Positions 1 through 64,000 of a stretch of 64,000 nucleotides of DNA are shown here, piece by piece (the stretch's first letter is position 1; each line of letters starts with the position of its first letter). Made by a program: the position numbers and the translations under genes. This DNA is from Oscillospiraceae bacterium (GTDB lineage Bacteria > Bacillota > Clostridia > UMGS1810), in contig SVJL01000001.1 in the NCBI GenBank assembly GCA_015068985.1, forward strand, positions 1 to 64,000, written 5' to 3'. The notes beneath the pieces were generated by a model, which made no database searches, was not told where the DNA came from, and saw only the letters and a list, made by a program, of their open reading frames with translations.

Positions 1-2
1 AG

Positions 3-446
3 TATGAAAAAAAAGAGTTTAACGGAAATCCGGCAATTGGGATTCACATTCCGAGCGGTACAAAGCTGGATGTTTGCCAAAATCTTTTAAGCTTCAAAGG
101 AGCCCTCGACTTTTTTGCCAAATATTATCCCGAACTCAAAATTTCAGGCTTTGTATGTGAATCTTGGCTGCTTAGCAAAGAGATTGAAGCGGTTATGGGC
201 AGAAAAACCAATATAAGCCGTTTTGGAGATATGTTTGACCGTTATGATATCGGAGATACAAAAGGCGATGCTGTATATCGTTTTGTGTACAAACTTACTC
301 CACCTTATCCCGAACTTGATGATCTCCCTGAAGATACAACCCTCAGAAAAAATCTTAAAGAATATATGAAAAGTGGCAAGAGGGTTTATGCGTGTGGTGG
401 TTTTATAACAACGGAAAAGCTGCATGATATGTTGAGAAATTATTAA
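3..446 (+). CDS. Acyltransferase-domain (GNAT-like) protein, C-terminal fragment; 5' end outside window
   Basis: Frame open from base 3 (YEKKEFNGNPAIGIHIPSGTKLDVCQNLLSFKGALDFFAKYYPELKISGFVCESWLL...) to stop at 446; resembles clostridial acyltransferase-domain proteins. Confidence 0.6.
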   Translation, partial: YEKKEFNGNPAIGIHIPSGTKLDVCQNLLSFKGALDFFAKYYPELKISGFVCESWLLSKEIEAVMGRKTNISRFGDMFDRYDIGDTKGDAVYRFVYKLTPPYPELDDLPEDTTLRKNLKEYMKSGKRVYACGGFITTEKLHDMLRNY

Positions 447-459
447 TGATATTGATGTA

Positions 460-488
460 TTGTATTTTTTTTACTTTTGTTATATAAT
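460..488 (+). promoter_or_regulatory. Putative sigma-A promoter: TTGTAT-17-TATAAT, upstream of M18 aminopeptidase
   Basis: -35 460-465, -10 483-488, 17 bp spacer. Confidence 0.5.
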
Positions 489-526
489 ATAATAAATGCT
501 ATATTCAGAAAGGACAAGATGACATT

Positions 527-1888
527 ATGGAAAGAAAATCAGCTTGGGATAAAATACAAGACAAAAAAATCGTATTCAGATTTTGCGACGATTATATCAA
601 ATACTTAAACCATTCTAAAACAGAGAGAGTTTGCGTAAGCTATACACGCAGATTGGCAGAAGCGGCAGGGTTCAAAGAGCTTGATACAATCGACAGACTC
701 AAACCCGGTATGAAGGTGTATAAAATCAATCGTGGCAAAAACATTGTGCTTGCAGCGATAGGAAAAGATGATATAGACAGTGGATTCAATCTGGTTGCCG
801 CTCATATCGACAGTCCTCGTATAGATGTTAAGCAAATTCCACTTTATGAAGACAGTAACCTTGCTCTTTTTAAAACTCATTATTATGGCGGAATCAAAAA
901 ATATCAGTGGACAGCAATTCCTCTTTCTCTCATTGGTGTTGTAGTTCTTGAGGATGGCACTGTTATTGACGTCAACATTGGTGAATCCGAAAATGACCCT
1001 GTGTTCACAATAACCGACCTGTTGCCGCATCTTGCGTCTGAACAGATGGCAAAGAAGATGTCTGAGGGAATTGGCGGGGAAGATCTCAACATCATAATTG
1101 GTTCGCTTCCATCAGATTGCGAAAAAGACAAATACAAACAAACCGTCATAGATTTGCTGCAGGAAAAATATCAGGTTCAGGAGGAGGATTTTATAAGTGC
1201 AGAGCTTGAGCTGGTGCCAAACTTTAATGCACGTTCCCTCGGTCTTGATTCATCTATGATAGCAGCCTACGGTCAGGACGACAGAGTGTGTGCCTACACT
1301 GCCTACAAGGCGATTGCGGAGCTTGATGTTCCTCAAAGAACTGCCATTTGCTTCCTTGCCGATAAAGAAGAAATTGGTTCTATGGGCAACACCGGAATGC
1401 AGTCAAGGTTTTTTGAAAACTTTGTTGCAAAGCTCATTGCCAAGCAAAAAGACGGCTATTGTGAGCTAATGCTCAAAGATGCATTTTCAAATGCAATGTG
1501 TTTGTCGTCAGATGTTACTTGTGCTATGGATCCAACCTTCAAGAGTGTATCTGAGCCCCTCAATAGTGCATACCTTGGCGAGGGAGTTGCTTTTTCAAAA
1601 TTCACCGGAGCAAGGGGCAAGTCTTCCACCTCTGATGCAAGTGCAGAATTTGTTGCAAAAATCAGAAAAATTCTCAACGATGCTGATGTTGCATGGCAGA
1701 TGACAGAGCTTGGCAAGGTTGATCAGGGCGGTGGAGGAACTGTTGCTCAGTATATTGCTAATCTCGATGTTGACACCATCGACTGTGGTGTGCCGCTTCT
1801 TTCGATGCACGCTCCATATGAGGTGTCGAGCAAGGTAGATGTGTATATGGCATATAAGGCATACAAAGCCTTTTATGTGGCTGAATAA
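527..1888 (+). CDS. M18 family aminopeptidase
   Basis: Full ORF with M18 motifs (NLVAAHIDSPRID, FLADKEEIGSMGNTGMQS, PLLSMHAPYEVSSKVDVYMAYKAYKAF). Confidence 0.9.
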   Translation: MERKSAWDKIQDKKIVFRFCDDYIKYLNHSKTERVCVSYTRRLAEAAGFKELDTIDRLKPGMKVYKINRGKNIVLAAIGKDDIDSGFNLVAAHIDSPRIDVKQIPLYEDSNLALFKTHYYGGIKKYQWTAIPLSLIGVVVLEDGTVIDVNIGESENDPVFTITDLLPHLASEQMAKKMSEGIGGEDLNIIIGSLPSDCEKDKYKQTVIDLLQEKYQVQEEDFISAELELVPNFNARSLGLDSSMIAAYGQDDRVCAYTAYKAIAELDVPQRTAICFLADKEEIGSMGNTGMQSRFFENFVAKLIAKQKDGYCELMLKDAFSNAMCLSSDVTCAMDPTFKSVSEPLNSAYLGEGVAFSKFTGARGKSSTSDASAEFVAKIRKILNDADVAWQMTELGKVDQGGGGTVAQYIANLDVDTIDCGVPLLSMHAPYEVSSKVDVYMAYKAYKAFYVAE

Positions 1889-1935
1889 TATAGAAAGCCG
1901 TAAAAATTTTCTGGTTTGTTTTATACCGGTTGTGT

Positions 1936-3057
1936 TTATTTAAAATATTGATAAATATTACATTTTAACATTCCGTTATATACTTTTCGCTTTTTGTCTG
2001 CATTTTTTCCGTAGTATTTTTCAAAATCTTCGTATGATGTTAAAATATATTTTTTGGCTTCTTTAAATTCATCAAATTTCTTTCCCATCATACGGTATAA
2101 GCCTTGACATTGTTTTATGTCTAAAAGTCTTTCGCCATAGGGTGGATTGCACACAATAACCCCTTTTTCTTTAAATGGTCTCACATTTTTGCAATCACAC
2201 ACAGAAAAGCGGATTTTTTTATCAACACCTGCATTTTTTGCATTTTGTTTTGCAATTTCAATTGCGTCCGGGTCAATATCAGAGGCAAAAATAAAAGTGT
2301 CGTGGCTTTTGTCGATGTTTTCTTTTGCTTCTAATCGAGCATCTTCCCAATAGCTTTTGTCAATGATGTTACGCCACGTTTCGGAAATGAATCGTCTTTT
2401 GAGCCCGGGTGCAATATTGCAGGCATACATTGCTGCCTCAATAGGGATTGTACCGCTTCCGCAAAACGGATCGCAAAATGGCCTGTCGCCACGCCAAAAG
2501 CTCATATCAACCATTGCGTATCCGAGTGTTTCCCTCATAGGGGCAATAACCGCTTTTTCACGGTAGCCGCGCTTGTATAGGTTTTCGCCGCTTGTGTCTA
2601 TATAGATTGACACAGTGTTTTTCATTATAGCAAAATGAATAGGAAATTTTGCATTTGTTTCTTCAAAGTGGCTTATTCCATACACAGATGCCAGCCTTTT
2701 AACAATGCTTTTTTTAATAATTGCCTGGCAATCCGGAACGCTGTGTAGCTGAGATTTTAGACAGTGGCCTGCAACTGGGAAGGCGTCGTTCTTTCCAATG
2801 TAATTTTCCCATGGTATTTTGCCAACTCCGACAAACAGCTCTTCAAAGCTTTCTGCGTGAAAATCAGCCATATGAATCATTATTCTTTCTGCACATCTTA
2901 GATTGATGTTTGCAAGGCAAACAGCTTCAAAATCTCCGGTAAAGTTAACACGACCGTCTGTAACCGAAGTGGTTTCGTAGCCGAGTTTTCTCACTTCGTT
3001 GGCAACAATACTTTCGGTGCCCAGAAGAGTTGGAATGGTAAGGTTAAGAATTTTCAT
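1936..3057 (-). CDS. Class I SAM-dependent RNA methyltransferase (THUMP domain, RlmL/YpsC-like)
   Basis: N-terminal THUMP-like region, DPFCGSGTIPIEAA and VCNPPYGERL motifs. Confidence 0.88.
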   Translation of the reverse strand: MKILNLTIPTLLGTESIVANEVRKLGYETTSVTDGRVNFTGDFEAVCLANINLRCAERIMIHMADFHAESFEELFVGVGKIPWENYIGKNDAFPVAGHCLKSQLHSVPDCQAIIKKSIVKRLASVYGISHFEETNAKFPIHFAIMKNTVSIYIDTSGENLYKRGYREKAVIAPMRETLGYAMVDMSFWRGDRPFCDPFCGSGTIPIEAAMYACNIAPGLKRRFISETWRNIIDKSYWEDARLEAKENIDKSHDTFIFASDIDPDAIEIAKQNAKNAGVDKKIRFSVCDCKNVRPFKEKGVIVCNPPYGERLLDIKQCQGLYRMMGKKFDEFKEAKKYILTSYEDFEKYYGKNADKKRKVYNGMLKCNIYQYFK

Positions 3058-3234
3058 TTTTACCCCCGAAACAATTAGTATAAAATAATTTTATCACATA
3101 ATCCGTCATAAATCTACCCAAATTTTGATTAATTGGATTTTTTAGTCCATTTTGTGAAAAATTGCAGTAGATTTATTTTTTTATGTGTGTTATTATATTG
3201 TTTAGATTTAAACTTATTATTAAGGACTGATAGA

Positions 3235-4146
3235 ATGTTAGATGTGTGTCTGCTTGGAACAGGTGGCACAATGCCCCTGAAAAACAGATGGCTGTCGTCG
3301 GCACTGTTTCGCTACAACGGCAGCTGCATACTTATGGATTGCGGTGAAGGAACTCAGATTGCTCTTAAATCGGCAGCTTTCACCTTTAAACCAATTGACG
3401 TTATTTGTATAACTCATTTTCATGCAGACCACATAAGCGGTCTGCCGGGAATGCTTCTTTCTATGGGCAATGAGGGGCGAACAGCACCCGTGCTCATAAT
3501 TGGCCCCAAAGGGACACGCAAGGTTGTTTCTTCACTTCGCATTATCGCACCGGGGCTGCCTTTTGAGGTAGAAATTGCAGAAATAGAAAACAACGAAGAA
3601 ACGTACTATTTTGACGGCTACACAATAACTGCATTTAAGGTCAGACACGCTGTGGATTGTTATGGTTATCGAATTGATATTGCCCGTGCAGGCAAATTTG
3701 ATGTAGAAAAAGCAAAACTCAATAATGTGCCACTCAAGGCTTGGGGTATGCTCCAAAAAGAGGACGAAGTTGAGGTTGACGGAAAAAAATATACCTCCAA
3801 TATGGTTCTCGGAAATCCGAGAAAGGGGATAAGTGTTGTCTTTTCCACCGACACACGCCCCTGTGAGCTCTTGAAAAATAACTGTTCAAATGCAGATTTG
3901 CTTATTTTAGAGGGTATGTATGGCAGTGATGAAAAAGACAGCAAGGCAAGAGAAGCAATGCATATGACCTTTTCTGAGGCTGCAACAATTGCAGCAGATT
4001 CCGGTGCTTCAAGGCTGTGGCTAACCCATTTTTCGCCATCTATGCCCAATCCTGAGGATTTTGAAGCTGAAGCACGAGCTATTTTTGAACATACCGAAAT
4101 TGGCTATGATTCAAAATGCGACACCCTGCGTTTTATTGACGATTGA
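3235..4146 (+). CDS. rnz: Ribonuclease Z
   Basis: MLDVCLLGTGGTMPLKNRWLSS..., THFHADHISGLPGML metallo-beta-lactamase motif; ATG at 3235 preferred over the longer ORF start at 3133. Confidence 0.88.
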   Translation: MLDVCLLGTGGTMPLKNRWLSSALFRYNGSCILMDCGEGTQIALKSAAFTFKPIDVICITHFHADHISGLPGMLLSMGNEGRTAPVLIIGPKGTRKVVSSLRIIAPGLPFEVEIAEIENNEETYYFDGYTITAFKVRHAVDCYGYRIDIARAGKFDVEKAKLNNVPLKAWGMLQKEDEVEVDGKKYTSNMVLGNPRKGISVVFSTDTRPCELLKNNCSNADLLILEGMYGSDEKDSKAREAMHMTFSEAATIAADSGASRLWLTHFSPSMPNPEDFEAEARAIFEHTEIGYDSKCDTLRFIDD

Positions 4147-4154
4147 TTTGAGGA

Positions 4155-6164
4155 ATGATTTTTGTGAACAAAATTTCATCTGTGACAATAAAGAATAATG
4201 TTATAAAAATACACGAAAAACTCAAAAGCAGATTTCGGCTCTACACAATATGCAAATATATTTTAATGTCTTTGCTCACCAATTTTATTGTTGAGGCATT
4301 GAACCAACGTTCTGTATCCGAAACATTTGCTTTTGTTAAAAATTCTCCCTTGGTTTTCGTATCAGGCTTTTTGATAATTTTTGCCGGACTTGCTGTTTTG
4401 CATTTGCTTAAAAAAAGAAAGTTCTGGACTTTTTTTTGGTGCTTGGCGTGGATATGTGTTGCCATTATAAGCCATATTATGTATTCATTCAGGCTTATGC
4501 CGTTCAGCTTCAACGACTTGCTTCTTTTGCCCACAACGTTTACCGTTTTGCCGCGTTATCTGTCGCTCTGGCAGGTTTGCCTGATAGCTTTGGCAGTTGT
4601 TTTGCTCGTATGGTTTCTTGTGCATATATATAAAAGAACACTGTCCGAGGATGTTGATGTTAAGAAAAACCTTGTATTGCCGATTCTTACGGTTTTTTTG
4701 TGCGTTATTTATTTGGTTTTTTCACACGCTTATGGCGTTGTGGACAAAAAAATTTCCGGACTCTATAACAAATATACCCGAAACGGCTTTGTTTATTGCT
4801 TTTCGAGCAGTGTAATGTATCGTGGTATGACACAGCCCGACAATTATTCGTCAAGTCAAGTAGCGTCAATTGTCAGAAATGTAACAGAACACAATTCAAA
4901 AAAAGAGAAAAAAGCAAACATAATTTTTCTTCAGCTTGAGTCTTTTTTTGATGTTAATAACATTACCGGTCTTTCCTATAGCAAAAATCCTATTCCTGTT
5001 TTCACAAGTCTTGAAGAAAAGTTTTCACACGGTTATCTTGACGTGCCAACCTTTAGTGCCGGCACAGCCAACACAGAATTTGAGGTTATAAGCGGAATGA
5101 GCGTCGACTATTTTGGCATAGGGGAGGTAGCGTATCGTACAATTGTTGCCGATGTTCCAATCGAGACGTCTTGCCACGTGCTGAAACGCCACGGCTATAG
5201 CACCCACGCTATCCACAATAACGAAGCCTCGTTCTATAATCGGAAACACGTATACACCAACATAGGCTTCGATACTTTCACCTCGCTGGAATATATGTAT
5301 GGCACAGAGTATAATCCTCTTGGCTGGGCAAAAGATAAAGCACTCATAACCTCTATTGACGATTGCCTCAATTCTACCGACGGAGTGGATTTTATCTATG
5401 CTGTCGGAGTTCAGTCTCATGGCACGTACCCCGATGATATGACAGACTACGAAAACGCAATAGAAGTTGAGGGGATTGATGATCCGTCTTTAAAAAACCG
5501 CTACGAATACTACCTTAGTCAGATATATGAGGTTGATGCTTTTGTCGGTGATTTAATAAAAGTGCTAAAAAAGAACAAGGAGCCAACAGTTCTTGTTGTT
5601 TTTGGAGACCATATGCCTGGTTTTGAACTTGAAGAGTATCAGCTTTCAAATGGAAGCAAGTATCAGACGGAATATGTTATGTGGTCAAACTTTGGTATGG
5701 ATTGCATAAAGAAAGATTTGCAGTCGTATCAGTTGTATTCGTATGTTCTTGATCGCCTTAACATAGAGGGCGGAGTTATGAGCAAGCTTCACAGACGGTA
5801 TTCATACGCTTTGAATGACGAATATCGTGAGAATTTTGAAATAATACAGTATGATATGATTGAGGGGGAAGGAATCTCCTACGATGGTGAACGCCCTGAG
5901 AGTGTTGCCACCAAAATGGGCGTGAGAACAATCAGCATAAACGATGCCAAATTGGATGGCACATCACTTGTTGTTTGTGGAGAAAATTTTAACGAATTCA
6001 GCAAAATAACTCTCAACGGCGAAGTTTTAGAAACAGAATTTTTAGACGAGGGCAAGCTCACAGCAAACAATGTTAAAGAAGATTTGACAGGCGATATATG
6101 CGTGTCGCAAGTTGATAAGGCTTCTAAGATTCTGTCTTCAAGCAATAGCATAAAATTAGAATAA
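4155..6164 (+). CDS. LTA synthase family protein/membrane sulfatase with C-terminal IPT/TIG-like extension
   Basis: N-terminal TM helices, sulfatase-fold segment (IIFLQLESFFDVNNITGLSYSKNPIPVFTSL...GTANTEFEVISGMS...VVFGDHMPG); C-terminus GENFNEFSKITLNGEVLETEFLDEGKLTANNV. Confidence 0.85.
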   Translation: MIFVNKISSVTIKNNVIKIHEKLKSRFRLYTICKYILMSLLTNFIVEALNQRSVSETFAFVKNSPLVFVSGFLIIFAGLAVLHLLKKRKFWTFFWCLAWICVAIISHIMYSFRLMPFSFNDLLLLPTTFTVLPRYLSLWQVCLIALAVVLLVWFLVHIYKRTLSEDVDVKKNLVLPILTVFLCVIYLVFSHAYGVVDKKISGLYNKYTRNGFVYCFSSSVMYRGMTQPDNYSSSQVASIVRNVTEHNSKKEKKANIIFLQLESFFDVNNITGLSYSKNPIPVFTSLEEKFSHGYLDVPTFSAGTANTEFEVISGMSVDYFGIGEVAYRTIVADVPIETSCHVLKRHGYSTHAIHNNEASFYNRKHVYTNIGFDTFTSLEYMYGTEYNPLGWAKDKALITSIDDCLNSTDGVDFIYAVGVQSHGTYPDDMTDYENAIEVEGIDDPSLKNRYEYYLSQIYEVDAFVGDLIKVLKKNKEPTVLVVFGDHMPGFELEEYQLSNGSKYQTEYVMWSNFGMDCIKKDLQSYQLYSYVLDRLNIEGGVMSKLHRRYSYALNDEYRENFEIIQYDMIEGEGISYDGERPESVATKMGVRTISINDAKLDGTSLVVCGENFNEFSKITLNGEVLETEFLDEGKLTANNVKEDLTGDICVSQVDKASKILSSSNSIKLE

Positions 6165-6171
6165 TAGTTTA

Positions 6172-6219
6172 CAATAACAAAACACACCAAACCCAGTTGT
6201 TTGGTGTGTTTTGTTATTG
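6172..6219. terminator. Bidirectional terminator between convergent genes
   Basis: Perfect 21 bp inverted repeat CAATAACAAAACACACCAAAC (6172-6192)/GTTTGGTGTGTTTTGTTATTG (6199-6219), 6 nt loop. Confidence 0.85.
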
Positions 6220-7023
6220 CGATGATTTGTCCGGCTTTAAAAAATATCTGTCTTTCAGCAATGGGTTGTCTAACTTGCGAAAGTTTGACGGCGAATCGTC
6301 AAAATAGCTTTTGAATAGCTTTGTAAAATATTTTGGAGAATAAAATTGCAAGTCATTACTGATTTTGGTTATTGAGTAATTTGTGTTTATAAGCATAAAC
6401 GCTGCTCGGCGTATTCTGGCAAAGGTTATGTAATCTACGGGTGTTATATCAAACTCTTTTTTAAATAGTCTGCATATGTGATATTTGGTAACACCGCATT
6501 CTTTTGCCACGTCGTCCAGCATTATTTTGTGCTTTGAATTTTTGCCAATATATTGCATAATTTTTACAATCAGATTTGGCTCAGACTCCATCTCGGGTAA
6601 CGACACACATTCTGATATCAGCTTGTATATGTAAATATATGCACTTTCTCCTTTATATAGATTAATTTCTTCAACAAGGGAATCTATGATTTCTTTTATT
6701 TTGGCTTTTTTCGACAGTGTAACATGTGTTGCATAAAGCGCGGGAAAATTGTCGGTAGCATCGCGTGAAAGATATTTGTTCAAATAGGAAATGCCAAAGG
6801 TTATGCGTCTGACTGATGCATCAACATATTCGAGCCTATGGGGACTAAATGGCGGAATAACACACACTGTGCCGCTTTGTATGGTTGTTTCGTGACCGTC
6901 TGAAAAAATCTTCACCATACCGCCGGATACATAAATGATTTCGTAGTGCAGATGAAAATGATATTTGTAGCATTTGTTTACAAAATAAGATGTGTGAAGA
7001 ACAATTCTCTCTTGTTTATTCAT
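6214..7023 (-). CDS. AraC family transcriptional regulator (cupin N-terminus, HTH C-terminus)
   Basis: LHYEIIYVSGGMVKIFSDG...; C-terminal HTH_18 FARIRRAAFMLINTNYSITKISNDLQFYSPKYFTKLFKSYFDDSPSNFRK. Confidence 0.9.
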   Translation of the reverse strand: MNKQERIVLHTSYFVNKCYKYHFHLHYEIIYVSGGMVKIFSDGHETTIQSGTVCVIPPFSPHRLEYVDASVRRITFGISYLNKYLSRDATDNFPALYATHVTLSKKAKIKEIIDSLVEEINLYKGESAYIYIYKLISECVSLPEMESEPNLIVKIMQYIGKNSKHKIMLDDVAKECGVTKYHICRLFKKEFDITPVDYITFARIRRAAFMLINTNYSITKISNDLQFYSPKYFTKLFKSYFDDSPSNFRKLDNPLLKDRYFLKPDKSSQ

Positions 7024-7843
7024 TATTTAATGCACTCCTTCTGTATTCTGACGGTGTCTGACCAAACACATCTTTAAATACTTTTGAAAAATATGACAAG
7101 CTGTTAAAACCGCAATATTTGCTTATTCTTTCTATTGAAAATTCGGGATAAAGCAGCATAGAGTGTGCAAAGTTCATTTTCACACGGTTAACAAAGTAAA
7201 TAGGGGATGTTCCATAATTTTTTTGAAATTGTGATGTCAGTGCTTGCTTAGAAATGTAAAGCTCGCTTGCAAGGGTGTCTAATGTTATTCTTTTGTCAAG
7301 ATTGTTTGCCACATATTCATATACACTTTTGTCCAGTGTTTCCTCGGCATCGGGGTGGGTGCTTCTTAGGGGTTCCGACTTGTCAAGCAGATGCAGAATT
7401 TCTGCAATAGACATAGCGATCATAACCTTGTCTTTGGTTTTTTCAAGACGTGATGCAAGCTTTAATATCTTCTGAATAGCTTGTTCACTTAACTTCCCGT
7501 ATGGGAGAGTTGAAAATGGATTGAGAATTTTTTTGAGAGCTTCATCGGTAAAATATTTCTTGAGTATGTTTGAATTAAAATTAATCAAAAATGTTGTATA
7601 CACATCTGTTTTTGTCACTTTTTTGTGAATTGTAAATGGGTTTATGAGAATAAATGTGCCACTGTTTAATTCATATGTATCATCGGGTAAAATATAGTTT
7701 ACCGCACCCTCAATCATAATATATATTTCGTGTCCTTCGTGAAAATGCAGATATGGCATATTGACCGATTTTTCACTTTTTTGGAGTCTGATAAAAGGCT
7801 CCGGATACTCCATAAATACCATTTGTTCCTTGATATTTTTCAT
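7016..7843 (-). CDS. AraC family transcriptional regulator (cupin N-terminus, HTH C-terminus)
   Basis: LHFHEGHEIYIMIEGAVNYILPDD...; HTH NRVKMNFAHSMLLYPEFSIERISKYCGFNSLSYFSKVFKDVFGQTPSEYR; overlaps the next gene by 8 nt. Confidence 0.9.
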   Translation of the reverse strand: MKNIKEQMVFMEYPEPFIRLQKSEKSVNMPYLHFHEGHEIYIMIEGAVNYILPDDTYELNSGTFILINPFTIHKKVTKTDVYTTFLINFNSNILKKYFTDEALKKILNPFSTLPYGKLSEQAIQKILKLASRLEKTKDKVMIAMSIAEILHLLDKSEPLRSTHPDAEETLDKSVYEYVANNLDKRITLDTLASELYISKQALTSQFQKNYGTSPIYFVNRVKMNFAHSMLLYPEFSIERISKYCGFNSLSYFSKVFKDVFGQTPSEYRRSALNNE

Positions 7844-7925
7844 TTTTTCACCCTCTTTGGACTGTTATAGTTTTTTGCGAATGTTTTTAATCGGTTTTTT
7901 ATATTGGTTAGTAAGCATAAAACTA

Positions 7926-7934
7926 TGGTATAAT
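7926..7934 (+). promoter_or_regulatory. Putative extended -10 promoter (TGG-TATAAT) in divergent intergenic region
   Basis: TGGTATAAT at 7926-7934. Confidence 0.35.
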
Positions 7935-8006
7935 GCGTTTTTGGCACTTTTTTGGTAATCTGTCAGAACAATATTTACAGTTTGCCTCTTATGTCAATAT
8001 TTTATA

Positions 8007-8024
8007 CCATTTTTCCAAAAATGG
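8007..8024. promoter_or_regulatory. Inverted repeat CCATTTTT-CC-AAAAATGG, candidate operator in AraC/GH88 divergent region
   Basis: Perfect 8 bp arms. Confidence 0.4.
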
Positions 8025-8136
8025 CAATATCTTTTTAGAAAAAAACTTAAATTTTGTTGAATGGCATATCAGATTGTGATAAACTGATAATGAAAATAAA
8101 ATATCTTTAGGACATAAATGACAAAATGATGAGGAT

Positions 8137-8178
8137 ACAAAGGGGTACCCCTTTGTTGTGTAGTATGTACACAACAAA
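8137..8178 (+). promoter_or_regulatory. Leader element with two overlapping, mutually exclusive hairpins (X-GGGGTACCCC-X'-N17-X)
   Basis: 20 bp palindrome ACAAAGGGGTACCCCTTTGT (8137-8156) overlapping 11 bp stem TTTGTTGTGTA/TACACAACAAA (8152-8162/8168-8178); 31 nt before ATG 8210. Confidence 0.6.
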
Positions 8179-8209
8179 CTTCTCCATATGATAAAAAATG
8201 GAGGTTATT

Positions 8210-9406
8210 ATGGAAAGAGGAAAAGTTAAATTAAATAATCCGAAAAGATTTCAAAATTATCATCATATTTCTGATGATAAGGTCGGCAATGCCATAAAAA
8301 AAGCTTGTGATAAGCTATTGCTTTTTGCAGATGTGTATAGAGACAAATTCCCCTCTAATCACTGTGATTCTGAATCTTTTAAATATAATCTTGGAGAAAA
8401 CAATAACTGGACTTGCGGAATGCTCACAGGTTGCTATCTTTTGGCGTATGAGTTCACCAAAAACGAAAAGTTTTTAGATGTTGCAAAGCATCATATGGCT
8501 TCATACCGTAAGCGAATAGATGAAAAAACAACCCTTCAGGATCACGACGTTGGTTTTGTTTTTTCGCCTTCGTCTGTTGCACTTCACAAGCTGACCGGAG
8601 ATAGCGAAGCATTAAATATATCCTTAGAGGCTGCAAAGCATTTGTATGACACAGGCTACAGCATCAAGGGCGACTTTATTCTCAGAGCCGGCACCAGAGC
8701 CGATCAGGAATGGGCGTGCCGCACTATGATGGACTCGCTTCTCAATGCTCCTCTGCTTTTTTGGGCAGGAGAACACTTGAACGATTCAAAATACACCAAT
8801 GCCGGTCTTGGTCAGAGCAGAATAACCGACACCTGTCTTGCAAGAGAGGATGGTTCAACATTTCATCACTATCAGTTTGAGGTCGGCACACATCGTCCTC
8901 TTCACGGCCTTACGCTGCAAGGGGCATCAGCAGATTCATGTTGGTCACGGGGTCATTCGTGGGGCGTGCTTGGGTTGCCCATTGCCTATGCCTACACGGG
9001 CGAAGACTGGATAATTCCTCTTCATACAGACCTTGCTCATTATATGCTGAATCATCTGCCGGAAGATAATATTCCGTATTGGGACTATGACTACATAAGC
9101 GGTGATGAACCTCGCGACAGTTCTGCAGGAGTTATTTCGGCCTGCGGACTGATGGAAATGGCAAAGCATTTGCCTGATAGTTCTCCCGACAAAGAGATAT
9201 ACAAAAATGCAGCATCAATGATGCTAGAATCAGTTATAGACACCTGCACAAGCGATGCAAATGCTTCATGTGACGGTCTCATAACATATGTTACAGCTGC
9301 CAAACCCCAGGGTGAGGGCATAAACGGCTGTGCAACCTATGGTGACTATTTCTACTTGGAAGCTTTGATGCGTTACTCCAACCCCGATTGGAAAATGTAT
9401 TGGTAA
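8210..9406 (+). CDS. Glycoside hydrolase family 88 (unsaturated glucuronyl hydrolase-like)
   Basis: DHDVGFVFSPSSVALHKLTGD, SRGHSWGVLGLPIAYAYTGE; RBS GGAGG then ATG 8210; no signal peptide. Confidence 0.85.
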   Translation: MERGKVKLNNPKRFQNYHHISDDKVGNAIKKACDKLLLFADVYRDKFPSNHCDSESFKYNLGENNNWTCGMLTGCYLLAYEFTKNEKFLDVAKHHMASYRKRIDEKTTLQDHDVGFVFSPSSVALHKLTGDSEALNISLEAAKHLYDTGYSIKGDFILRAGTRADQEWACRTMMDSLLNAPLLFWAGEHLNDSKYTNAGLGQSRITDTCLAREDGSTFHHYQFEVGTHRPLHGLTLQGASADSCWSRGHSWGVLGLPIAYAYTGEDWIIPLHTDLAHYMLNHLPEDNIPYWDYDYISGDEPRDSSAGVISACGLMEMAKHLPDSSPDKEIYKNAASMMLESVIDTCTSDANASCDGLITYVTAAKPQGEGINGCATYGDYFYLEALMRYSNPDWKMYW

Positions 9407-9435
9407 AAATATGGATTTCAGAAAGGATTTATGTT

Positions 9436-10719
9436 ATGAGAACTGCATTTTATGAATCCGATATAACGCCTCCTCTTGGCTGCTATATTCCCGGACACTA
9501 CAAAGACATTAGGGCTGTAGATGTTGCCAATAAACTCTATGCAAAAGCTGTTGTTATAGAAAACGAGGGTAACATCGCTGCAATGGTTTGTGTTGATGCT
9601 GTAACAATTCCGCCCGAAATGCACGATATTGTTACCAAAAGGGTAAATGAATACACGGGCATAACCGCCGATAATATTTGCATCTGTTGCAATCATTCTC
9701 ACTCGGGAGCTCCCATAGAGTCCACACCCGATATTGGTTGCTTTGAAGACGAAGCCTACAAAGACGTGTTTTTTCGTCTTTCAGCCGACGCTATAATTCT
9801 TGCCTATAAGCGATTGGATAATGCTGAAGCTTACTTTGCCAACACAGAGGTTAAAGGCTTTGCATACAACCGCACCTTTATTTTAGATGATGGCACCTAT
9901 GTTACTCACGGAAGAGGCAAAACCAACATCAAAGAGAATTTTGGCAAGCTTGACCACGAGCTTGGAGTGCTGATGTTTGAGAAAGACGGCAAACCAATTG
10001 GTGCCATAATCAATTATTCTTGCCATCAGTGCTGTATGAATCAGCTATGTAATCACTATAGCGGTGATTTTGCCTCAATAATTTCGGATGAACTGAAAAA
10101 AATATACGGTCAGGGCTTTGTGAGTTTGTTTATTGAAGGGTGCTGCGGTGATGTTAACCACGTAAACCCCGACATAAACGTGCCAATTCCCGACACACTT
10201 TACATAGACATTGGCAAAAAGCTTGCAGCAGGAGTGATTGAGGCTCTCAAAAATCCCATACCCACCACCGGAAAGGTAGCGGTTGTCAAAGAATCTGTAA
10301 CAATCCCCAAGCGTCAACCCGATCAGGAAGCCATCAAAAACAAGATTGCAGAATATTTAAAAATGAACAACATAACCCGCATGAGAAATATGCTTTATTA
10401 CACTTCGGCTAACAAAACCGACAGGGAAACGGTTTATGTTCAGGCAATCCGAATAGGGGATACTTGTATTTATGCACTCCCCGGTGAGATTTTTGCCGAA
10501 ACCGGTTTGAAGGTTAAGGCTCAGTCACCGTTCAAATACAATCTTGTATCTGAGCTCACCAACACCCGCACAGGCTACATACCTCCCAAACGTGCATTTG
10601 GTGAACATGACAACTTGTATGAAACCTCTCTTTGCTTCGACAGCTATTTTGTGCCTGAAGCAGAAGACATTCTCATAGATATGGCACACAAAGTTTCACA
10701 AAAACTAATAAAATTCTGA
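9436..10719 (+). CDS. Neutral/alkaline non-lysosomal ceramidase-like N-terminal domain protein
   Basis: DITPPLGCYIPGHYKD..., ICICCNHSHSGAP, FIEGCCGDVNHVNP; no signal peptide. Confidence 0.65.
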   Translation: MRTAFYESDITPPLGCYIPGHYKDIRAVDVANKLYAKAVVIENEGNIAAMVCVDAVTIPPEMHDIVTKRVNEYTGITADNICICCNHSHSGAPIESTPDIGCFEDEAYKDVFFRLSADAIILAYKRLDNAEAYFANTEVKGFAYNRTFILDDGTYVTHGRGKTNIKENFGKLDHELGVLMFEKDGKPIGAIINYSCHQCCMNQLCNHYSGDFASIISDELKKIYGQGFVSLFIEGCCGDVNHVNPDINVPIPDTLYIDIGKKLAAGVIEALKNPIPTTGKVAVVKESVTIPKRQPDQEAIKNKIAEYLKMNNITRMRNMLYYTSANKTDRETVYVQAIRIGDTCIYALPGEIFAETGLKVKAQSPFKYNLVSELTNTRTGYIPPKRAFGEHDNLYETSLCFDSYFVPEAEDILIDMAHKVSQKLIKF

Positions 10720-10733
10720 CAGGAGGAAACAAA

Positions 10734-12344
10734 ATGAAAAGACTATCCAAAATTTTTGCTGTAGCTCTGGTAATTACTCTATTGCTTGCAAGCTTTACCG
10801 GCTGCTCCGACAAAACCCCTACAACTTCGTCAGACTCTGCTCTCACAATGTGGGCAGTGCTCAACGCCAATTCGGCATCAACAATCTCAAGCTATAGTGA
10901 TATGATGCTGTTTCAGGAATTGGAAAAACGTACCGGTGTTAAGGTGGAATTTCTTCACCCCATTGCCGGCTCAACCGGAAATGAGGCATTTATGACAATG
11001 CTTTCGTCATCGGACCGCCCCGACATTATGGAATACACATGGATAAACTATACCGGCGGTGCTCAGCAGGCAATTGATGATGAGGTTATTATTGCACTCA
11101 ATGACTATCTCAAAGATTACGCTCCCAACTACTATGACTATATGGAGGGCGAAAAGGGAAAAGCCAATGACTATCGTTATAAGCTTGGATGTACTACTGA
11201 GGAGGGCAACTACTATGCTTTCAACGGTCTCAACATTGGCACAACAAGATGCTTCTGCGGTATTTATGTGAGAGGCGACAAACTCGATGAGTGGGGAATG
11301 GAAATTCCCGAAACAATAGACGAGTGGACAGCCGTTTTTGCCAAAGCGAAAGCAGACGGCTTTGACAAACCATTTACAGCAATCCCCAACGCAGTAAGCT
11401 TTAAAGTTGAAAACAATATTTTCAACACTGCCTATGACGTTGGCAAAAATTTCTATCTTGAAGACGGCAAGGTTGTGTTTGCTCCGTTCCAAGCCGGCTA
11501 CAAAGACTATGTTGCTCAGATGGCAGAGTGGACAAAGCAAGGCTACATCGACACAGGCTTTGTAACCAACGATAAAGCAACCGTAAAAGGCAATATTGTC
11601 AATGGCATTTCTGTGGCAGCATTTGGATGGATATCTGAAGTTGGAGAAATAACAACTGCAGTTCAGGAGAAGAACCCCAACTTCCGCCTTGTTGCTTGTC
11701 CTTTCCCAACCGCAACCAAAGGCGAGCTTCCCCGTTTTCAGGATGTGAGCGGTGAAATTCATCTTAAGGGTATGGCAATTTCTGCACAGTGTGCAGATGT
11801 TGAAAGTGCAATCAAATGGTGCGACTATATTTACGGTGAAGAGGGAAGTGCACTTCGTACCTTTGGTATTGAAGGCGAAACCTACACAGTGGAAGAAATT
11901 GATGGTGAAAAGCACTATGTGTACACCGATAAGATTTTAAAACCCGAAACTTCGGGTGCCACATCTATAACAGAAGCACTTTATAAGCATATGCTTCCAT
12001 CCAATAGTCCCGGTCTTAATCAGCATCCCGACTATCTCAATGGTTACTACACAATAGAGGCTCAAAAAGTTGCTGTTGATGTTTGGAACAAAGGCGTTGA
12101 AAAAGCAAGGCCGCATATGTTCTCGGGCGTAAACTACACCGAAGATGAACTCACTGAGAAAACCGATATTCTCGAAATTGCAGAAGACGAGCTGGAAGTT
12201 GCCATCACCGACATTATTCTTGGCAGAAAATCAATTGATGCCTACGATGATGCAATTGAAGCTGCAAAAGCAAACGGTTACGACAGAGTAATCGAAATTA
12301 ATCAGGCTGCTTACGACCGATATATGGCTAAGCTTGATAACTAA
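10734..12344 (+). CDS. Extracellular solute-binding lipoprotein (ABC transporter, family 1-like)
   Basis: Lipoprotein signal MKRLSKIFAVALVITLLLASFTGCSD; SBP-like body. Confidence 0.85.
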   Translation: MKRLSKIFAVALVITLLLASFTGCSDKTPTTSSDSALTMWAVLNANSASTISSYSDMMLFQELEKRTGVKVEFLHPIAGSTGNEAFMTMLSSSDRPDIMEYTWINYTGGAQQAIDDEVIIALNDYLKDYAPNYYDYMEGEKGKANDYRYKLGCTTEEGNYYAFNGLNIGTTRCFCGIYVRGDKLDEWGMEIPETIDEWTAVFAKAKADGFDKPFTAIPNAVSFKVENNIFNTAYDVGKNFYLEDGKVVFAPFQAGYKDYVAQMAEWTKQGYIDTGFVTNDKATVKGNIVNGISVAAFGWISEVGEITTAVQEKNPNFRLVACPFPTATKGELPRFQDVSGEIHLKGMAISAQCADVESAIKWCDYIYGEEGSALRTFGIEGETYTVEEIDGEKHYVYTDKILKPETSGATSITEALYKHMLPSNSPGLNQHPDYLNGYYTIEAQKVAVDVWNKGVEKARPHMFSGVNYTEDELTEKTDILEIAEDELEVAITDIILGRKSIDAYDDAIEAAKANGYDRVIEINQAAYDRYMAKLDN

Positions 12345-12440
12345 TAGAGCTTTATCTCTGCAGGGTACAGACTTATCCTGCGGCGAAGTGATATAAATAA
12401 ACAGTATATAAACTGTAAATTATGAAAGGTGGATCAGACA

Positions 12441-14771
12441 ATGAAAAACAATCTCAAAAAAGTTTTGTCTATGATTTGTATTTTTACAATGCTGCTTTCA
12501 TGCACATCGGTTATGGGTGTGCAGGCGGCAAATGAAGAACTCAGCATCATCACTGCTCAGTTCGTTCCCTATGAGCAGGAAATCAGAGTTCTTGCATCTG
12601 TTCCCACAGGATACACTGATGCAAAGGTTTATGTTAATGATGTTGAAATAGCAACAGCAGCTACCACTCAGGCAGATGGTGATGTTCTTTTCACATCAAC
12701 TTCGTTTGTGCCATCGGCGTATGGCATTGCAACTGTAAAGCTTGAAGCTATTGTTAATGGCAATGTATGTTCAGATACTCAGAATATAAAGGTTTATAAG
12801 GTTACTTCCAAAACTGAAGCTTTGACAGAATCCTTTCAAGGCTTGGATGCTATTGAGATGGAGAATGTAACTGATACCACGGTTACAGAATTGTTAGCCG
12901 CTTCTTCGAATGTTATTCTCGATAATGTTGCAAACGAAAAAAACAATTCTATTGCAAGTATTGCCAATAATTATGGTGGTACAACAGGTGATAACAAATC
13001 TTTAGTTGTTGCAATTCCAAATACTTTGGTAAGTAATATCCCTACAATAAAGGTTGATCCCGATAATATCACAGCAGGTATTGCTGAACTGAACTTTGAT
13101 ATGTATGCTTCAAAAGCAAGTCCACGACTTTCATTAAGATTTGAAACGACTACCGGCGGAGCATATACTTATACCAGTTTGAAATATCCTAAAAACACTT
13201 CGCTTCATAGTGGTTCATATTATGTAAAACATCACGACTACGCTACATATGCGTTTTCGGACGAAAAATACGAAAATGGTAAATGGCATAATATAAGATT
13301 TTTAATTGATTTTGACAACTCAACTTATGAATATTATGTTGATCACAAATTGATAGATTATGGTACAATTGTTGCATCCAAAGGAACAGGATACAAGTAT
13401 GTATATATGCAGATTGGTTGCAGTGGTGAAGATGTTGCAATAGCTTTTGACAATGTCATTGTAAATCACCTCAATGTTGATTCAATTTCTGCTTCCAAAG
13501 AACAAAACATTGTTGCGACAGCTGATTTTGAAAATGGTTTTAATAATGAGTTTGAAGTTGCGTATCCATCGGCCAATTCAAATTCTGCGTCAGCTAAAGC
13601 AGAATTAAGAGACGGCAGAAATGTTACCGGCGTATACTATAATGCTAAAGTAACAACCAGACGAAAAGAATTTGTTTCAATTTATAACGATTTTGACGAA
13701 CCGATTTCCGGTCGTATAGTTATTGAACATGATATGTACTTGTCAGATGGTTCTGCAAGAATTCAATATGAATTTAAGAATTCGGAAAATAGTGTTTGCT
13801 ACTACCCATTTACTGTTCCGGAAAATAGGTTCCAACTTAAGGAGACAAGTACCGTTGGTGCTAATAGCGATTCCATATCATACTCAGGCTGGCACAAAAT
13901 CAAATTAATTCTTGATACAGTTACCCAAACTTCAGAAATGTATTTTGACGACAAATATCTTGGCTCTTCCGCTGATTGGTCTATGAACTATCCTACTACC
14001 AGTGCTAATTTGGCACCTGAGTATGTTGATCGTATCGAATTAGCATATTCAGCTGGAAGCGCTCGAACAGTTGGAACAGAGTATCTGGGATTTGCTATCG
14101 ACAATTGGAGAGTCTATAAAGAACTTCCTGTTTCTGAAATGACAAGTGTCACAAAATATGATATCAACGCTAATTCTGCTGCATTGGTTCGCACTGATGT
14201 AATCTCTGCAGCGAGCACCGATAAATTCGAAATTGCTCTTACAAGCACCGAATATCTCAACCAGGCTTCGCTTGAAGCAAATGCAAAAGTTCTTGCTGAC
14301 GGGGTAGAGGTTCAGGATTCAGTTTCACTTTCTGATGGTATTCTTACTATTGATGTGTCTGATGTTCCTGCTCATGCAGACCTTGAACTTGTTGTTGGCA
14401 AAGATACACTTCTTTATGATGGCACAACTACAATTGGTGCTGATACCGTGTTCAATCTTAAGACTGCAAATGAGAACGACCTTTATATAAAACGTACAGT
14501 TGGTACAACTGCCGAAAGCCTTAATGCTACCTGTAAGCTTGATTTGGTTTCAGGCTCGAAGGATGTAGCGGTAATCTTCGCTTCTTACGATGGAGATGAA
14601 CTTGTTGGAATCACAAGTAGAACCTATACACTTACAGGAGCAAAGTCTCTTTCTATGACTCTTCCAAAATCTAATGCAACCAAGGTTAAATTGTTTGTAT
14701 GTGATAATCTTGAATCAAGCATTACCCCTTACGAAACAGAGTTAGAATATTCAATTCCCTCTCAAAACTAA
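12441..14771 (+). CDS. Secreted surface protein with LamG-like regions and a C-terminal module shared with other proteins here
   Basis: Signal peptide MKNNLKKVLSMICIFTMLLSCTSVMGVQA; paired LamG-like segments (GKWHNIRFLIDFDNSTYEYYVDHKLID; GWHKIKLILDTVTQTSEMYFDDKYLG). Confidence 0.6.
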   Translation: MKNNLKKVLSMICIFTMLLSCTSVMGVQAANEELSIITAQFVPYEQEIRVLASVPTGYTDAKVYVNDVEIATAATTQADGDVLFTSTSFVPSAYGIATVKLEAIVNGNVCSDTQNIKVYKVTSKTEALTESFQGLDAIEMENVTDTTVTELLAASSNVILDNVANEKNNSIASIANNYGGTTGDNKSLVVAIPNTLVSNIPTIKVDPDNITAGIAELNFDMYASKASPRLSLRFETTTGGAYTYTSLKYPKNTSLHSGSYYVKHHDYATYAFSDEKYENGKWHNIRFLIDFDNSTYEYYVDHKLIDYGTIVASKGTGYKYVYMQIGCSGEDVAIAFDNVIVNHLNVDSISASKEQNIVATADFENGFNNEFEVAYPSANSNSASAKAELRDGRNVTGVYYNAKVTTRRKEFVSIYNDFDEPISGRIVIEHDMYLSDGSARIQYEFKNSENSVCYYPFTVPENRFQLKETSTVGANSDSISYSGWHKIKLILDTVTQTSEMYFDDKYLGSSADWSMNYPTTSANLAPEYVDRIELAYSAGSARTVGTEYLGFAIDNWRVYKELPVSEMTSVTKYDINANSAALVRTDVISAASTDKFEIALTSTEYLNQASLEANAKVLADGVEVQDSVSLSDGILTIDVSDVPAHADLELVVGKDTLLYDGTTTIGADTVFNLKTANENDLYIKRTVGTTAESLNATCKLDLVSGSKDVAVIFASYDGDELVGITSRTYTLTGAKSLSMTLPKSNATKVKLFVCDNLESSITPYETELEYSIPSQN

Positions 14772-14779
14772 TCACACTC

Positions 14780-14819
14780 TACAAACACAGAGAGGGCATA
14801 GCCTTTCTCTGTGTTTGTA
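14780..14819 (+). terminator. Strong hairpin (terminator-like) after 12441-14771
   Basis: ACAAACACAGAGA/TCTCTGTGTTTGT 13 bp stem with inner GGC-ATA-GCC; no long U-tract. Confidence 0.65.
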
Positions 14820-14899
14820 ACAAAACATTCTTTTAGATAACGAAATTAATTTGATTTTTCACACAATGTGTATCTAAAAAAGGCAGAATGGAGATTATT

Positions 14900-16567
14900 A
14901 TGAAAAAAATTCTTACACTCATAATTTGCGTATTATTAATACTTCCTGCCACATCTTTTGCATCCGAAACTACCAATGTCGCAGTTGTTTTTAATGCCGA
15001 TTCCGAAACAGTTGTTGTTTCGGGAAGTGCACCCAATGGTGATGTTATTATAACCGTCACAGAATTTGGCGACACAAACGAACTGTCTGATTCCTATTTT
15101 CCGATAGACATCATATCTGTTCGCAGCAACGGTACTTTTAGTGCAGAGCTTGAGCTGTCAAAATCAGCCGCCGGCAAAAAGCTTACTGTAACAGCTTCCT
15201 GCGTTGATGGCACAAATGACAGCGGCGATTTTGCAAATCCGGATTTTGATGCTGCAAAGACCTATATGTCATCAATAACCTCTGCAGAAGATGTGAGTGA
15301 ATTTATAAGCATTATAGAGCCTCAAGCTTCCAAATTCGGATTTGATACTGATGCAGAAATCTACAAAACATCAAAATCCGATATCTATGCAGTTCTGTAT
15401 GCTACAATCCCCGACAATGCAACACCGGCAGATGTGTATAACCTCTATTATACTTCCTGTGCTTTGGCAGGCTTTGAGGGAGCAGATCAGGCAAAGGCTG
15501 AACAGCTGCTTTTCGATAATGCCACATATTTTGGCATAGATTTTGATGATGATTATGTAAATGATGACAGAATAGATGCAGAATCCAAAGCTGCTCTTTG
15601 TGCTATTCTTTCTGCCGAAAAATACGGTGATGCTTTGTCGAGCACCGAAACCTTTGCTTCTTATTTTGAAAAAGCAAAGGCTTTGGCTAACATCAAAACT
15701 GCTTCAAACTGGCAAGATATAAAACAAGTGATGGAATCGGACTTTGCAGATAGTTTTTCGCTTGCTTCTATTTCTTCAACAAATGCTCAAAAAGCATACG
15801 CAAAAATGATGAACTATACATATTCTGATTTTTCAGATATTTCATCAAATTATAACAGGGCGGTTAAGCTTGTTAAAGAAGAAAACGAAAATTCCTCCCG
15901 TCCATCATCCGGCGGAGGTGGTGGCGGAAGCATTGGAAGCTCTGTGAGCCTGCCCCCTGTTGTTGAAATCGAAATTGACGATTCTGCGGCATCTTCCGGC
16001 GGAAAAACCCCAATGGTAACTCTTCCAAGTGGTGCAGAGAGCAATTTTGCCGATGTTCCGGCGTCGCATTGGAGCTATCCTGCAGTTTCGGCGCTAAGCT
16101 CGGCTAACATAATTTCGGGCTATGATGCCTCAACCTTCCAACCGTCAAACAACATTACCAGAGCAGAATTTACCAAGCTGGTGTGTGCTTCGTTTGGTAT
16201 TCCGTCGCTCAAAGCCGATTTTGCCGATGTGGCAGCAGACAGCTGGTATAATGGTTTTGTCGGCGGTGCAACAAGCTATGGCATAGTTAGCGGCTACGGC
16301 GACACCTTTGGACCAAACGATAACATAACCCGTCAGGATGCTGCGGTAATTGTGTATCGTGCTCTCAAAAATGAAGAAATCATACTAAACGGTAGTGCCG
16401 ATTTTGAAGATAAGAGAGACATCGCTCTCTATGCACTCACAGCCGTTGGAGCTTTTAAAGAATATGGTATTCTAACAGGCGACGGCACAAACTTCTATCC
16501 GCAAAACAATATTACCAGAGCCGAAGCAGCTCAGCTTCTCTATAAAGCTCTGACAATAGGACGTTAA
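14900..16567 (+). CDS. Secreted protein with Gly-rich linker and C-terminal SLH domains
   Basis: Signal peptide; SSGGGGGGSIGSS linker; FADVPASHWSYPAVSALSSANIISGY...NNITRAEFTKL, FADVAADSWYNGFV..., NNITRAEAAQLLYKAL. Confidence 0.88.
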   Translation: MKKILTLIICVLLILPATSFASETTNVAVVFNADSETVVVSGSAPNGDVIITVTEFGDTNELSDSYFPIDIISVRSNGTFSAELELSKSAAGKKLTVTASCVDGTNDSGDFANPDFDAAKTYMSSITSAEDVSEFISIIEPQASKFGFDTDAEIYKTSKSDIYAVLYATIPDNATPADVYNLYYTSCALAGFEGADQAKAEQLLFDNATYFGIDFDDDYVNDDRIDAESKAALCAILSAEKYGDALSSTETFASYFEKAKALANIKTASNWQDIKQVMESDFADSFSLASISSTNAQKAYAKMMNYTYSDFSDISSNYNRAVKLVKEENENSSRPSSGGGGGGSIGSSVSLPPVVEIEIDDSAASSGGKTPMVTLPSGAESNFADVPASHWSYPAVSALSSANIISGYDASTFQPSNNITRAEFTKLVCASFGIPSLKADFADVAADSWYNGFVGGATSYGIVSGYGDTFGPNDNITRQDAAVIVYRALKNEEIILNGSADFEDKRDIALYALTAVGAFKEYGILTGDGTNFYPQNNITRAEAAQLLYKALTIGR

Positions 16568-16585
16568 ACAAGGGAGGTAGATATA

Positions 16586-19333
16586 ATGAATAAAATTAAA
16601 TTGATTTTGTGTCTGCTTCTTTCTATGTCTTTGATTCCTCTTGGTTCATTTGGTGTCTTTGCATCAAGTGATTCTGCAGCTGTGCTCGAAGGCAGCACTT
16701 ATAATACCGAGCTTGAGTTTCTTTCTTATCTCGGCATTACAGATGGAATAGACACCACCGATTACTATCGCACAATAACCAGAGCAGAATTTGTTTCTAT
16801 GGTTGTAAAAATGCTAAATATTAGCCACACTTCTGAAAGCGATGGCAGATTTACAGACGTTAAAGAAAACAACCCACACATTTCGGCGATTTACACAGCA
16901 TATAATTTCGGGCTTTTAAAAGGCACAAGCGACACAACCTTTTCGCCCGATATGCCCATAACCTATGCAGCAGCCGTTAAAATTCTGGTTAGTGCACTTG
17001 GCTATGAAGAATACGCATATCTGAGTGGTGGTTATCCCACAGGCTACATTAAGCAGGCAGACTATGTTGGCATACTTGATGGAACTATCGACCATTCTGT
17101 AGACGCTTCTCTTTCATGCGGCACAGTTGTGACAATGATTTCAAATTCTCTCACAGCTAACCTGCGTAAAATTGTCAGTGTTACAGATGAATATGTTCAG
17201 ACTGCTGTGGCAGACGGCGAAAACTGTCTTACTCAATATTTTAAGTTGACTCATATCAGCGGTGTTGTTACAACAGCAGGGTACCACTCTATGATAGATG
17301 GTTACAACGAAGAAGAAAGTATGTTCGAAATTGGTGATGTTGCTCTTGATTGTTCACTTTCCAATGCCGAAAAATACCTTGGCTATGATGTTGATGCGTG
17401 GTATGATGCAAAAACAAAAAATGTTGCTGCCGTTCGCACCAAAAACACCAATAACACACTCACAATAAATGGCAGTGATGTTGAATCATTTTCCAATTTT
17501 AAGCTTACATCTGTTGTCGACGACTATGATAACACAAAATCATACACAATCGACAAAGGTTATACATTTGTTTTAAACGGCCGTGTAAAACCCGCTTCCA
17601 AATCGGATTTCTGCTTTGAAAGCGGCACACTCACTCTTATTGATAATAATGGTGACAGATGCTATGACGTTGTTGTTTCCAATCAGAAGAGCTATGTTGT
17701 TGTAAGAGGTATCAACACAACCGACAAAATTGTGTATGACAAAAACCGCAACGACATTCGCCTCATTCTCAAAGAAGAAAACGGCTATCACTTCAACCTT
17801 ACAAAAGACGGAATACCCATTGATGTTGCAGAAATTTCGGCCGATGATGTTCTTGAGGTTGCTCAGAGTGCCGATGGTTTTCTTGCCGACGTGCGAGTTT
17901 GCACAGGCTCAGTTAGAGGCACAATTACTGCCATAGGTCAGAATGAGATATATGTTAACGGCGAAATGTATGAACCGAATGAATATTTCACCAAATATTG
18001 CACTCCCGAAATTGGTCAGAGCGGCACATTCTGCTTTGATCCCAACGGCAGAATAACATATATTTCGGAGCTCTATATCAATTCTGTTCAGTATGCATAT
18101 TTCCTTGATATGGCTGTGTCTCATAACTCTCTTGCTGCAGCCGATGTTAAAATCAAGGTGTTCACCGAAAGCGGAAAAATTGAAATTTTCTCACTTTGCG
18201 AACGCTTGAGCTTTGAGGGTGAAAGCGTTTATAACACCAATGAAGACCTTTCAAAAGCACTTATGAATGGCACAATTCCGAACTATCAGCTCATTCGCTT
18301 TGGCACCGATGCAAATGGTCTTGTTAATATGATAGACCTCTCCGAAGATGTTGACGAAAATGCTGATTTAGTTGCCAAATATGCAGTTACAACCTCCGAC
18401 AACAGCCTCACAAGATACGTTAAAGCTGAAGAAAAAAGAGACACAGGCGTTGGTGAGGGTAATGCATATTGGCGTAAGGCAGGCAGTGCATTCGCACCAT
18501 ACTTCACTGTTGGCTCCACTGTAATTATGCAGGTTCCAAAATCTATCATAACAAGCCGCATTAATAACACCCCAATCGATGGCAAATTTGACGAGTCGGC
18601 ATTCACAATCACCGGTACGGGCAGTCTGCCAAACTATGGTTGGAGATATGTTGATGCATATGACTATGACGACTCTATGACGCCTAAAATTGTTGTAATG
18701 TATTATGGTAGTGCTAAACCGGGTGAGGTTGTAAGAGTTATTCCCGATGAAAACGATCCGATTCATCTTGTTGAAAATGTGGTAGATTGCATCAATGAAG
18801 ATGGCGAAAAGACAAAACGTATTTACTCATATTCCAACAACGGATTCCGGATTAATGACATAGCTGTTGAGGTTCTTTCCGAACTTGAGCTAAACAGCCT
18901 CATTCCCAAGGTTGGTGAAGCGGTAAGACTTTCGTTTAGCGGCAAATACATTAACGGTATTGCAAGAGATGTTATTTCCGACGGAAAAGGCGGATTCACT
19001 GTTCAGTATGGCGTAGATGGAGTAGGTGACACACCCATCGATGCCCACACCTACATTTCGGGCAAGGTGCTGAGCTGTGTAGACTCCAGCATTGTTGTAA
19101 AAACCGATAACTATCCCGACAGTGCAATATATCCCACACCAATCGACGGACTTTGCAGTCTGAGAACAACATCCGACACGGTTGTTGCAGTTCTTAACAC
19201 AGAAACCGGACTCGTGGAACACGGCGTTCTCTCCGAAATTTCCGACATTCGTTCTGTTGGTGAAGAGGATGCTTCATATGTCTGCATCGGACTTGGTGCT
19301 TACGAGCCTGAGTTTATTATAATTTATAAATAG
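16586..19333 (+). CDS. Secreted protein with N-terminal SLH domains and long non-catalytic beta-rich region (scaffold-like)
   Basis: Signal peptide; ITRAEFVSMVVKML...FTDVKENNPHISAIYTAYNFGLLKGTSDTTFSPDMPITYAAAVKILVSALGY. Confidence 0.8.
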   Translation: MNKIKLILCLLLSMSLIPLGSFGVFASSDSAAVLEGSTYNTELEFLSYLGITDGIDTTDYYRTITRAEFVSMVVKMLNISHTSESDGRFTDVKENNPHISAIYTAYNFGLLKGTSDTTFSPDMPITYAAAVKILVSALGYEEYAYLSGGYPTGYIKQADYVGILDGTIDHSVDASLSCGTVVTMISNSLTANLRKIVSVTDEYVQTAVADGENCLTQYFKLTHISGVVTTAGYHSMIDGYNEEESMFEIGDVALDCSLSNAEKYLGYDVDAWYDAKTKNVAAVRTKNTNNTLTINGSDVESFSNFKLTSVVDDYDNTKSYTIDKGYTFVLNGRVKPASKSDFCFESGTLTLIDNNGDRCYDVVVSNQKSYVVVRGINTTDKIVYDKNRNDIRLILKEENGYHFNLTKDGIPIDVAEISADDVLEVAQSADGFLADVRVCTGSVRGTITAIGQNEIYVNGEMYEPNEYFTKYCTPEIGQSGTFCFDPNGRITYISELYINSVQYAYFLDMAVSHNSLAAADVKIKVFTESGKIEIFSLCERLSFEGESVYNTNEDLSKALMNGTIPNYQLIRFGTDANGLVNMIDLSEDVDENADLVAKYAVTTSDNSLTRYVKAEEKRDTGVGEGNAYWRKAGSAFAPYFTVGSTVIMQVPKSIITSRINNTPIDGKFDESAFTITGTGSLPNYGWRYVDAYDYDDSMTPKIVVMYYGSAKPGEVVRVIPDENDPIHLVENVVDCINEDGEKTKRIYSYSNNGFRINDIAVEVLSELELNSLIPKVGEAVRLSFSGKYINGIARDVISDGKGGFTVQYGVDGVGDTPIDAHTYISGKVLSCVDSSIVVKTDNYPDSAIYPTPIDGLCSLRTTSDTVVAVLNTETGLVEHGVLSEISDIRSVGEEDASYVCIGLGAYEPEFIIIYK

Positions 19334-19344
19334 GAGGTAGCACG

Positions 19345-22300
19345 ATGGCAAAAAAATTAATTTCTCTGATATTAATCGTTTCATTTATATTGCCTCTTGG
19401 GGCATTTGATGTGTTTGCAGCTGTGCAGCCTACAATATACCTTAACGAAGTTTTCGACGACTATGCATTTAACGAAACAGCCACCGGTCCCGTCACAGTT
19501 ACAGCCGGAGTTGATGCAAGAGTTAAAGCAAAATCTGACAAAGGCTTCGACAAAGCTCTTTACGCAAATGCGTGGGGCGATAATGTGTATCTATATGCTC
19601 CGCTCTCGGGTGTAGAAAACACATTTGTTGTGACAGCTGATGTACGCTTTGACGGCAAACGTACCACTGCTTCTCTTTTCACACTTGGTTCTTACGATCT
19701 TCTCTCAGTCAGCGCTGATGGCAGAGTAACTCTTCCCGACGGCAAGACTGTTGGTGGTATGTCATATGGCAGATGGACAACATACACCTTTGCATTTGAC
19801 CTTCGCAACGAATCAAGTCAGCAGATGGATATTTATGTAAATGGCAAGCTCAAGCTTGACAACTGGAAAATCAAAACAAAAATTTCTGCTCCTTCAGAGA
19901 TTTCTTTCTTTGTGGCTCAGCCCGACGAAGAAGGCGGCTCCACAGAATTTATGCTGGACAATTTCAGAGTGTATGGTGGCAACAAAGTTCTTTCTGCAAA
20001 AGATTTCCCGTCTAAGGGTGTTTCAACCGAGGTGAAAACATTTGCAGAAACAACTCAGATTGATCTTAATAAAGAAGTTACTGTATATAATATAGTAGAC
20101 TTTGACACAAATAACTCTTACACCCAGGTTCCGAAAAACAATGTTCTGGAACGCAGAACACTTGATGATCCCGATCATCCAACAGTATTTTACGAAAACA
20201 GAACCAACACTAGCGACGCATTCATCGATATTGCCAACGATGCGGCTATGCAAAATGAGTGGAAGTTTATTGTAGAATTTAACCTCTACCTTATACGCAA
20301 TGGCTATCGTATAAGCATTGCCTACACCGACACCAACGGCAAAGCCACCACCGGCGTTTTCGTAACCGGCAGCAGCATCATTTGCGGCGGTGTTAAAGGC
20401 GGTTCGGTTCCATACAATAAGTGGACAAAGGTTTCTGTTCTCTACGATATGACACTTGCCACATATTCAGTGTGGCTCAACGGTGTGGAAGCAGTTTCTC
20501 CCCAAAAGCTTCCCAACGGAAGATTCACTCCTCAAAAGGTTCGTATAGGCACATCCTCCGGCGGCGGCCCAATCGAATATTACCTTGACGACATTCGTAT
20601 CTACAGTGGCAATAATGTTGTAGATTTTACTGAAGAAACAAATTCTGAAGGAACAAATTCAGAAGAAACCGTTGCTCCCGGTGGTACCTCTTCCTCCGGT
20701 AGCTCATCATCTCACAGTCCGTCAGGTTCGGGCTCTTCATCATCTTCTTCATCTCTTGGACTCAACTCCGTATTTGAGAAAGACTCCGTTGCTCTTGGCT
20801 ACATTGGCAATGCTGTTGTTTTCAAAGATGATATCAATTCAGTTGTATTTGACCACAAAAAATACAAATATGAAGATGTATCCGAGGGGTATCCATATAT
20901 AGCCGATAATGGCACATTTATGATACCTGCCGATTTGTTTGGCAAAGCCTTTGGCACTGCTGTTGTTTTGAACGAAAATGAGGTTACAATCGGCACCGAT
21001 GCAAAAACAACTGTTGGTGCTGCCACAATCAGTGCATCCGGCAAGGAATATAAGCTCGACTCGCCTGTTGCAATCAAAGATGATGTGCTTTACCTTCCTG
21101 TTCGTTCCGTTGCACAAGATATTCTTGGTCGCACCTATATGCTCGACCGTGGTATGCACATTTTTGACAAAACAACATTCAAATATACCAATTCAGAGCT
21201 TACCTACAACACCAAAGAACCCATCGACTCTATTTATCGTTTTATGCAGTTTGAACACAAAACTGCGGCCGATATTTATGCTATGATGGATTCACACCTG
21301 GGTGGCAATGTTCATCCTCGCATAATGACAGACAGTGCAACCCTTAGTGAGATTAAGGCAAACTCACGCACCAATGATGTGGTATCTGAGGCTCTTGCCA
21401 CCACCTTGGAGCAGGCCGACAAATATATGACAACACCTGTTCAGATTTATGACATTCCCGACGGAAAGCGACTTCTTGTTGCTACCCGTAACATAATGGA
21501 AAGGCTTGTTGCACTTTCTGCCGCCTATATGATGACCGGCGACACCAAATATGCTGATCGTGCGTGGACAGAGATGGAAAATTGTTTTGCGTGGAAAGAT
21601 TGGAATACCGCTCAGCACTATCTTGATAACTCCGAGCTTCTCTATGGTGTGGCTGTTGCGTTTGACTCGTTCTATGATTACTACACCGATGAGCAAAAGC
21701 AAATTATTATGGACAAAACATGGGAGCACTCTCTCAAGCACACAGTAGAAAGATATCAGGGCATCAATTTCTCGGGTTCTGAATGGCGTACAGCTCAGTC
21801 TAACTGGGGCTTTGTGTGTAACGGTGCTGTTATCACAGCCGTCCTCACATTCGGCAGAGAAGGCAACACCAAATATCAGCCCTACTATGACTATCTCTTA
21901 GAATGTGCACTTCAGGCTATCGAATATCCGATTATGCTCTATTTCCCCGATGGTGCATGGGAAGAGGGTATGGCATATTGGGAATATGCTCTTCGTTATC
22001 TCACAAGTGCAACTTTAATTCCGCTATACTACTGCACAGGCTCAACTCTCGACTTTATGACTCCTCAGGGTGTTACCAAAGTCGCTGATATGGGACTTTA
22101 TATGCAAAGCGGTAACTTTGGCTTTAATTTCTCAGATAATGCAGACGAAGGCAAAAAATCAAGCGAAGCAGTTTATGCACTTGCTATGCTTCTTGACGAT
22201 GACAGCCTTATGCAAACATGGAACTACGAAATGGAAAGTATGGATGCAACTCACGGTGCCAGAACTCTTATGTGGTATCGTCCGTCTGATGACGACAATG

Positions 22301-23871
22301 CGACCGATGCTTCTTCAACACCTCTCGATTCATATTTCAGAGGCATATGGGTTGGTTCTATGAAAGAAGAATGGTACAATACCGATGGCTCAACAGTGTT
22401 CTTCAAGGGCGGCGAGCTCCGAATGAACAGCCATTTTGACACAGGTACGTTCTGCTTTGATACAATGGGCGAAAGATGGTCTGTTGACCTTGGTAAAGAC
22501 AGCTACAATATCGCCGGCGGCTACACCGGCTTTGCAGGCTTTGAACTCTATGCAAAACGTCCTGAAGGTCATAACTGCGTTGTTATCAACCCAAGAGCCG
22601 ATATCGACGGTAAGTACTACGGTGGTCAGGCATATGACACAAAGGCAGAAATTATTGCTATGGAAAGCAAAGAAAAAGCAGCCTACACTCTCATAGACCT
22701 TTCCGAAACCTATAAATATGACACAAGCTCCTACACAAGAGGCTTCTATCTTGGTGATGACAGACGCACACTCACTGTTCAGGATGAGATTTCTCTCCTT
22801 GAGGACAATAGCCCCATATATTGGTTTATGCACACAAGAGCAAAAATTGATATTGATGCCGACGGTAAAGGTGCAGTCCTTAGCCAAAACGGCAAGTCTG
22901 TTCGTGTTGATATGCTCACCAATGCATCTGATGCTAAGTTTACTGTTGGTGATGTTGGCGAAGACGTTCAGCGTTTCCCCACCGATCCTGTAAGACCGGG
23001 TCAGCTTCAGGGCGGCACATTCACATCTGTTAAGGCTCTCACACTCGAAGCCAAAGGCAGTGGTGATGTGTATATTACAATCAAGCTCAGCCCTATGGAT
23101 GGCGACTTCGACACCTATGCCGACATTAGCTACACTCCAATCAAAGACTGGACTCTTCCCGATGGTGCCAAGGCAGATAAACTCCGTGTTGATATGATTT
23201 ATGTAAACGGTACTCCCATAGATGGTTTTGCAAAAGGAAAATTCGACTACGAAATCACAGTTCCTTACGGTGCACCCGTTCCGGTTATCACGGCCACAAG
23301 CTCCGATGGCGATGTTATTGTTGAGCAGTCAACATCGGTAGATGTGCCCACCTATGTGTATGTTGCCGGCAGTGATGGTCGCAAAGTAAAATATACCGTA
23401 AATCACGACCCTGTTATTAATGTTACAACTTCTCTCATAGCCGGTCTCACCGGTCAGGTTGGAATTCCTGAAGGCTATAAAGCTCTTTATGGAACTCCTG
23501 AAATTTCCATTCTGGAGCAGGCAGGTAACGACGAAAAATGTCTTGTTGACGGCGATTTTGACACTCGTTGGGCAGCAACGGGTGAGGGTGTATGGTGCGA
23601 AATTGACCTTGGTCAGGTTACCGACATTTCCGGTGTGGCTGTAGGCATATATTCGGGCGACACAAGAAAGAACATATTCAAGATTCAGATTTCCGAAAAC
23701 GGTGCAGACTATGTGACTGTATATGATGGCATGAGCACAGGTCTCACAGGCACAGACTACGAGTCATATATGTTTGAACGTAAAGCAAGATACATTCGCT
23801 ACGAAGGCTTCAAGAATAACCAAAACACATGGAACTCAGTGCTTGAGCTTGCGGCAATAGTAAAGAAATAG
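19345..23871 (+). CDS. Secreted heparinase II/III-type polysaccharide lyase: LamG-like, Ser-rich linker, copper-amine-oxidase-N-like, lyase, F5/8 type C-like
   Basis: Signal peptide; LamG-like repeats; GSSSSHSPSGSGSSSSSSS; DVLYLPVRSVAQDILG; SEWRTAQSNWGFVCNGAVITAVL; LRMNSHFDTGTFCFDTMGERWSVDLG; C-terminal DGDFDTRWAATGEGVWCEIDLGQVTDISGVAVGIYSGDTRKNIFKIQISENG. Confidence 0.82.
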   Translation: MAKKLISLILIVSFILPLGAFDVFAAVQPTIYLNEVFDDYAFNETATGPVTVTAGVDARVKAKSDKGFDKALYANAWGDNVYLYAPLSGVENTFVVTADVRFDGKRTTASLFTLGSYDLLSVSADGRVTLPDGKTVGGMSYGRWTTYTFAFDLRNESSQQMDIYVNGKLKLDNWKIKTKISAPSEISFFVAQPDEEGGSTEFMLDNFRVYGGNKVLSAKDFPSKGVSTEVKTFAETTQIDLNKEVTVYNIVDFDTNNSYTQVPKNNVLERRTLDDPDHPTVFYENRTNTSDAFIDIANDAAMQNEWKFIVEFNLYLIRNGYRISIAYTDTNGKATTGVFVTGSSIICGGVKGGSVPYNKWTKVSVLYDMTLATYSVWLNGVEAVSPQKLPNGRFTPQKVRIGTSSGGGPIEYYLDDIRIYSGNNVVDFTEETNSEGTNSEETVAPGGTSSSGSSSSHSPSGSGSSSSSSSLGLNSVFEKDSVALGYIGNAVVFKDDINSVVFDHKKYKYEDVSEGYPYIADNGTFMIPADLFGKAFGTAVVLNENEVTIGTDAKTTVGAATISASGKEYKLDSPVAIKDDVLYLPVRSVAQDILGRTYMLDRGMHIFDKTTFKYTNSELTYNTKEPIDSIYRFMQFEHKTAADIYAMMDSHLGGNVHPRIMTDSATLSEIKANSRTNDVVSEALATTLEQADKYMTTPVQIYDIPDGKRLLVATRNIMERLVALSAAYMMTGDTKYADRAWTEMENCFAWKDWNTAQHYLDNSELLYGVAVAFDSFYDYYTDEQKQIIMDKTWEHSLKHTVERYQGINFSGSEWRTAQSNWGFVCNGAVITAVLTFGREGNTKYQPYYDYLLECALQAIEYPIMLYFPDGAWEEGMAYWEYALRYLTSATLIPLYYCTGSTLDFMTPQGVTKVADMGLYMQSGNFGFNFSDNADEGKKSSEAVYALAMLLDDDSLMQTWNYEMESMDATHGARTLMWYRPSDDDNATDASSTPLDSYFRGIWVGSMKEEWYNTDGSTVFFKGGELRMNSHFDTGTFCFDTMGERWSVDLGKDSYNIAGGYTGFAGFELYAKRPEGHNCVVINPRADIDGKYYGGQAYDTKAEIIAMESKEKAAYTLIDLSETYKYDTSSYTRGFYLGDDRRTLTVQDEISLLEDNSPIYWFMHTRAKIDIDADGKGAVLSQNGKSVRVDMLTNASDAKFTVGDVGEDVQRFPTDPVRPGQLQGGTFTSVKALTLEAKGSGDVYITIKLSPMDGDFDTYADISYTPIKDWTLPDGAKADKLRVDMIYVNGTPIDGFAKGKFDYEITVPYGAPVPVITATSSDGDVIVEQSTSVDVPTYVYVAGSDGRKVKYTVNHDPVINVTTSLIAGLTGQVGIPEGYKALYGTPEISILEQAGNDEKCLVDGDFDTRWAATGEGVWCEIDLGQVTDISGVAVGIYSGDTRKNIFKIQISENGADYVTVYDGMSTGLTGTDYESYMFERKARYIRYEGFKNNQNTWNSVLELAAIVKK

Positions 23872-23881
23872 GAGGCAGACA

Positions 23882-25585
23882 ATGAAAAAAATAATATCTT
23901 TATTACTCACTCTTTCACTCATTATTTGTGTGCCTGCTTCTGTATATGCAGAGGATACCGTATCGGTTTCGATCCTAACTCCGGCAAACGGCATCACAAT
24001 CGAGAATACTGAATGTACAGTAGAGCTCGACACAAACGGCAATATTGACGAAACTGTTATAGAGCTCGACGGCACGAGAATAGATGGCAACGTATTAACA
24101 GAGAGTATGCTCACCATTGGTGAGCACACTCTCGCCGTATACGTAATAGGTGCTGACGGCAGTGTTGCCTCTGACACAAGCATATTCAATGTACAAAAAA
24201 GCATTGTTAACGCCAAGTTTACCCAAAACTTTAACGATATGGCAAATGGTTATGTGGCAGATGCTTCCACCATAATTTTATACGGTGACTATAATTTTAA
24301 AACTGCCGACTACAGAATCACATTTGCTACTCGTTGGAAAGCTAAGCCCGATGCCTATTATGGCAGGGTTTCGGCTGCAAGCGGTCCTGATGGTGATACT
24401 GATTATGCTGCAAATATTACCAGTGAAGTGGGTAGCACCAAGGGGGCAACAAGTCTTCCGAGTATCAATGTGCAGCTTGGTTCATCTGTGGGCGTAAAAA
24501 CCTCAGGAAGTTTTGAGTTTGACCTCAAAATAAATCCGTCCACTTACATCATTTTCAATGCCATTGGTGTTTCAAGTGCATTTTTGAAAAACGATAACAC
24601 ACTCCGACTTTTTGACAATTATTCTGTCACTTCCGGTGGCGTAATTTTAGGCGACAGTGAAAAAACCTATGATCCGTCAAAATGGCAGCATGTTAAAATT
24701 ACTCTTGAACCCACCTCAACGTGCACCAAGTTCAAATTAGAAATGTCTGAAAAGGATGCTCAGGGCAATTGGGTTGTTCACACAACAGTTACCGATACTA
24801 CCACGGCTTCCATCGGCGAAAGAGTTGACGGATTCAGAATATACTACGGTGGCGGTGCAGGTATGGGTCTGAGTCTCGACAATGTCAAAGTGAGTGAAGC
24901 TCCAACGTATACCGGCATCAACAAAATCACATATATGTATGATACTGAAGAGAGCACCGACAAATATCCTGATGTTACAAAGCTCACAGCACTCAAATTA
25001 TATATGAATGAAAAACTTACAGCCTCTGACCTTACGGGCATGGTTGAAATAACCGATTCCAATAATGTTGTTATTCCTGCTTCAGCTCTTGAGGTTGATG
25101 CTGCAAATAATGCAATAATAGCATCGGTTTCTCAAAAGCTTGATGTTAACGCTGCCTACAAAGTTTTGGTTGACCTTTCTGCAAATTATCCGGGCACTGT
25201 TTTGGAAACCGATAAATCACATATCACATTTAAAACAGCTGCCGATTCTTATGACGTTACCGGAATTGACTACTCAGTTGGCTCCACCCGCCTTATCACA
25301 GCTGCACAGCTCAAAGGCAAAAAGCTCAGTGCAACAGTTCATTTTTCCAATAGTGAGATTGATGTTCAGCGAGTAACGGTTGTTCTTGCAGTAAGAAGCG
25401 GCAAAAAATTAGTTGGTCTCGATATTGTTTCTGCGGCAATTCCTGAAACAACAGCAAACTGTGATGTTCCCTTAGAAACAGACATTATCCCCAACGATAT
25501 TACCAAAGCTCAGATACAGGTGATGCTTCTTGACAATATGTCAACTCGTCAACCCGTATTTGCAACATATGAAGTTAATTATTAA
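23882..25585 (+). CDS. Secreted surface protein with LamG-like region and shared C-terminal module
   Basis: Signal peptide MKKIISLLLTLSLIICVPASVYA; C-terminal VTVVLAVRSGKKLVGLD...AQIQVMLLDNMSTRQPVFATYEV. Confidence 0.6.
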   Translation: MKKIISLLLTLSLIICVPASVYAEDTVSVSILTPANGITIENTECTVELDTNGNIDETVIELDGTRIDGNVLTESMLTIGEHTLAVYVIGADGSVASDTSIFNVQKSIVNAKFTQNFNDMANGYVADASTIILYGDYNFKTADYRITFATRWKAKPDAYYGRVSAASGPDGDTDYAANITSEVGSTKGATSLPSINVQLGSSVGVKTSGSFEFDLKINPSTYIIFNAIGVSSAFLKNDNTLRLFDNYSVTSGGVILGDSEKTYDPSKWQHVKITLEPTSTCTKFKLEMSEKDAQGNWVVHTTVTDTTTASIGERVDGFRIYYGGGAGMGLSLDNVKVSEAPTYTGINKITYMYDTEESTDKYPDVTKLTALKLYMNEKLTASDLTGMVEITDSNNVVIPASALEVDAANNAIIASVSQKLDVNAAYKVLVDLSANYPGTVLETDKSHITFKTAADSYDVTGIDYSVGSTRLITAAQLKGKKLSATVHFSNSEIDVQRVTVVLAVRSGKKLVGLDIVSAAIPETTANCDVPLETDIIPNDITKAQIQVMLLDNMSTRQPVFATYEVNY

Positions 25586-25656
25586 TCAATAGCCAAAAGC
25601 CGTATCCGAAAATAAATGTTTGGCTGCGGCTTTTGCGTATTTACCGGAGCGATTTT

Positions 25657-27615
25657 ATGATTATTAAGCTATTTAAAAAAGATGAAACAGCACTTTATGC
25701 GGCTGAAGAGCTCAAAAAATATCTCGATATTATCCATCCGGAATTTTGTGAAAAAATTGTCTTTTCACAAGAAAACGATAATTATATAACAAAAGATGAA
25801 ATTAAACTCGGACTTCTTTCTGATTTTTCGCTCGACACATCCGACGTGCATGACGAAATTTGTGATGATGTTGTTTATATTGACGTCAAAAATGGCAGCG
25901 GAATAATTGCCGGAAGCAACATTCGCAGTATTCTTTTGTCTGTATATGCATATCTGAAGGCGGCGGGGTGCGTTTTTCTGCGTCCCGGTGATGATGGAGA
26001 AATAATTCCCGAAAGAGATATGTCGTGTTTTTCGCACCTTTATCGCAAAAAAGCCGATTTTTCGTTTCGCGGAGAATGCATTGAGGGTGCTGTGAGCTTT
26101 GAACATGTGCGTGACACCATAATCTGGTCACCAAAGGTTGGTATGAATTTGTTTATGATACAACAGATTATTCCCTACAACCTTATGAGCCGTTGGTACA
26201 AACACACAAGCAGCACTTTTTTAAAAGATGAAAATGTATCTTTTGAAGAAGTGGGAGAGATGATAGCAAAATTAGAACCCATAATCAAAAAATGCGGACT
26301 TCAGCTTCATGCTCCCGGCCACGGTTATCTTCTGGAACCTTACGGTATTCACTATAAAACAATTAATGATGACTATGAGCTGACGGAAGAAGCACGGCAG
26401 GATATTGCTGTTGTAGGCGGTAAGCGGGAGCTGTTTTTGGGTTCTCCAAACTTTACTCAGCTATGCTATTCTAATCCTAAAATACGCCGCAGGGTTGTTG
26501 ATTGGCTTGTTGGTTATGTTCAAAAAAAGCCTCACATAGATTTTCTTCAGGTTTGGTTGGCAGATAGCTACAACAACCATTGTGAGTGCGAAAATTGTAT
26601 AAAAGAGCGAGTGTCTGACCTGTATGTTAAGCTTTTGAATGAATTAGATGAAGAGCTTACTCGTCTCAATCTTGACACCAAAGTGGTTTTTTTGCTCTAC
26701 ATAGACACTCTCTGGGCACCTTTGTATGAAAAAATCAGGAATCCGTCTCGGTTTTATATGATGGCGGCTATTGGCGGAAGAGATTTTTCAAAGCCGTATA
26801 ACCTGTCTCAATATGAATCGGCCACTCCCACGTATGTGAAAAACAAATATTCGCTGGAACAATCGTTTCCGCTGCGTATGAAATTTATCGAAGATTGGAA
26901 GCCGTTTTTTAATGGTCCAATAATTTTCTTTGAGTATCATATGTATATCCAACAATATAACGATCCGGGCTTTATGTTTCATTCCGGACTGTGGCACGAT
27001 GATATAAAATGTATGGACAATCTTGGCATTTCGGGAATGATAAGTTGTCAGACTCAGCGTTCATTCTTTCCAAATGGCTTGCCTGTAAGCGTTTTTTCTG
27101 CTACAATGTTTGATAAAGAAACTGATTTCAAAAACTTTACAGAGGAATATTTCAAATCCTCATATGGCGAGGATTATGTTCTTGCAAAAGAGTATCTCAC
27201 AAAGATTTCGGAGCTAATAAATCCTGAGTTTTTGCAGGTTAAATTATCAATTACCGATTTGGACACCGATTCCGGCAGAAAAAAGACTCATATCAAACAA
27301 TGGGTAAACAATCCGCAGGCACAAGCAGCATTCAAAGAAGCGATGTCTGTTGCTTCTTCATTCGGACCCGTTGCAAAGGATAGGTGCATTCACCCCAATG
27401 CTACGATTGCAAAATCGTGGAAGCTGCTTTGGTATCACACTGATTTTTGCCATAAATATGCAGAGATTCTTTTGACGCAATCTCTTGGTGATGAAGAAAA
27501 AGCAAAAAAATTGCTTGCACAAATGACAGATGCTTTTTCGGTGCTTGAGCCTGAAATCAGTGCTCAATTTGATTTATTTTTGTTTGACAATTCGGTAAAG
27601 AGAAAACTTTCATAA
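25657..27615 (+). CDS. DUF4838-like (GH-associated) protein, cytoplasmic
   Basis: MIIKLFKKDETALYAAEELKKYLD...; WLADSYNNHCECENC; paralogue of next gene; no signal peptide; ATG 25657 favoured over upstream start. Confidence 0.65.
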   Translation: MIIKLFKKDETALYAAEELKKYLDIIHPEFCEKIVFSQENDNYITKDEIKLGLLSDFSLDTSDVHDEICDDVVYIDVKNGSGIIAGSNIRSILLSVYAYLKAAGCVFLRPGDDGEIIPERDMSCFSHLYRKKADFSFRGECIEGAVSFEHVRDTIIWSPKVGMNLFMIQQIIPYNLMSRWYKHTSSTFLKDENVSFEEVGEMIAKLEPIIKKCGLQLHAPGHGYLLEPYGIHYKTINDDYELTEEARQDIAVVGGKRELFLGSPNFTQLCYSNPKIRRRVVDWLVGYVQKKPHIDFLQVWLADSYNNHCECENCIKERVSDLYVKLLNELDEELTRLNLDTKVVFLLYIDTLWAPLYEKIRNPSRFYMMAAIGGRDFSKPYNLSQYESATPTYVKNKYSLEQSFPLRMKFIEDWKPFFNGPIIFFEYHMYIQQYNDPGFMFHSGLWHDDIKCMDNLGISGMISCQTQRSFFPNGLPVSVFSATMFDKETDFKNFTEEYFKSSYGEDYVLAKEYLTKISELINPEFLQVKLSITDLDTDSGRKKTHIKQWVNNPQAQAAFKEAMSVASSFGPVAKDRCIHPNATIAKSWKLLWYHTDFCHKYAEILLTQSLGDEEKAKKLLAQMTDAFSVLEPEISAQFDLFLFDNSVKRKLS

Positions 27616-27657
27616 AAATATGTTATCAACACAGTTGGTTTGATAAGGAGCACAATT

Positions 27658-29619
27658 ATGATAATAAAAACATGGCACAACGACGAAACTGCCCTTTATG
27701 CGGCAGAAGAACTAAAAAAATATTTAGACAAAATGGACCTTGGCTTTTGCGAGGATATTGTTGTCACAAGTAGTGTGGAACCGGCTAAAACAGATGGCGA
27801 AATAAAGCTTGGTTTGCTTTCTGACTTTGGCTACGATAGCTCAGATGTTATTGACCCTGCTTGTGATGATGTTGTCTGCATTGACATTAAAAACGGCAGC
27901 GGCATAATTGCCGGAAGCAACATTCGCAGCATACTTTTGTCTGTATATGCATACCTCAGAGCTGCAGGCTGTGCATTTTTGCGTCCGGGAGACGATGGCG
28001 AAATTGTTCCCCAAACAAAAATGTCTGAGTTTTCCTATGTATATCGCAAAAAGGCAGATTATCCTTTCCGTGGAGAATGTATTGAGGGTGCTGTAGGTTT
28101 TGAGCATATTCGCGACACCATAATCTGGTCACCAAAGGTTGGCATGAATATGTTCATGATGGAACAGATAATACCATATAACTATATGAGCCGTTGGTAT
28201 AAGCACGACACCAACACGGTTTTGGAAGATGAAAATGTATCGTTTGAACAGGTAGGGGAGAAGGTAAAAGAAATTGAACTACTAATCAAAAAATGCGGCC
28301 TCCAGCTTCACGCTCTCGGTCACGGCTATCTTCTTGAACCATACGGTATTCATTACAAAACCATTAACGACACCTACGAACTCACTGAAGAAGCCAGACA
28401 GGATATTGCCATCATAAACGGCAAACGTGAGCTGTATCTTGGTTCACCAAACTTTACCCATCTTTGCTATTCCAACAAAAGAATACGTAAAAAACTTGTT
28501 GATTGGCTTGTTGGATATATGAGAGAAAAGCCGTATATAGATTTTCTTCATATCTGGCTTGCCGACTGCACAAACAATCAGTGCGAATGTGAAAATTGTA
28601 TTAATGAACGCGTGTCTGACCTTTATGTTAAGCTTCTTAATGAAGTTGACGAAGAATTCACACGCCTTGGCATCGACACAAAAATTGTTTTTATTCTCTA
28701 TGTCGACACCCTCTGGGCACCCATTTATGAAAAAATTAAAAATCCTGAACGTTTTTATATGATGACGGCAATTGGCGGAAGAGATTTTTCTAAGCCATAT
28801 GACCACACACCTTATGTGGGAGAAACACCGCCGTATGTCAAAAACAAATATAGCGTAGAACAGTCGTTTCCGCTTCGTATGAGATTTATTGACGACTGGA
28901 AGCGTGCTTTCGACGGACGTATGCTCGTGTTTGAATATCATATGTATGTTCAGCAATATAATGACCCCGGATTTATGCGATTATCTAAGCTTTGGCTCGA
29001 TGATGTAAAGAGTCTTGAAAGCTTTAATATTCACGGTATGATGAGCGACCAGACTCAACGCTCTTTCTTCCCCAATGGCTTGCCAATGAGCATATATGCC
29101 GCATCAATGTTTGACAAAACAGTTGAGTTTGATTCATTCACTACAGAATATTTTAAAGCTTCTTATGGCTCAGACTACGCTCTTGCCTATGACTATTTAA
29201 GCAAAATATCAGAACTTATGAGCCCTGAATTATTGCAGACCAAAATGAACATTGTCGACCTTGATGGTGACCTCGGAAGCAAAAAGAAAATTGCTGTTAA
29301 AAACTGGGTAGATAACCCTGAGGCTCAGGAGGGCTTCCGCGAAGTTATGAGCTTGTGCTCAGATTTTAGAAAGGTTGCACAATCACATCTTTCCGATGAT
29401 AATCTAACAGTTGCCAAATCGTGGAAGCTTCTTTGGTATCATACAGATTTTTGCTCGAGGTATGCAAACATTTTGCTTGCACATTCCCTTGGCGATACCG
29501 ATAAAGCGCAAAATCTACTTAATGAGCTTGTTGATGCATTCTCAAAAATCGAACTCGAAATAAGCACCGAGTTTGATCTGTTTTTGTTTAATAACTCTGT
29601 AAAGAGAAAATTTAATTAA
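27658..29619 (+). CDS. DUF4838-like protein, tandem paralogue
   Basis: Same layout as upstream gene: GSGIIAGSNIRSILLSVYAYLRAAGCAFLRPGDDGEI, FRGECIEGAVGFEHIRDTIIWSPKVGMN. Confidence 0.65.
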   Translation: MIIKTWHNDETALYAAEELKKYLDKMDLGFCEDIVVTSSVEPAKTDGEIKLGLLSDFGYDSSDVIDPACDDVVCIDIKNGSGIIAGSNIRSILLSVYAYLRAAGCAFLRPGDDGEIVPQTKMSEFSYVYRKKADYPFRGECIEGAVGFEHIRDTIIWSPKVGMNMFMMEQIIPYNYMSRWYKHDTNTVLEDENVSFEQVGEKVKEIELLIKKCGLQLHALGHGYLLEPYGIHYKTINDTYELTEEARQDIAIINGKRELYLGSPNFTHLCYSNKRIRKKLVDWLVGYMREKPYIDFLHIWLADCTNNQCECENCINERVSDLYVKLLNEVDEEFTRLGIDTKIVFILYVDTLWAPIYEKIKNPERFYMMTAIGGRDFSKPYDHTPYVGETPPYVKNKYSVEQSFPLRMRFIDDWKRAFDGRMLVFEYHMYVQQYNDPGFMRLSKLWLDDVKSLESFNIHGMMSDQTQRSFFPNGLPMSIYAASMFDKTVEFDSFTTEYFKASYGSDYALAYDYLSKISELMSPELLQTKMNIVDLDGDLGSKKKIAVKNWVDNPEAQEGFREVMSLCSDFRKVAQSHLSDDNLTVAKSWKLLWYHTDFCSRYANILLAHSLGDTDKAQNLLNELVDAFSKIELEISTEFDLFLFNNSVKRKFN

Positions 29620-29636
29620 ATTATTGTTTAGCAAAG

Positions 29637-29876
29637 CCTTCCCCTTAGAGGGGAAGGGGGACAGCGTTAGCGGTGGATGAGGTGTAGCGTAGGGTGCAGC
29701 GTTTACGATGCACCGCTTTCGGAACGTCGGAAACCGCCGTTCCCTACAATCAATGAATTTAATTTGTGCGTTGTAGAGACCTGCCTCTGTAGGGTCCGTC
29801 GAGGACTCCGGACCCTACAACGCGTAAATTAAACTGTAGCGTTCCTATTTACTATTCTCTAATCTCTAATCGCTAC
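29637..29876. repeat. Mosaic of palindromic intergenic repeat units
   Basis: CCTTCCCCT/AGGGGAAGG (29637-29657); GTAGGG...CCCTAC 60 bp unit (29689-29748); nested stems 29758-29776/29815-29833 and 29788-29798/29809-29819; GTAGCG/CGCTAC (29836-29876). Confidence 0.75.
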
Positions 29877-29913
29877 GTGGGTAAACAATAATTTACAGGA
29901 AAAGGAGCCAAAA

Positions 29914-30615
29914 ATGAACTACAAATACGAACTTCATCTACACACATCAGAATCAAGCAAATGCGGCAGAGTAGCTGCAGCAGATATGGTTAAAGTATAT
30001 AAAGACCTCGGCTACACCGGCATATTTGTTACCGACCATTTCCTCAACGGCAACACCACTGTTCCAAAAGATTTGCCATGGAAAGATAGGGTTGATGCCT
30101 TTTTTGCAGGGTATGACAATGCACTCGCAGAGGGCAAAAAAATTGGCATTGACGTATTTTATGGTTGGGAATATTGCTTTGGTGGCACCGATTTTCTCAC
30201 CTACGGACTTAGCAAACAGTGGCTTTATGATCATCCGGAATGTGTGGAAATTTCACCCAAAGAATATTGCAAGCTTGTTCACGAAAGCGGTGGCTTTATT
30301 GTGCACGCTCATCCTTTTCGTGAAAGTGCCAACGCATATTCTATCGATATGATAAGACTTATGCCCCGTGATGTTGATGCTGTTGAAAGCTTTAACTCAA
30401 ATATGAGTGACTTCCAAAATGATTTTGCATCATACTATGCTAAAGCCTACGGTTTAAAAGAGCTTTGCGGCAGTGACAATCACCGTGGTGCATCTGCAAA
30501 AAGATTTGCGAGTGTGTGCTTTAACCACCGTCTCGCCGATGAAAAAGATTTTATAGAATGTGTAAAAAATGGCGAATACACCTGTTCGCACACTGAGCCA
30601 TTGGAGGAAAAATGA
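29914..30615 (+). CDS. PHP domain-containing protein (putative metal-dependent phosphoesterase)
   Basis: YELHLHTSESSKCGRV, FVTDHF, FIVHAHPFRE, LCGSDNHR. Confidence 0.8.
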   Translation: MNYKYELHLHTSESSKCGRVAAADMVKVYKDLGYTGIFVTDHFLNGNTTVPKDLPWKDRVDAFFAGYDNALAEGKKIGIDVFYGWEYCFGGTDFLTYGLSKQWLYDHPECVEISPKEYCKLVHESGGFIVHAHPFRESANAYSIDMIRLMPRDVDAVESFNSNMSDFQNDFASYYAKAYGLKELCGSDNHRGASAKRFASVCFNHRLADEKDFIECVKNGEYTCSHTEPLEEK

Positions 30616-31418
30616 TGCGAAAAGAATATGGACTTTCCATAAAAAATGCAAATGAAGAAGTGTTCAAAACAGGACTTTTTAGTTGTGTTGAATATTGCAG
30701 AGCAGATTTCAGAATACCAAACTCATTTGAACTCACTCAGGAAGATGTGCCAAAGCTCATTGAGTATTCCAAAAAGTATAACGTTGCAATACGCTCATAT
30801 CACATTCCTTTCAATGATGAGCCTCCGGTTCCGTTTATTCCGGCTTCCCTTGATGAAGCAGAAAGAAACAAAACTCTCGAAAACACCAAAAAGCTCATTA
30901 CCATGCTTTCGGAATGTGGCATAGAGATTGTTGTTATTCACGGCAGCCTTCGTGTGCTTCCTGAGGAGAGACAGCAAAGACTCGACAATTTTGTTGACTA
31001 TGTTCAAAAGCTGTGCGATTTTTGCAAACCTCTTGGCATCAGCGTTGCGGTGGAAACCTTAAAGCCTCGTTGCATAGGCAATGGTCTTAGCGAACACCTC
31101 TACATTATGAAAAACGTTAATCGAGATAACGTTGGCATATGCTTTGATTCAAACCATCTTCTCGAAGAGGATAATATTGATTTTATCGAAGGAGCAGGGG
31201 AGTATATTATCACCACCCACCTTTCCGATTTTGACGGCATAGATGAAAAGCATTGGTATCCCGGCAGAGGAATAAATGATTGGAAAAAAATTGTTTCCGC
31301 TCTTGATTCAAAAGGATACAAAGGCCCCTATGTTTTTGAAGTATCATTCCCCGATAAAGTTCCAACTCAAAAAGAGTGTGAAAAGCTAATAAATGAATGG
31401 GAAAAAATGTTTTTTTGA
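30612..31418 (+). CDS. Sugar phosphate isomerase/epimerase (xylose-isomerase-like TIM barrel)
   Basis: IEIVVIHGS, ISVAVETL, NVGICFDSNHLL, HLSDFDGIDEKHWYPGRGINDWKKIV; ATGA overlap with previous gene. Confidence 0.8.
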   Translation: MMRKEYGLSIKNANEEVFKTGLFSCVEYCRADFRIPNSFELTQEDVPKLIEYSKKYNVAIRSYHIPFNDEPPVPFIPASLDEAERNKTLENTKKLITMLSECGIEIVVIHGSLRVLPEERQQRLDNFVDYVQKLCDFCKPLGISVAVETLKPRCIGNGLSEHLYIMKNVNRDNVGICFDSNHLLEEDNIDFIEGAGEYIITTHLSDFDGIDEKHWYPGRGINDWKKIVSALDSKGYKGPYVFEVSFPDKVPTQKECEKLINEWEKMFF

Positions 31419-31431
31419 ATTTAAAAATTAT

Positions 31432-31482
31432 AAACAACCGGCTGACAAAAAGAAGAATTTTTTGTTCGCTGGTTGTTTTTTT
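31432..31482 (+). terminator. Rho-independent terminator
   Basis: AAACAACCGGC...GCTGGTTGTTT followed by T-run. Confidence 0.7.
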
Positions 31483-31524
31483 GCCAAAAAACAAGAATTT
31501 TTGGTGCAAAATTTGATTTTGTTG

Positions 31525-31554
31525 TTGACTATTATCTTTACCTACAAATATAAT
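31525..31554 (+). promoter_or_regulatory. Putative sigma-A promoter TTGACT-18-TATAAT
   Basis: -35 31525-31530, -10 31549-31554, upstream of the CE15-like/GH4/GH88 operon. Confidence 0.6.
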
Positions 31555-31585
31555 TAAAATATATACAAATTGGGGTGATTATGTT

Positions 31586-32683
31586 ATGAGAAAAGTGGAA
31601 TTTTTAGGTAAAATGCCTGACCCGTTTCTTAAAGAAGACGGCACAAGAATGACTAAAGAAGAATGGCTTGAAAGGAAGGATGAAATACGCCAAAAAATTG
31701 TAGATTTTGAATATGGCGGTATGCCTCCCAGACCTGAATTTGTTGAATTTGAAGAAATGAACAACGAACCCGTTCCAGGACGTTGTGCTCAGTGGTATAA
31801 GATAAAGGCAGGAAAGCCCGATAAATACGTTACCTTTAATTTGCAAATCATAACAAACGATAAAGGCAAAGACAAATACTCGGTGCTTCTCACAGGCGAT
31901 GACTGCTTTGAAAATTTAGAAAGTGACACTGTTAAAGAAGCTTACGACAGAGGCTATGTTACCGCTCGCTTCAACAGACTCGACCTTGCCTACGACACAA
32001 AAGAGCGTAGAGGTCCTCTTTATGAGGTGTATCCCGAATGTCCTGATTTTACAGCAATTTCTGCTTGGGCTTGGGGCTACAGTGTTTGTATGGATGTGTT
32101 TGAAAAATTGGATTATGTGGACGAAACAGAGGTTGGCATAACCGGTCACTCCCGAGGCGGCAAAACAGTTTTGCTTGCCGGAGCAGTTGATGAAAGAATA
32201 AAATATGTGTGCCCCAACAACAGCGGTTGTCACGGTGCAGTTTCACATCGCTGTTATGTTGTCGGTCTTGGTTGGCATGGCGACACAGAACGCATTGGCA
32301 CAATGGTCGAAATGTTTCCGTCATGGATGGGGCCAAAGCTTTGGGATTATGTTGGCAAAGAAAACGAACTTCCTTACGATATGCACTATTTTGGTGCACT
32401 CATTGCTCCTCGTTACTATCTCCAGTGTGAGGGTATGCAGGATTATTGGATAAACCCAATTGGTGCGTGGCAGAATTTTGCTGCGGTAAAGGAGTGCTAC
32501 AAATATCTCGGATGCGAAGATAATGCCGGTGCATGGTTCAGACCCGGTTTCCACCGTCATAAGCTTCCGGATTTCACCCAATTCCTTGACTTTATGGACA
32601 GAGCCAGAGCCGGAGAAGATTTGGCAGAACACCTCAAGGTTAATCCTTATCCCGAAATAGAAAAGAATTTTGATTGGGAATGA
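31586..32683 (+). CDS. Alpha/beta hydrolase, CE15-like (glucuronoyl/acetyl esterase-type)
   Basis: Nucleophile motif VGITGHSRGGKTVLLAGAVDERIKYVCPNNSGCHGA; catalytic-type His in FRPGFHRHKLPDF; no signal peptide. Confidence 0.65.
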   Translation: MRKVEFLGKMPDPFLKEDGTRMTKEEWLERKDEIRQKIVDFEYGGMPPRPEFVEFEEMNNEPVPGRCAQWYKIKAGKPDKYVTFNLQIITNDKGKDKYSVLLTGDDCFENLESDTVKEAYDRGYVTARFNRLDLAYDTKERRGPLYEVYPECPDFTAISAWAWGYSVCMDVFEKLDYVDETEVGITGHSRGGKTVLLAGAVDERIKYVCPNNSGCHGAVSHRCYVVGLGWHGDTERIGTMVEMFPSWMGPKLWDYVGKENELPYDMHYFGALIAPRYYLQCEGMQDYWINPIGAWQNFAAVKECYKYLGCEDNAGAWFRPGFHRHKLPDFTQFLDFMDRARAGEDLAEHLKVNPYPEIEKNFDWE

Positions 32684-32730
32684 GCTGAGAATAAGTATTA
32701 ACATTGGACATAAAAAATGGAGGCAAATAA

Positions 32731-34113
32731 ATGAACTACATAGACAACAGAGTTGAAAATTTAAAATTCGCCTACATAGGTGGCGGCTCACGTAACTGGG
32801 CGTGGGGTCTTATGAGTGACTTGGCAGTTGCCAAAGACATATGCGGCACCATATATCTTTATGACATCGATTTTGAAGCAGCAAAGCATAACGAACAGAT
32901 TGGCAACGGAATTGAAGAAAGCGATTGGAAATATGTTGCCGTTAAAACAATTGATGAAGCTCTTGACGGTGCCGATTTTGTTATAATCTCAATTCTTCCC
33001 GGCACATTCGACGATATGGAGTCTGATGTGCACCTGCCAGAACAATACGGAATTTATCAGTCGGTTGGTGATACAACCGGACCGGGCGGTGTTGTCAGAG
33101 CACTTCGCACACTTCCTATGTTTGAGACAATTGCAAAAGAAATCGAAAAGCATTGCCCTGATTCATGGGTTATTAACTACACAAACCCCATGACGGTTTG
33201 CACCGATGTGCTTTACAGAACATTCCCCAAAATCAAAGCGTTCGGATGTTGTCACGAAGTATTTGGCACCCAGACACTTCTTGCAAAAATGCTTGACGAA
33301 AAACTCGGCATAAAAGGTGTTAAAAGAGAAGAAATCCGTTCTGATGTTATTGGCGTTAACCACTTCACATGGCTCACATCTGCCCAATACAACAATATGG
33401 ATCTTTTCCCCATATATCGTGAATTTGCCGAGGAGCACAGAGAAAACGGCTATGATTATATGCTCGACATTGAGCATATCAACAATGCGTGGCGTCACTT
33501 AGAAAAAGTAAAGTTTGATTTGTTCCTACGCTATGGCTACATTGCCGCAGCAGGCGACCGTCATTTGGCAGAGTTCTGCCCCGGAAGCTGGTATCTCGAC
33601 AATCCCGATCAGGTTTGGGATTGGGGCTTTGGTCTCACTCCGGTTTCGTGGAGAAAAGATGACCTTAAATCTCGTCTGGAAAGAGCAGAAAGATTAATCA
33701 GCGGCGAAGAAAAATTTAAAATCTCACCAACAGGTGAAGAGGGTGTTAACCAGATTCGTGCTCTTCTTGGGCTGAAAGACCTTGTAACAAATGTAAACAT
33801 TCCAAATGTGGGTCAGGTGCCCAACTTACCCCTTGGGGCCGTTGTCGAAACAAATGCCACATTCAGAGCAAATTCATTAAAGCCTGTGTTCGCCGATGGT
33901 GTTCCAAAAGAAATATATCCTCTTATCAGCCGCATAAGCGGAGGTCAACAGCTTCTTGTTGATGCAATTGTTGAACGAGACATTGATAAGGCATTTCTTG
34001 TTTTTGCCAACGATCCTCTCACACGTTTGCCTCTTAACAAAGCCAGAGAACTGTTTGACAGAATGATTGCAAACACTTCAAAATATCTTGGAATGTACAA
34101 TATAAAAAAATAA
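32731..34113 (+). CDS. Glycoside hydrolase family 4 with CHEV motif (candidate alpha-galacturonidase)
   Basis: AYIGGGSRNWAWGLMSDLA, INYTNPMTVCTDVLYRTFPKIKAFGCCHEVFGTQ, IGVNHFTWL. Confidence 0.85.
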   Translation: MNYIDNRVENLKFAYIGGGSRNWAWGLMSDLAVAKDICGTIYLYDIDFEAAKHNEQIGNGIEESDWKYVAVKTIDEALDGADFVIISILPGTFDDMESDVHLPEQYGIYQSVGDTTGPGGVVRALRTLPMFETIAKEIEKHCPDSWVINYTNPMTVCTDVLYRTFPKIKAFGCCHEVFGTQTLLAKMLDEKLGIKGVKREEIRSDVIGVNHFTWLTSAQYNNMDLFPIYREFAEEHRENGYDYMLDIEHINNAWRHLEKVKFDLFLRYGYIAAAGDRHLAEFCPGSWYLDNPDQVWDWGFGLTPVSWRKDDLKSRLERAERLISGEEKFKISPTGEEGVNQIRALLGLKDLVTNVNIPNVGQVPNLPLGAVVETNATFRANSLKPVFADGVPKEIYPLISRISGGQQLLVDAIVERDIDKAFLVFANDPLTRLPLNKARELFDRMIANTSKYLGMYNIKK

Positions 34114-34128
34114 TAATGGGGGTTGTTT

Positions 34129-35265
34129 ATGGAAAAGATTTTAAGCGAAAACAAACAATGGATCGACGAAACCTGGGCAAAACTCGACACAAAGCTTAGC
34201 CGCACAGCAGTTAAAAGCAGAGATAAAATTCCGTACACAACAGTTGACGGGGTGCACGACAATCAGATGGAAATTCTGCCCATACACTGGTGCAACGGCT
34301 TCTGGGGCGGATTGATGTGGCTTATGTATATCGACACAAAAAAAGATGTATACAAGCAGACTGCAGAACGCTCCGAAGAGCTTATGGACGAAGTTTTCGG
34401 ATTGTTCGACAAAATCGAACACGATGTTGGCTTCAGGTGGCACATCTTAAGCGGTGTTAACTATCGCATCACAGGTAACAAACAATCGAGGGTACGCAAT
34501 TTTATTGCCGGACAGTCTCTTGCATCAAGATATATTCCAAATGGCAAGTTTATATTGCCCTTCAATCTTGATGATATCAATAATATGACAATTATTGACA
34601 CAATGATGAACATTCCTCAGCTCTATTGGCTGAGCCGTGAGACCAACAATGACCGTTTCAAACAAATGGCAATGAATCATGCCGATATGGTAATGCGCGA
34701 TCACGTTCGCCCCGATGGCAGCGTAACTCACACTGCATACCACAATTTTGAAACAGGCGAGCCTTACTACATTAACTACGGTCAGGGCTATGCGGTAGAA
34801 TCCACATGGTCAAGAGGTCAGGCGTGGGCAATATATGGCTTTGTTCTTTCATATATTCACACCGGCAAACAAGAATATCTTGACACAGCAAAAAAAGCTG
34901 CTCACTACTTTATTTCCTGCGTGAGTGATGATTATTTGCCAAAATGCGATTTCCGCTGTCCCGAAGAACCTGTTATCTACGATTCCACAGCCGGAGCAAT
35001 TGCAGCTTGCGGACTAATTGAAATTGCAAACCAGGTTCCCGAATTTGAAAAATCACTTTATATGAAACACGCAATAAAGCTTCTCAAAGCTATGGAAGAA
35101 AAATTCTGTGATTGGTCTGAAAAAGAAGATTCCATTGTTCAAATGGGCACAGAACGCTACCATGGCAAAAACGGCAAAGGCATACATATTCCGATAATAT
35201 ATGGCGACTATTTCTTTGTTGAGGCACTATTTAAGCTCAGAGGAAATGAATTTATTCCGTGGTAG
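34129..35265 (+). CDS. Glycoside hydrolase family 88 (unsaturated uronyl hydrolase), second copy
   Basis: EHDVGFRWHILSGVNYRITGN, WSRGQAWAIYGFVLSYIHTGKQEYLDTA; no signal peptide. Confidence 0.87.
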   Translation: MEKILSENKQWIDETWAKLDTKLSRTAVKSRDKIPYTTVDGVHDNQMEILPIHWCNGFWGGLMWLMYIDTKKDVYKQTAERSEELMDEVFGLFDKIEHDVGFRWHILSGVNYRITGNKQSRVRNFIAGQSLASRYIPNGKFILPFNLDDINNMTIIDTMMNIPQLYWLSRETNNDRFKQMAMNHADMVMRDHVRPDGSVTHTAYHNFETGEPYYINYGQGYAVESTWSRGQAWAIYGFVLSYIHTGKQEYLDTAKKAAHYFISCVSDDYLPKCDFRCPEEPVIYDSTAGAIAACGLIEIANQVPEFEKSLYMKHAIKLLKAMEEKFCDWSEKEDSIVQMGTERYHGKNGKGIHIPIIYGDYFFVEALFKLRGNEFIPW

Positions 35266-35388
35266 AAATTAATTGCAACGCAATTAATTTCAGCTAAATT
35301 CGCCATTTGGCTTGTAGGGGACACACGCGTTTGTCCCGCGGGCGGTTCGTGAACCGCCCCTACGATGTGCTTTGCACGAAAGTGCAAA
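35266..35388. repeat. Cluster of palindromic intergenic elements incl. TGTAGGGG...CCCCTAC unit
   Basis: AAATTAATTGC-AAC-GCAATTAATTT (35266-35290); GTAGGGG (35314-35320)/CCCCTAC (35357-35363) enclosing GGGCGGTTC-GT-GAACCGCCC (35340-35359); TTTGCAC-GAAA-GTGCAAA (35371-35388). Confidence 0.75.
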
Positions 35389-35406
35389 ATTTATCTAAAT
35401 AATTTT

Positions 35407-35451
35407 CTAAAAGGGGTACCCCTTTTAGGTTAAATGTAATATAACCTAAAA
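35407..35451 (+). promoter_or_regulatory. Second X-GGGGTACCCC-X'-N17-X element with overlapping hairpins
   Basis: 22 bp palindrome CTAAAAGGGGTACCCCTTTTAG (35407-35428) overlapping stem TTTTAGGTTA/TAACCTAAAA (35423-35432/35442-35451); upstream of 35543 CDS. Confidence 0.6.
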
Positions 35452-35542
35452 CATCTTAGTTGAACATTTTATCATTTTTGTTGCAGCTTCGGCTGTTTAA
35501 ATAAAAAATATTAAATATTTAAAATTTCAGGAGGAATGAAAA

Positions 35543-36955
35543 ATGTTGAAAAAATTAATGGCACTAACAATTATTGCAACAATGCTTCTTTCATCTTTTT
35601 GTATTATAGCACAGGCGGAGTATGGGTATAGTTATGGGGAAGAGATCGTAAAAAAGACTGCTGGAAATTCTACTGATAACGCTGTTAATCAGAAAGCAGG
35701 AGACAGTGTAACAAATAAGTCTCAAACATTTGTAAACTCAGAAAAAACAAGAGGATTGTACTTCCTTTACAATTATGATTCACAAACAGGTAAATACAAA
35801 AGAGATGATGCATCTGCAACCTCAATGCGCGGAACAAACTGTTTCGCTATGGACTCATATTATCCACGATTAATGGCTGATTTTAAGACTCGTGCATATC
35901 GCTTTTATACTACAAACCATGCAGGAAAATATTTCTTCAGTCAGAAGAAAGGAGTGCCTACTTTTCAAATTAAACCTAATTCAGGTGTAAGCTTTAACAA
36001 TACAAGCACTATGAGTTATATGTTTGATATCAAGTATAATGAAAACACAGATATTCCGCAGACAGTATTTAAATTATTACTCTCCGGCGTAGGCTATAAT
36101 GTATTGGGAATAGATACAGACGGATATATAACATCTGGTCCATTAGCATATAACAGTGCAAAAATCGGAAAAATTGAAAAAGGCAAAGAATATACATTTG
36201 TCATCGTTATGGAAACTTATGAAAATTCTGAAACTGCCGGCACATATGATATTTATAAAAAAATATATATTAAAGATAATTCAAATGAAAATTCAAAATT
36301 TGAAAATATCTACAATACATTGGTAAAAGCTGCACAAACATTAAGCAACTATAAATTCCAAGAATTCGATGTTGAGTTTTATCCCTACACTTATGAGCAA
36401 CTTAATAACGCTGATTTTTACAAAAATCTTATAACAGATAAAGGTGATGAATATAATTATTATGTTGGCGGATATAACAGTAGCGATACAAGCTTACAAC
36501 CCAGCAGCGCTATTGATTGGAAATACCAGCTTAAAAATGTAGATTTTTACGTTGATGACATTATAGTACAAGCAGGAAATGCATGCAGTGAAAAAGTTGC
36601 ATCTGCTACTGACAGTGAAAACATTAATTTCTTTATTTCATCTACTGTAAATACAGCAAATATACCGGCCAATCAAATGGTTACTGTTGCGGCTGAAGCC
36701 ACATCAGATGCAACTATATCGGGTGGTAAGTTAGTATTGGCAACATACGATAAAACAGGTGAATTAAAAGGATTAAAGATAAAAGATTTATCAATTGTTA
36801 ACGGAAGTATTAGTGAAACAATTGAAAAAATAGAAAGAGTCTATCAGATAGGTAGTGAACTTAAAGTTATGCTCATAGATGATATTGGCACAATAACACC
36901 GCTTGGAAAGTCAACTTCCTTTATACAACCCGAAATATATGAAGCAGAAGAATAA
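35543..36955 (+). CDS. Secreted surface protein with shared C-terminal module
   Basis: Signal peptide MLKKLMALTIIATMLLSSFCIIAQA; LamG-like organisation; C-terminal GKLVLATYDKTGELKGLKIKDL...ELKVMLIDDIGTITPLG. Confidence 0.6.
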   Translation: MLKKLMALTIIATMLLSSFCIIAQAEYGYSYGEEIVKKTAGNSTDNAVNQKAGDSVTNKSQTFVNSEKTRGLYFLYNYDSQTGKYKRDDASATSMRGTNCFAMDSYYPRLMADFKTRAYRFYTTNHAGKYFFSQKKGVPTFQIKPNSGVSFNNTSTMSYMFDIKYNENTDIPQTVFKLLLSGVGYNVLGIDTDGYITSGPLAYNSAKIGKIEKGKEYTFVIVMETYENSETAGTYDIYKKIYIKDNSNENSKFENIYNTLVKAAQTLSNYKFQEFDVEFYPYTYEQLNNADFYKNLITDKGDEYNYYVGGYNSSDTSLQPSSAIDWKYQLKNVDFYVDDIIVQAGNACSEKVASATDSENINFFISSTVNTANIPANQMVTVAAEATSDATISGGKLVLATYDKTGELKGLKIKDLSIVNGSISETIEKIERVYQIGSELKVMLIDDIGTITPLGKSTSFIQPEIYEAEE

Positions 36956-37016
36956 CACCTCTCGCAAAATCAACAGTTTTAGACTAAACATACTTTGAAT
37001 TAACAAACATTTGTCA

Positions 37017-37058
37017 CAGGCGAAGCCGAGTTTTTAAAAGATATTTCGACTTCGCCTG
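37017..37058 (+). terminator. Terminator-like hairpin after 35543-36955
   Basis: CAGGCGAAGCCGA/TCGACTTCGCCTG (one mismatch). Confidence 0.6.
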
Positions 37059-37110
37059 CGGTTTCAATCAATATGACGATAACAAAATTCTAACCAAATC
37101 AATTGTTGAT

Positions 37111-37170
37111 TGTAGGGCAAGGGCTTACTCTTACCGATTATTAACGGATGGAGCAAGCCCCACCCCTACA
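37111..37170. repeat. TGTAGGG...CCCTACA palindromic intergenic element (60 bp)
   Basis: TGTAGGGCAAGGGCTTACTC...GGAGCAAGCCCCACCCCTACA. Confidence 0.7.
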
Positions 37171-37208
37171 AAATGAATCAAAAAAACAACAACGAAAGGA
37201 TGGAAAGC

Positions 37209-40200
37209 ATGGTGAAAATAACTTTAAAGAGAGTTACATCAATACTTACTCTTGCTATATTCATCTTCACTGCTTTAGCATTTTCTCCCTCAACCGAGAC
37301 CTTGACCAAAGCGGCAGACAGCTACCAATTAGGTGAGCTGATAGGCTTTGAAGGTGCAACAGCTAATTCGTATGAGGATACCACCGATACGCAGATTGTA
37401 AAAAGAATGTGTATGAATGGAAAAGGAAGATCTTCCAAAGAGGGAGATGCCAGCTACTACTTTATATTCAACAAAAACGTAAGAAACACAACATCCGGTA
37501 ACTTGAGATTAAGCAATTCTAACACTCAGAATGTTCTTTTCAAATCAAAAGGTTATCTTCTTAACGTAAAAAGCACCGGTAATGATAACAAATCTATTGT
37601 AGGACAAAACTTTTATTCCACATCTTCTGACCTTTATGCAAGAGTAGCGTTAGTTGATTCGCAGGCAAGCAGCAGTGCCAATCTGAACACTATTTCTCAG
37701 AAAAAAGAATCTGCTGTTATGACCTATGAGTTTGACCTTCAATACAAAACAAACTTTTTTGAAATTTTGGGTTATGTTTCCACTCACCTTTCAGGTTCAT
37801 TCTCCGGCAGAAACATTCCTGCAATAAAAGTGGACAACAAGGGTAATCTTTATGCTACAACCTCCGGTTTTGAAAATGCGACTTCAATCGGAAGTCTCGA
37901 ACTTGGCAAAAAGCATAAAATTTCAGTGGTGATCAAGCTTACACCAAGCTCACAAACTGACAAATTCAATTATGCTACAAGTGTTTATCTTGATGAAGTC
38001 GAAAAATTCACAGGAGAAGGTGCAGACCCTGTTTCTGCCAAAAACTCCGCTTTCTACGGCTTTGAGTTTGACCTCAGACCTTGGACAGTCAACACCAATT
38101 TCTCTGCATCAACTGCAGGCTTCACCGGCACAGCCGATGGCTACTATGGTTATGGTAATGCAACCTCAACCAAATTGACTGTTGCAAATTCCACGTTGAA
38201 CGAATACACAATAATCGATACCGACACAACCATCAGTGATTTTTCAGTTTACGCCGGCAATATGTATGGTGACGTGCTCAGAACATACTCATCTTTAGAT
38301 GATATGGAAAAAGAAATTAACGATGGTACCACACTCACCTCGGGGCAGGGTAGTGCCGAAATCAAGTGGGAATCTTCAAATTCTGCTTTGGTTGACGTTG
38401 ATGAAAATGCTGTTATCACAATTGCAGACGATGAATATTATGGCTACACCATTCCGGTTAGCCTGAAAGCTACAATTTCGGACGGTATCGAAACAACCAC
38501 CAAAACAGTTGACGTTGAAGTTCGTCGCAGCACCGATTCCTGGTCAGCTCAGGATTTTGTTGACTACGATGCACTTATGCCTTTCTCATATCTGACAAAT
38601 CAGGATCAGAATGCGGTTGGTGCACCCATCACATTACCAACCGAAAGTGAAAGCGGCAGCACCTTTGAGTGGAGTGTTTCTTCGACTGAGGCAGCCGGTA
38701 TCACAGATAACGTGCTTTCTTTTGTTCCGCAAAGCAAGAATGCAACAAACGTTACTCTTACTCTCACAATAAGCCGCAACGGGGCAGATTCTGCAGAAGT
38801 TAAATATCCGCTCACTGTTATCAAAGCCGGCTATAGCGAGGATGAAGTATATAAGTGGAAACACAATTTTGAAACCACGGCAGAAGAGCCTGCCGCAGGC
38901 ATATATGGTGACAAAATTGACTTTGAAAACTGGAGCGACATTCGCCTTGGCTACAAATGGCCTTTCCAGACAGATGCTTCAGGTATTGTGCCCGTTAACG
39001 TTAATGTTAGACCTGTTATGATTGTAGGTCCCTTTGATGATGCAATATCAGGCTTTGATGCTCAGGCAATTTTGCAAATGGCAAGTAGCAAGCTTGCAAC
39101 CGATTTTGAGTTTGAACTCTCTGCAGATGGTGATTCCTGGGATCCGGTGACAACATATTATACCGTTGGTCCCGAAACAAAGATTCCCGACGGAAACGCC
39201 GTTTGGACTGTATTTGAGCATATGTATCGTCCAACATACATTGACACCTCAAAAGATTACAGATATCTTAAAATACGTTTTAGTGATGCCTCTTATGTCA
39301 GTGACAAGTATGTTGCTGCATCAGCATTCGACTCTATCACTGTCTACTTCGACACAGATGTTACCAAGGCATACAAAGACCTTGTGTTTGAAGATATGTC
39401 TTCCGAGAAGATTAATGCTGTAAACAACAATCTTTATATTCCCTCAATCGGAACCGGCGACACCGTTATTGAATGGACTTCTTCAAACCCCGATGTTATT
39501 ACAATCGATGCAGAAAGCCAAACTGCAATTGTTAACGAAAATGCTTTTTATGGCTACTCAATTCCCGTTACACTCACAGCCAAAATTTCTAAAACACCCG
39601 AAAGTGAAACAAGCGGCACTACCCGTGAAAAGGTGTTTGACATAACCATTGTCCGCAACACAAAAGGCTGGACAAATCAGGACTATGTTGACTATGATGT
39701 TTTGCACTCCGCTTCCAGAGCTTGCCTCACATTTGGCTACTTCACCGAGCAGCCGGAAGCTATGGTTGCCACAAATATTCACCTTCCCAAAAAGTTGGAT
39801 GGCGGTGGTAACTTTACTTGGGAGATCGAAAAGCGTGACGGTTCAAGTGCAACAGATGTTGCCAAAATTGACAACTATATTCTCTCGTTCACTCCTCAGG
39901 AAAAAGCGGTTACTCCGCTAACTCTTACTGTAACTTCAACAAAAGGCAATGCAAAGGCAACACGTGCATTTGACATTGAAGTTGTCAGAGGTTTTTCCGA
40001 TAATCTTATTTTATCGGCAGATGTAACATCATCCACAAGCGGCATCAGAAAAGCTCTTTCACGTGATGTTGTCACATATTGGGAAACATCACAAGAAGAT
40101 AGTGAAAAAACCGTTAATATCGAATTTTCAAAAGTAACAGAAATAAATTCCGGACTTGTTGTTGAAAGCGGAGAAAACGTTTCTTCAATCAAGCTCGAAG

Positions 40201-41309
40201 TGTCTGAAGACAACGAAACATGGGAAACGGTGTATACAGGCGAATCAAAAGGTGACCTTGTGCGTGAAGCCTTTGCCTTTGAATCGGTAAAGTGCAAATA
40301 TGCACGCTTTACCTTTGAGTCCGAAAATCCCATCAAAATTGCAACTCTTGAGCTCTACAACAACATTGTTACTAACCAACAGGCAATGGAGCTTAGTCTT
40401 GATGCACTCTCCATTCCCACCACAACAAGCAAAAATCTCACCCTGCCCGCCAAAGGCGAGTTTATTGGTGATATAAGCTGGACATCCAGCGATTCGTCGG
40501 TTATTGCAGTTGTTGGCACAACAGGTAAAGTTACAAGAGCTAAAAACGAAAACAAAACTGTTACCCTCACTGCAACACTCAGCTGTGATGGCTACGAATC
40601 AATAACCAAAACTTTCAAGGTAACTGTTGCAGGCATAGTTTCTGCAGGTGGTTCCGGTGGTTCTTCAAGCTTCGGCGGCGGTGCATCCGGTGGCTCAGTT
40701 GCGGCAAAAGACTATGACATTCCCTCAGTTGAAAACGGTTCAGTTGCATCACCTTCAGGCACATTCTTTACAGATGTTCCAAATGACCACTGGGCATATG
40801 AGTATATTGATGCTCTCACAAAAGATGGTGTTATCAGTAAGGCAGATAATTACCGCCCCTCCGATTTGGTTACAAGAGAGGAATTTGTAAAGCTTATTGT
40901 TGCAGCAATTGGTGCCGAAGCCGATGATGAATCGGATGTTACATTTAGCGACAGCGACAAAAATGCTTGGTATCACCCCTTTATTTCTGCAGCATACTCC
41001 AAAGGCATCGTTACCGGTAATGCAGACGGCAGCTTTGGAATTGGCAAATCTATCACTCGACAGGACGCAGCAGTTATGCTTTACAGAGCAATAGCTAAAA
41101 AGCGTGAGATCGATAATATGCTGATTTTCACCGACTCCGACACCGTTAGCGTGTATGCTTCTGAAGCTGTGGCATATCTTGCAAACGAAAGAATCCTCAA
41201 TGGTTACGAAGACGGCTCATTCCGTCCTTTCAACAATTTAACAAGAGCTGAAAGTGCAAAAATCATTTATATCCTGAGCACAATTGCAAAGGAGGCTAAC
41301 AATGCTTAA
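37209..41309 (+). CDS. Large secreted protein: LamG-like region, tandem Ig-like repeats, discoidin-like domain, Gly/Ser linker, C-terminal SLH domains
   Basis: Signal peptide after ATG 37209; repeats EIKWESSNSALVDVDENAVI.../VIEWTSSNPDVITIDAESQTAIV...; SAGGSGGSSSFGGGASGGSV; FTDVPNDHWAYEYIDALTKDGVIS...NNLTRAESAKIIYIL. Confidence 0.8.
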   Translation: MVKITLKRVTSILTLAIFIFTALAFSPSTETLTKAADSYQLGELIGFEGATANSYEDTTDTQIVKRMCMNGKGRSSKEGDASYYFIFNKNVRNTTSGNLRLSNSNTQNVLFKSKGYLLNVKSTGNDNKSIVGQNFYSTSSDLYARVALVDSQASSSANLNTISQKKESAVMTYEFDLQYKTNFFEILGYVSTHLSGSFSGRNIPAIKVDNKGNLYATTSGFENATSIGSLELGKKHKISVVIKLTPSSQTDKFNYATSVYLDEVEKFTGEGADPVSAKNSAFYGFEFDLRPWTVNTNFSASTAGFTGTADGYYGYGNATSTKLTVANSTLNEYTIIDTDTTISDFSVYAGNMYGDVLRTYSSLDDMEKEINDGTTLTSGQGSAEIKWESSNSALVDVDENAVITIADDEYYGYTIPVSLKATISDGIETTTKTVDVEVRRSTDSWSAQDFVDYDALMPFSYLTNQDQNAVGAPITLPTESESGSTFEWSVSSTEAAGITDNVLSFVPQSKNATNVTLTLTISRNGADSAEVKYPLTVIKAGYSEDEVYKWKHNFETTAEEPAAGIYGDKIDFENWSDIRLGYKWPFQTDASGIVPVNVNVRPVMIVGPFDDAISGFDAQAILQMASSKLATDFEFELSADGDSWDPVTTYYTVGPETKIPDGNAVWTVFEHMYRPTYIDTSKDYRYLKIRFSDASYVSDKYVAASAFDSITVYFDTDVTKAYKDLVFEDMSSEKINAVNNNLYIPSIGTGDTVIEWTSSNPDVITIDAESQTAIVNENAFYGYSIPVTLTAKISKTPESETSGTTREKVFDITIVRNTKGWTNQDYVDYDVLHSASRACLTFGYFTEQPEAMVATNIHLPKKLDGGGNFTWEIEKRDGSSATDVAKIDNYILSFTPQEKAVTPLTLTVTSTKGNAKATRAFDIEVVRGFSDNLILSADVTSSTSGIRKALSRDVVTYWETSQEDSEKTVNIEFSKVTEINSGLVVESGENVSSIKLEVSEDNETWETVYTGESKGDLVREAFAFESVKCKYARFTFESENPIKIATLELYNNIVTNQQAMELSLDALSIPTTTSKNLTLPAKGEFIGDISWTSSDSSVIAVVGTTGKVTRAKNENKTVTLTATLSCDGYESITKTFKVTVAGIVSAGGSGGSSSFGGGASGGSVAAKDYDIPSVENGSVASPSGTFFTDVPNDHWAYEYIDALTKDGVISKADNYRPSDLVTREEFVKLIVAAIGAEADDESDVTFSDSDKNAWYHPFISAAYSKGIVTGNADGSFGIGKSITRQDAAVMLYRAIAKKREIDNMLIFTDSDTVSVYASEAVAYLANERILNGYEDGSFRPFNNLTRAESAKIIYILSTIAKEANNA

Positions 41310-43929
41310 TAAAAACAGAATAATTGCTTTGATTTTGGCTGTAGTGCTTATTGTGCCAACTCTTGCAATAAATGCATTTGCCAAAACAGAATTAAATAAC
41401 GAAGAACTTATGGATGTTAAAACATTCCGTCTTTTGGAGGATGAATCAAAGCTTGGCGAACCCATTTCGCGTGCTATGTTTGCCAAGCTTACCGTCAGAC
41501 TTCTGAATATGGAACGCATTGCCTATCAGATGGGTAGTGCCAACTACTACACAGACGTTACTTCCCAGCACTGGGCAAACACCTACATCAACCTGCTTCA
41601 CAGTCTTGAAATTGTTGCCGGCAACGGCACAACAGGTTTTGCCCCCGACAGAACAATCGCCTATAGCGAAGCTCTCAAAATCCTTGTTGGTGCACTTGGT
41701 TACACAATCTATGCCGATCAGGAAGGCGGCTATCCGGTGGGCTACAGTGCAGTTGCCGCTCGTCTTGGCATAACCAAGGGTGTTGATGCCACGACCGAGC
41801 TCACCTATGCAGATGCAATGAAGCTTTTCTATAACTGCCTCGACATCGGCATTATGGAGCAGGCAATTCCCGAAGAGGAGTATTATGTGAGCGATGTTAC
41901 ACCCCGTGACACACTTCTTGGTAACAAAAAAGTTGGTATGGTTAAGCTCAGAGGCATTGTTGAATCTAACTACAACACCTATCTGGATAGTGCTATTCCC
42001 GAAATCGAAGAGGGCGAAATATCTTTTTACGATATGCTTATGAAAGCAGGCACTTCGGGTGCCGAGAACTATCTTGGTTATGAGATTGATGTGTATGTGA
42101 GCACCACAAACGGCGGAACCTACACAGTTGAAACTGTTCTTCCAACCGAGAATAACATTGTTACAACAATTGGTTTTGAAGATGTAACAGGACTCACAGA
42201 GTCAAAAATCACATATTCTGATGACCTTGAAGATGAAGAAATTGCGGTAGAGGATGATGCAGTGTTTGTTTATAACGGCAGAATATCCGATTGCAAAACT
42301 GCAGCAAAGAATATGAAAAACGGTTCGGTAACCGTTATCAGCAACGATGGCAACAAAGCCGCAGATGTTATTTTCATCGACAGCTACGAGAGCGGTGTTG
42401 TTGAAACAATCAACTACGAGAGCAAATATCTTGTTCTTGGTGCCAACAAAACCATAAATGGACAAAAGGCTCTGCGTTTTGACGGAACCGACAAAACTGT
42501 TCAGTTCTATTTCCGTGATGGCGATGGCAACAAAATTGAACCCGAAGAAATTAAAAATGGTGATGTTGTCAGCATATATGCAGATTTTGACAATAAGCTC
42601 ATTTATGTTGTGAAAGGAAAGGGCTCTGTTACCGGAATCATAAGCGAAGCCGGCGGTGTCTCTTCTCCCACAATTACCATAGATGGCACAGAATATGCTG
42701 TTGAAAATGGCTATTCCGGTGAAATTATGGTTGGCAAAACCGTTGAAGCGTTTTTGAACTTTGAAGGCAAAGTTGCCCGCATTGAAGAAACCGATGGAGC
42801 TGTGCTCTATGGTGCTATTGTTGCAACCAAACAGTCCGGTCTTGGTGCGGCTCAGGTTAAAATGCTCATTCCCGGTGCCATCGCAGATGAAACCGAACAG
42901 GCAGAAGACCCCGACGATGAAGAGATTGTTTCTCTTGTTGCAAAAAATTCAGGCATAGAAGCATACACTCTTTCCAATAACATCAACTATCTTGGAACAA
43001 AAATGAGCAGCGAAGATACTAAAAGTGCTATTGATGCAATTGTTTCGGGTATGGGATATTATGTTGTTGAATATAAGCTTAATTCAAACGGTGAAATAAC
43101 ACACATCGATGTTCCCGAGCAGGTTGGTTCACCATATTCCAAAACTTACAATTCCGACGAGCGTACCTTTGGTGCCACATCGGGCGGTGCGTTTGGTGTG
43201 TGCGATACAACCAAAGCAATTTGTGTTCCGTCAAACAAAGGTGTTTCTGATGCCGACTATATGACAAAAATCAAAATGAGTCACGGCAGAAGCTACTATG
43301 TTGCTTCATATGTTTACAATGAAGACACATATTGTGTTGACCTGATTGTTATCAGAGAGGTTATGGTTTTTGAAACAACAGGTAGCATTTCTACCACAAG
43401 CAAAATAGCTCTTGTTGAAAGTGTAACAAGCAAAATGGATGAAAATGGCGATGCCATGAGATATGTCACACTTGTAACCGATACCGGCAAAACCGAAAAG
43501 GTTGTTTCTATCGACACATCCAGCAAGTTCAACTTTTCATCACTCAAACCCGGTGACCTGATTTGCTATTCGTTGGATTCTCTCGACCGTCTCGATGGTG
43601 CTGAGCTTCTTGTTAGCTCCGATCCTGTGCCTCCGTCAAGAATTGACAACAAAATGTATACCGTATATTCAGGCTTTGTTGCTGATGCAAAATATAACAT
43701 TGTTTCCGAGCCGCTCAATCGTTGGGTAGATATTTTGAGCTTTACCACAGAAGACGGCAGAGAAAACAATTTTGAAATAAGACAGCGAGGCACTCCGCCA
43801 ATATATGTTTATGACACCAAGGCACAAACTGCAGCTCAGGGAACCACGCTTGATTTTATGCGTAGCCACAAAAGAGCAGTGGTTTGCACAAAGGGCACAA
43901 CTGTAAAAGCTGTTCTCATTATTCTGTAA
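41302..43929 (+). CDS. Secreted N-terminal SLH, non-catalytic scaffold-like protein; paralogue of 16586-19333
   Basis: Signal peptide; YYTDVTSQHWANTYINLLHSLEIVAGNGTTGFAPDRTIAYSEALKILVGALGY; YLGYEIDVYV, VFVYNGRI; start overlaps previous stop by 8 nt. Confidence 0.8.
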   Translation: MLNKNRIIALILAVVLIVPTLAINAFAKTELNNEELMDVKTFRLLEDESKLGEPISRAMFAKLTVRLLNMERIAYQMGSANYYTDVTSQHWANTYINLLHSLEIVAGNGTTGFAPDRTIAYSEALKILVGALGYTIYADQEGGYPVGYSAVAARLGITKGVDATTELTYADAMKLFYNCLDIGIMEQAIPEEEYYVSDVTPRDTLLGNKKVGMVKLRGIVESNYNTYLDSAIPEIEEGEISFYDMLMKAGTSGAENYLGYEIDVYVSTTNGGTYTVETVLPTENNIVTTIGFEDVTGLTESKITYSDDLEDEEIAVEDDAVFVYNGRISDCKTAAKNMKNGSVTVISNDGNKAADVIFIDSYESGVVETINYESKYLVLGANKTINGQKALRFDGTDKTVQFYFRDGDGNKIEPEEIKNGDVVSIYADFDNKLIYVVKGKGSVTGIISEAGGVSSPTITIDGTEYAVENGYSGEIMVGKTVEAFLNFEGKVARIEETDGAVLYGAIVATKQSGLGAAQVKMLIPGAIADETEQAEDPDDEEIVSLVAKNSGIEAYTLSNNINYLGTKMSSEDTKSAIDAIVSGMGYYVVEYKLNSNGEITHIDVPEQVGSPYSKTYNSDERTFGATSGGAFGVCDTTKAICVPSNKGVSDADYMTKIKMSHGRSYYVASYVYNEDTYCVDLIVIREVMVFETTGSISTTSKIALVESVTSKMDENGDAMRYVTLVTDTGKTEKVVSIDTSSKFNFSSLKPGDLICYSLDSLDRLDGAELLVSSDPVPPSRIDNKMYTVYSGFVADAKYNIVSEPLNRWVDILSFTTEDGRENNFEIRQRGTPPIYVYDTKAQTAAQGTTLDFMRSHKRAVVCTKGTTVKAVLIIL

Positions 43930-43944
43930 AAGGAGGCTCATATT

Positions 43945-46900
43945 ATGAAATCGCAAAAATCTATATGCCTGCTTTTATGCTTTACGATTTTTTTATCAGT
44001 TATGCCGATATTCTCATTTTCCGCACCTGTTTTGGCGGAAAATGAGGATACAGCAGAAACAATTTTTAATTTTGATGATTTTGATTTTTCTGATCCCTCA
44101 CTCAGAATTGATAATTTTCCAAAAGACGATGAATTTTTTGGTGCGTGGGACAGTGAAAATGAAATCTGGACAAAAGCACCCAAGTTTAACTACGAACACG
44201 TGAGTCAATATGGCGGCTACAATATGAAAGCCGTTGAATCTTTTGTCAAAAATGGCGACTACGAAAATGCCAAGGCAGAGCTTTTAAAATATTACCGCAG
44301 TGTTAATTCACAAAGAGGTGTTGACGTTCTCGCACCAAGCCAGTCTAACCAAAACCTTGCGTCACTTCTTCTCTACAATATGCACGATATGGTTAGCAGT
44401 TCATATTATCTTGCCGGCATTTTAGAGCTGAAAAATGATATGGAATGGATTGGTATTGATGTGCTCGATACGATTGAACACTACATTGATATGGGCACAA
44501 CAACAAAGCTGCCGATTGGTTTGTATGGTCTTACTAAAGACGGATATGAAGCACTTTTCTGCAGCAACGATTCCGACTATGCACCATACATCGAGATGGT
44601 TGTTGACGGCGTAACCGAAACTGTGCCTGTTAGTGAAGCCACCTACATCCGTGCAGGCGACTATGCTAACGACAATTTTGGTGACGAGGAATACATTCGT
44701 GTTTGTGAATCGCCATCAACAATTGGTCAGCGTGACCCTGTAGATTCAGAAACCAAACGTGGATTTATGATGTTTGACCTCAGCAAATATGACAGTGGTA
44801 ACACTATCACCTATGCACAGCTCAAAATCAGAGGATGCCGCGAATATGTTGGCGGCGGAGCAGGTGATGATGCTTCCTATGTGCAAAAAGTTGCTGCCGT
44901 TGCCGACATCAACACCAACTGGACAGAAGAAATTCTCAATTGGGAAACAAACGCAACTTTGCTTTTCTCTTATGCAGGCGAAAAAGGTGTTAACTGGATT
45001 CAGCCAACTCAGGCAGCAAACGCCGACCAGATGTATGAAGAACATCTTATCCGTTTTGCATGGCTTCCTGCACTCACTGCAACCTATGTGGATTCCGGTG
45101 ATGAAACCTATTCCAGAGCATTCTTTTTGCTATTGCACGATTTTATAGAAGAAACTTATAATGTATACCGTGGTATGGAAGGCGGCTGGGAATATCCGGC
45201 AGCTCACAACAGCGTTGAAGAAGCAATGCAGCTTATTCACGGCGGCTACAGTAAAAGTCTTGACCTTTCTGTTCGTGCGGCAAACCTTGCCGAATATTTG
45301 CCCTATTATTTTGAAAGTGAATATATGACTCCCGAACTTTTCACAGTGTTCACAAAATATATGTGGGCAATGGGCGATTTGATTTCACGCTTCTGGGGCA
45401 GAAGTGAAAAAGCGGGTAACTGGGGTAACTACTCCAACAAAGGCTTTTTTGCAATTATGTCATATTATCCCGAGTTTGCCGATGCGTGCGATTGTTCACT
45501 CCCTGACGGAGAGCTCACTCCGTGGCGTCAGATTCTCAATGAACGTGTTGTTGAACACGCCACAGGCAGACTTCTTGAAGACGGAAGCTCCGAAGAGGGT
45601 AGCACATCCTATACGTGGTCAAACCTTAATAACCTATATGCCACAAAAGAAATTGCCGATAAGCTCGGCATCGACCTTGTGTATCCCCAAGAGGCTCAGG
45701 AAGGCCTTGCACGCCTTGCTCAGTATTGTACAAACCTGCTTCTTCCTTGGGGTGGCGATCCCGGATTTGGTGACTGTGTGCCTCACACAGGTGACTACCA
45801 TCCCCAAGTGTACAAAATGGGTGAGTGGTTAAACATTCCGGAGTTTCTCTACATTGGTTCAAAAGGTGAGGAAGGCACCAAGCCCGATTACACATCTGCA
45901 TATTATGATTTCAGAAAATTTATGATAATGCGTTCCGGTTGGGATAGTGACGCACACTATCTTTACACTTCAAACTCATCATCACCTTATTCTCACAATC
46001 ACTATGATGATCTTAATGTAATTGTAGCGGCGTATGGTGCATATCTTCTCATTGACCCCGGCTACTACACTCTCGAAAACAATGACCTTAATGGTCGTAG
46101 GTTAAAATCATCCTTGTCGCACAACACAATCTCAATTAATGGTTACAGCACAAAAAAATATACTGCACCGCATCTGACCGGCGACGCAGCTCTGGCTCAG
46201 GACGGTACCAAGGGTGATTTTGAATATGTTGAGTTTAATGACCATTACAATTTTGTTCGTGAGGTTACCGAGAATAACAAGAGCATTCAATACGGATCAG
46301 ATTTCAATTCAACCGATCCCGAAAGCACACCGCCGCCCTTTGAGCCCGGAATGGATTCGGCAAGAAACATTCTGTTTCTCAGACCGAACTTCTGGATTGT
46401 ATCTGACTATATGAAGCCGGTTAATCCCGACGGTCCCGACGGAAACGGCAACACATATTATCAATACTGGCACACTCTTCCCGAAAGCGGACTTGCAATT
46501 GACGGTCAGTATGTGCTCCAAGACGGTGAACAAGTTGGAGATATCAACGAGGGCGAATTTGCTTCCGAAATAGAAAACACTCACTTTGTTCCCGGCACAG
46601 GTGACGGCACAATAAGCACAAATGTTCATTCATCAGCAAACATTATGGTTGTTCCGGCAGATGTTAAACAGTCGGACGAGGATTCCGGTGTTACTCCCAA
46701 ACTTCTCAGAGGCTTGTATTCGCCGATGAAGGGCTCGGTTGTAACAACTCCATACGGTGCTTTTGAACGGACCGAAAAGGGTACAACTGTTTTTGATACA
46801 ATTCTTTTCCCAACAAGAAAGGGTGAAAAGTATGATATCACAACCACACCAAACACCGTTGTTTTGAGTGCTGACAAGACCGAGCTTGCCCAGGGTGCCG

Positions 46901-48057
46901 CCTCTTCGTTCAGTGCAAACATCAAAAACATTTCCGGTCATAATAATGATGACTATAATTTTACATATTATATTCTTCATGAAACTGACATACAGACCGA
47001 TGTTAAATTTGGTGACTATTCAACCGACGGTATGCTTGCATATTATGAAGAAGAAAAGAACGGCAAACCCAGAAACGCAATAATGAAAAACGCCACCTAC
47101 ATTGGTGACGAAGCAAATGAATACAAAATTGTTTATTCCAAAAACAAGATGGAAGACCTTAGTGTAAAATGGGAAAACGGAGAAATTATTCTTGCAACAG
47201 AAGATGAAATAGATATTTCCGGTTTAACCATTTATTCATCCTCTGAACCCACAGGTGTATTTTTGAATGATGAAGAGGTAGAATTTAGCTACACAAGCAA
47301 TTATGTATACTTTGGTGACGAGCCAATTCTCAATGGTGACAGCGTTGTCTTGCCCGAGACTCCCTCTGTTGATTCTTCCGAAGAAGACGAAGAAACTCCA
47401 ACACATGGTTCTTCAACAACCACCAAACCATCGGGCAATAACAAACCCGGAAACGTTGGCGGTGGAAGTTCGGGAGGAAGCATCGGCGGTGGCAATATTG
47501 GCGGCAATGTGACAATCCCTTCAAAAAGCGATGCTTTTGCTAAAGAACTCACTGACCACTGGGGCAAAAAAGAAATTGCTCATTTGATTGATAGCGGCAT
47601 TGTCAACGGAGACGAAAGCGGATTAAATCTAAAATCCAACATCACCCGTGCAGAGTTTGTTGCAATGGTCGTTCGTGCTCTTAAGCTCGAAATTAAGCCT
47701 TATAAGGGCAGTTTTGCAGATGTGTCTGAATCAGACTGGTATGCAAACATCATTCAGACTGCATATGATGCAAATATCATCTCCGGCACAGATAAAGGTG
47801 CAGAACCAAACAGCACTCTCACCCGTGAACAGGCTGTCAAAATTATGCTTTCTGCTTTGAAGATAAAAGCAGATGAAGAAAGTGAGTTAAATTTTGCCGA
47901 TGCCGATAATATTTCAGACTGGGCAAAACCTTTTGTTGCAAAATCTGTTGAGCTTGGTTTAATAAACGGTATGGGAGATAACCTTTTTGCACCAAAGCAT
48001 TTTGCACTCAGAGAACAAGCTATGGTAATGATATACAGAATGCTTGAAAAAGCCTGA
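43945..48057 (+). CDS. Secreted heparinase II/III-type lyase with DNRLRE-like domain, Gly-rich linker and C-terminal SLH domains
   Basis: ATYIRAGDYANDNFGDEEYIRV...RGFMMFDLSKY (DNRLRE-like); MIMRSGWDSDAHYLYTSNSSSPYSHNHYDDLNVIVAAYGAYLLIDPGYY (heparinase II/III); GNVGGGSSGGSIGGGNIGGNV; SNITRAEFVAMVVRALKL. Confidence 0.85.
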   Translation: MKSQKSICLLLCFTIFLSVMPIFSFSAPVLAENEDTAETIFNFDDFDFSDPSLRIDNFPKDDEFFGAWDSENEIWTKAPKFNYEHVSQYGGYNMKAVESFVKNGDYENAKAELLKYYRSVNSQRGVDVLAPSQSNQNLASLLLYNMHDMVSSSYYLAGILELKNDMEWIGIDVLDTIEHYIDMGTTTKLPIGLYGLTKDGYEALFCSNDSDYAPYIEMVVDGVTETVPVSEATYIRAGDYANDNFGDEEYIRVCESPSTIGQRDPVDSETKRGFMMFDLSKYDSGNTITYAQLKIRGCREYVGGGAGDDASYVQKVAAVADINTNWTEEILNWETNATLLFSYAGEKGVNWIQPTQAANADQMYEEHLIRFAWLPALTATYVDSGDETYSRAFFLLLHDFIEETYNVYRGMEGGWEYPAAHNSVEEAMQLIHGGYSKSLDLSVRAANLAEYLPYYFESEYMTPELFTVFTKYMWAMGDLISRFWGRSEKAGNWGNYSNKGFFAIMSYYPEFADACDCSLPDGELTPWRQILNERVVEHATGRLLEDGSSEEGSTSYTWSNLNNLYATKEIADKLGIDLVYPQEAQEGLARLAQYCTNLLLPWGGDPGFGDCVPHTGDYHPQVYKMGEWLNIPEFLYIGSKGEEGTKPDYTSAYYDFRKFMIMRSGWDSDAHYLYTSNSSSPYSHNHYDDLNVIVAAYGAYLLIDPGYYTLENNDLNGRRLKSSLSHNTISINGYSTKKYTAPHLTGDAALAQDGTKGDFEYVEFNDHYNFVREVTENNKSIQYGSDFNSTDPESTPPPFEPGMDSARNILFLRPNFWIVSDYMKPVNPDGPDGNGNTYYQYWHTLPESGLAIDGQYVLQDGEQVGDINEGEFASEIENTHFVPGTGDGTISTNVHSSANIMVVPADVKQSDEDSGVTPKLLRGLYSPMKGSVVTTPYGAFERTEKGTTVFDTILFPTRKGEKYDITTTPNTVVLSADKTELAQGAASSFSANIKNISGHNNDDYNFTYYILHETDIQTDVKFGDYSTDGMLAYYEEEKNGKPRNAIMKNATYIGDEANEYKIVYSKNKMEDLSVKWENGEIILATEDEIDISGLTIYSSSEPTGVFLNDEEVEFSYTSNYVYFGDEPILNGDSVVLPETPSVDSSEEDEETPTHGSSTTTKPSGNNKPGNVGGGSSGGSIGGGNIGGNVTIPSKSDAFAKELTDHWGKKEIAHLIDSGIVNGDESGLNLKSNITRAEFVAMVVRALKLEIKPYKGSFADVSESDWYANIIQTAYDANIISGTDKGAEPNSTLTREQAVKIMLSALKIKADEESELNFADADNISDWAKPFVAKSVELGLINGMGDNLFAPKHFALREQAMVMIYRMLEKA

Positions 48058-48097
48058 AAGATAGCTGAATCATAGTGATAAAGGAGATTTATAATCT

Positions 48098-48925
48098 ATG
48101 AAAAATTCTATTGGTGTTATATATCAGCTTGCCGATGTGTTAAGCTATGGCAGTTCAAAGCTCGAAGCTCTCGGTGCAGAATGTGTGCAGCTGCAATGTT
48201 TTACCCCTGAACTTCTGACAGAAGAAAATGCCCTCAAAGTCAAGTCAAGTCTTGACGGCAAAGTCAGAATATCGTCTTTCTGGGCAGGTTGGTCCGGCCC
48301 TCAGATGTGGAATTTCACAAGCGGGCCCTCAACCTTGGGATTGGTGCCGCAAAGCTTTCGTGCAATGCGTTTAAAAGAGCTTTGCAAAGGGGCAGATTTT
48401 GCCGCTATGCTCGGCGTTAAAAATATGGCAACTCACGTTGGCTTTATTCCTGAAAACCCGTCAACCGAGGCGTATCGTGATTTGTGTGAAGCGATAAGAT
48501 ATATTGTGCTGTATTGCAAAGATAAAGGACTTAATTTCAACTTTGAAACAGGGCAAGAAACCCCTGTAACGCTTATGCGAATGATAACCGATATTGGCGA
48601 AGATAATGTTGGCATTAATCTTGACCCTGCAAATCTAATTCTTTACGGCAAGGGCAATCCCGTTGACGCTCTCGATATTTTTAAGGGCAGAATAAACGGA
48701 GTGCACGTTAAAGACGGAAACTATCCAACTTCGTTCTATAATCTTGGCGAAGAAAAGGTTGTTGGTGAGGGTAGTGTTAATTTTCCCATTTTTTTGCCAA
48801 AGTTAATTAATCAGGGCTACACCGGAGACCTTTATATTGAAAGGGAAATAAGCGGCGAACAGCAAATTACAGACATAAAGAAAACATTTGATTATGTCAG
48901 AAATATTCTTGGTTCAAATGCTTGA
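48098..48925 (+). CDS. Sugar phosphate isomerase/epimerase (TIM barrel)
   Basis: ISSFWAGWSGPQMWNFTSGPSTLGLV, NFNFETGQETPVTL, NVGINLDPANLILYGKGNPVDAL, GVHVKDGNYPT. Confidence 0.82.
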   Translation: MKNSIGVIYQLADVLSYGSSKLEALGAECVQLQCFTPELLTEENALKVKSSLDGKVRISSFWAGWSGPQMWNFTSGPSTLGLVPQSFRAMRLKELCKGADFAAMLGVKNMATHVGFIPENPSTEAYRDLCEAIRYIVLYCKDKGLNFNFETGQETPVTLMRMITDIGEDNVGINLDPANLILYGKGNPVDALDIFKGRINGVHVKDGNYPTSFYNLGEEKVVGEGSVNFPIFLPKLINQGYTGDLYIEREISGEQQITDIKKTFDYVRNILGSNA

Positions 48926-48997
48926 CCAAAAAAATTTATATTTGATTTTTCAAAAGAGGTTGTCGCTATGGGGTGTAACCCTAAAGCATAGTAATTC

Positions 48998-49034
48998 AAA
49001 AGGCAGAAACGATTGATTTCGTTTCTGCCTTTTA
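48998..49034 (+). terminator. Rho-independent terminator-like hairpin
   Basis: AAAGGCAGAAACGA-loop-TCGTTTCTGCCTTTT. Confidence 0.75.
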
Positions 49035-49132
49035 TCGTAGCTATCCGAGCTATTATAAATGCGTTGTATGGACCGGCCTGTGCGAGAGTTCCGCATATTC
49101 CCAAAAATACATTGTTAAAAAAATATTTATAC

Positions 49133-49161
49133 TTGTATTTACACTCTATATATGGTATACT
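49133..49161 (+). promoter_or_regulatory. Putative promoter TTGTAT-17-TATACT for the ATP synthase operon
   Basis: -35 49133-49138, -10 49156-49161. Confidence 0.5.
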
Positions 49162-49248
49162 ATTAAAGTATGATAGCAGAATATGGAATAAAATAAATTA
49201 AAAAACATTTTTTGCTATTTAACGTGACTTAAAAGAGGTGATAACATC

Positions 49249-49671
49249 TTGCCAAAAGCCGAAAAAATTGTTTTGGAAGAAACGCGTAATATTGCGGGTT
49301 GGACAATAGTTTTCAGTGTCATAATGCAAATAATATTTATTTTTTGCGGATTCTGGAACTATAAGGTTTTTCTTGGTAATGTTCTATCGTCATCGCTGAT
49401 GATATTCAACTTTTATCTTATGGGTATCTCTGTCCAAAAGGCGGTTGCATCAGGTGATGAAAAAGAAGCCAGAAAAATTATGAAGCTGTCTCACTCTCTT
49501 CGCACGTTTTTGATTTTTGTAGTAGTTGTTATAGGAGTTGTATTACCTTTTTTCTCAACAGCTGCAACGATTATCCCTCTGTTTTTTACTCGAATAGCAG
49601 TAACTGCTAATTCCATTGTGAAAAACAAGAAAAAAGCAAAGGAGGTGTCCTCACAAAATGAATCGCAATAG
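49249..49671 (+). CDS. ATP synthase subunit I-like membrane protein (TTG start)
   Basis: First gene of atp operon, ~140 aa multi-TM. Confidence 0.65.
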   Translation: MPKAEKIVLEETRNIAGWTIVFSVIMQIIFIFCGFWNYKVFLGNVLSSSLMIFNFYLMGISVQKAVASGDEKEARKIMKLSHSLRTFLIFVVVVIGVVLPFFSTAATIIPLFFTRIAVTANSIVKNKKKAKEVSSQNESQ

Positions 49672-50536
49672 CCGCTCGTTCAAAGCGGTTGATATTATCT
49701 ACATTCTTATGATGGTTGTGCCAATATGCTTTTCTATTGTTATAAAGGTTCTTACAAAAGGAGCTTCCGATGGCATAAGCATAACCGGTGCCGACATTTT
49801 CTTTGTTATTGATATGCCGATTCAGAATTTACCTATCACCGAATCACAAATAAATTCGTGGATGGTTATGATTGCAGTAACAGGATTGTGTCTGTTTCTT
49901 ACTCATGGTATCACATCCGATAAGACTTTAATACGTCATCATATTGCGGAATGGATAGTAGAAAAAGTAAGTGCCATGACAAAAAACAATATGGGTGCAT
50001 ATTTTTCAGGATTTGCGCCTTTTGTTGTTTCTATTATTTCTTTGTCGGCATTTTCGAGTTTGCTGACACTTTTCGGTCTTTATCCACCAACTTCGGATAT
50101 AAATATTGTTGGAGGTTGGGCAATACTTGTATTTGTTCTCATAACATACTATAAGCTCAAGTGCGGACCTGTTTTTTATGTCAAAACAATGGCGTCGCCC
50201 TTGCTTCTTACACCGTTAAATGTTATAAGCGAAGTTGCAACTCCGATTTCTATGGCATTTCGTCATTATGGTAATGTTTTGTCAGGTTCGGTAATTTCGG
50301 TTTTGGTAGCGGCCGGACTGCAGTTCCTTTCTTCTAAGCTACTCGGATTTTTGCCTGGCTTTTTGAATGGGATACCATTTTTGCAAATTGGTATTCCGGC
50401 AATATTGTCAATTTATTTTGATGTGTTCAGCGGCTGTCTGCAGGCATATATATTTGCTATGCTTACTATGATGTATATTTCTGATGGTTTTCCTGCTGAA
50501 GAATATGGTAAAAGAAAATTAAAAAATAATAATTAA
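49658..50536 (+). CDS. atpB: F0F1 ATP synthase subunit A
   Basis: TM protein with MAFRHYGNVLSGSVI (conserved Arg region), operon context. Confidence 0.9.
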   Translation: MNRNSRSFKAVDIIYILMMVVPICFSIVIKVLTKGASDGISITGADIFFVIDMPIQNLPITESQINSWMVMIAVTGLCLFLTHGITSDKTLIRHHIAEWIVEKVSAMTKNNMGAYFSGFAPFVVSIISLSAFSSLLTLFGLYPPTSDINIVGGWAILVFVLITYYKLKCGPVFYVKTMASPLLLTPLNVISEVATPISMAFRHYGNVLSGSVISVLVAAGLQFLSSKLLGFLPGFLNGIPFLQIGIPAILSIYFDVFSGCLQAYIFAMLTMMYISDGFPAEEYGKRKLKNNN

Positions 50537-50836
<300 letters not shown>

Positions 50837-50853
50837 TTTTGGAGTGAATAACT

Positions 50854-51361
50854 ATGCAATCGTTGGATATAATTTCTGTTAATTTATGGCAGATAATAAT
50901 TTCACTGGCTAATCTTTTGATTTTGTTGCTGTTGGTAAAAAAGTTTCTTTTCAAACCCGTCAACAATATGCTTGCCAAAAGACAAGCAGAGCTTGATTCC
51001 AAGTATAATGCAGCAAACGAAGCAAAAGCCAATGCTCTTCGTGACGAGAACTATTGGAAAGAAAAAAGGCAAAGTGTTGATTCTGAAGCTGATTCAATAA
51101 TCAAAAAGGCATCAGATAATGCTAAATTGCGTGGCGACAGAATAATTGAAGAAGCCAAAGACAAAGCCGATGGCATTGTGCGTCAGGCTCAGCTTGAAGC
51201 CGAACTCGAAATGAAAAAGGCTTCAGAAGGAATTAAACGTGAAATTGTCGACATTTCGGCAGCATTGGCAGAAAAAATGCTTTCGCGTGAAATTAATGTT
51301 GACGATCATCGTGCACTGATTGATTCCGCAATTGAAAAAATAGGTGATGATAATGATGCAA

Positions 51362-51369
<8 letters not shown>
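50854..51369 (+). CDS. atpF: F0F1 ATP synthase subunit B
   Basis: N-terminal TM plus long charged helix, operon context. Confidence 0.92.
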
Positions 51370-53373
<2,004 letters not shown>

Positions 53374-53378
53374 AATAA

Positions 53379-54182
53379 ATGGGAGCAGATATCAAGAAAC
53401 TAAGAAGTCGTATAAAAAGTGTTGATTCAACTCTTCATTTAACAAAAGCAATGGGGCTTGTTGCGTCGTCAAAAATTCGTCGTGCAACAGAGGCGATGAA
53501 TAAGAGCAAGGAGTATGAAAAAGCTTTTTCAAATGTTATAAATATGCTCACCTCTTGTCAGGAATGCAGCACAAGTCCATATATGCAAGAAAATAGCACA
53601 GGCAAAATATGCTTGGTTGTTATTGCAGGTGATCGTGGTCTTGCAGGCGGTTATAATGCAAATATTTTCCGCTTTGCAAAAGAATATGACAATGCAGAAA
53701 TAATTCCAATCGGAAAACGTTCTTGCGACAGATATTCGGGTGAGGTTGTTCTTGCCGAAAGCTTTTCTTCTAACGATGCTGTAACAATGTCGCAAGAACT
53801 TTGTTCAAGATTTGCTAAAGGTGAATTTGATAAAGTTGGAATAATTTGCACAAAGTATATTTCAATTATGTCGCAAGAACCACAAATAAAATGGATTCTT
53901 CCTTTGCAAAAAGGGGAGGGAGCAAACAGCTCAAGCATGCTTTTTGAGCCTGATGAAGTGACAATTTTGAATTCTGTTATATCAGAATATATAGCGGCAA
54001 CAATTGTGTCATCAGTGAGAGAAAGCTATGCTGCAGAGGTTGCAGCAAGAAGATTTGCCATGGATTCAGCGGGCAAAAATGCTCAAACTATGCTCGATGA
54101 TTTGCAACTCAAATATAATCGTGCAAGACAAGGCGCAATCACTCAGGAAATTACTGAAATTGTTGCAGGAAGCAACGTGTAG
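53379..54182 (+). CDS. atpG: F0F1 ATP synthase subunit gamma
   Basis: LRSRIKSVDSTLHLTKAMGLVASSKIRRA...; RARQGAITQEITEIVAGSNV. Confidence 0.95.
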   Translation: MGADIKKLRSRIKSVDSTLHLTKAMGLVASSKIRRATEAMNKSKEYEKAFSNVINMLTSCQECSTSPYMQENSTGKICLVVIAGDRGLAGGYNANIFRFAKEYDNAEIIPIGKRSCDRYSGEVVLAESFSSNDAVTMSQELCSRFAKGEFDKVGIICTKYISIMSQEPQIKWILPLQKGEGANSSSMLFEPDEVTILNSVISEYIAATIVSSVRESYAAEVAARRFAMDSAGKNAQTMLDDLQLKYNRARQGAITQEITEIVAGSNV

Positions 54183-54199
54183 CTTTGTGTGTGCACTAA

Positions 54200-55875
<1,676 letters not shown>

Positions 55876-55883
55876 GATTTTAG

Positions 55884-55915
55884 CGGCTGTCTCTGGTTTA
55901 TGAGGCAGCCGTTTT
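55884..55915 (+). terminator. Terminator after atp operon
   Basis: CGGCTGTCTC-TGGTTTAT-GAGGCAGCCG then TTTT. Confidence 0.75.
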
Positions 55916-55969
55916 GTTACGGTTTTTTGTAGAAATTAATAACAATTTGTTAAATAATATGATTTTTAG

Positions 55970-55998
55970 TTAACAAATTGCAATTTGTGTGTTATAAT
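55970..55998 (+). promoter_or_regulatory. Promoter TTAACA-17-TATAAT with embedded palindrome ACAAATTGCAATTTGT (55973-55988)
   Basis: -35 55970-55975, -10 55993-55998; perfect 16 bp palindrome overlaps the -35 and spacer. Confidence 0.6.
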
Positions 55999-56051
55999 GT
56001 ATTCGTAACTAAGAATTTATAATAGTTAAATTATAAACACGGAGGTGTGCA

Positions 56052-56750
56052 ATGTATCCCGAAAGAGAACTTCACAAAACTTTTATTTCGTCCGAAACTC
56101 CTGTTTTGCCCGACAATTTTAATGTTGAAGCTTTTATGGAGGGGATGAACGATTTTAAAGAATTTATGATGATGTATAGCTGTGCAATACGTGAAGTCCG
56201 TACAAAGTTTGAAGTACTCAACGACGACTTTTCTGTTGCCTACAGACGTAATCCCATAGAAATGATAAAATCAAGAGTTAAAAGTCCTGCAAGCATAGCC
56301 GGCAAACTCAATCGAAAAGGGCTGCCAATAACAATGGACTCTGTTTTGAACAATCTAAATGACGTTGCCGGCATAAGAGTTATTTGCTCTTTTATTGACG
56401 ACATATATATGATTGCCGATATGTTTACAAGCCAGGACGATATAACGGTTATAGAAGTTAAAGATTACATAAAGAACCCAAAACCAAACGGATACCGCAG
56501 CTATCATATGATAATTGAGGTTCCGGTGTTCTTTTCTAATCGTAAAAAGAATATGAGAGTTGAGGTTCAGCTTAGGACAATTGCCATGGATTTTTGGGCA
56601 AGTCTTGAACATAAAATGAAATATAAAAAAGATATTAAAGCTAAGGATATTCTTCGTCTTGAAGCTGAACTTGCAGAATGTGCAGAAATCATCGCTTCAA
56701 CAGATTTGAAGATGCAAAAAATCAATGATGAATTAAACGGCGTTTCCTGA
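56052..56750 (+). CDS. GTP pyrophosphokinase/small alarmone synthetase (RelA_SpoT domain)
   Basis: IEMIKSRVKSPASIAGKLNRKG, DVAGIRVICSFIDDIYMIADMF, KPNGYRSYHMIIEVPVF, VEVQLRTIAMDFWASLEHKMKYKK. Confidence 0.9.
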   Translation: MYPERELHKTFISSETPVLPDNFNVEAFMEGMNDFKEFMMMYSCAIREVRTKFEVLNDDFSVAYRRNPIEMIKSRVKSPASIAGKLNRKGLPITMDSVLNNLNDVAGIRVICSFIDDIYMIADMFTSQDDITVIEVKDYIKNPKPNGYRSYHMIIEVPVFFSNRKKNMRVEVQLRTIAMDFWASLEHKMKYKKDIKAKDILRLEAELAECAEIIASTDLKMQKINDELNGVS

Positions 56751-56763
56751 ATATAAACAAAAT

Positions 56764-56807
56764 AAAAAACTGTCAAGCAGTTGTTGTACTGTTTGACAGT
56801 TTTTTTA
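56764..56807 (+). terminator. Rho-independent terminator
   Basis: AAAAAACTGTCAAGCAGT...ACTGTTTGACAGTTTTTTT. Confidence 0.85.
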
Positions 56808-56963
56808 CGGATAATTTTATTGTCAAATCTGCTCGAAAACGTCAAAAACGAAATATTTGCTTTCAAGGATTAAATCTGCAAAAAATATTACGGGGTTTTG
56901 ATTAAAGGCTTTACATTTATTCTTTATTTTTGTATAATCAAAGAAAAAAATGAGGTGCAGATT

Positions 56964-57413
56964 ATGGACGCAATAGATTATCAGATTTTATCTTGTCTGA
57001 AAGAAAATTCACGAGAGAATGCAACCAATATCGGTGCAAAAATTAATCTTTCTACGTCTGCTGTTATAGAACGAATAAAAAAACTCGAAAATTCCGGTTT
57101 GATTGAACAATACACAACATTGATAAATCAAAGTATGCTTGGAAGAGAGCTTATGGCTTTTATCACAGTTCGTCTTGAACATCCAAAATACTATGAAAAT
57201 TTTGTAAATACGGTTAATGAAAACACTTCAATCTCCGAGTGTTACTATATTGCCGGAGATTTCGACTTTATATTGAAAATAATCACAAAAAGCGGAAAAA
57301 CTCTGGAACAAATTCTCAATGTTATCAAATCTATCAACGGTGTTTCTATGACACGCACATCTGTTGTTCTTTCGGAAAATAAACATGACGTGTGTCTTCT
57401 TCCTGATAAATAA
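56964..57413 (+). CDS. Lrp/AsnC family transcriptional regulator
   Basis: MDAIDYQILSCLKENSRENATNIGAKINLSTSAVIERIKKLENSGLIEQYT. Confidence 0.9.
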   Translation: MDAIDYQILSCLKENSRENATNIGAKINLSTSAVIERIKKLENSGLIEQYTTLINQSMLGRELMAFITVRLEHPKYYENFVNTVNENTSISECYYIAGDFDFILKIITKSGKTLEQILNVIKSINGVSMTRTSVVLSENKHDVCLLPDK

Positions 57414-57451
57414 AATTATTTATAAATATAAAAAAGAAAGAGGTTATTATT

Positions 57452-58609
57452 ATGGTAATTGGTATCCCAAAAGAAATTATGCACGGTGAGGGAAGAGTTT
57501 CTGCTATTCCCGAAACTGTTGCAAAGCTCAAAGCAGACGGCTATGAAGTTCTTGTTGAAAATTCAGCAGGCGACGGTGCATTTTTTAGTGATGAAGAATA
57601 CGCAGCTGCCGGTGCCGAAATGGTTGCTGATGTAGCAAACATTTATGATCGTGCCGATATCATCCTTAAGGTAAAAGAACCCCAGTTTAATGAGAAAAAA
57701 GGCGTACATGAGGTTGATATGATGCATAGCGGTCAGTATCTGATCACTTTTATTCATCCCGCTTCTCCCGTTAACCACGATATGGTTAAAAAGATGGCAG
57801 AAAAAGGCATTATTGGTCTCACACTTGATGGTGTGCCTCGTATTTCAAGGGCTCAGAATCTCGATGCACTCACATCTATGAGCACTTGTGCAGGTTACAA
57901 AGGTATTTTGATGGCTGCAAATGACCTTGCAAAATTTATTCCTCAGATTTTTTCGGCAGTTGGTATGATAAAACCATGTAATGTTATGGTAATCGGAACA
58001 GGCGTTGCCGGTCTTCAGGCTCTTGCTACGGCAAAAAGACTTGGTGCTGTAACTTATGCTGCCGACATTCGTCCTGCTGCTGCAGAACAGGCAACAAGTC
58101 TTGGTGCAAAAATAGTTGACACAGGTGTTCCTGCAGAAATTGCCGTTGGTGAGGGCGGATACGCTAATGCTCTTAGCGAAGAATGGATTTTAAAAGAAAG
58201 AGAAGCACTTAAAGACACAATCAAAGAGATGGATATCGTTTTCTGTTCTGCATTGGTTCCCAGTAAGCTTGCTCCGGTGATTATTACTGAAGAAATTGTA
58301 AAATCCATGAAACCGGGCTCGGTTATTGTTGACATTTCCATAGACCAGGGTGGTAACTGTGCAATCACAGAACCGGGTGAAACTGCCGTTAAACACAAAG
58401 TTACTATCGAAGGCATAAAAAATATTCCCGGTATGCTTCCTACAAGCTCAACATGGATGTTTGCACAAAACATATATAATCTTGTTAAATATCTCTCCAA
58501 AGACGGTGCCCTTGCGCTTGACACAAATGACGAAATTGTAAAAGGTATACTCACAACAATTAATGGCGAAATTGTTCATAAGGGTGCGTTAGAGGCAATG
58601 AATGCATAA
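57452..58609 (+). CDS. pntAA: NAD(P) transhydrogenase subunit alpha (PntA N-terminal part/AlaDH-PNT)
   Basis: MVIGIPKEIMHGEGRVSAIPETV, VMVIGTGVAGLQALATAKRLGA. Confidence 0.87.
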   Translation: MVIGIPKEIMHGEGRVSAIPETVAKLKADGYEVLVENSAGDGAFFSDEEYAAAGAEMVADVANIYDRADIILKVKEPQFNEKKGVHEVDMMHSGQYLITFIHPASPVNHDMVKKMAEKGIIGLTLDGVPRISRAQNLDALTSMSTCAGYKGILMAANDLAKFIPQIFSAVGMIKPCNVMVIGTGVAGLQALATAKRLGAVTYAADIRPAAAEQATSLGAKIVDTGVPAEIAVGEGGYANALSEEWILKEREALKDTIKEMDIVFCSALVPSKLAPVIITEEIVKSMKPGSVIVDISIDQGGNCAITEPGETAVKHKVTIEGIKNIPGMLPTSSTWMFAQNIYNLVKYLSKDGALALDTNDEIVKGILTTINGEIVHKGALEAMNA

Positions 58610-58629
58610 TTGAAGGGAGCTGTATATTT

Positions 58630-58920
58630 GTGGAATTAATTTTAATTCTGATATTTGTTGTTGCAGCCCTTGTTGGCTACTTTATCATCAACAAAGTTCC
58701 AACATTGCTGCACACACCTCTTATGTCGGGAATGAATGCACTTTCGGGCATCACTGTTTTGGGTGGATTAACTGTGTTGGCAGTTGCTTTGAAGATTAGC
58801 CATCCAACACTCAGTGTTATAATTGGCATTGCAGCTATAGCATTTGCTATGATTAATGTTGCAGGTGGTTTTGCAGTTACCGGCAGAATGCTTAAAATGT
58901 TTAAAAAGGAGGAAAAGTAA
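58630..58920 (+). CDS. pntAB: NAD(P) transhydrogenase subunit alpha TM part (GTG start)
   Basis: VPTLLHTPLMSGMNALSGITVLGGL. Confidence 0.87.
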   Translation: MELILILIFVVAALVGYFIINKVPTLLHTPLMSGMNALSGITVLGGLTVLAVALKISHPTLSVIIGIAAIAFAMINVAGGFAVTGRMLKMFKKEEK

Positions 58921-60279
58921 GTGATTTCTCCAAATGTTTATTACATAATCAGTGCTGTGCTTGTATTAGGTGTTTTGATAGGTATAAGCATGATGAGCAA
59001 GGTATCTAAAGCAAATGCCGGCAACACTCTTTCGGCGGTGTGCACGTTGATTGCCATTTTGGTTGTTATGTATAACGCCGAAATTTTAACAGCCTGGCAG
59101 GCTTGGCTTGGCTTGGCAATTGGCACAGCCATTGGTGTAGTTGGTGCAGTAAAAGTAAAAATGATTGAAATGCCTCAGGCTGTTGCACTTCTGAATGGTT
59201 TGGGCGGATTGGCAAGTTCTCTTGTTGCTATTCTTACAATCGAACAGGCAAAAAATGATAAGTTTGCAATCTATACTGGTGCAGTTGCATTGGTTGTTGG
59301 TTTTGTAACCTTTACCGGAAGCTTGGTTGCTGCCGGAAAGCTTCACAAGCTTCTGCCCCAAAAACCCGTCGTGTGGAAAGCACATTCGCTTATCGTTGCT
59401 GTCACTCTTATTGCAACAGTTGCACTTGTTGTTATATGCCCAAAAACAATGTGGTTAATTTCCATACTGTCAGCTTTTTTTGGTATTGCTTTTGCAATAC
59501 GTGTCGGTGGAGCAGATATGCCCATAACCATATCGCTTTTGAACTCATTCAGCGGTGTTGCCGGCGGCATTGCGGGTATTGCTGTTAAAGATCCGCTTCT
59601 CGTGGCAATAGGCGGTGTTGTTGGTGCATCGGGTCTTTTGCTAACTCAGATTATGTGCAAAGCAATGAACAGAAGTCTTGTTAGCATTCTTCTTGGTGCA
59701 GCACCAAAAAAGAAAATTGTTCATGCAGATAAAAAAATTGAAAAAGACGATGTTGAGCTTGAAAAAGCAGAGAAAAAATCGGATGTTGGAACAATTCTAA
59801 CCAATGCAAAAAAGGTTATGATAGTTCCCGGTTATGGTATGGCACTTGCTCAGGCTCAGAGCGTTGTTAAAAACTTGTCCGATAAGCTGGAGGCCAACGG
59901 CACAGAGGTTAAATATGCAATTCATCCCGTTGCCGGAAGAATGCCCGGTCATATGAATGTGTTGCTTTGCGAGGTTGATGTTCCGTACGATAAGCTGTAC
60001 GAAATGGAGGCAGTAAATGACGAATTTGCACAGTGTGATGCAGCAATTATAATTGGTGCAAATGATGTTGTTAACCCTGCTGCCAACACCGCAGAGGGTA
60101 CGCCGATTTATGGTATGCCTGTGCTGAATGCGGCAGATGCCAAAAATGTTATCATATGCAACTTTGACGAAAAGCCCGGCTATGCCGGAGTTCCCAATCC
60201 TTTGTATGATGCAAGCAACACAATTATGATGCTTGGCGATGCAAAAGAAACTGTTGCAAAGCTTGTTGATTCATTCTGA
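58921..60279 (+). CDS. pntB: NAD(P) transhydrogenase subunit beta (GTG start)
   Basis: VMIVPGYGMALAQAQSVVKNLSDKLEANGTEVKYAIHPVAGRMPGHMNVLLCEVDVPYD. Confidence 0.92.
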   Translation: MISPNVYYIISAVLVLGVLIGISMMSKVSKANAGNTLSAVCTLIAILVVMYNAEILTAWQAWLGLAIGTAIGVVGAVKVKMIEMPQAVALLNGLGGLASSLVAILTIEQAKNDKFAIYTGAVALVVGFVTFTGSLVAAGKLHKLLPQKPVVWKAHSLIVAVTLIATVALVVICPKTMWLISILSAFFGIAFAIRVGGADMPITISLLNSFSGVAGGIAGIAVKDPLLVAIGGVVGASGLLLTQIMCKAMNRSLVSILLGAAPKKKIVHADKKIEKDDVELEKAEKKSDVGTILTNAKKVMIVPGYGMALAQAQSVVKNLSDKLEANGTEVKYAIHPVAGRMPGHMNVLLCEVDVPYDKLYEMEAVNDEFAQCDAAIIIGANDVVNPAANTAEGTPIYGMPVLNAADAKNVIICNFDEKPGYAGVPNPLYDASNTIMMLGDAKETVAKLVDSF

Positions 60280-60286
60280 TAATTTT

Positions 60287-60335
60287 CAAAAACTGAAATA
60301 GCAAATTGATATAGTTTGCTGTTTCAGTTTTTTTA
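60287..60335 (+). terminator. Rho-independent terminator after pntB
   Basis: AAAAACTGAAATAGCAAA...TTTGCTGTTTCAGTTTTTTT. Confidence 0.85.
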
Positions 60336-60372
60336 TGCTCTTTTTTGTCATAGTCATCACTTTTTTTGTCAA

Positions 60373-60401
60373 TTGACATATGTATTGTTTGATGGTATGA
60401 T
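60373..60401 (+). promoter_or_regulatory. Promoter TTGACA-17-TATGAT; -35 sits inside palindrome TGTCAATTGACA (60367-60378)
   Basis: -35 60373-60378, -10 60396-60401. Confidence 0.6.
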
Positions 60402-60456
60402 AAAAATATAATATATACTCTATCGTACAAAAATATTTTGTGAAGGGGAATTTAAT

Positions 60457-62250
60457 ATGAAAAGAAATAAGTTAATTACACTTAGTTTTCTGATGGCTGT
60501 GGTTATGATTATGTCTGTTTTTGTAGCAACCGTATCGGTATGTGCGGCAGACACAACGGTAGCAACTGCAACTGAAACGTATTATGTAAGGAACGATGAA
60601 ACAGGAGCAAATACAATTTTTGTTGTAGATGGTTATTCAAACAATCATCGACTTGGATTTATGAAATTCGATTTCTCGACAATTAATTTAGATGATTATC
60701 CGGGCTTGAAATTAAAATTAACAAGTGTCAAAGGAAATCATGGTAATGGAAATAACGTTAATAAAAATATTGATATTAAAATAAGTATTATACCTCAATA
60801 TTTGGAGAGTAGTGCATCTCTTTCTACATTAACATATAGTGGAGCAAACAATGCGCAATGGTTAAACGATTTTGATTCAATTGGTAGTGTTACCGGAACC
60901 ATTGTTGATGACACTGTTAATAATGTGTTTTATTCCACTGATATTCTTAGTGCAATAAAAGCAGATATAGCAAATAATCAAGATGATACAGTAGTTTTGA
61001 AAATTGAAAGCAATATAACAACTAATGGCTATGCTTCTGTTTACTATGCAAATTGGGCAACAGGAGATGGTAGAAATGTTCAAATTGTTACAATGACAGA
61101 AGCGGAAGTCAATGAAAACAAAGCTAGGGCTCAGGCTGATGCAGATGCACTCGAAATAGCTGATACAGCAGAGCTTGGTAGCACAATTGCACTTCCATCG
61201 GAAGGTTCCGTCAACGCATCAAAGATTACTTGGAAATCTGATTCAGACTACATAAATACTGAAACCGGTGTTGTAGCATCATCAATAGGCTTTGTAGACG
61301 AAGTTGTTACTCTCACTGCAACAGTGAATTATAATGGTATTGTTACCACAAAAGATTTTGAAGTAACGCTTGCCGGAAGTAATATTTTGCCCGCAAGTGA
61401 TTGTGTAACAATTAGAGGTGAAAAGGCAGAAGATAACAAATCAACGTTAGCAAGCTATCTGGTAATTAACCAACAGACTTCAGACAACAGATCTCAGGGT
61501 GTAATTAGATTTGATTTAACCGATGTTAAGAAGTCAATTGAAAGCTTAGAGGATATTTCAGTAAGACTTACTATGTGTTATGTTAAACCGGGAACAAATG
61601 AGACGATTGACTATGAAAACGGCAAATATTTCTTGTCAATTCTTCCGGATAATGCGTGGACAAAAGACACAATGACTCTTAAATATGCAATTGAAAATAA
61701 TCTTATAAGCGGTGCAACAAAGGCGGGTACAACAGGAACCGTTGCAACAGTTGTCGGTAATACTATTGTGTTCAGTGGACTAAAGGATGATATAAAGGCA
61801 TTTATAGACAGTAATCCTACCGCAACATCAATTTCGTTTCTTCTAAATACTGAAGAAACCAGATCTGAAGATTCTGTATACTTCTATGTTATGGGCAATG
61901 GAGAGCATAAAGCAACCGAAGCAACACAACCACTTCTTGTTGGCGAAACTTCAAAGCGTTTTGTTGCAGTAAATGACAATGGTGCTGTTACATTTACATA
62001 CAATGCGGATTCTGCCAAGTATCCTACAGGCATTAATATGGCCACCACATTCTTTGTTGCCGAATATGCACCCGATGGAAGTCTTGTGAACGTTGTTTCC
62101 GGAACCGATGCAGATTCAGTTATCACAAACGGTGAAACAAAAACTTTAACAATCACAGGCTACACAAGCGGCAACACAATTAAAGCTATGGTATTTAATA
62201 ATTCGTCAGAAATTATGGCAATGCAACCTGTTACAATTTTTGGTAATTGA
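60457..62250 (+). CDS. Secreted surface protein with two DNRLRE-like domains, Ig-like domain and a divergent shared C-terminal module
   Basis: Signal peptide; ETYYVRNDETGANTIFVVDGYSNNHRLGFMKFDFSTI...; CVTIRGEKAEDNKSTLASYLVINQQTSDNRSQGVIRFDLTDV. Confidence 0.65.
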   Translation: MKRNKLITLSFLMAVVMIMSVFVATVSVCAADTTVATATETYYVRNDETGANTIFVVDGYSNNHRLGFMKFDFSTINLDDYPGLKLKLTSVKGNHGNGNNVNKNIDIKISIIPQYLESSASLSTLTYSGANNAQWLNDFDSIGSVTGTIVDDTVNNVFYSTDILSAIKADIANNQDDTVVLKIESNITTNGYASVYYANWATGDGRNVQIVTMTEAEVNENKARAQADADALEIADTAELGSTIALPSEGSVNASKITWKSDSDYINTETGVVASSIGFVDEVVTLTATVNYNGIVTTKDFEVTLAGSNILPASDCVTIRGEKAEDNKSTLASYLVINQQTSDNRSQGVIRFDLTDVKKSIESLEDISVRLTMCYVKPGTNETIDYENGKYFLSILPDNAWTKDTMTLKYAIENNLISGATKAGTTGTVATVVGNTIVFSGLKDDIKAFIDSNPTATSISFLLNTEETRSEDSVYFYVMGNGEHKATEATQPLLVGETSKRFVAVNDNGAVTFTYNADSAKYPTGINMATTFFVAEYAPDGSLVNVVSGTDADSVITNGETKTLTITGYTSGNTIKAMVFNNSSEIMAMQPVTIFGN

Positions 62251-62266
62251 TTATATATTGCTCAAG

Positions 62267-62292
62267 CGGCGAAACGGTTCTCCGTTTCGCCG
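62267..62292 (+). terminator. Hairpin CGGCGAAACGG-TTCT-CCGTTTCGCCG, terminator-like or attenuator
   Basis: Perfect 11 bp stem, no U-tract. Confidence 0.55.
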
Positions 62293-62318
62293 TTATACAA
62301 TTTAGGAAGGTGAGTGAC

Positions 62319-64000
62319 TTGAAACTGACAAAAAGCATTCTATCAAAAAACACTGTTTGGATAATATCATTTGGTTTGGCAATGCTTCTTGCAGGCTTGG
62401 TGAGTATGCCTGCATCATATGCTGACGGTGTAACTATTGTTGACTATAGGGATGCATCAACAGCACAGGAAGCGGTAAATTATCTTTCAATGATGCAAAT
62501 AATTGATGATACAACAGACTTTACCGATAATTCCCTGATAACAAAGAGTGAAGCAGCGGAGCTTATTGTTCGTTCTCTTGATGCATCTGACCTTGCATCA
62601 TCGATGACTTTTGCCGACAATTTTTATGCTATGTTTAATGACATTCCGTCTGCAAAAGCCTTTGGATGTGCTATGGAGCTGGGCATCATTTCAGGTGATC
62701 CTGCCGGAAATTATGGCATTAATGATAACATAACATATGCTCAGGCCGCAAAAATGCTCGTTTGTGCACTTGGCTACGAAGAGCTTGCCAATGTAAACGG
62801 CGGTTGGTATATGGGCTATATTATTCAGGCAGACAAGGTTGGAATAACAAAAGGTCTTTCCGGCACAACAGAGGTTATATCCAAGCTTGATTTTGCTCAG
62901 ATGCTTCGTAATTGCTTTGATGTGAAGCTTCCTCAGCTTGAGTGGCAAGACGGTTCTTTTGGCTTTTCGCTTAAAGATAATGCTACCCTTGAAGATTTCT
63001 ATTTGCAGTCCAATGGCTGGATAATTGGCGAAGGTATTGTTAATGCCAATAAGAATGTTAGCATTATGAATGGATTTGATGTTGATGATGATATGATTCT
63101 CATAGAAGATGATATTTTTTCATCAAACAACACAGGCATAGAAAGTTATGTGGGTTATAACGTTATTTATGTTGCCGAAGATCCTGATAAAAGCAAAAAT
63201 GAAGCAATTATAGGTTTTTCTGTTGCCAATAATTATTGCGTAAGTCTTTCACATTTTGAAGATTGCGAGCTTGCCAATAATATTTTTGTGTATACCGACT
63301 CAGCTGACGGCAGAGATAAGAAGCTTTCCATATCTCCATCTGCTGCATATATATATAATAATGGTTTATCAGAAAATATAAAAAATTCCGCAATTGATTT
63401 TTCCGAGCTTGATGCTACATTTATCGACAATGATGATGATAAAACTATTGACGTTGTTAAAATAACAGAATCAAAGAGCTACACTGTCAGAAAAATCAAT
63501 GCGGATAGTGAAAAGCTTTTCTTAAAGAGCGGAGTTCACAAAGGCTCTGCATCTGTAAATCTTGAAGAAGATGACGATAAAACAATTATTGTCAGAAATA
63601 TCGACGGTAGTAATGCTGATTGGACAAAGCTTAAAGAAGACGATGCTGTCTCCATCATAGAGTCCGACGATGGAGCTTATCTTGAAATAATTGTTTTGTC
63701 AGAGCCTTTAAAAGGCACCGTAACAGGCTACCAATCCGGTAAAAATGCAACTATCGGCGAAAAGGTGTATGGCTTGGCAGAAACAGCCGACAATATTGCC
63801 ATTGGCATTATGGGTAGATATTGGATAAATGAGTATGACGAGATTTTCTTGTGTGATTATTCCGTAGGGGAGTATGTGTATATTGTTGATGCAAGCTACA
63901 AAAATTCGGGATTAGACAATCGTTTGCTTATTAAATTGTTTGATAACAAAATTGGCGTTAGCACATATGAATGTTCTAATAGCTTAAAGATTAACGGCGT
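62319..64000 (+). CDS. Secreted N-terminal SLH scaffold-like protein (TTG start, runs off window); third paralogue of 16586 and 41302 genes
   Basis: Open frame absent from the ORF track because there is no stop in window: LKLTKSILSKNTVWIISFGLAMLLAGLVSMPASYADG...YAQAAKMLVCALGYEELANVNGGWYMGYIIQADKVGITKG; GGAAGG RBS upstream. Confidence 0.75.
   Translation, partial: MKLTKSILSKNTVWIISFGLAMLLAGLVSMPASYADGVTIVDYRDASTAQEAVNYLSMMQIIDDTTDFTDNSLITKSEAAELIVRSLDASDLASSMTFADNFYAMFNDIPSAKAFGCAMELGIISGDPAGNYGINDNITYAQAAKMLVCALGYEELANVNGGWYMGYIIQADKVGITKGLSGTTEVISKLDFAQMLRNCFDVKLPQLEWQDGSFGFSLKDNATLEDFYLQSNGWIIGEGIVNANKNVSIMNGFDVDDDMILIEDDIFSSNNTGIESYVGYNVIYVAEDPDKSKNEAIIGFSVANNYCVSLSHFEDCELANNIFVYTDSADGRDKKLSISPSAAYIYNNGLSENIKNSAIDFSELDATFIDNDDDKTIDVVKITESKSYTVRKINADSEKLFLKSGVHKGSASVNLEEDDDKTIIVRNIDGSNADWTKLKEDDAVSIIESDDGAYLEIIVLSEPLKGTVTGYQSGKNATIGEKVYGLAETADNIAIGIMGRYWINEYDEIFLCDYSVGEYVYIVDASYKNSGLDNRLLIKLFDNKIGVSTYECSNSLKING

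Follow-up and report, generated by a model that had tools for sequence, protein, structure and literature searches.

A small Ig-like module that ends many exported proteins of Clostridia and their relatives probably helps to keep these enzymes and binding proteins on the surface of the cell, and most likely retains them through an SLH-anchored protein encoded next door. The surface-holding role is suggested because the module caps many exported proteins and adjoins wall-clamping proteins gene after gene. The new part is the genomic context, a recurring operon-like cassette in which the gene or genes for module proteins are followed by a gene for a protein with three C-terminal SLH repeats (SLH-C) and then by a gene for a protein with N-terminal SLH (SLH-N). 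The question touched is by what means gut Clostridia, rich in SLH and mostly uncultured, retain at their surface the many exported enzymes and binding proteins that have no anchor of their own. That the module family and the cassette exist is close to certain.

In the window (the whole stretch of 64,000 nucleotides that was analysed), four exported proteins end in the module, all encoded on the forward strand. The protein at 12429–14771 (780 residues; open reading frame and profile match) carries module copy 1 at 14469–14744 and opens the first cassette. The 567-residue protein at 23882–25585 carries the module at 25256–25576, and the gene after it is not an SLH gene. The second cassette is opened by the 470-residue protein at 35543–36955 (profile match at 36611–36919) and the third by the 597-residue protein at 60457–62250, which has an aBig_2 domain and a divergent copy of the module (profile match at 61927–62238). 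The shared C-terminus had been proposed in an earlier note on this DNA and is present as quoted there. BLASTP comparisons between the four C-termini are weak (best pair 23882/35543, E = 0.01), so that the alignment by eye was no proof in itself and homologues were needed to establish significance. A profile was therefore built from 38 homologues encoded elsewhere, excluding all sequences of the window; as these homologues had originally been collected from window seeds, its independence is incomplete, although the gap to the background is wide. The profile matches exactly 4 of the 304 open reading frames of the window, with E values of 5e-13 (35543), 9e-13 to 1.7e-12 (12429), 2e-9 (60457) and 2e-7 (23882). 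By comparison, the fifth-ranked frame reaches E = 1.6, and shuffling the set 20 times gives E = 0.07 at best. The copy at 60457, described earlier as divergent, thus belongs to the family; it was wrongly placed in the first MAFFT alignments and aligned properly once homologues were added. A three-sequence profile without this copy finds five more loci in the same genome (E 4e-8 to 2e-4), and one of ten rows matches at about 21 places.

The module is ~85–105 residues long, with the consensus ...N.....v.v..A.YD..G.L..v.....G......KvFvWDsm..i.PL. AlphaFold2 predicts a six-strand β-sandwich (pLDDT 78, pTM 0.70), and Foldseek relates this model to a porphyran CBM and to Ig-like domains that belong to GH2 enzymes (TM 0.5–0.57); the closest standalone structure is the porphyran-binding CBM 8wae (TM 0.57). 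The predicted fold is a generic Ig-like sandwich. The module is a small unnamed domain, which no Pfam or NCBIfam model covers. The four window C-termini give no significant match in either collection, and among 42 members, DUF7490 matches two (best 1.7e-9) and CARDB matches two weakly (best 4.5e-4). A profile search of the PDB gave no match, and a search of a viral structure library gave none at E ≤ 0.001. Inspected by eye, the C-termini show neither LPXTG nor a tail of basic or hydrophobic character. A dockerin was considered and rejected, with no dockerin match among the families shown for the 42 members and a model that is all β. An SLH domain was likewise rejected: PF00395 repeats are missing from all four window proteins (0/4), in line with the earlier description of these proteins. 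The published literature searched, with subscription papers outside its coverage, held no description of the module or the cassette.

The genome of the window contains about 22 copies (21–23 by profile), and genomes of the same family contain up to 78–79. Across the class, the module occurs in 107 of 391 sampled genomes (64 of 222 genera); in a sample of the phylum beyond the class, it occurs in 19 of 398, mostly as a single copy. Named carriers include Clostridium ljungdahlii, C. ragsdalei, C. carboxidivorans, C. tetanomorphum, Fervidicella, Paenibacillus sp. YN15, P. chondroitinus, Monoglobus and Epulonipiscium. The location is at the extreme C-terminus in 20 of 21 copies in the genome of the window, all within 16 residues of the stop; in other taxa, 55 of 62 copies end within 14 residues of the stop. 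A few copies are internal. The proteins that carry it include GH95, SASA esterase, DUF4962, heparinase and CBM96 proteins, and many have no Pfam match. A profile of the module would annotate the C-termini of many 'hypothetical' exported proteins, up to about 79 per genome. Apart from the fusions described below, module and SLH almost never share a chain despite sharing genomes. The only module open reading frame with clear SLH in the genome of the window is C77, a 3.3-kaa frame with an internal module; a module-like stretch in the C66 SLH-C protein was seen by eye only. At L062:5671-5934 (G000 C66:8670-8936), an in-frame TAA splits a module frame from a long exported protein upstream, and a single stop within the module match is also seen in several relatives (G001 C80 and C82, G004 C193, G009 C39). 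In a Paenibacillus (L128, 354-aa gene) and in a Bacillota MAG (L127, 374-aa gene), the gene just upstream of the module gene encodes what by eye is a PrsA/SurA-like foldase.

Within the cassettes of the window genome, the gaps between genes range from −23 to 233 bp. The window holds cassettes at 12429/14888/16586, 35543/37173/41284 and 60457/62247, all on the forward strand. In the first, the SLH-C protein (14888–16567) consists of an Ig-like domain, termed here the receptor, and helical repeats (residues 24–372), a Gly-rich linker and three SLH repeats (16046–16531); the SLH-N protein (16586–19333) has 915 residues, with N-terminal SLH and a body of ~700 residues without a Pfam match. In the second, the SLH-C protein (37173–41309, 1378 residues) contains four aBig_2 domains, F5/8 and three SLH repeats, and the SLH-N protein (41284–43929) has 881 residues. 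In the third, the SLH-N gene (62247–64000) overlaps the preceding stop by 4 bases and continues beyond the end of the window. Between the first two module genes, at 19345–23871, lies a heparinase-type protein (DUF4962, Hepar_II_III_C, F5/8) with neither SLH nor module. Intact cassettes are found in the genome of the window (G000), in G001, G003 and G010 and, outside the family, in G243; G043 has variants with an additional gene or a fusion. Overall, the cassette was seen in three families.

The SLH-N proteins form a single homologous family of ~880 residues (about 860–915), with N-terminal SLH and the unnamed 700-residue body, and 107 of the 391 sampled genomes of the class encode them. Of the 15 copies in the genome of the window, 10 have a module gene at most 8 kb away (P 4e-6), as do 31 of 46 in G001 (P 3e-8), where both P values refer to a random-placement null that ignores the clustering of secretome genes. 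The corresponding counts are 7/35 in G043, 4/12 in G243 and 0/5 in G162. Wherever SLH-N and module genes are near each other, their strands agree (52/52). SLH was found in 104 of the 107 module genomes (138 genomes have SLH only and 146 neither) and SLH-N in 89 of them, and 89 of the 107 SLH-N genomes have the module, all three counts being uncorrected for phylogeny. Module and SLH copy numbers correlate across genomes (rho 0.70, uncorrected for kinship). One 1.4-Mb genome of the same genus (G005) has SLH and SLH-N and zero module copies, possibly a natural loss. Two observations speak against docking of the module on an SLH neighbour. In family f17 (G162), none of the 32 module copies is near the five SLH-N genes, which implies that the cassette is not needed everywhere, and the module genes at 23882 and in C19 have no adjoining SLH gene.

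Most SLH-C proteins of cassettes have the same Ig-like domain, helical repeats and Gly-rich linker ahead of SLH. A profile of the receptor matches 8 of 13 SLH proteins at module loci; among the 10 on which it was not trained, it matches 5, compared with none of the 22 SLH proteins encoded in 20 SLH regions of the same genome that lack a module gene (Fisher P 0.001). It also matches neighbours of module genes in distant taxa (Epulonipiscium, Bacillota and Clostridiaceae MAGs, a goat-colon MAG and Paenibacillus; L126, L127, L131, L132, L136 and L137, with L128 marginal at 9e-4). The receptor, folded alone without the module, is modelled with confidence (pLDDT 91) as an Ig-like sandwich of seven strands, for which the closest structures are MG and DUF3244 domains; the other matches listed are further Ig-like domains. 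A cohesin was rejected, as there is no PF00963 match and the structural matches listed are not cohesins. Two points count against docking here: the profile fails on the SLH-C protein of the second cassette (37173), and module and receptor are both predicted to adopt common Ig-like folds, with no recognised docking motif.

Four natural fusions (L170, L174 and L175 in G001, L177 in G043) join the two halves on one chain, with an internal module followed directly by the receptor region and three SLH repeats. In the three from G001, the tail has homology to separately encoded SLH-C proteins (5e-21 for L170, ~1e-10 for L174 and 2e-22 for L175), and that of L177 matches the C66 SLH-C protein (9e-21). 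The fused genes take the SLH-C slot before SLH-N. Such fusions are classical gene-fusion evidence of a functional link, as read from sequence, which is distinct from proof of binding.

Taken together, the cassettes and fusions make the surface association of the module proteins a well-supported reading. In the mechanism that we propose, the module would mark exported enzymes and binding proteins for surface retention with the SLH partner encoded alongside. It would pack against or dock onto this partner, most simply onto the N-terminal Ig-like receptor domain, so that secreted proteins that lack an anchor may be held non-covalently, with SLH-N as a putative third subunit at the surface. We regard direct docking onto the anchored neighbour as the best of the mechanisms and give it an even chance. 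Of the surface-retention or docking domain envisaged in the earlier note, the surface association stands, whereas binding of the wall or of an SLH protein by the module itself stays a proposal. That note had set against its idea a generic Ig-like domain with no surface association; the predicted fold is indeed generic, and the association is nevertheless indicated. The defined domain, its candidate partner and the natural fusions turn surface retention into a direct binding question.

The strongest competing account takes the module for an Ig-like domain that ends multidomain extracellular enzymes and acts as a cap, as a spacer or in carbohydrate binding, with SLH neighbours that reflect only shared polysaccharide-use loci. 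We consider it rather unlikely, though it accommodates the Ig-like fold, the porphyran-binding CBM as closest standalone structure, carriers such as the GH95, SASA esterase, heparinase and CBM96 proteins, the few members that match DUF7490 or CARDB, and the f17 genomes, where many module copies occur without the cassette. A spacer or CBM would not be expected to be strictly C-terminal and nearly missing from SLH chains; moreover, the receptor-bearing SLH genes follow module genes rather than SLH loci generally, and the module is fused directly to the receptor half.

The fusions could instead be read as the ancestral state, a chain of the type X-module-receptor-SLH that was repeatedly split, leaving the module as the last domain of the freed half with no interaction. 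Fused and split forms are indeed both found, and the split falls precisely at the end of the module. However, both halves of the split forms keep a signal peptide and the gene order is tight across families; many carriers, of the GH95, CBM96 and Paenibacillus heparinase types, have the module and no trace of a former tail, and a ratio of one to two module proteins per SLH-C is not that of a simple split. Such a relic is improbable.

In Clostridium, the neighbours carry a different anchor. The module protein of C. ljungdahlii (DUF4430, four Big_2 domains) has a CWB2 protein on each side, one of which has the same DUF4430 and Big_2 domains with CWB2 in the place of the module; in C. ihumii, a CWB2 gene adjoins the module gene. 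The loci with CWB2-anchored neighbours are L118:1271-9297 and L124:4966-7350. That the module itself binds a wall polymer or is a C-terminal sorting signal, independent of any neighbour, would fit its C-terminal position on many unrelated carriers, its copies in genomes without detectable SLH (G197, G217, G320) and the CWB2 rather than SLH neighbours in Clostridium, but we think it improbable too, as it leaves the cassette coupling and the fusions unexplained and the C-termini, by eye, lack the tails named above. The proposal that the module is an alternative to SLH is modified: the data favour a partner of an SLH protein over a stand-alone wall anchor, and in the fusions the module shares a chain with SLH.

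Among known systems, the C-terminal domain of type 9 secretion in Bacteroidota is an Ig-like domain of ~80 residues that forms the very C-terminus of tens of exported proteins in a genome. The module is also C-terminal and Ig-like; the hosts are Bacillota, which argues against type 9 secretion, and the likeness is one of fold and position. CARDB and DUF7490 share the Ig-like fold and are matched by a few module members, whereas the large majority match neither. S1 of Paenibacillus curdlanolyticus B-6, a protein of 863 residues with two N-terminal SLH domains and a body without known homology, has been reported to assemble with a xylanase (PMC6823336); its layout is the same as that of SLH-N, a comparison of layout that we take as a lead. 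In the cellulosome, as here, a small module terminates exported enzymes that have no anchor, anchoring is provided by an SLH protein (the scaffoldin) and the genes adjoin, but the module is a β-sandwich and not a two-helix calcium dockerin, and the receptor is not a cohesin. SusC/SusD pairs of Bacteroidota are likewise a gene set repeated at many polysaccharide loci of one genome; these are outer-membrane proteins, in contrast to the Gram-positive SLH proteins here, and with no sequence relation seen, the parallel is an analogy. Tentatively, the module and its neighbours may constitute a non-cellulosomal split-anchor system of Bacillota, in which the module would dock enzymes onto the Ig-like receptor of an SLH-anchored neighbour (CWB2-anchored in Clostridium) and the three-gene cassette at many polysaccharide loci would be a Gram-positive counterpart, in its logic, of SusCD or cohesin–dockerin.
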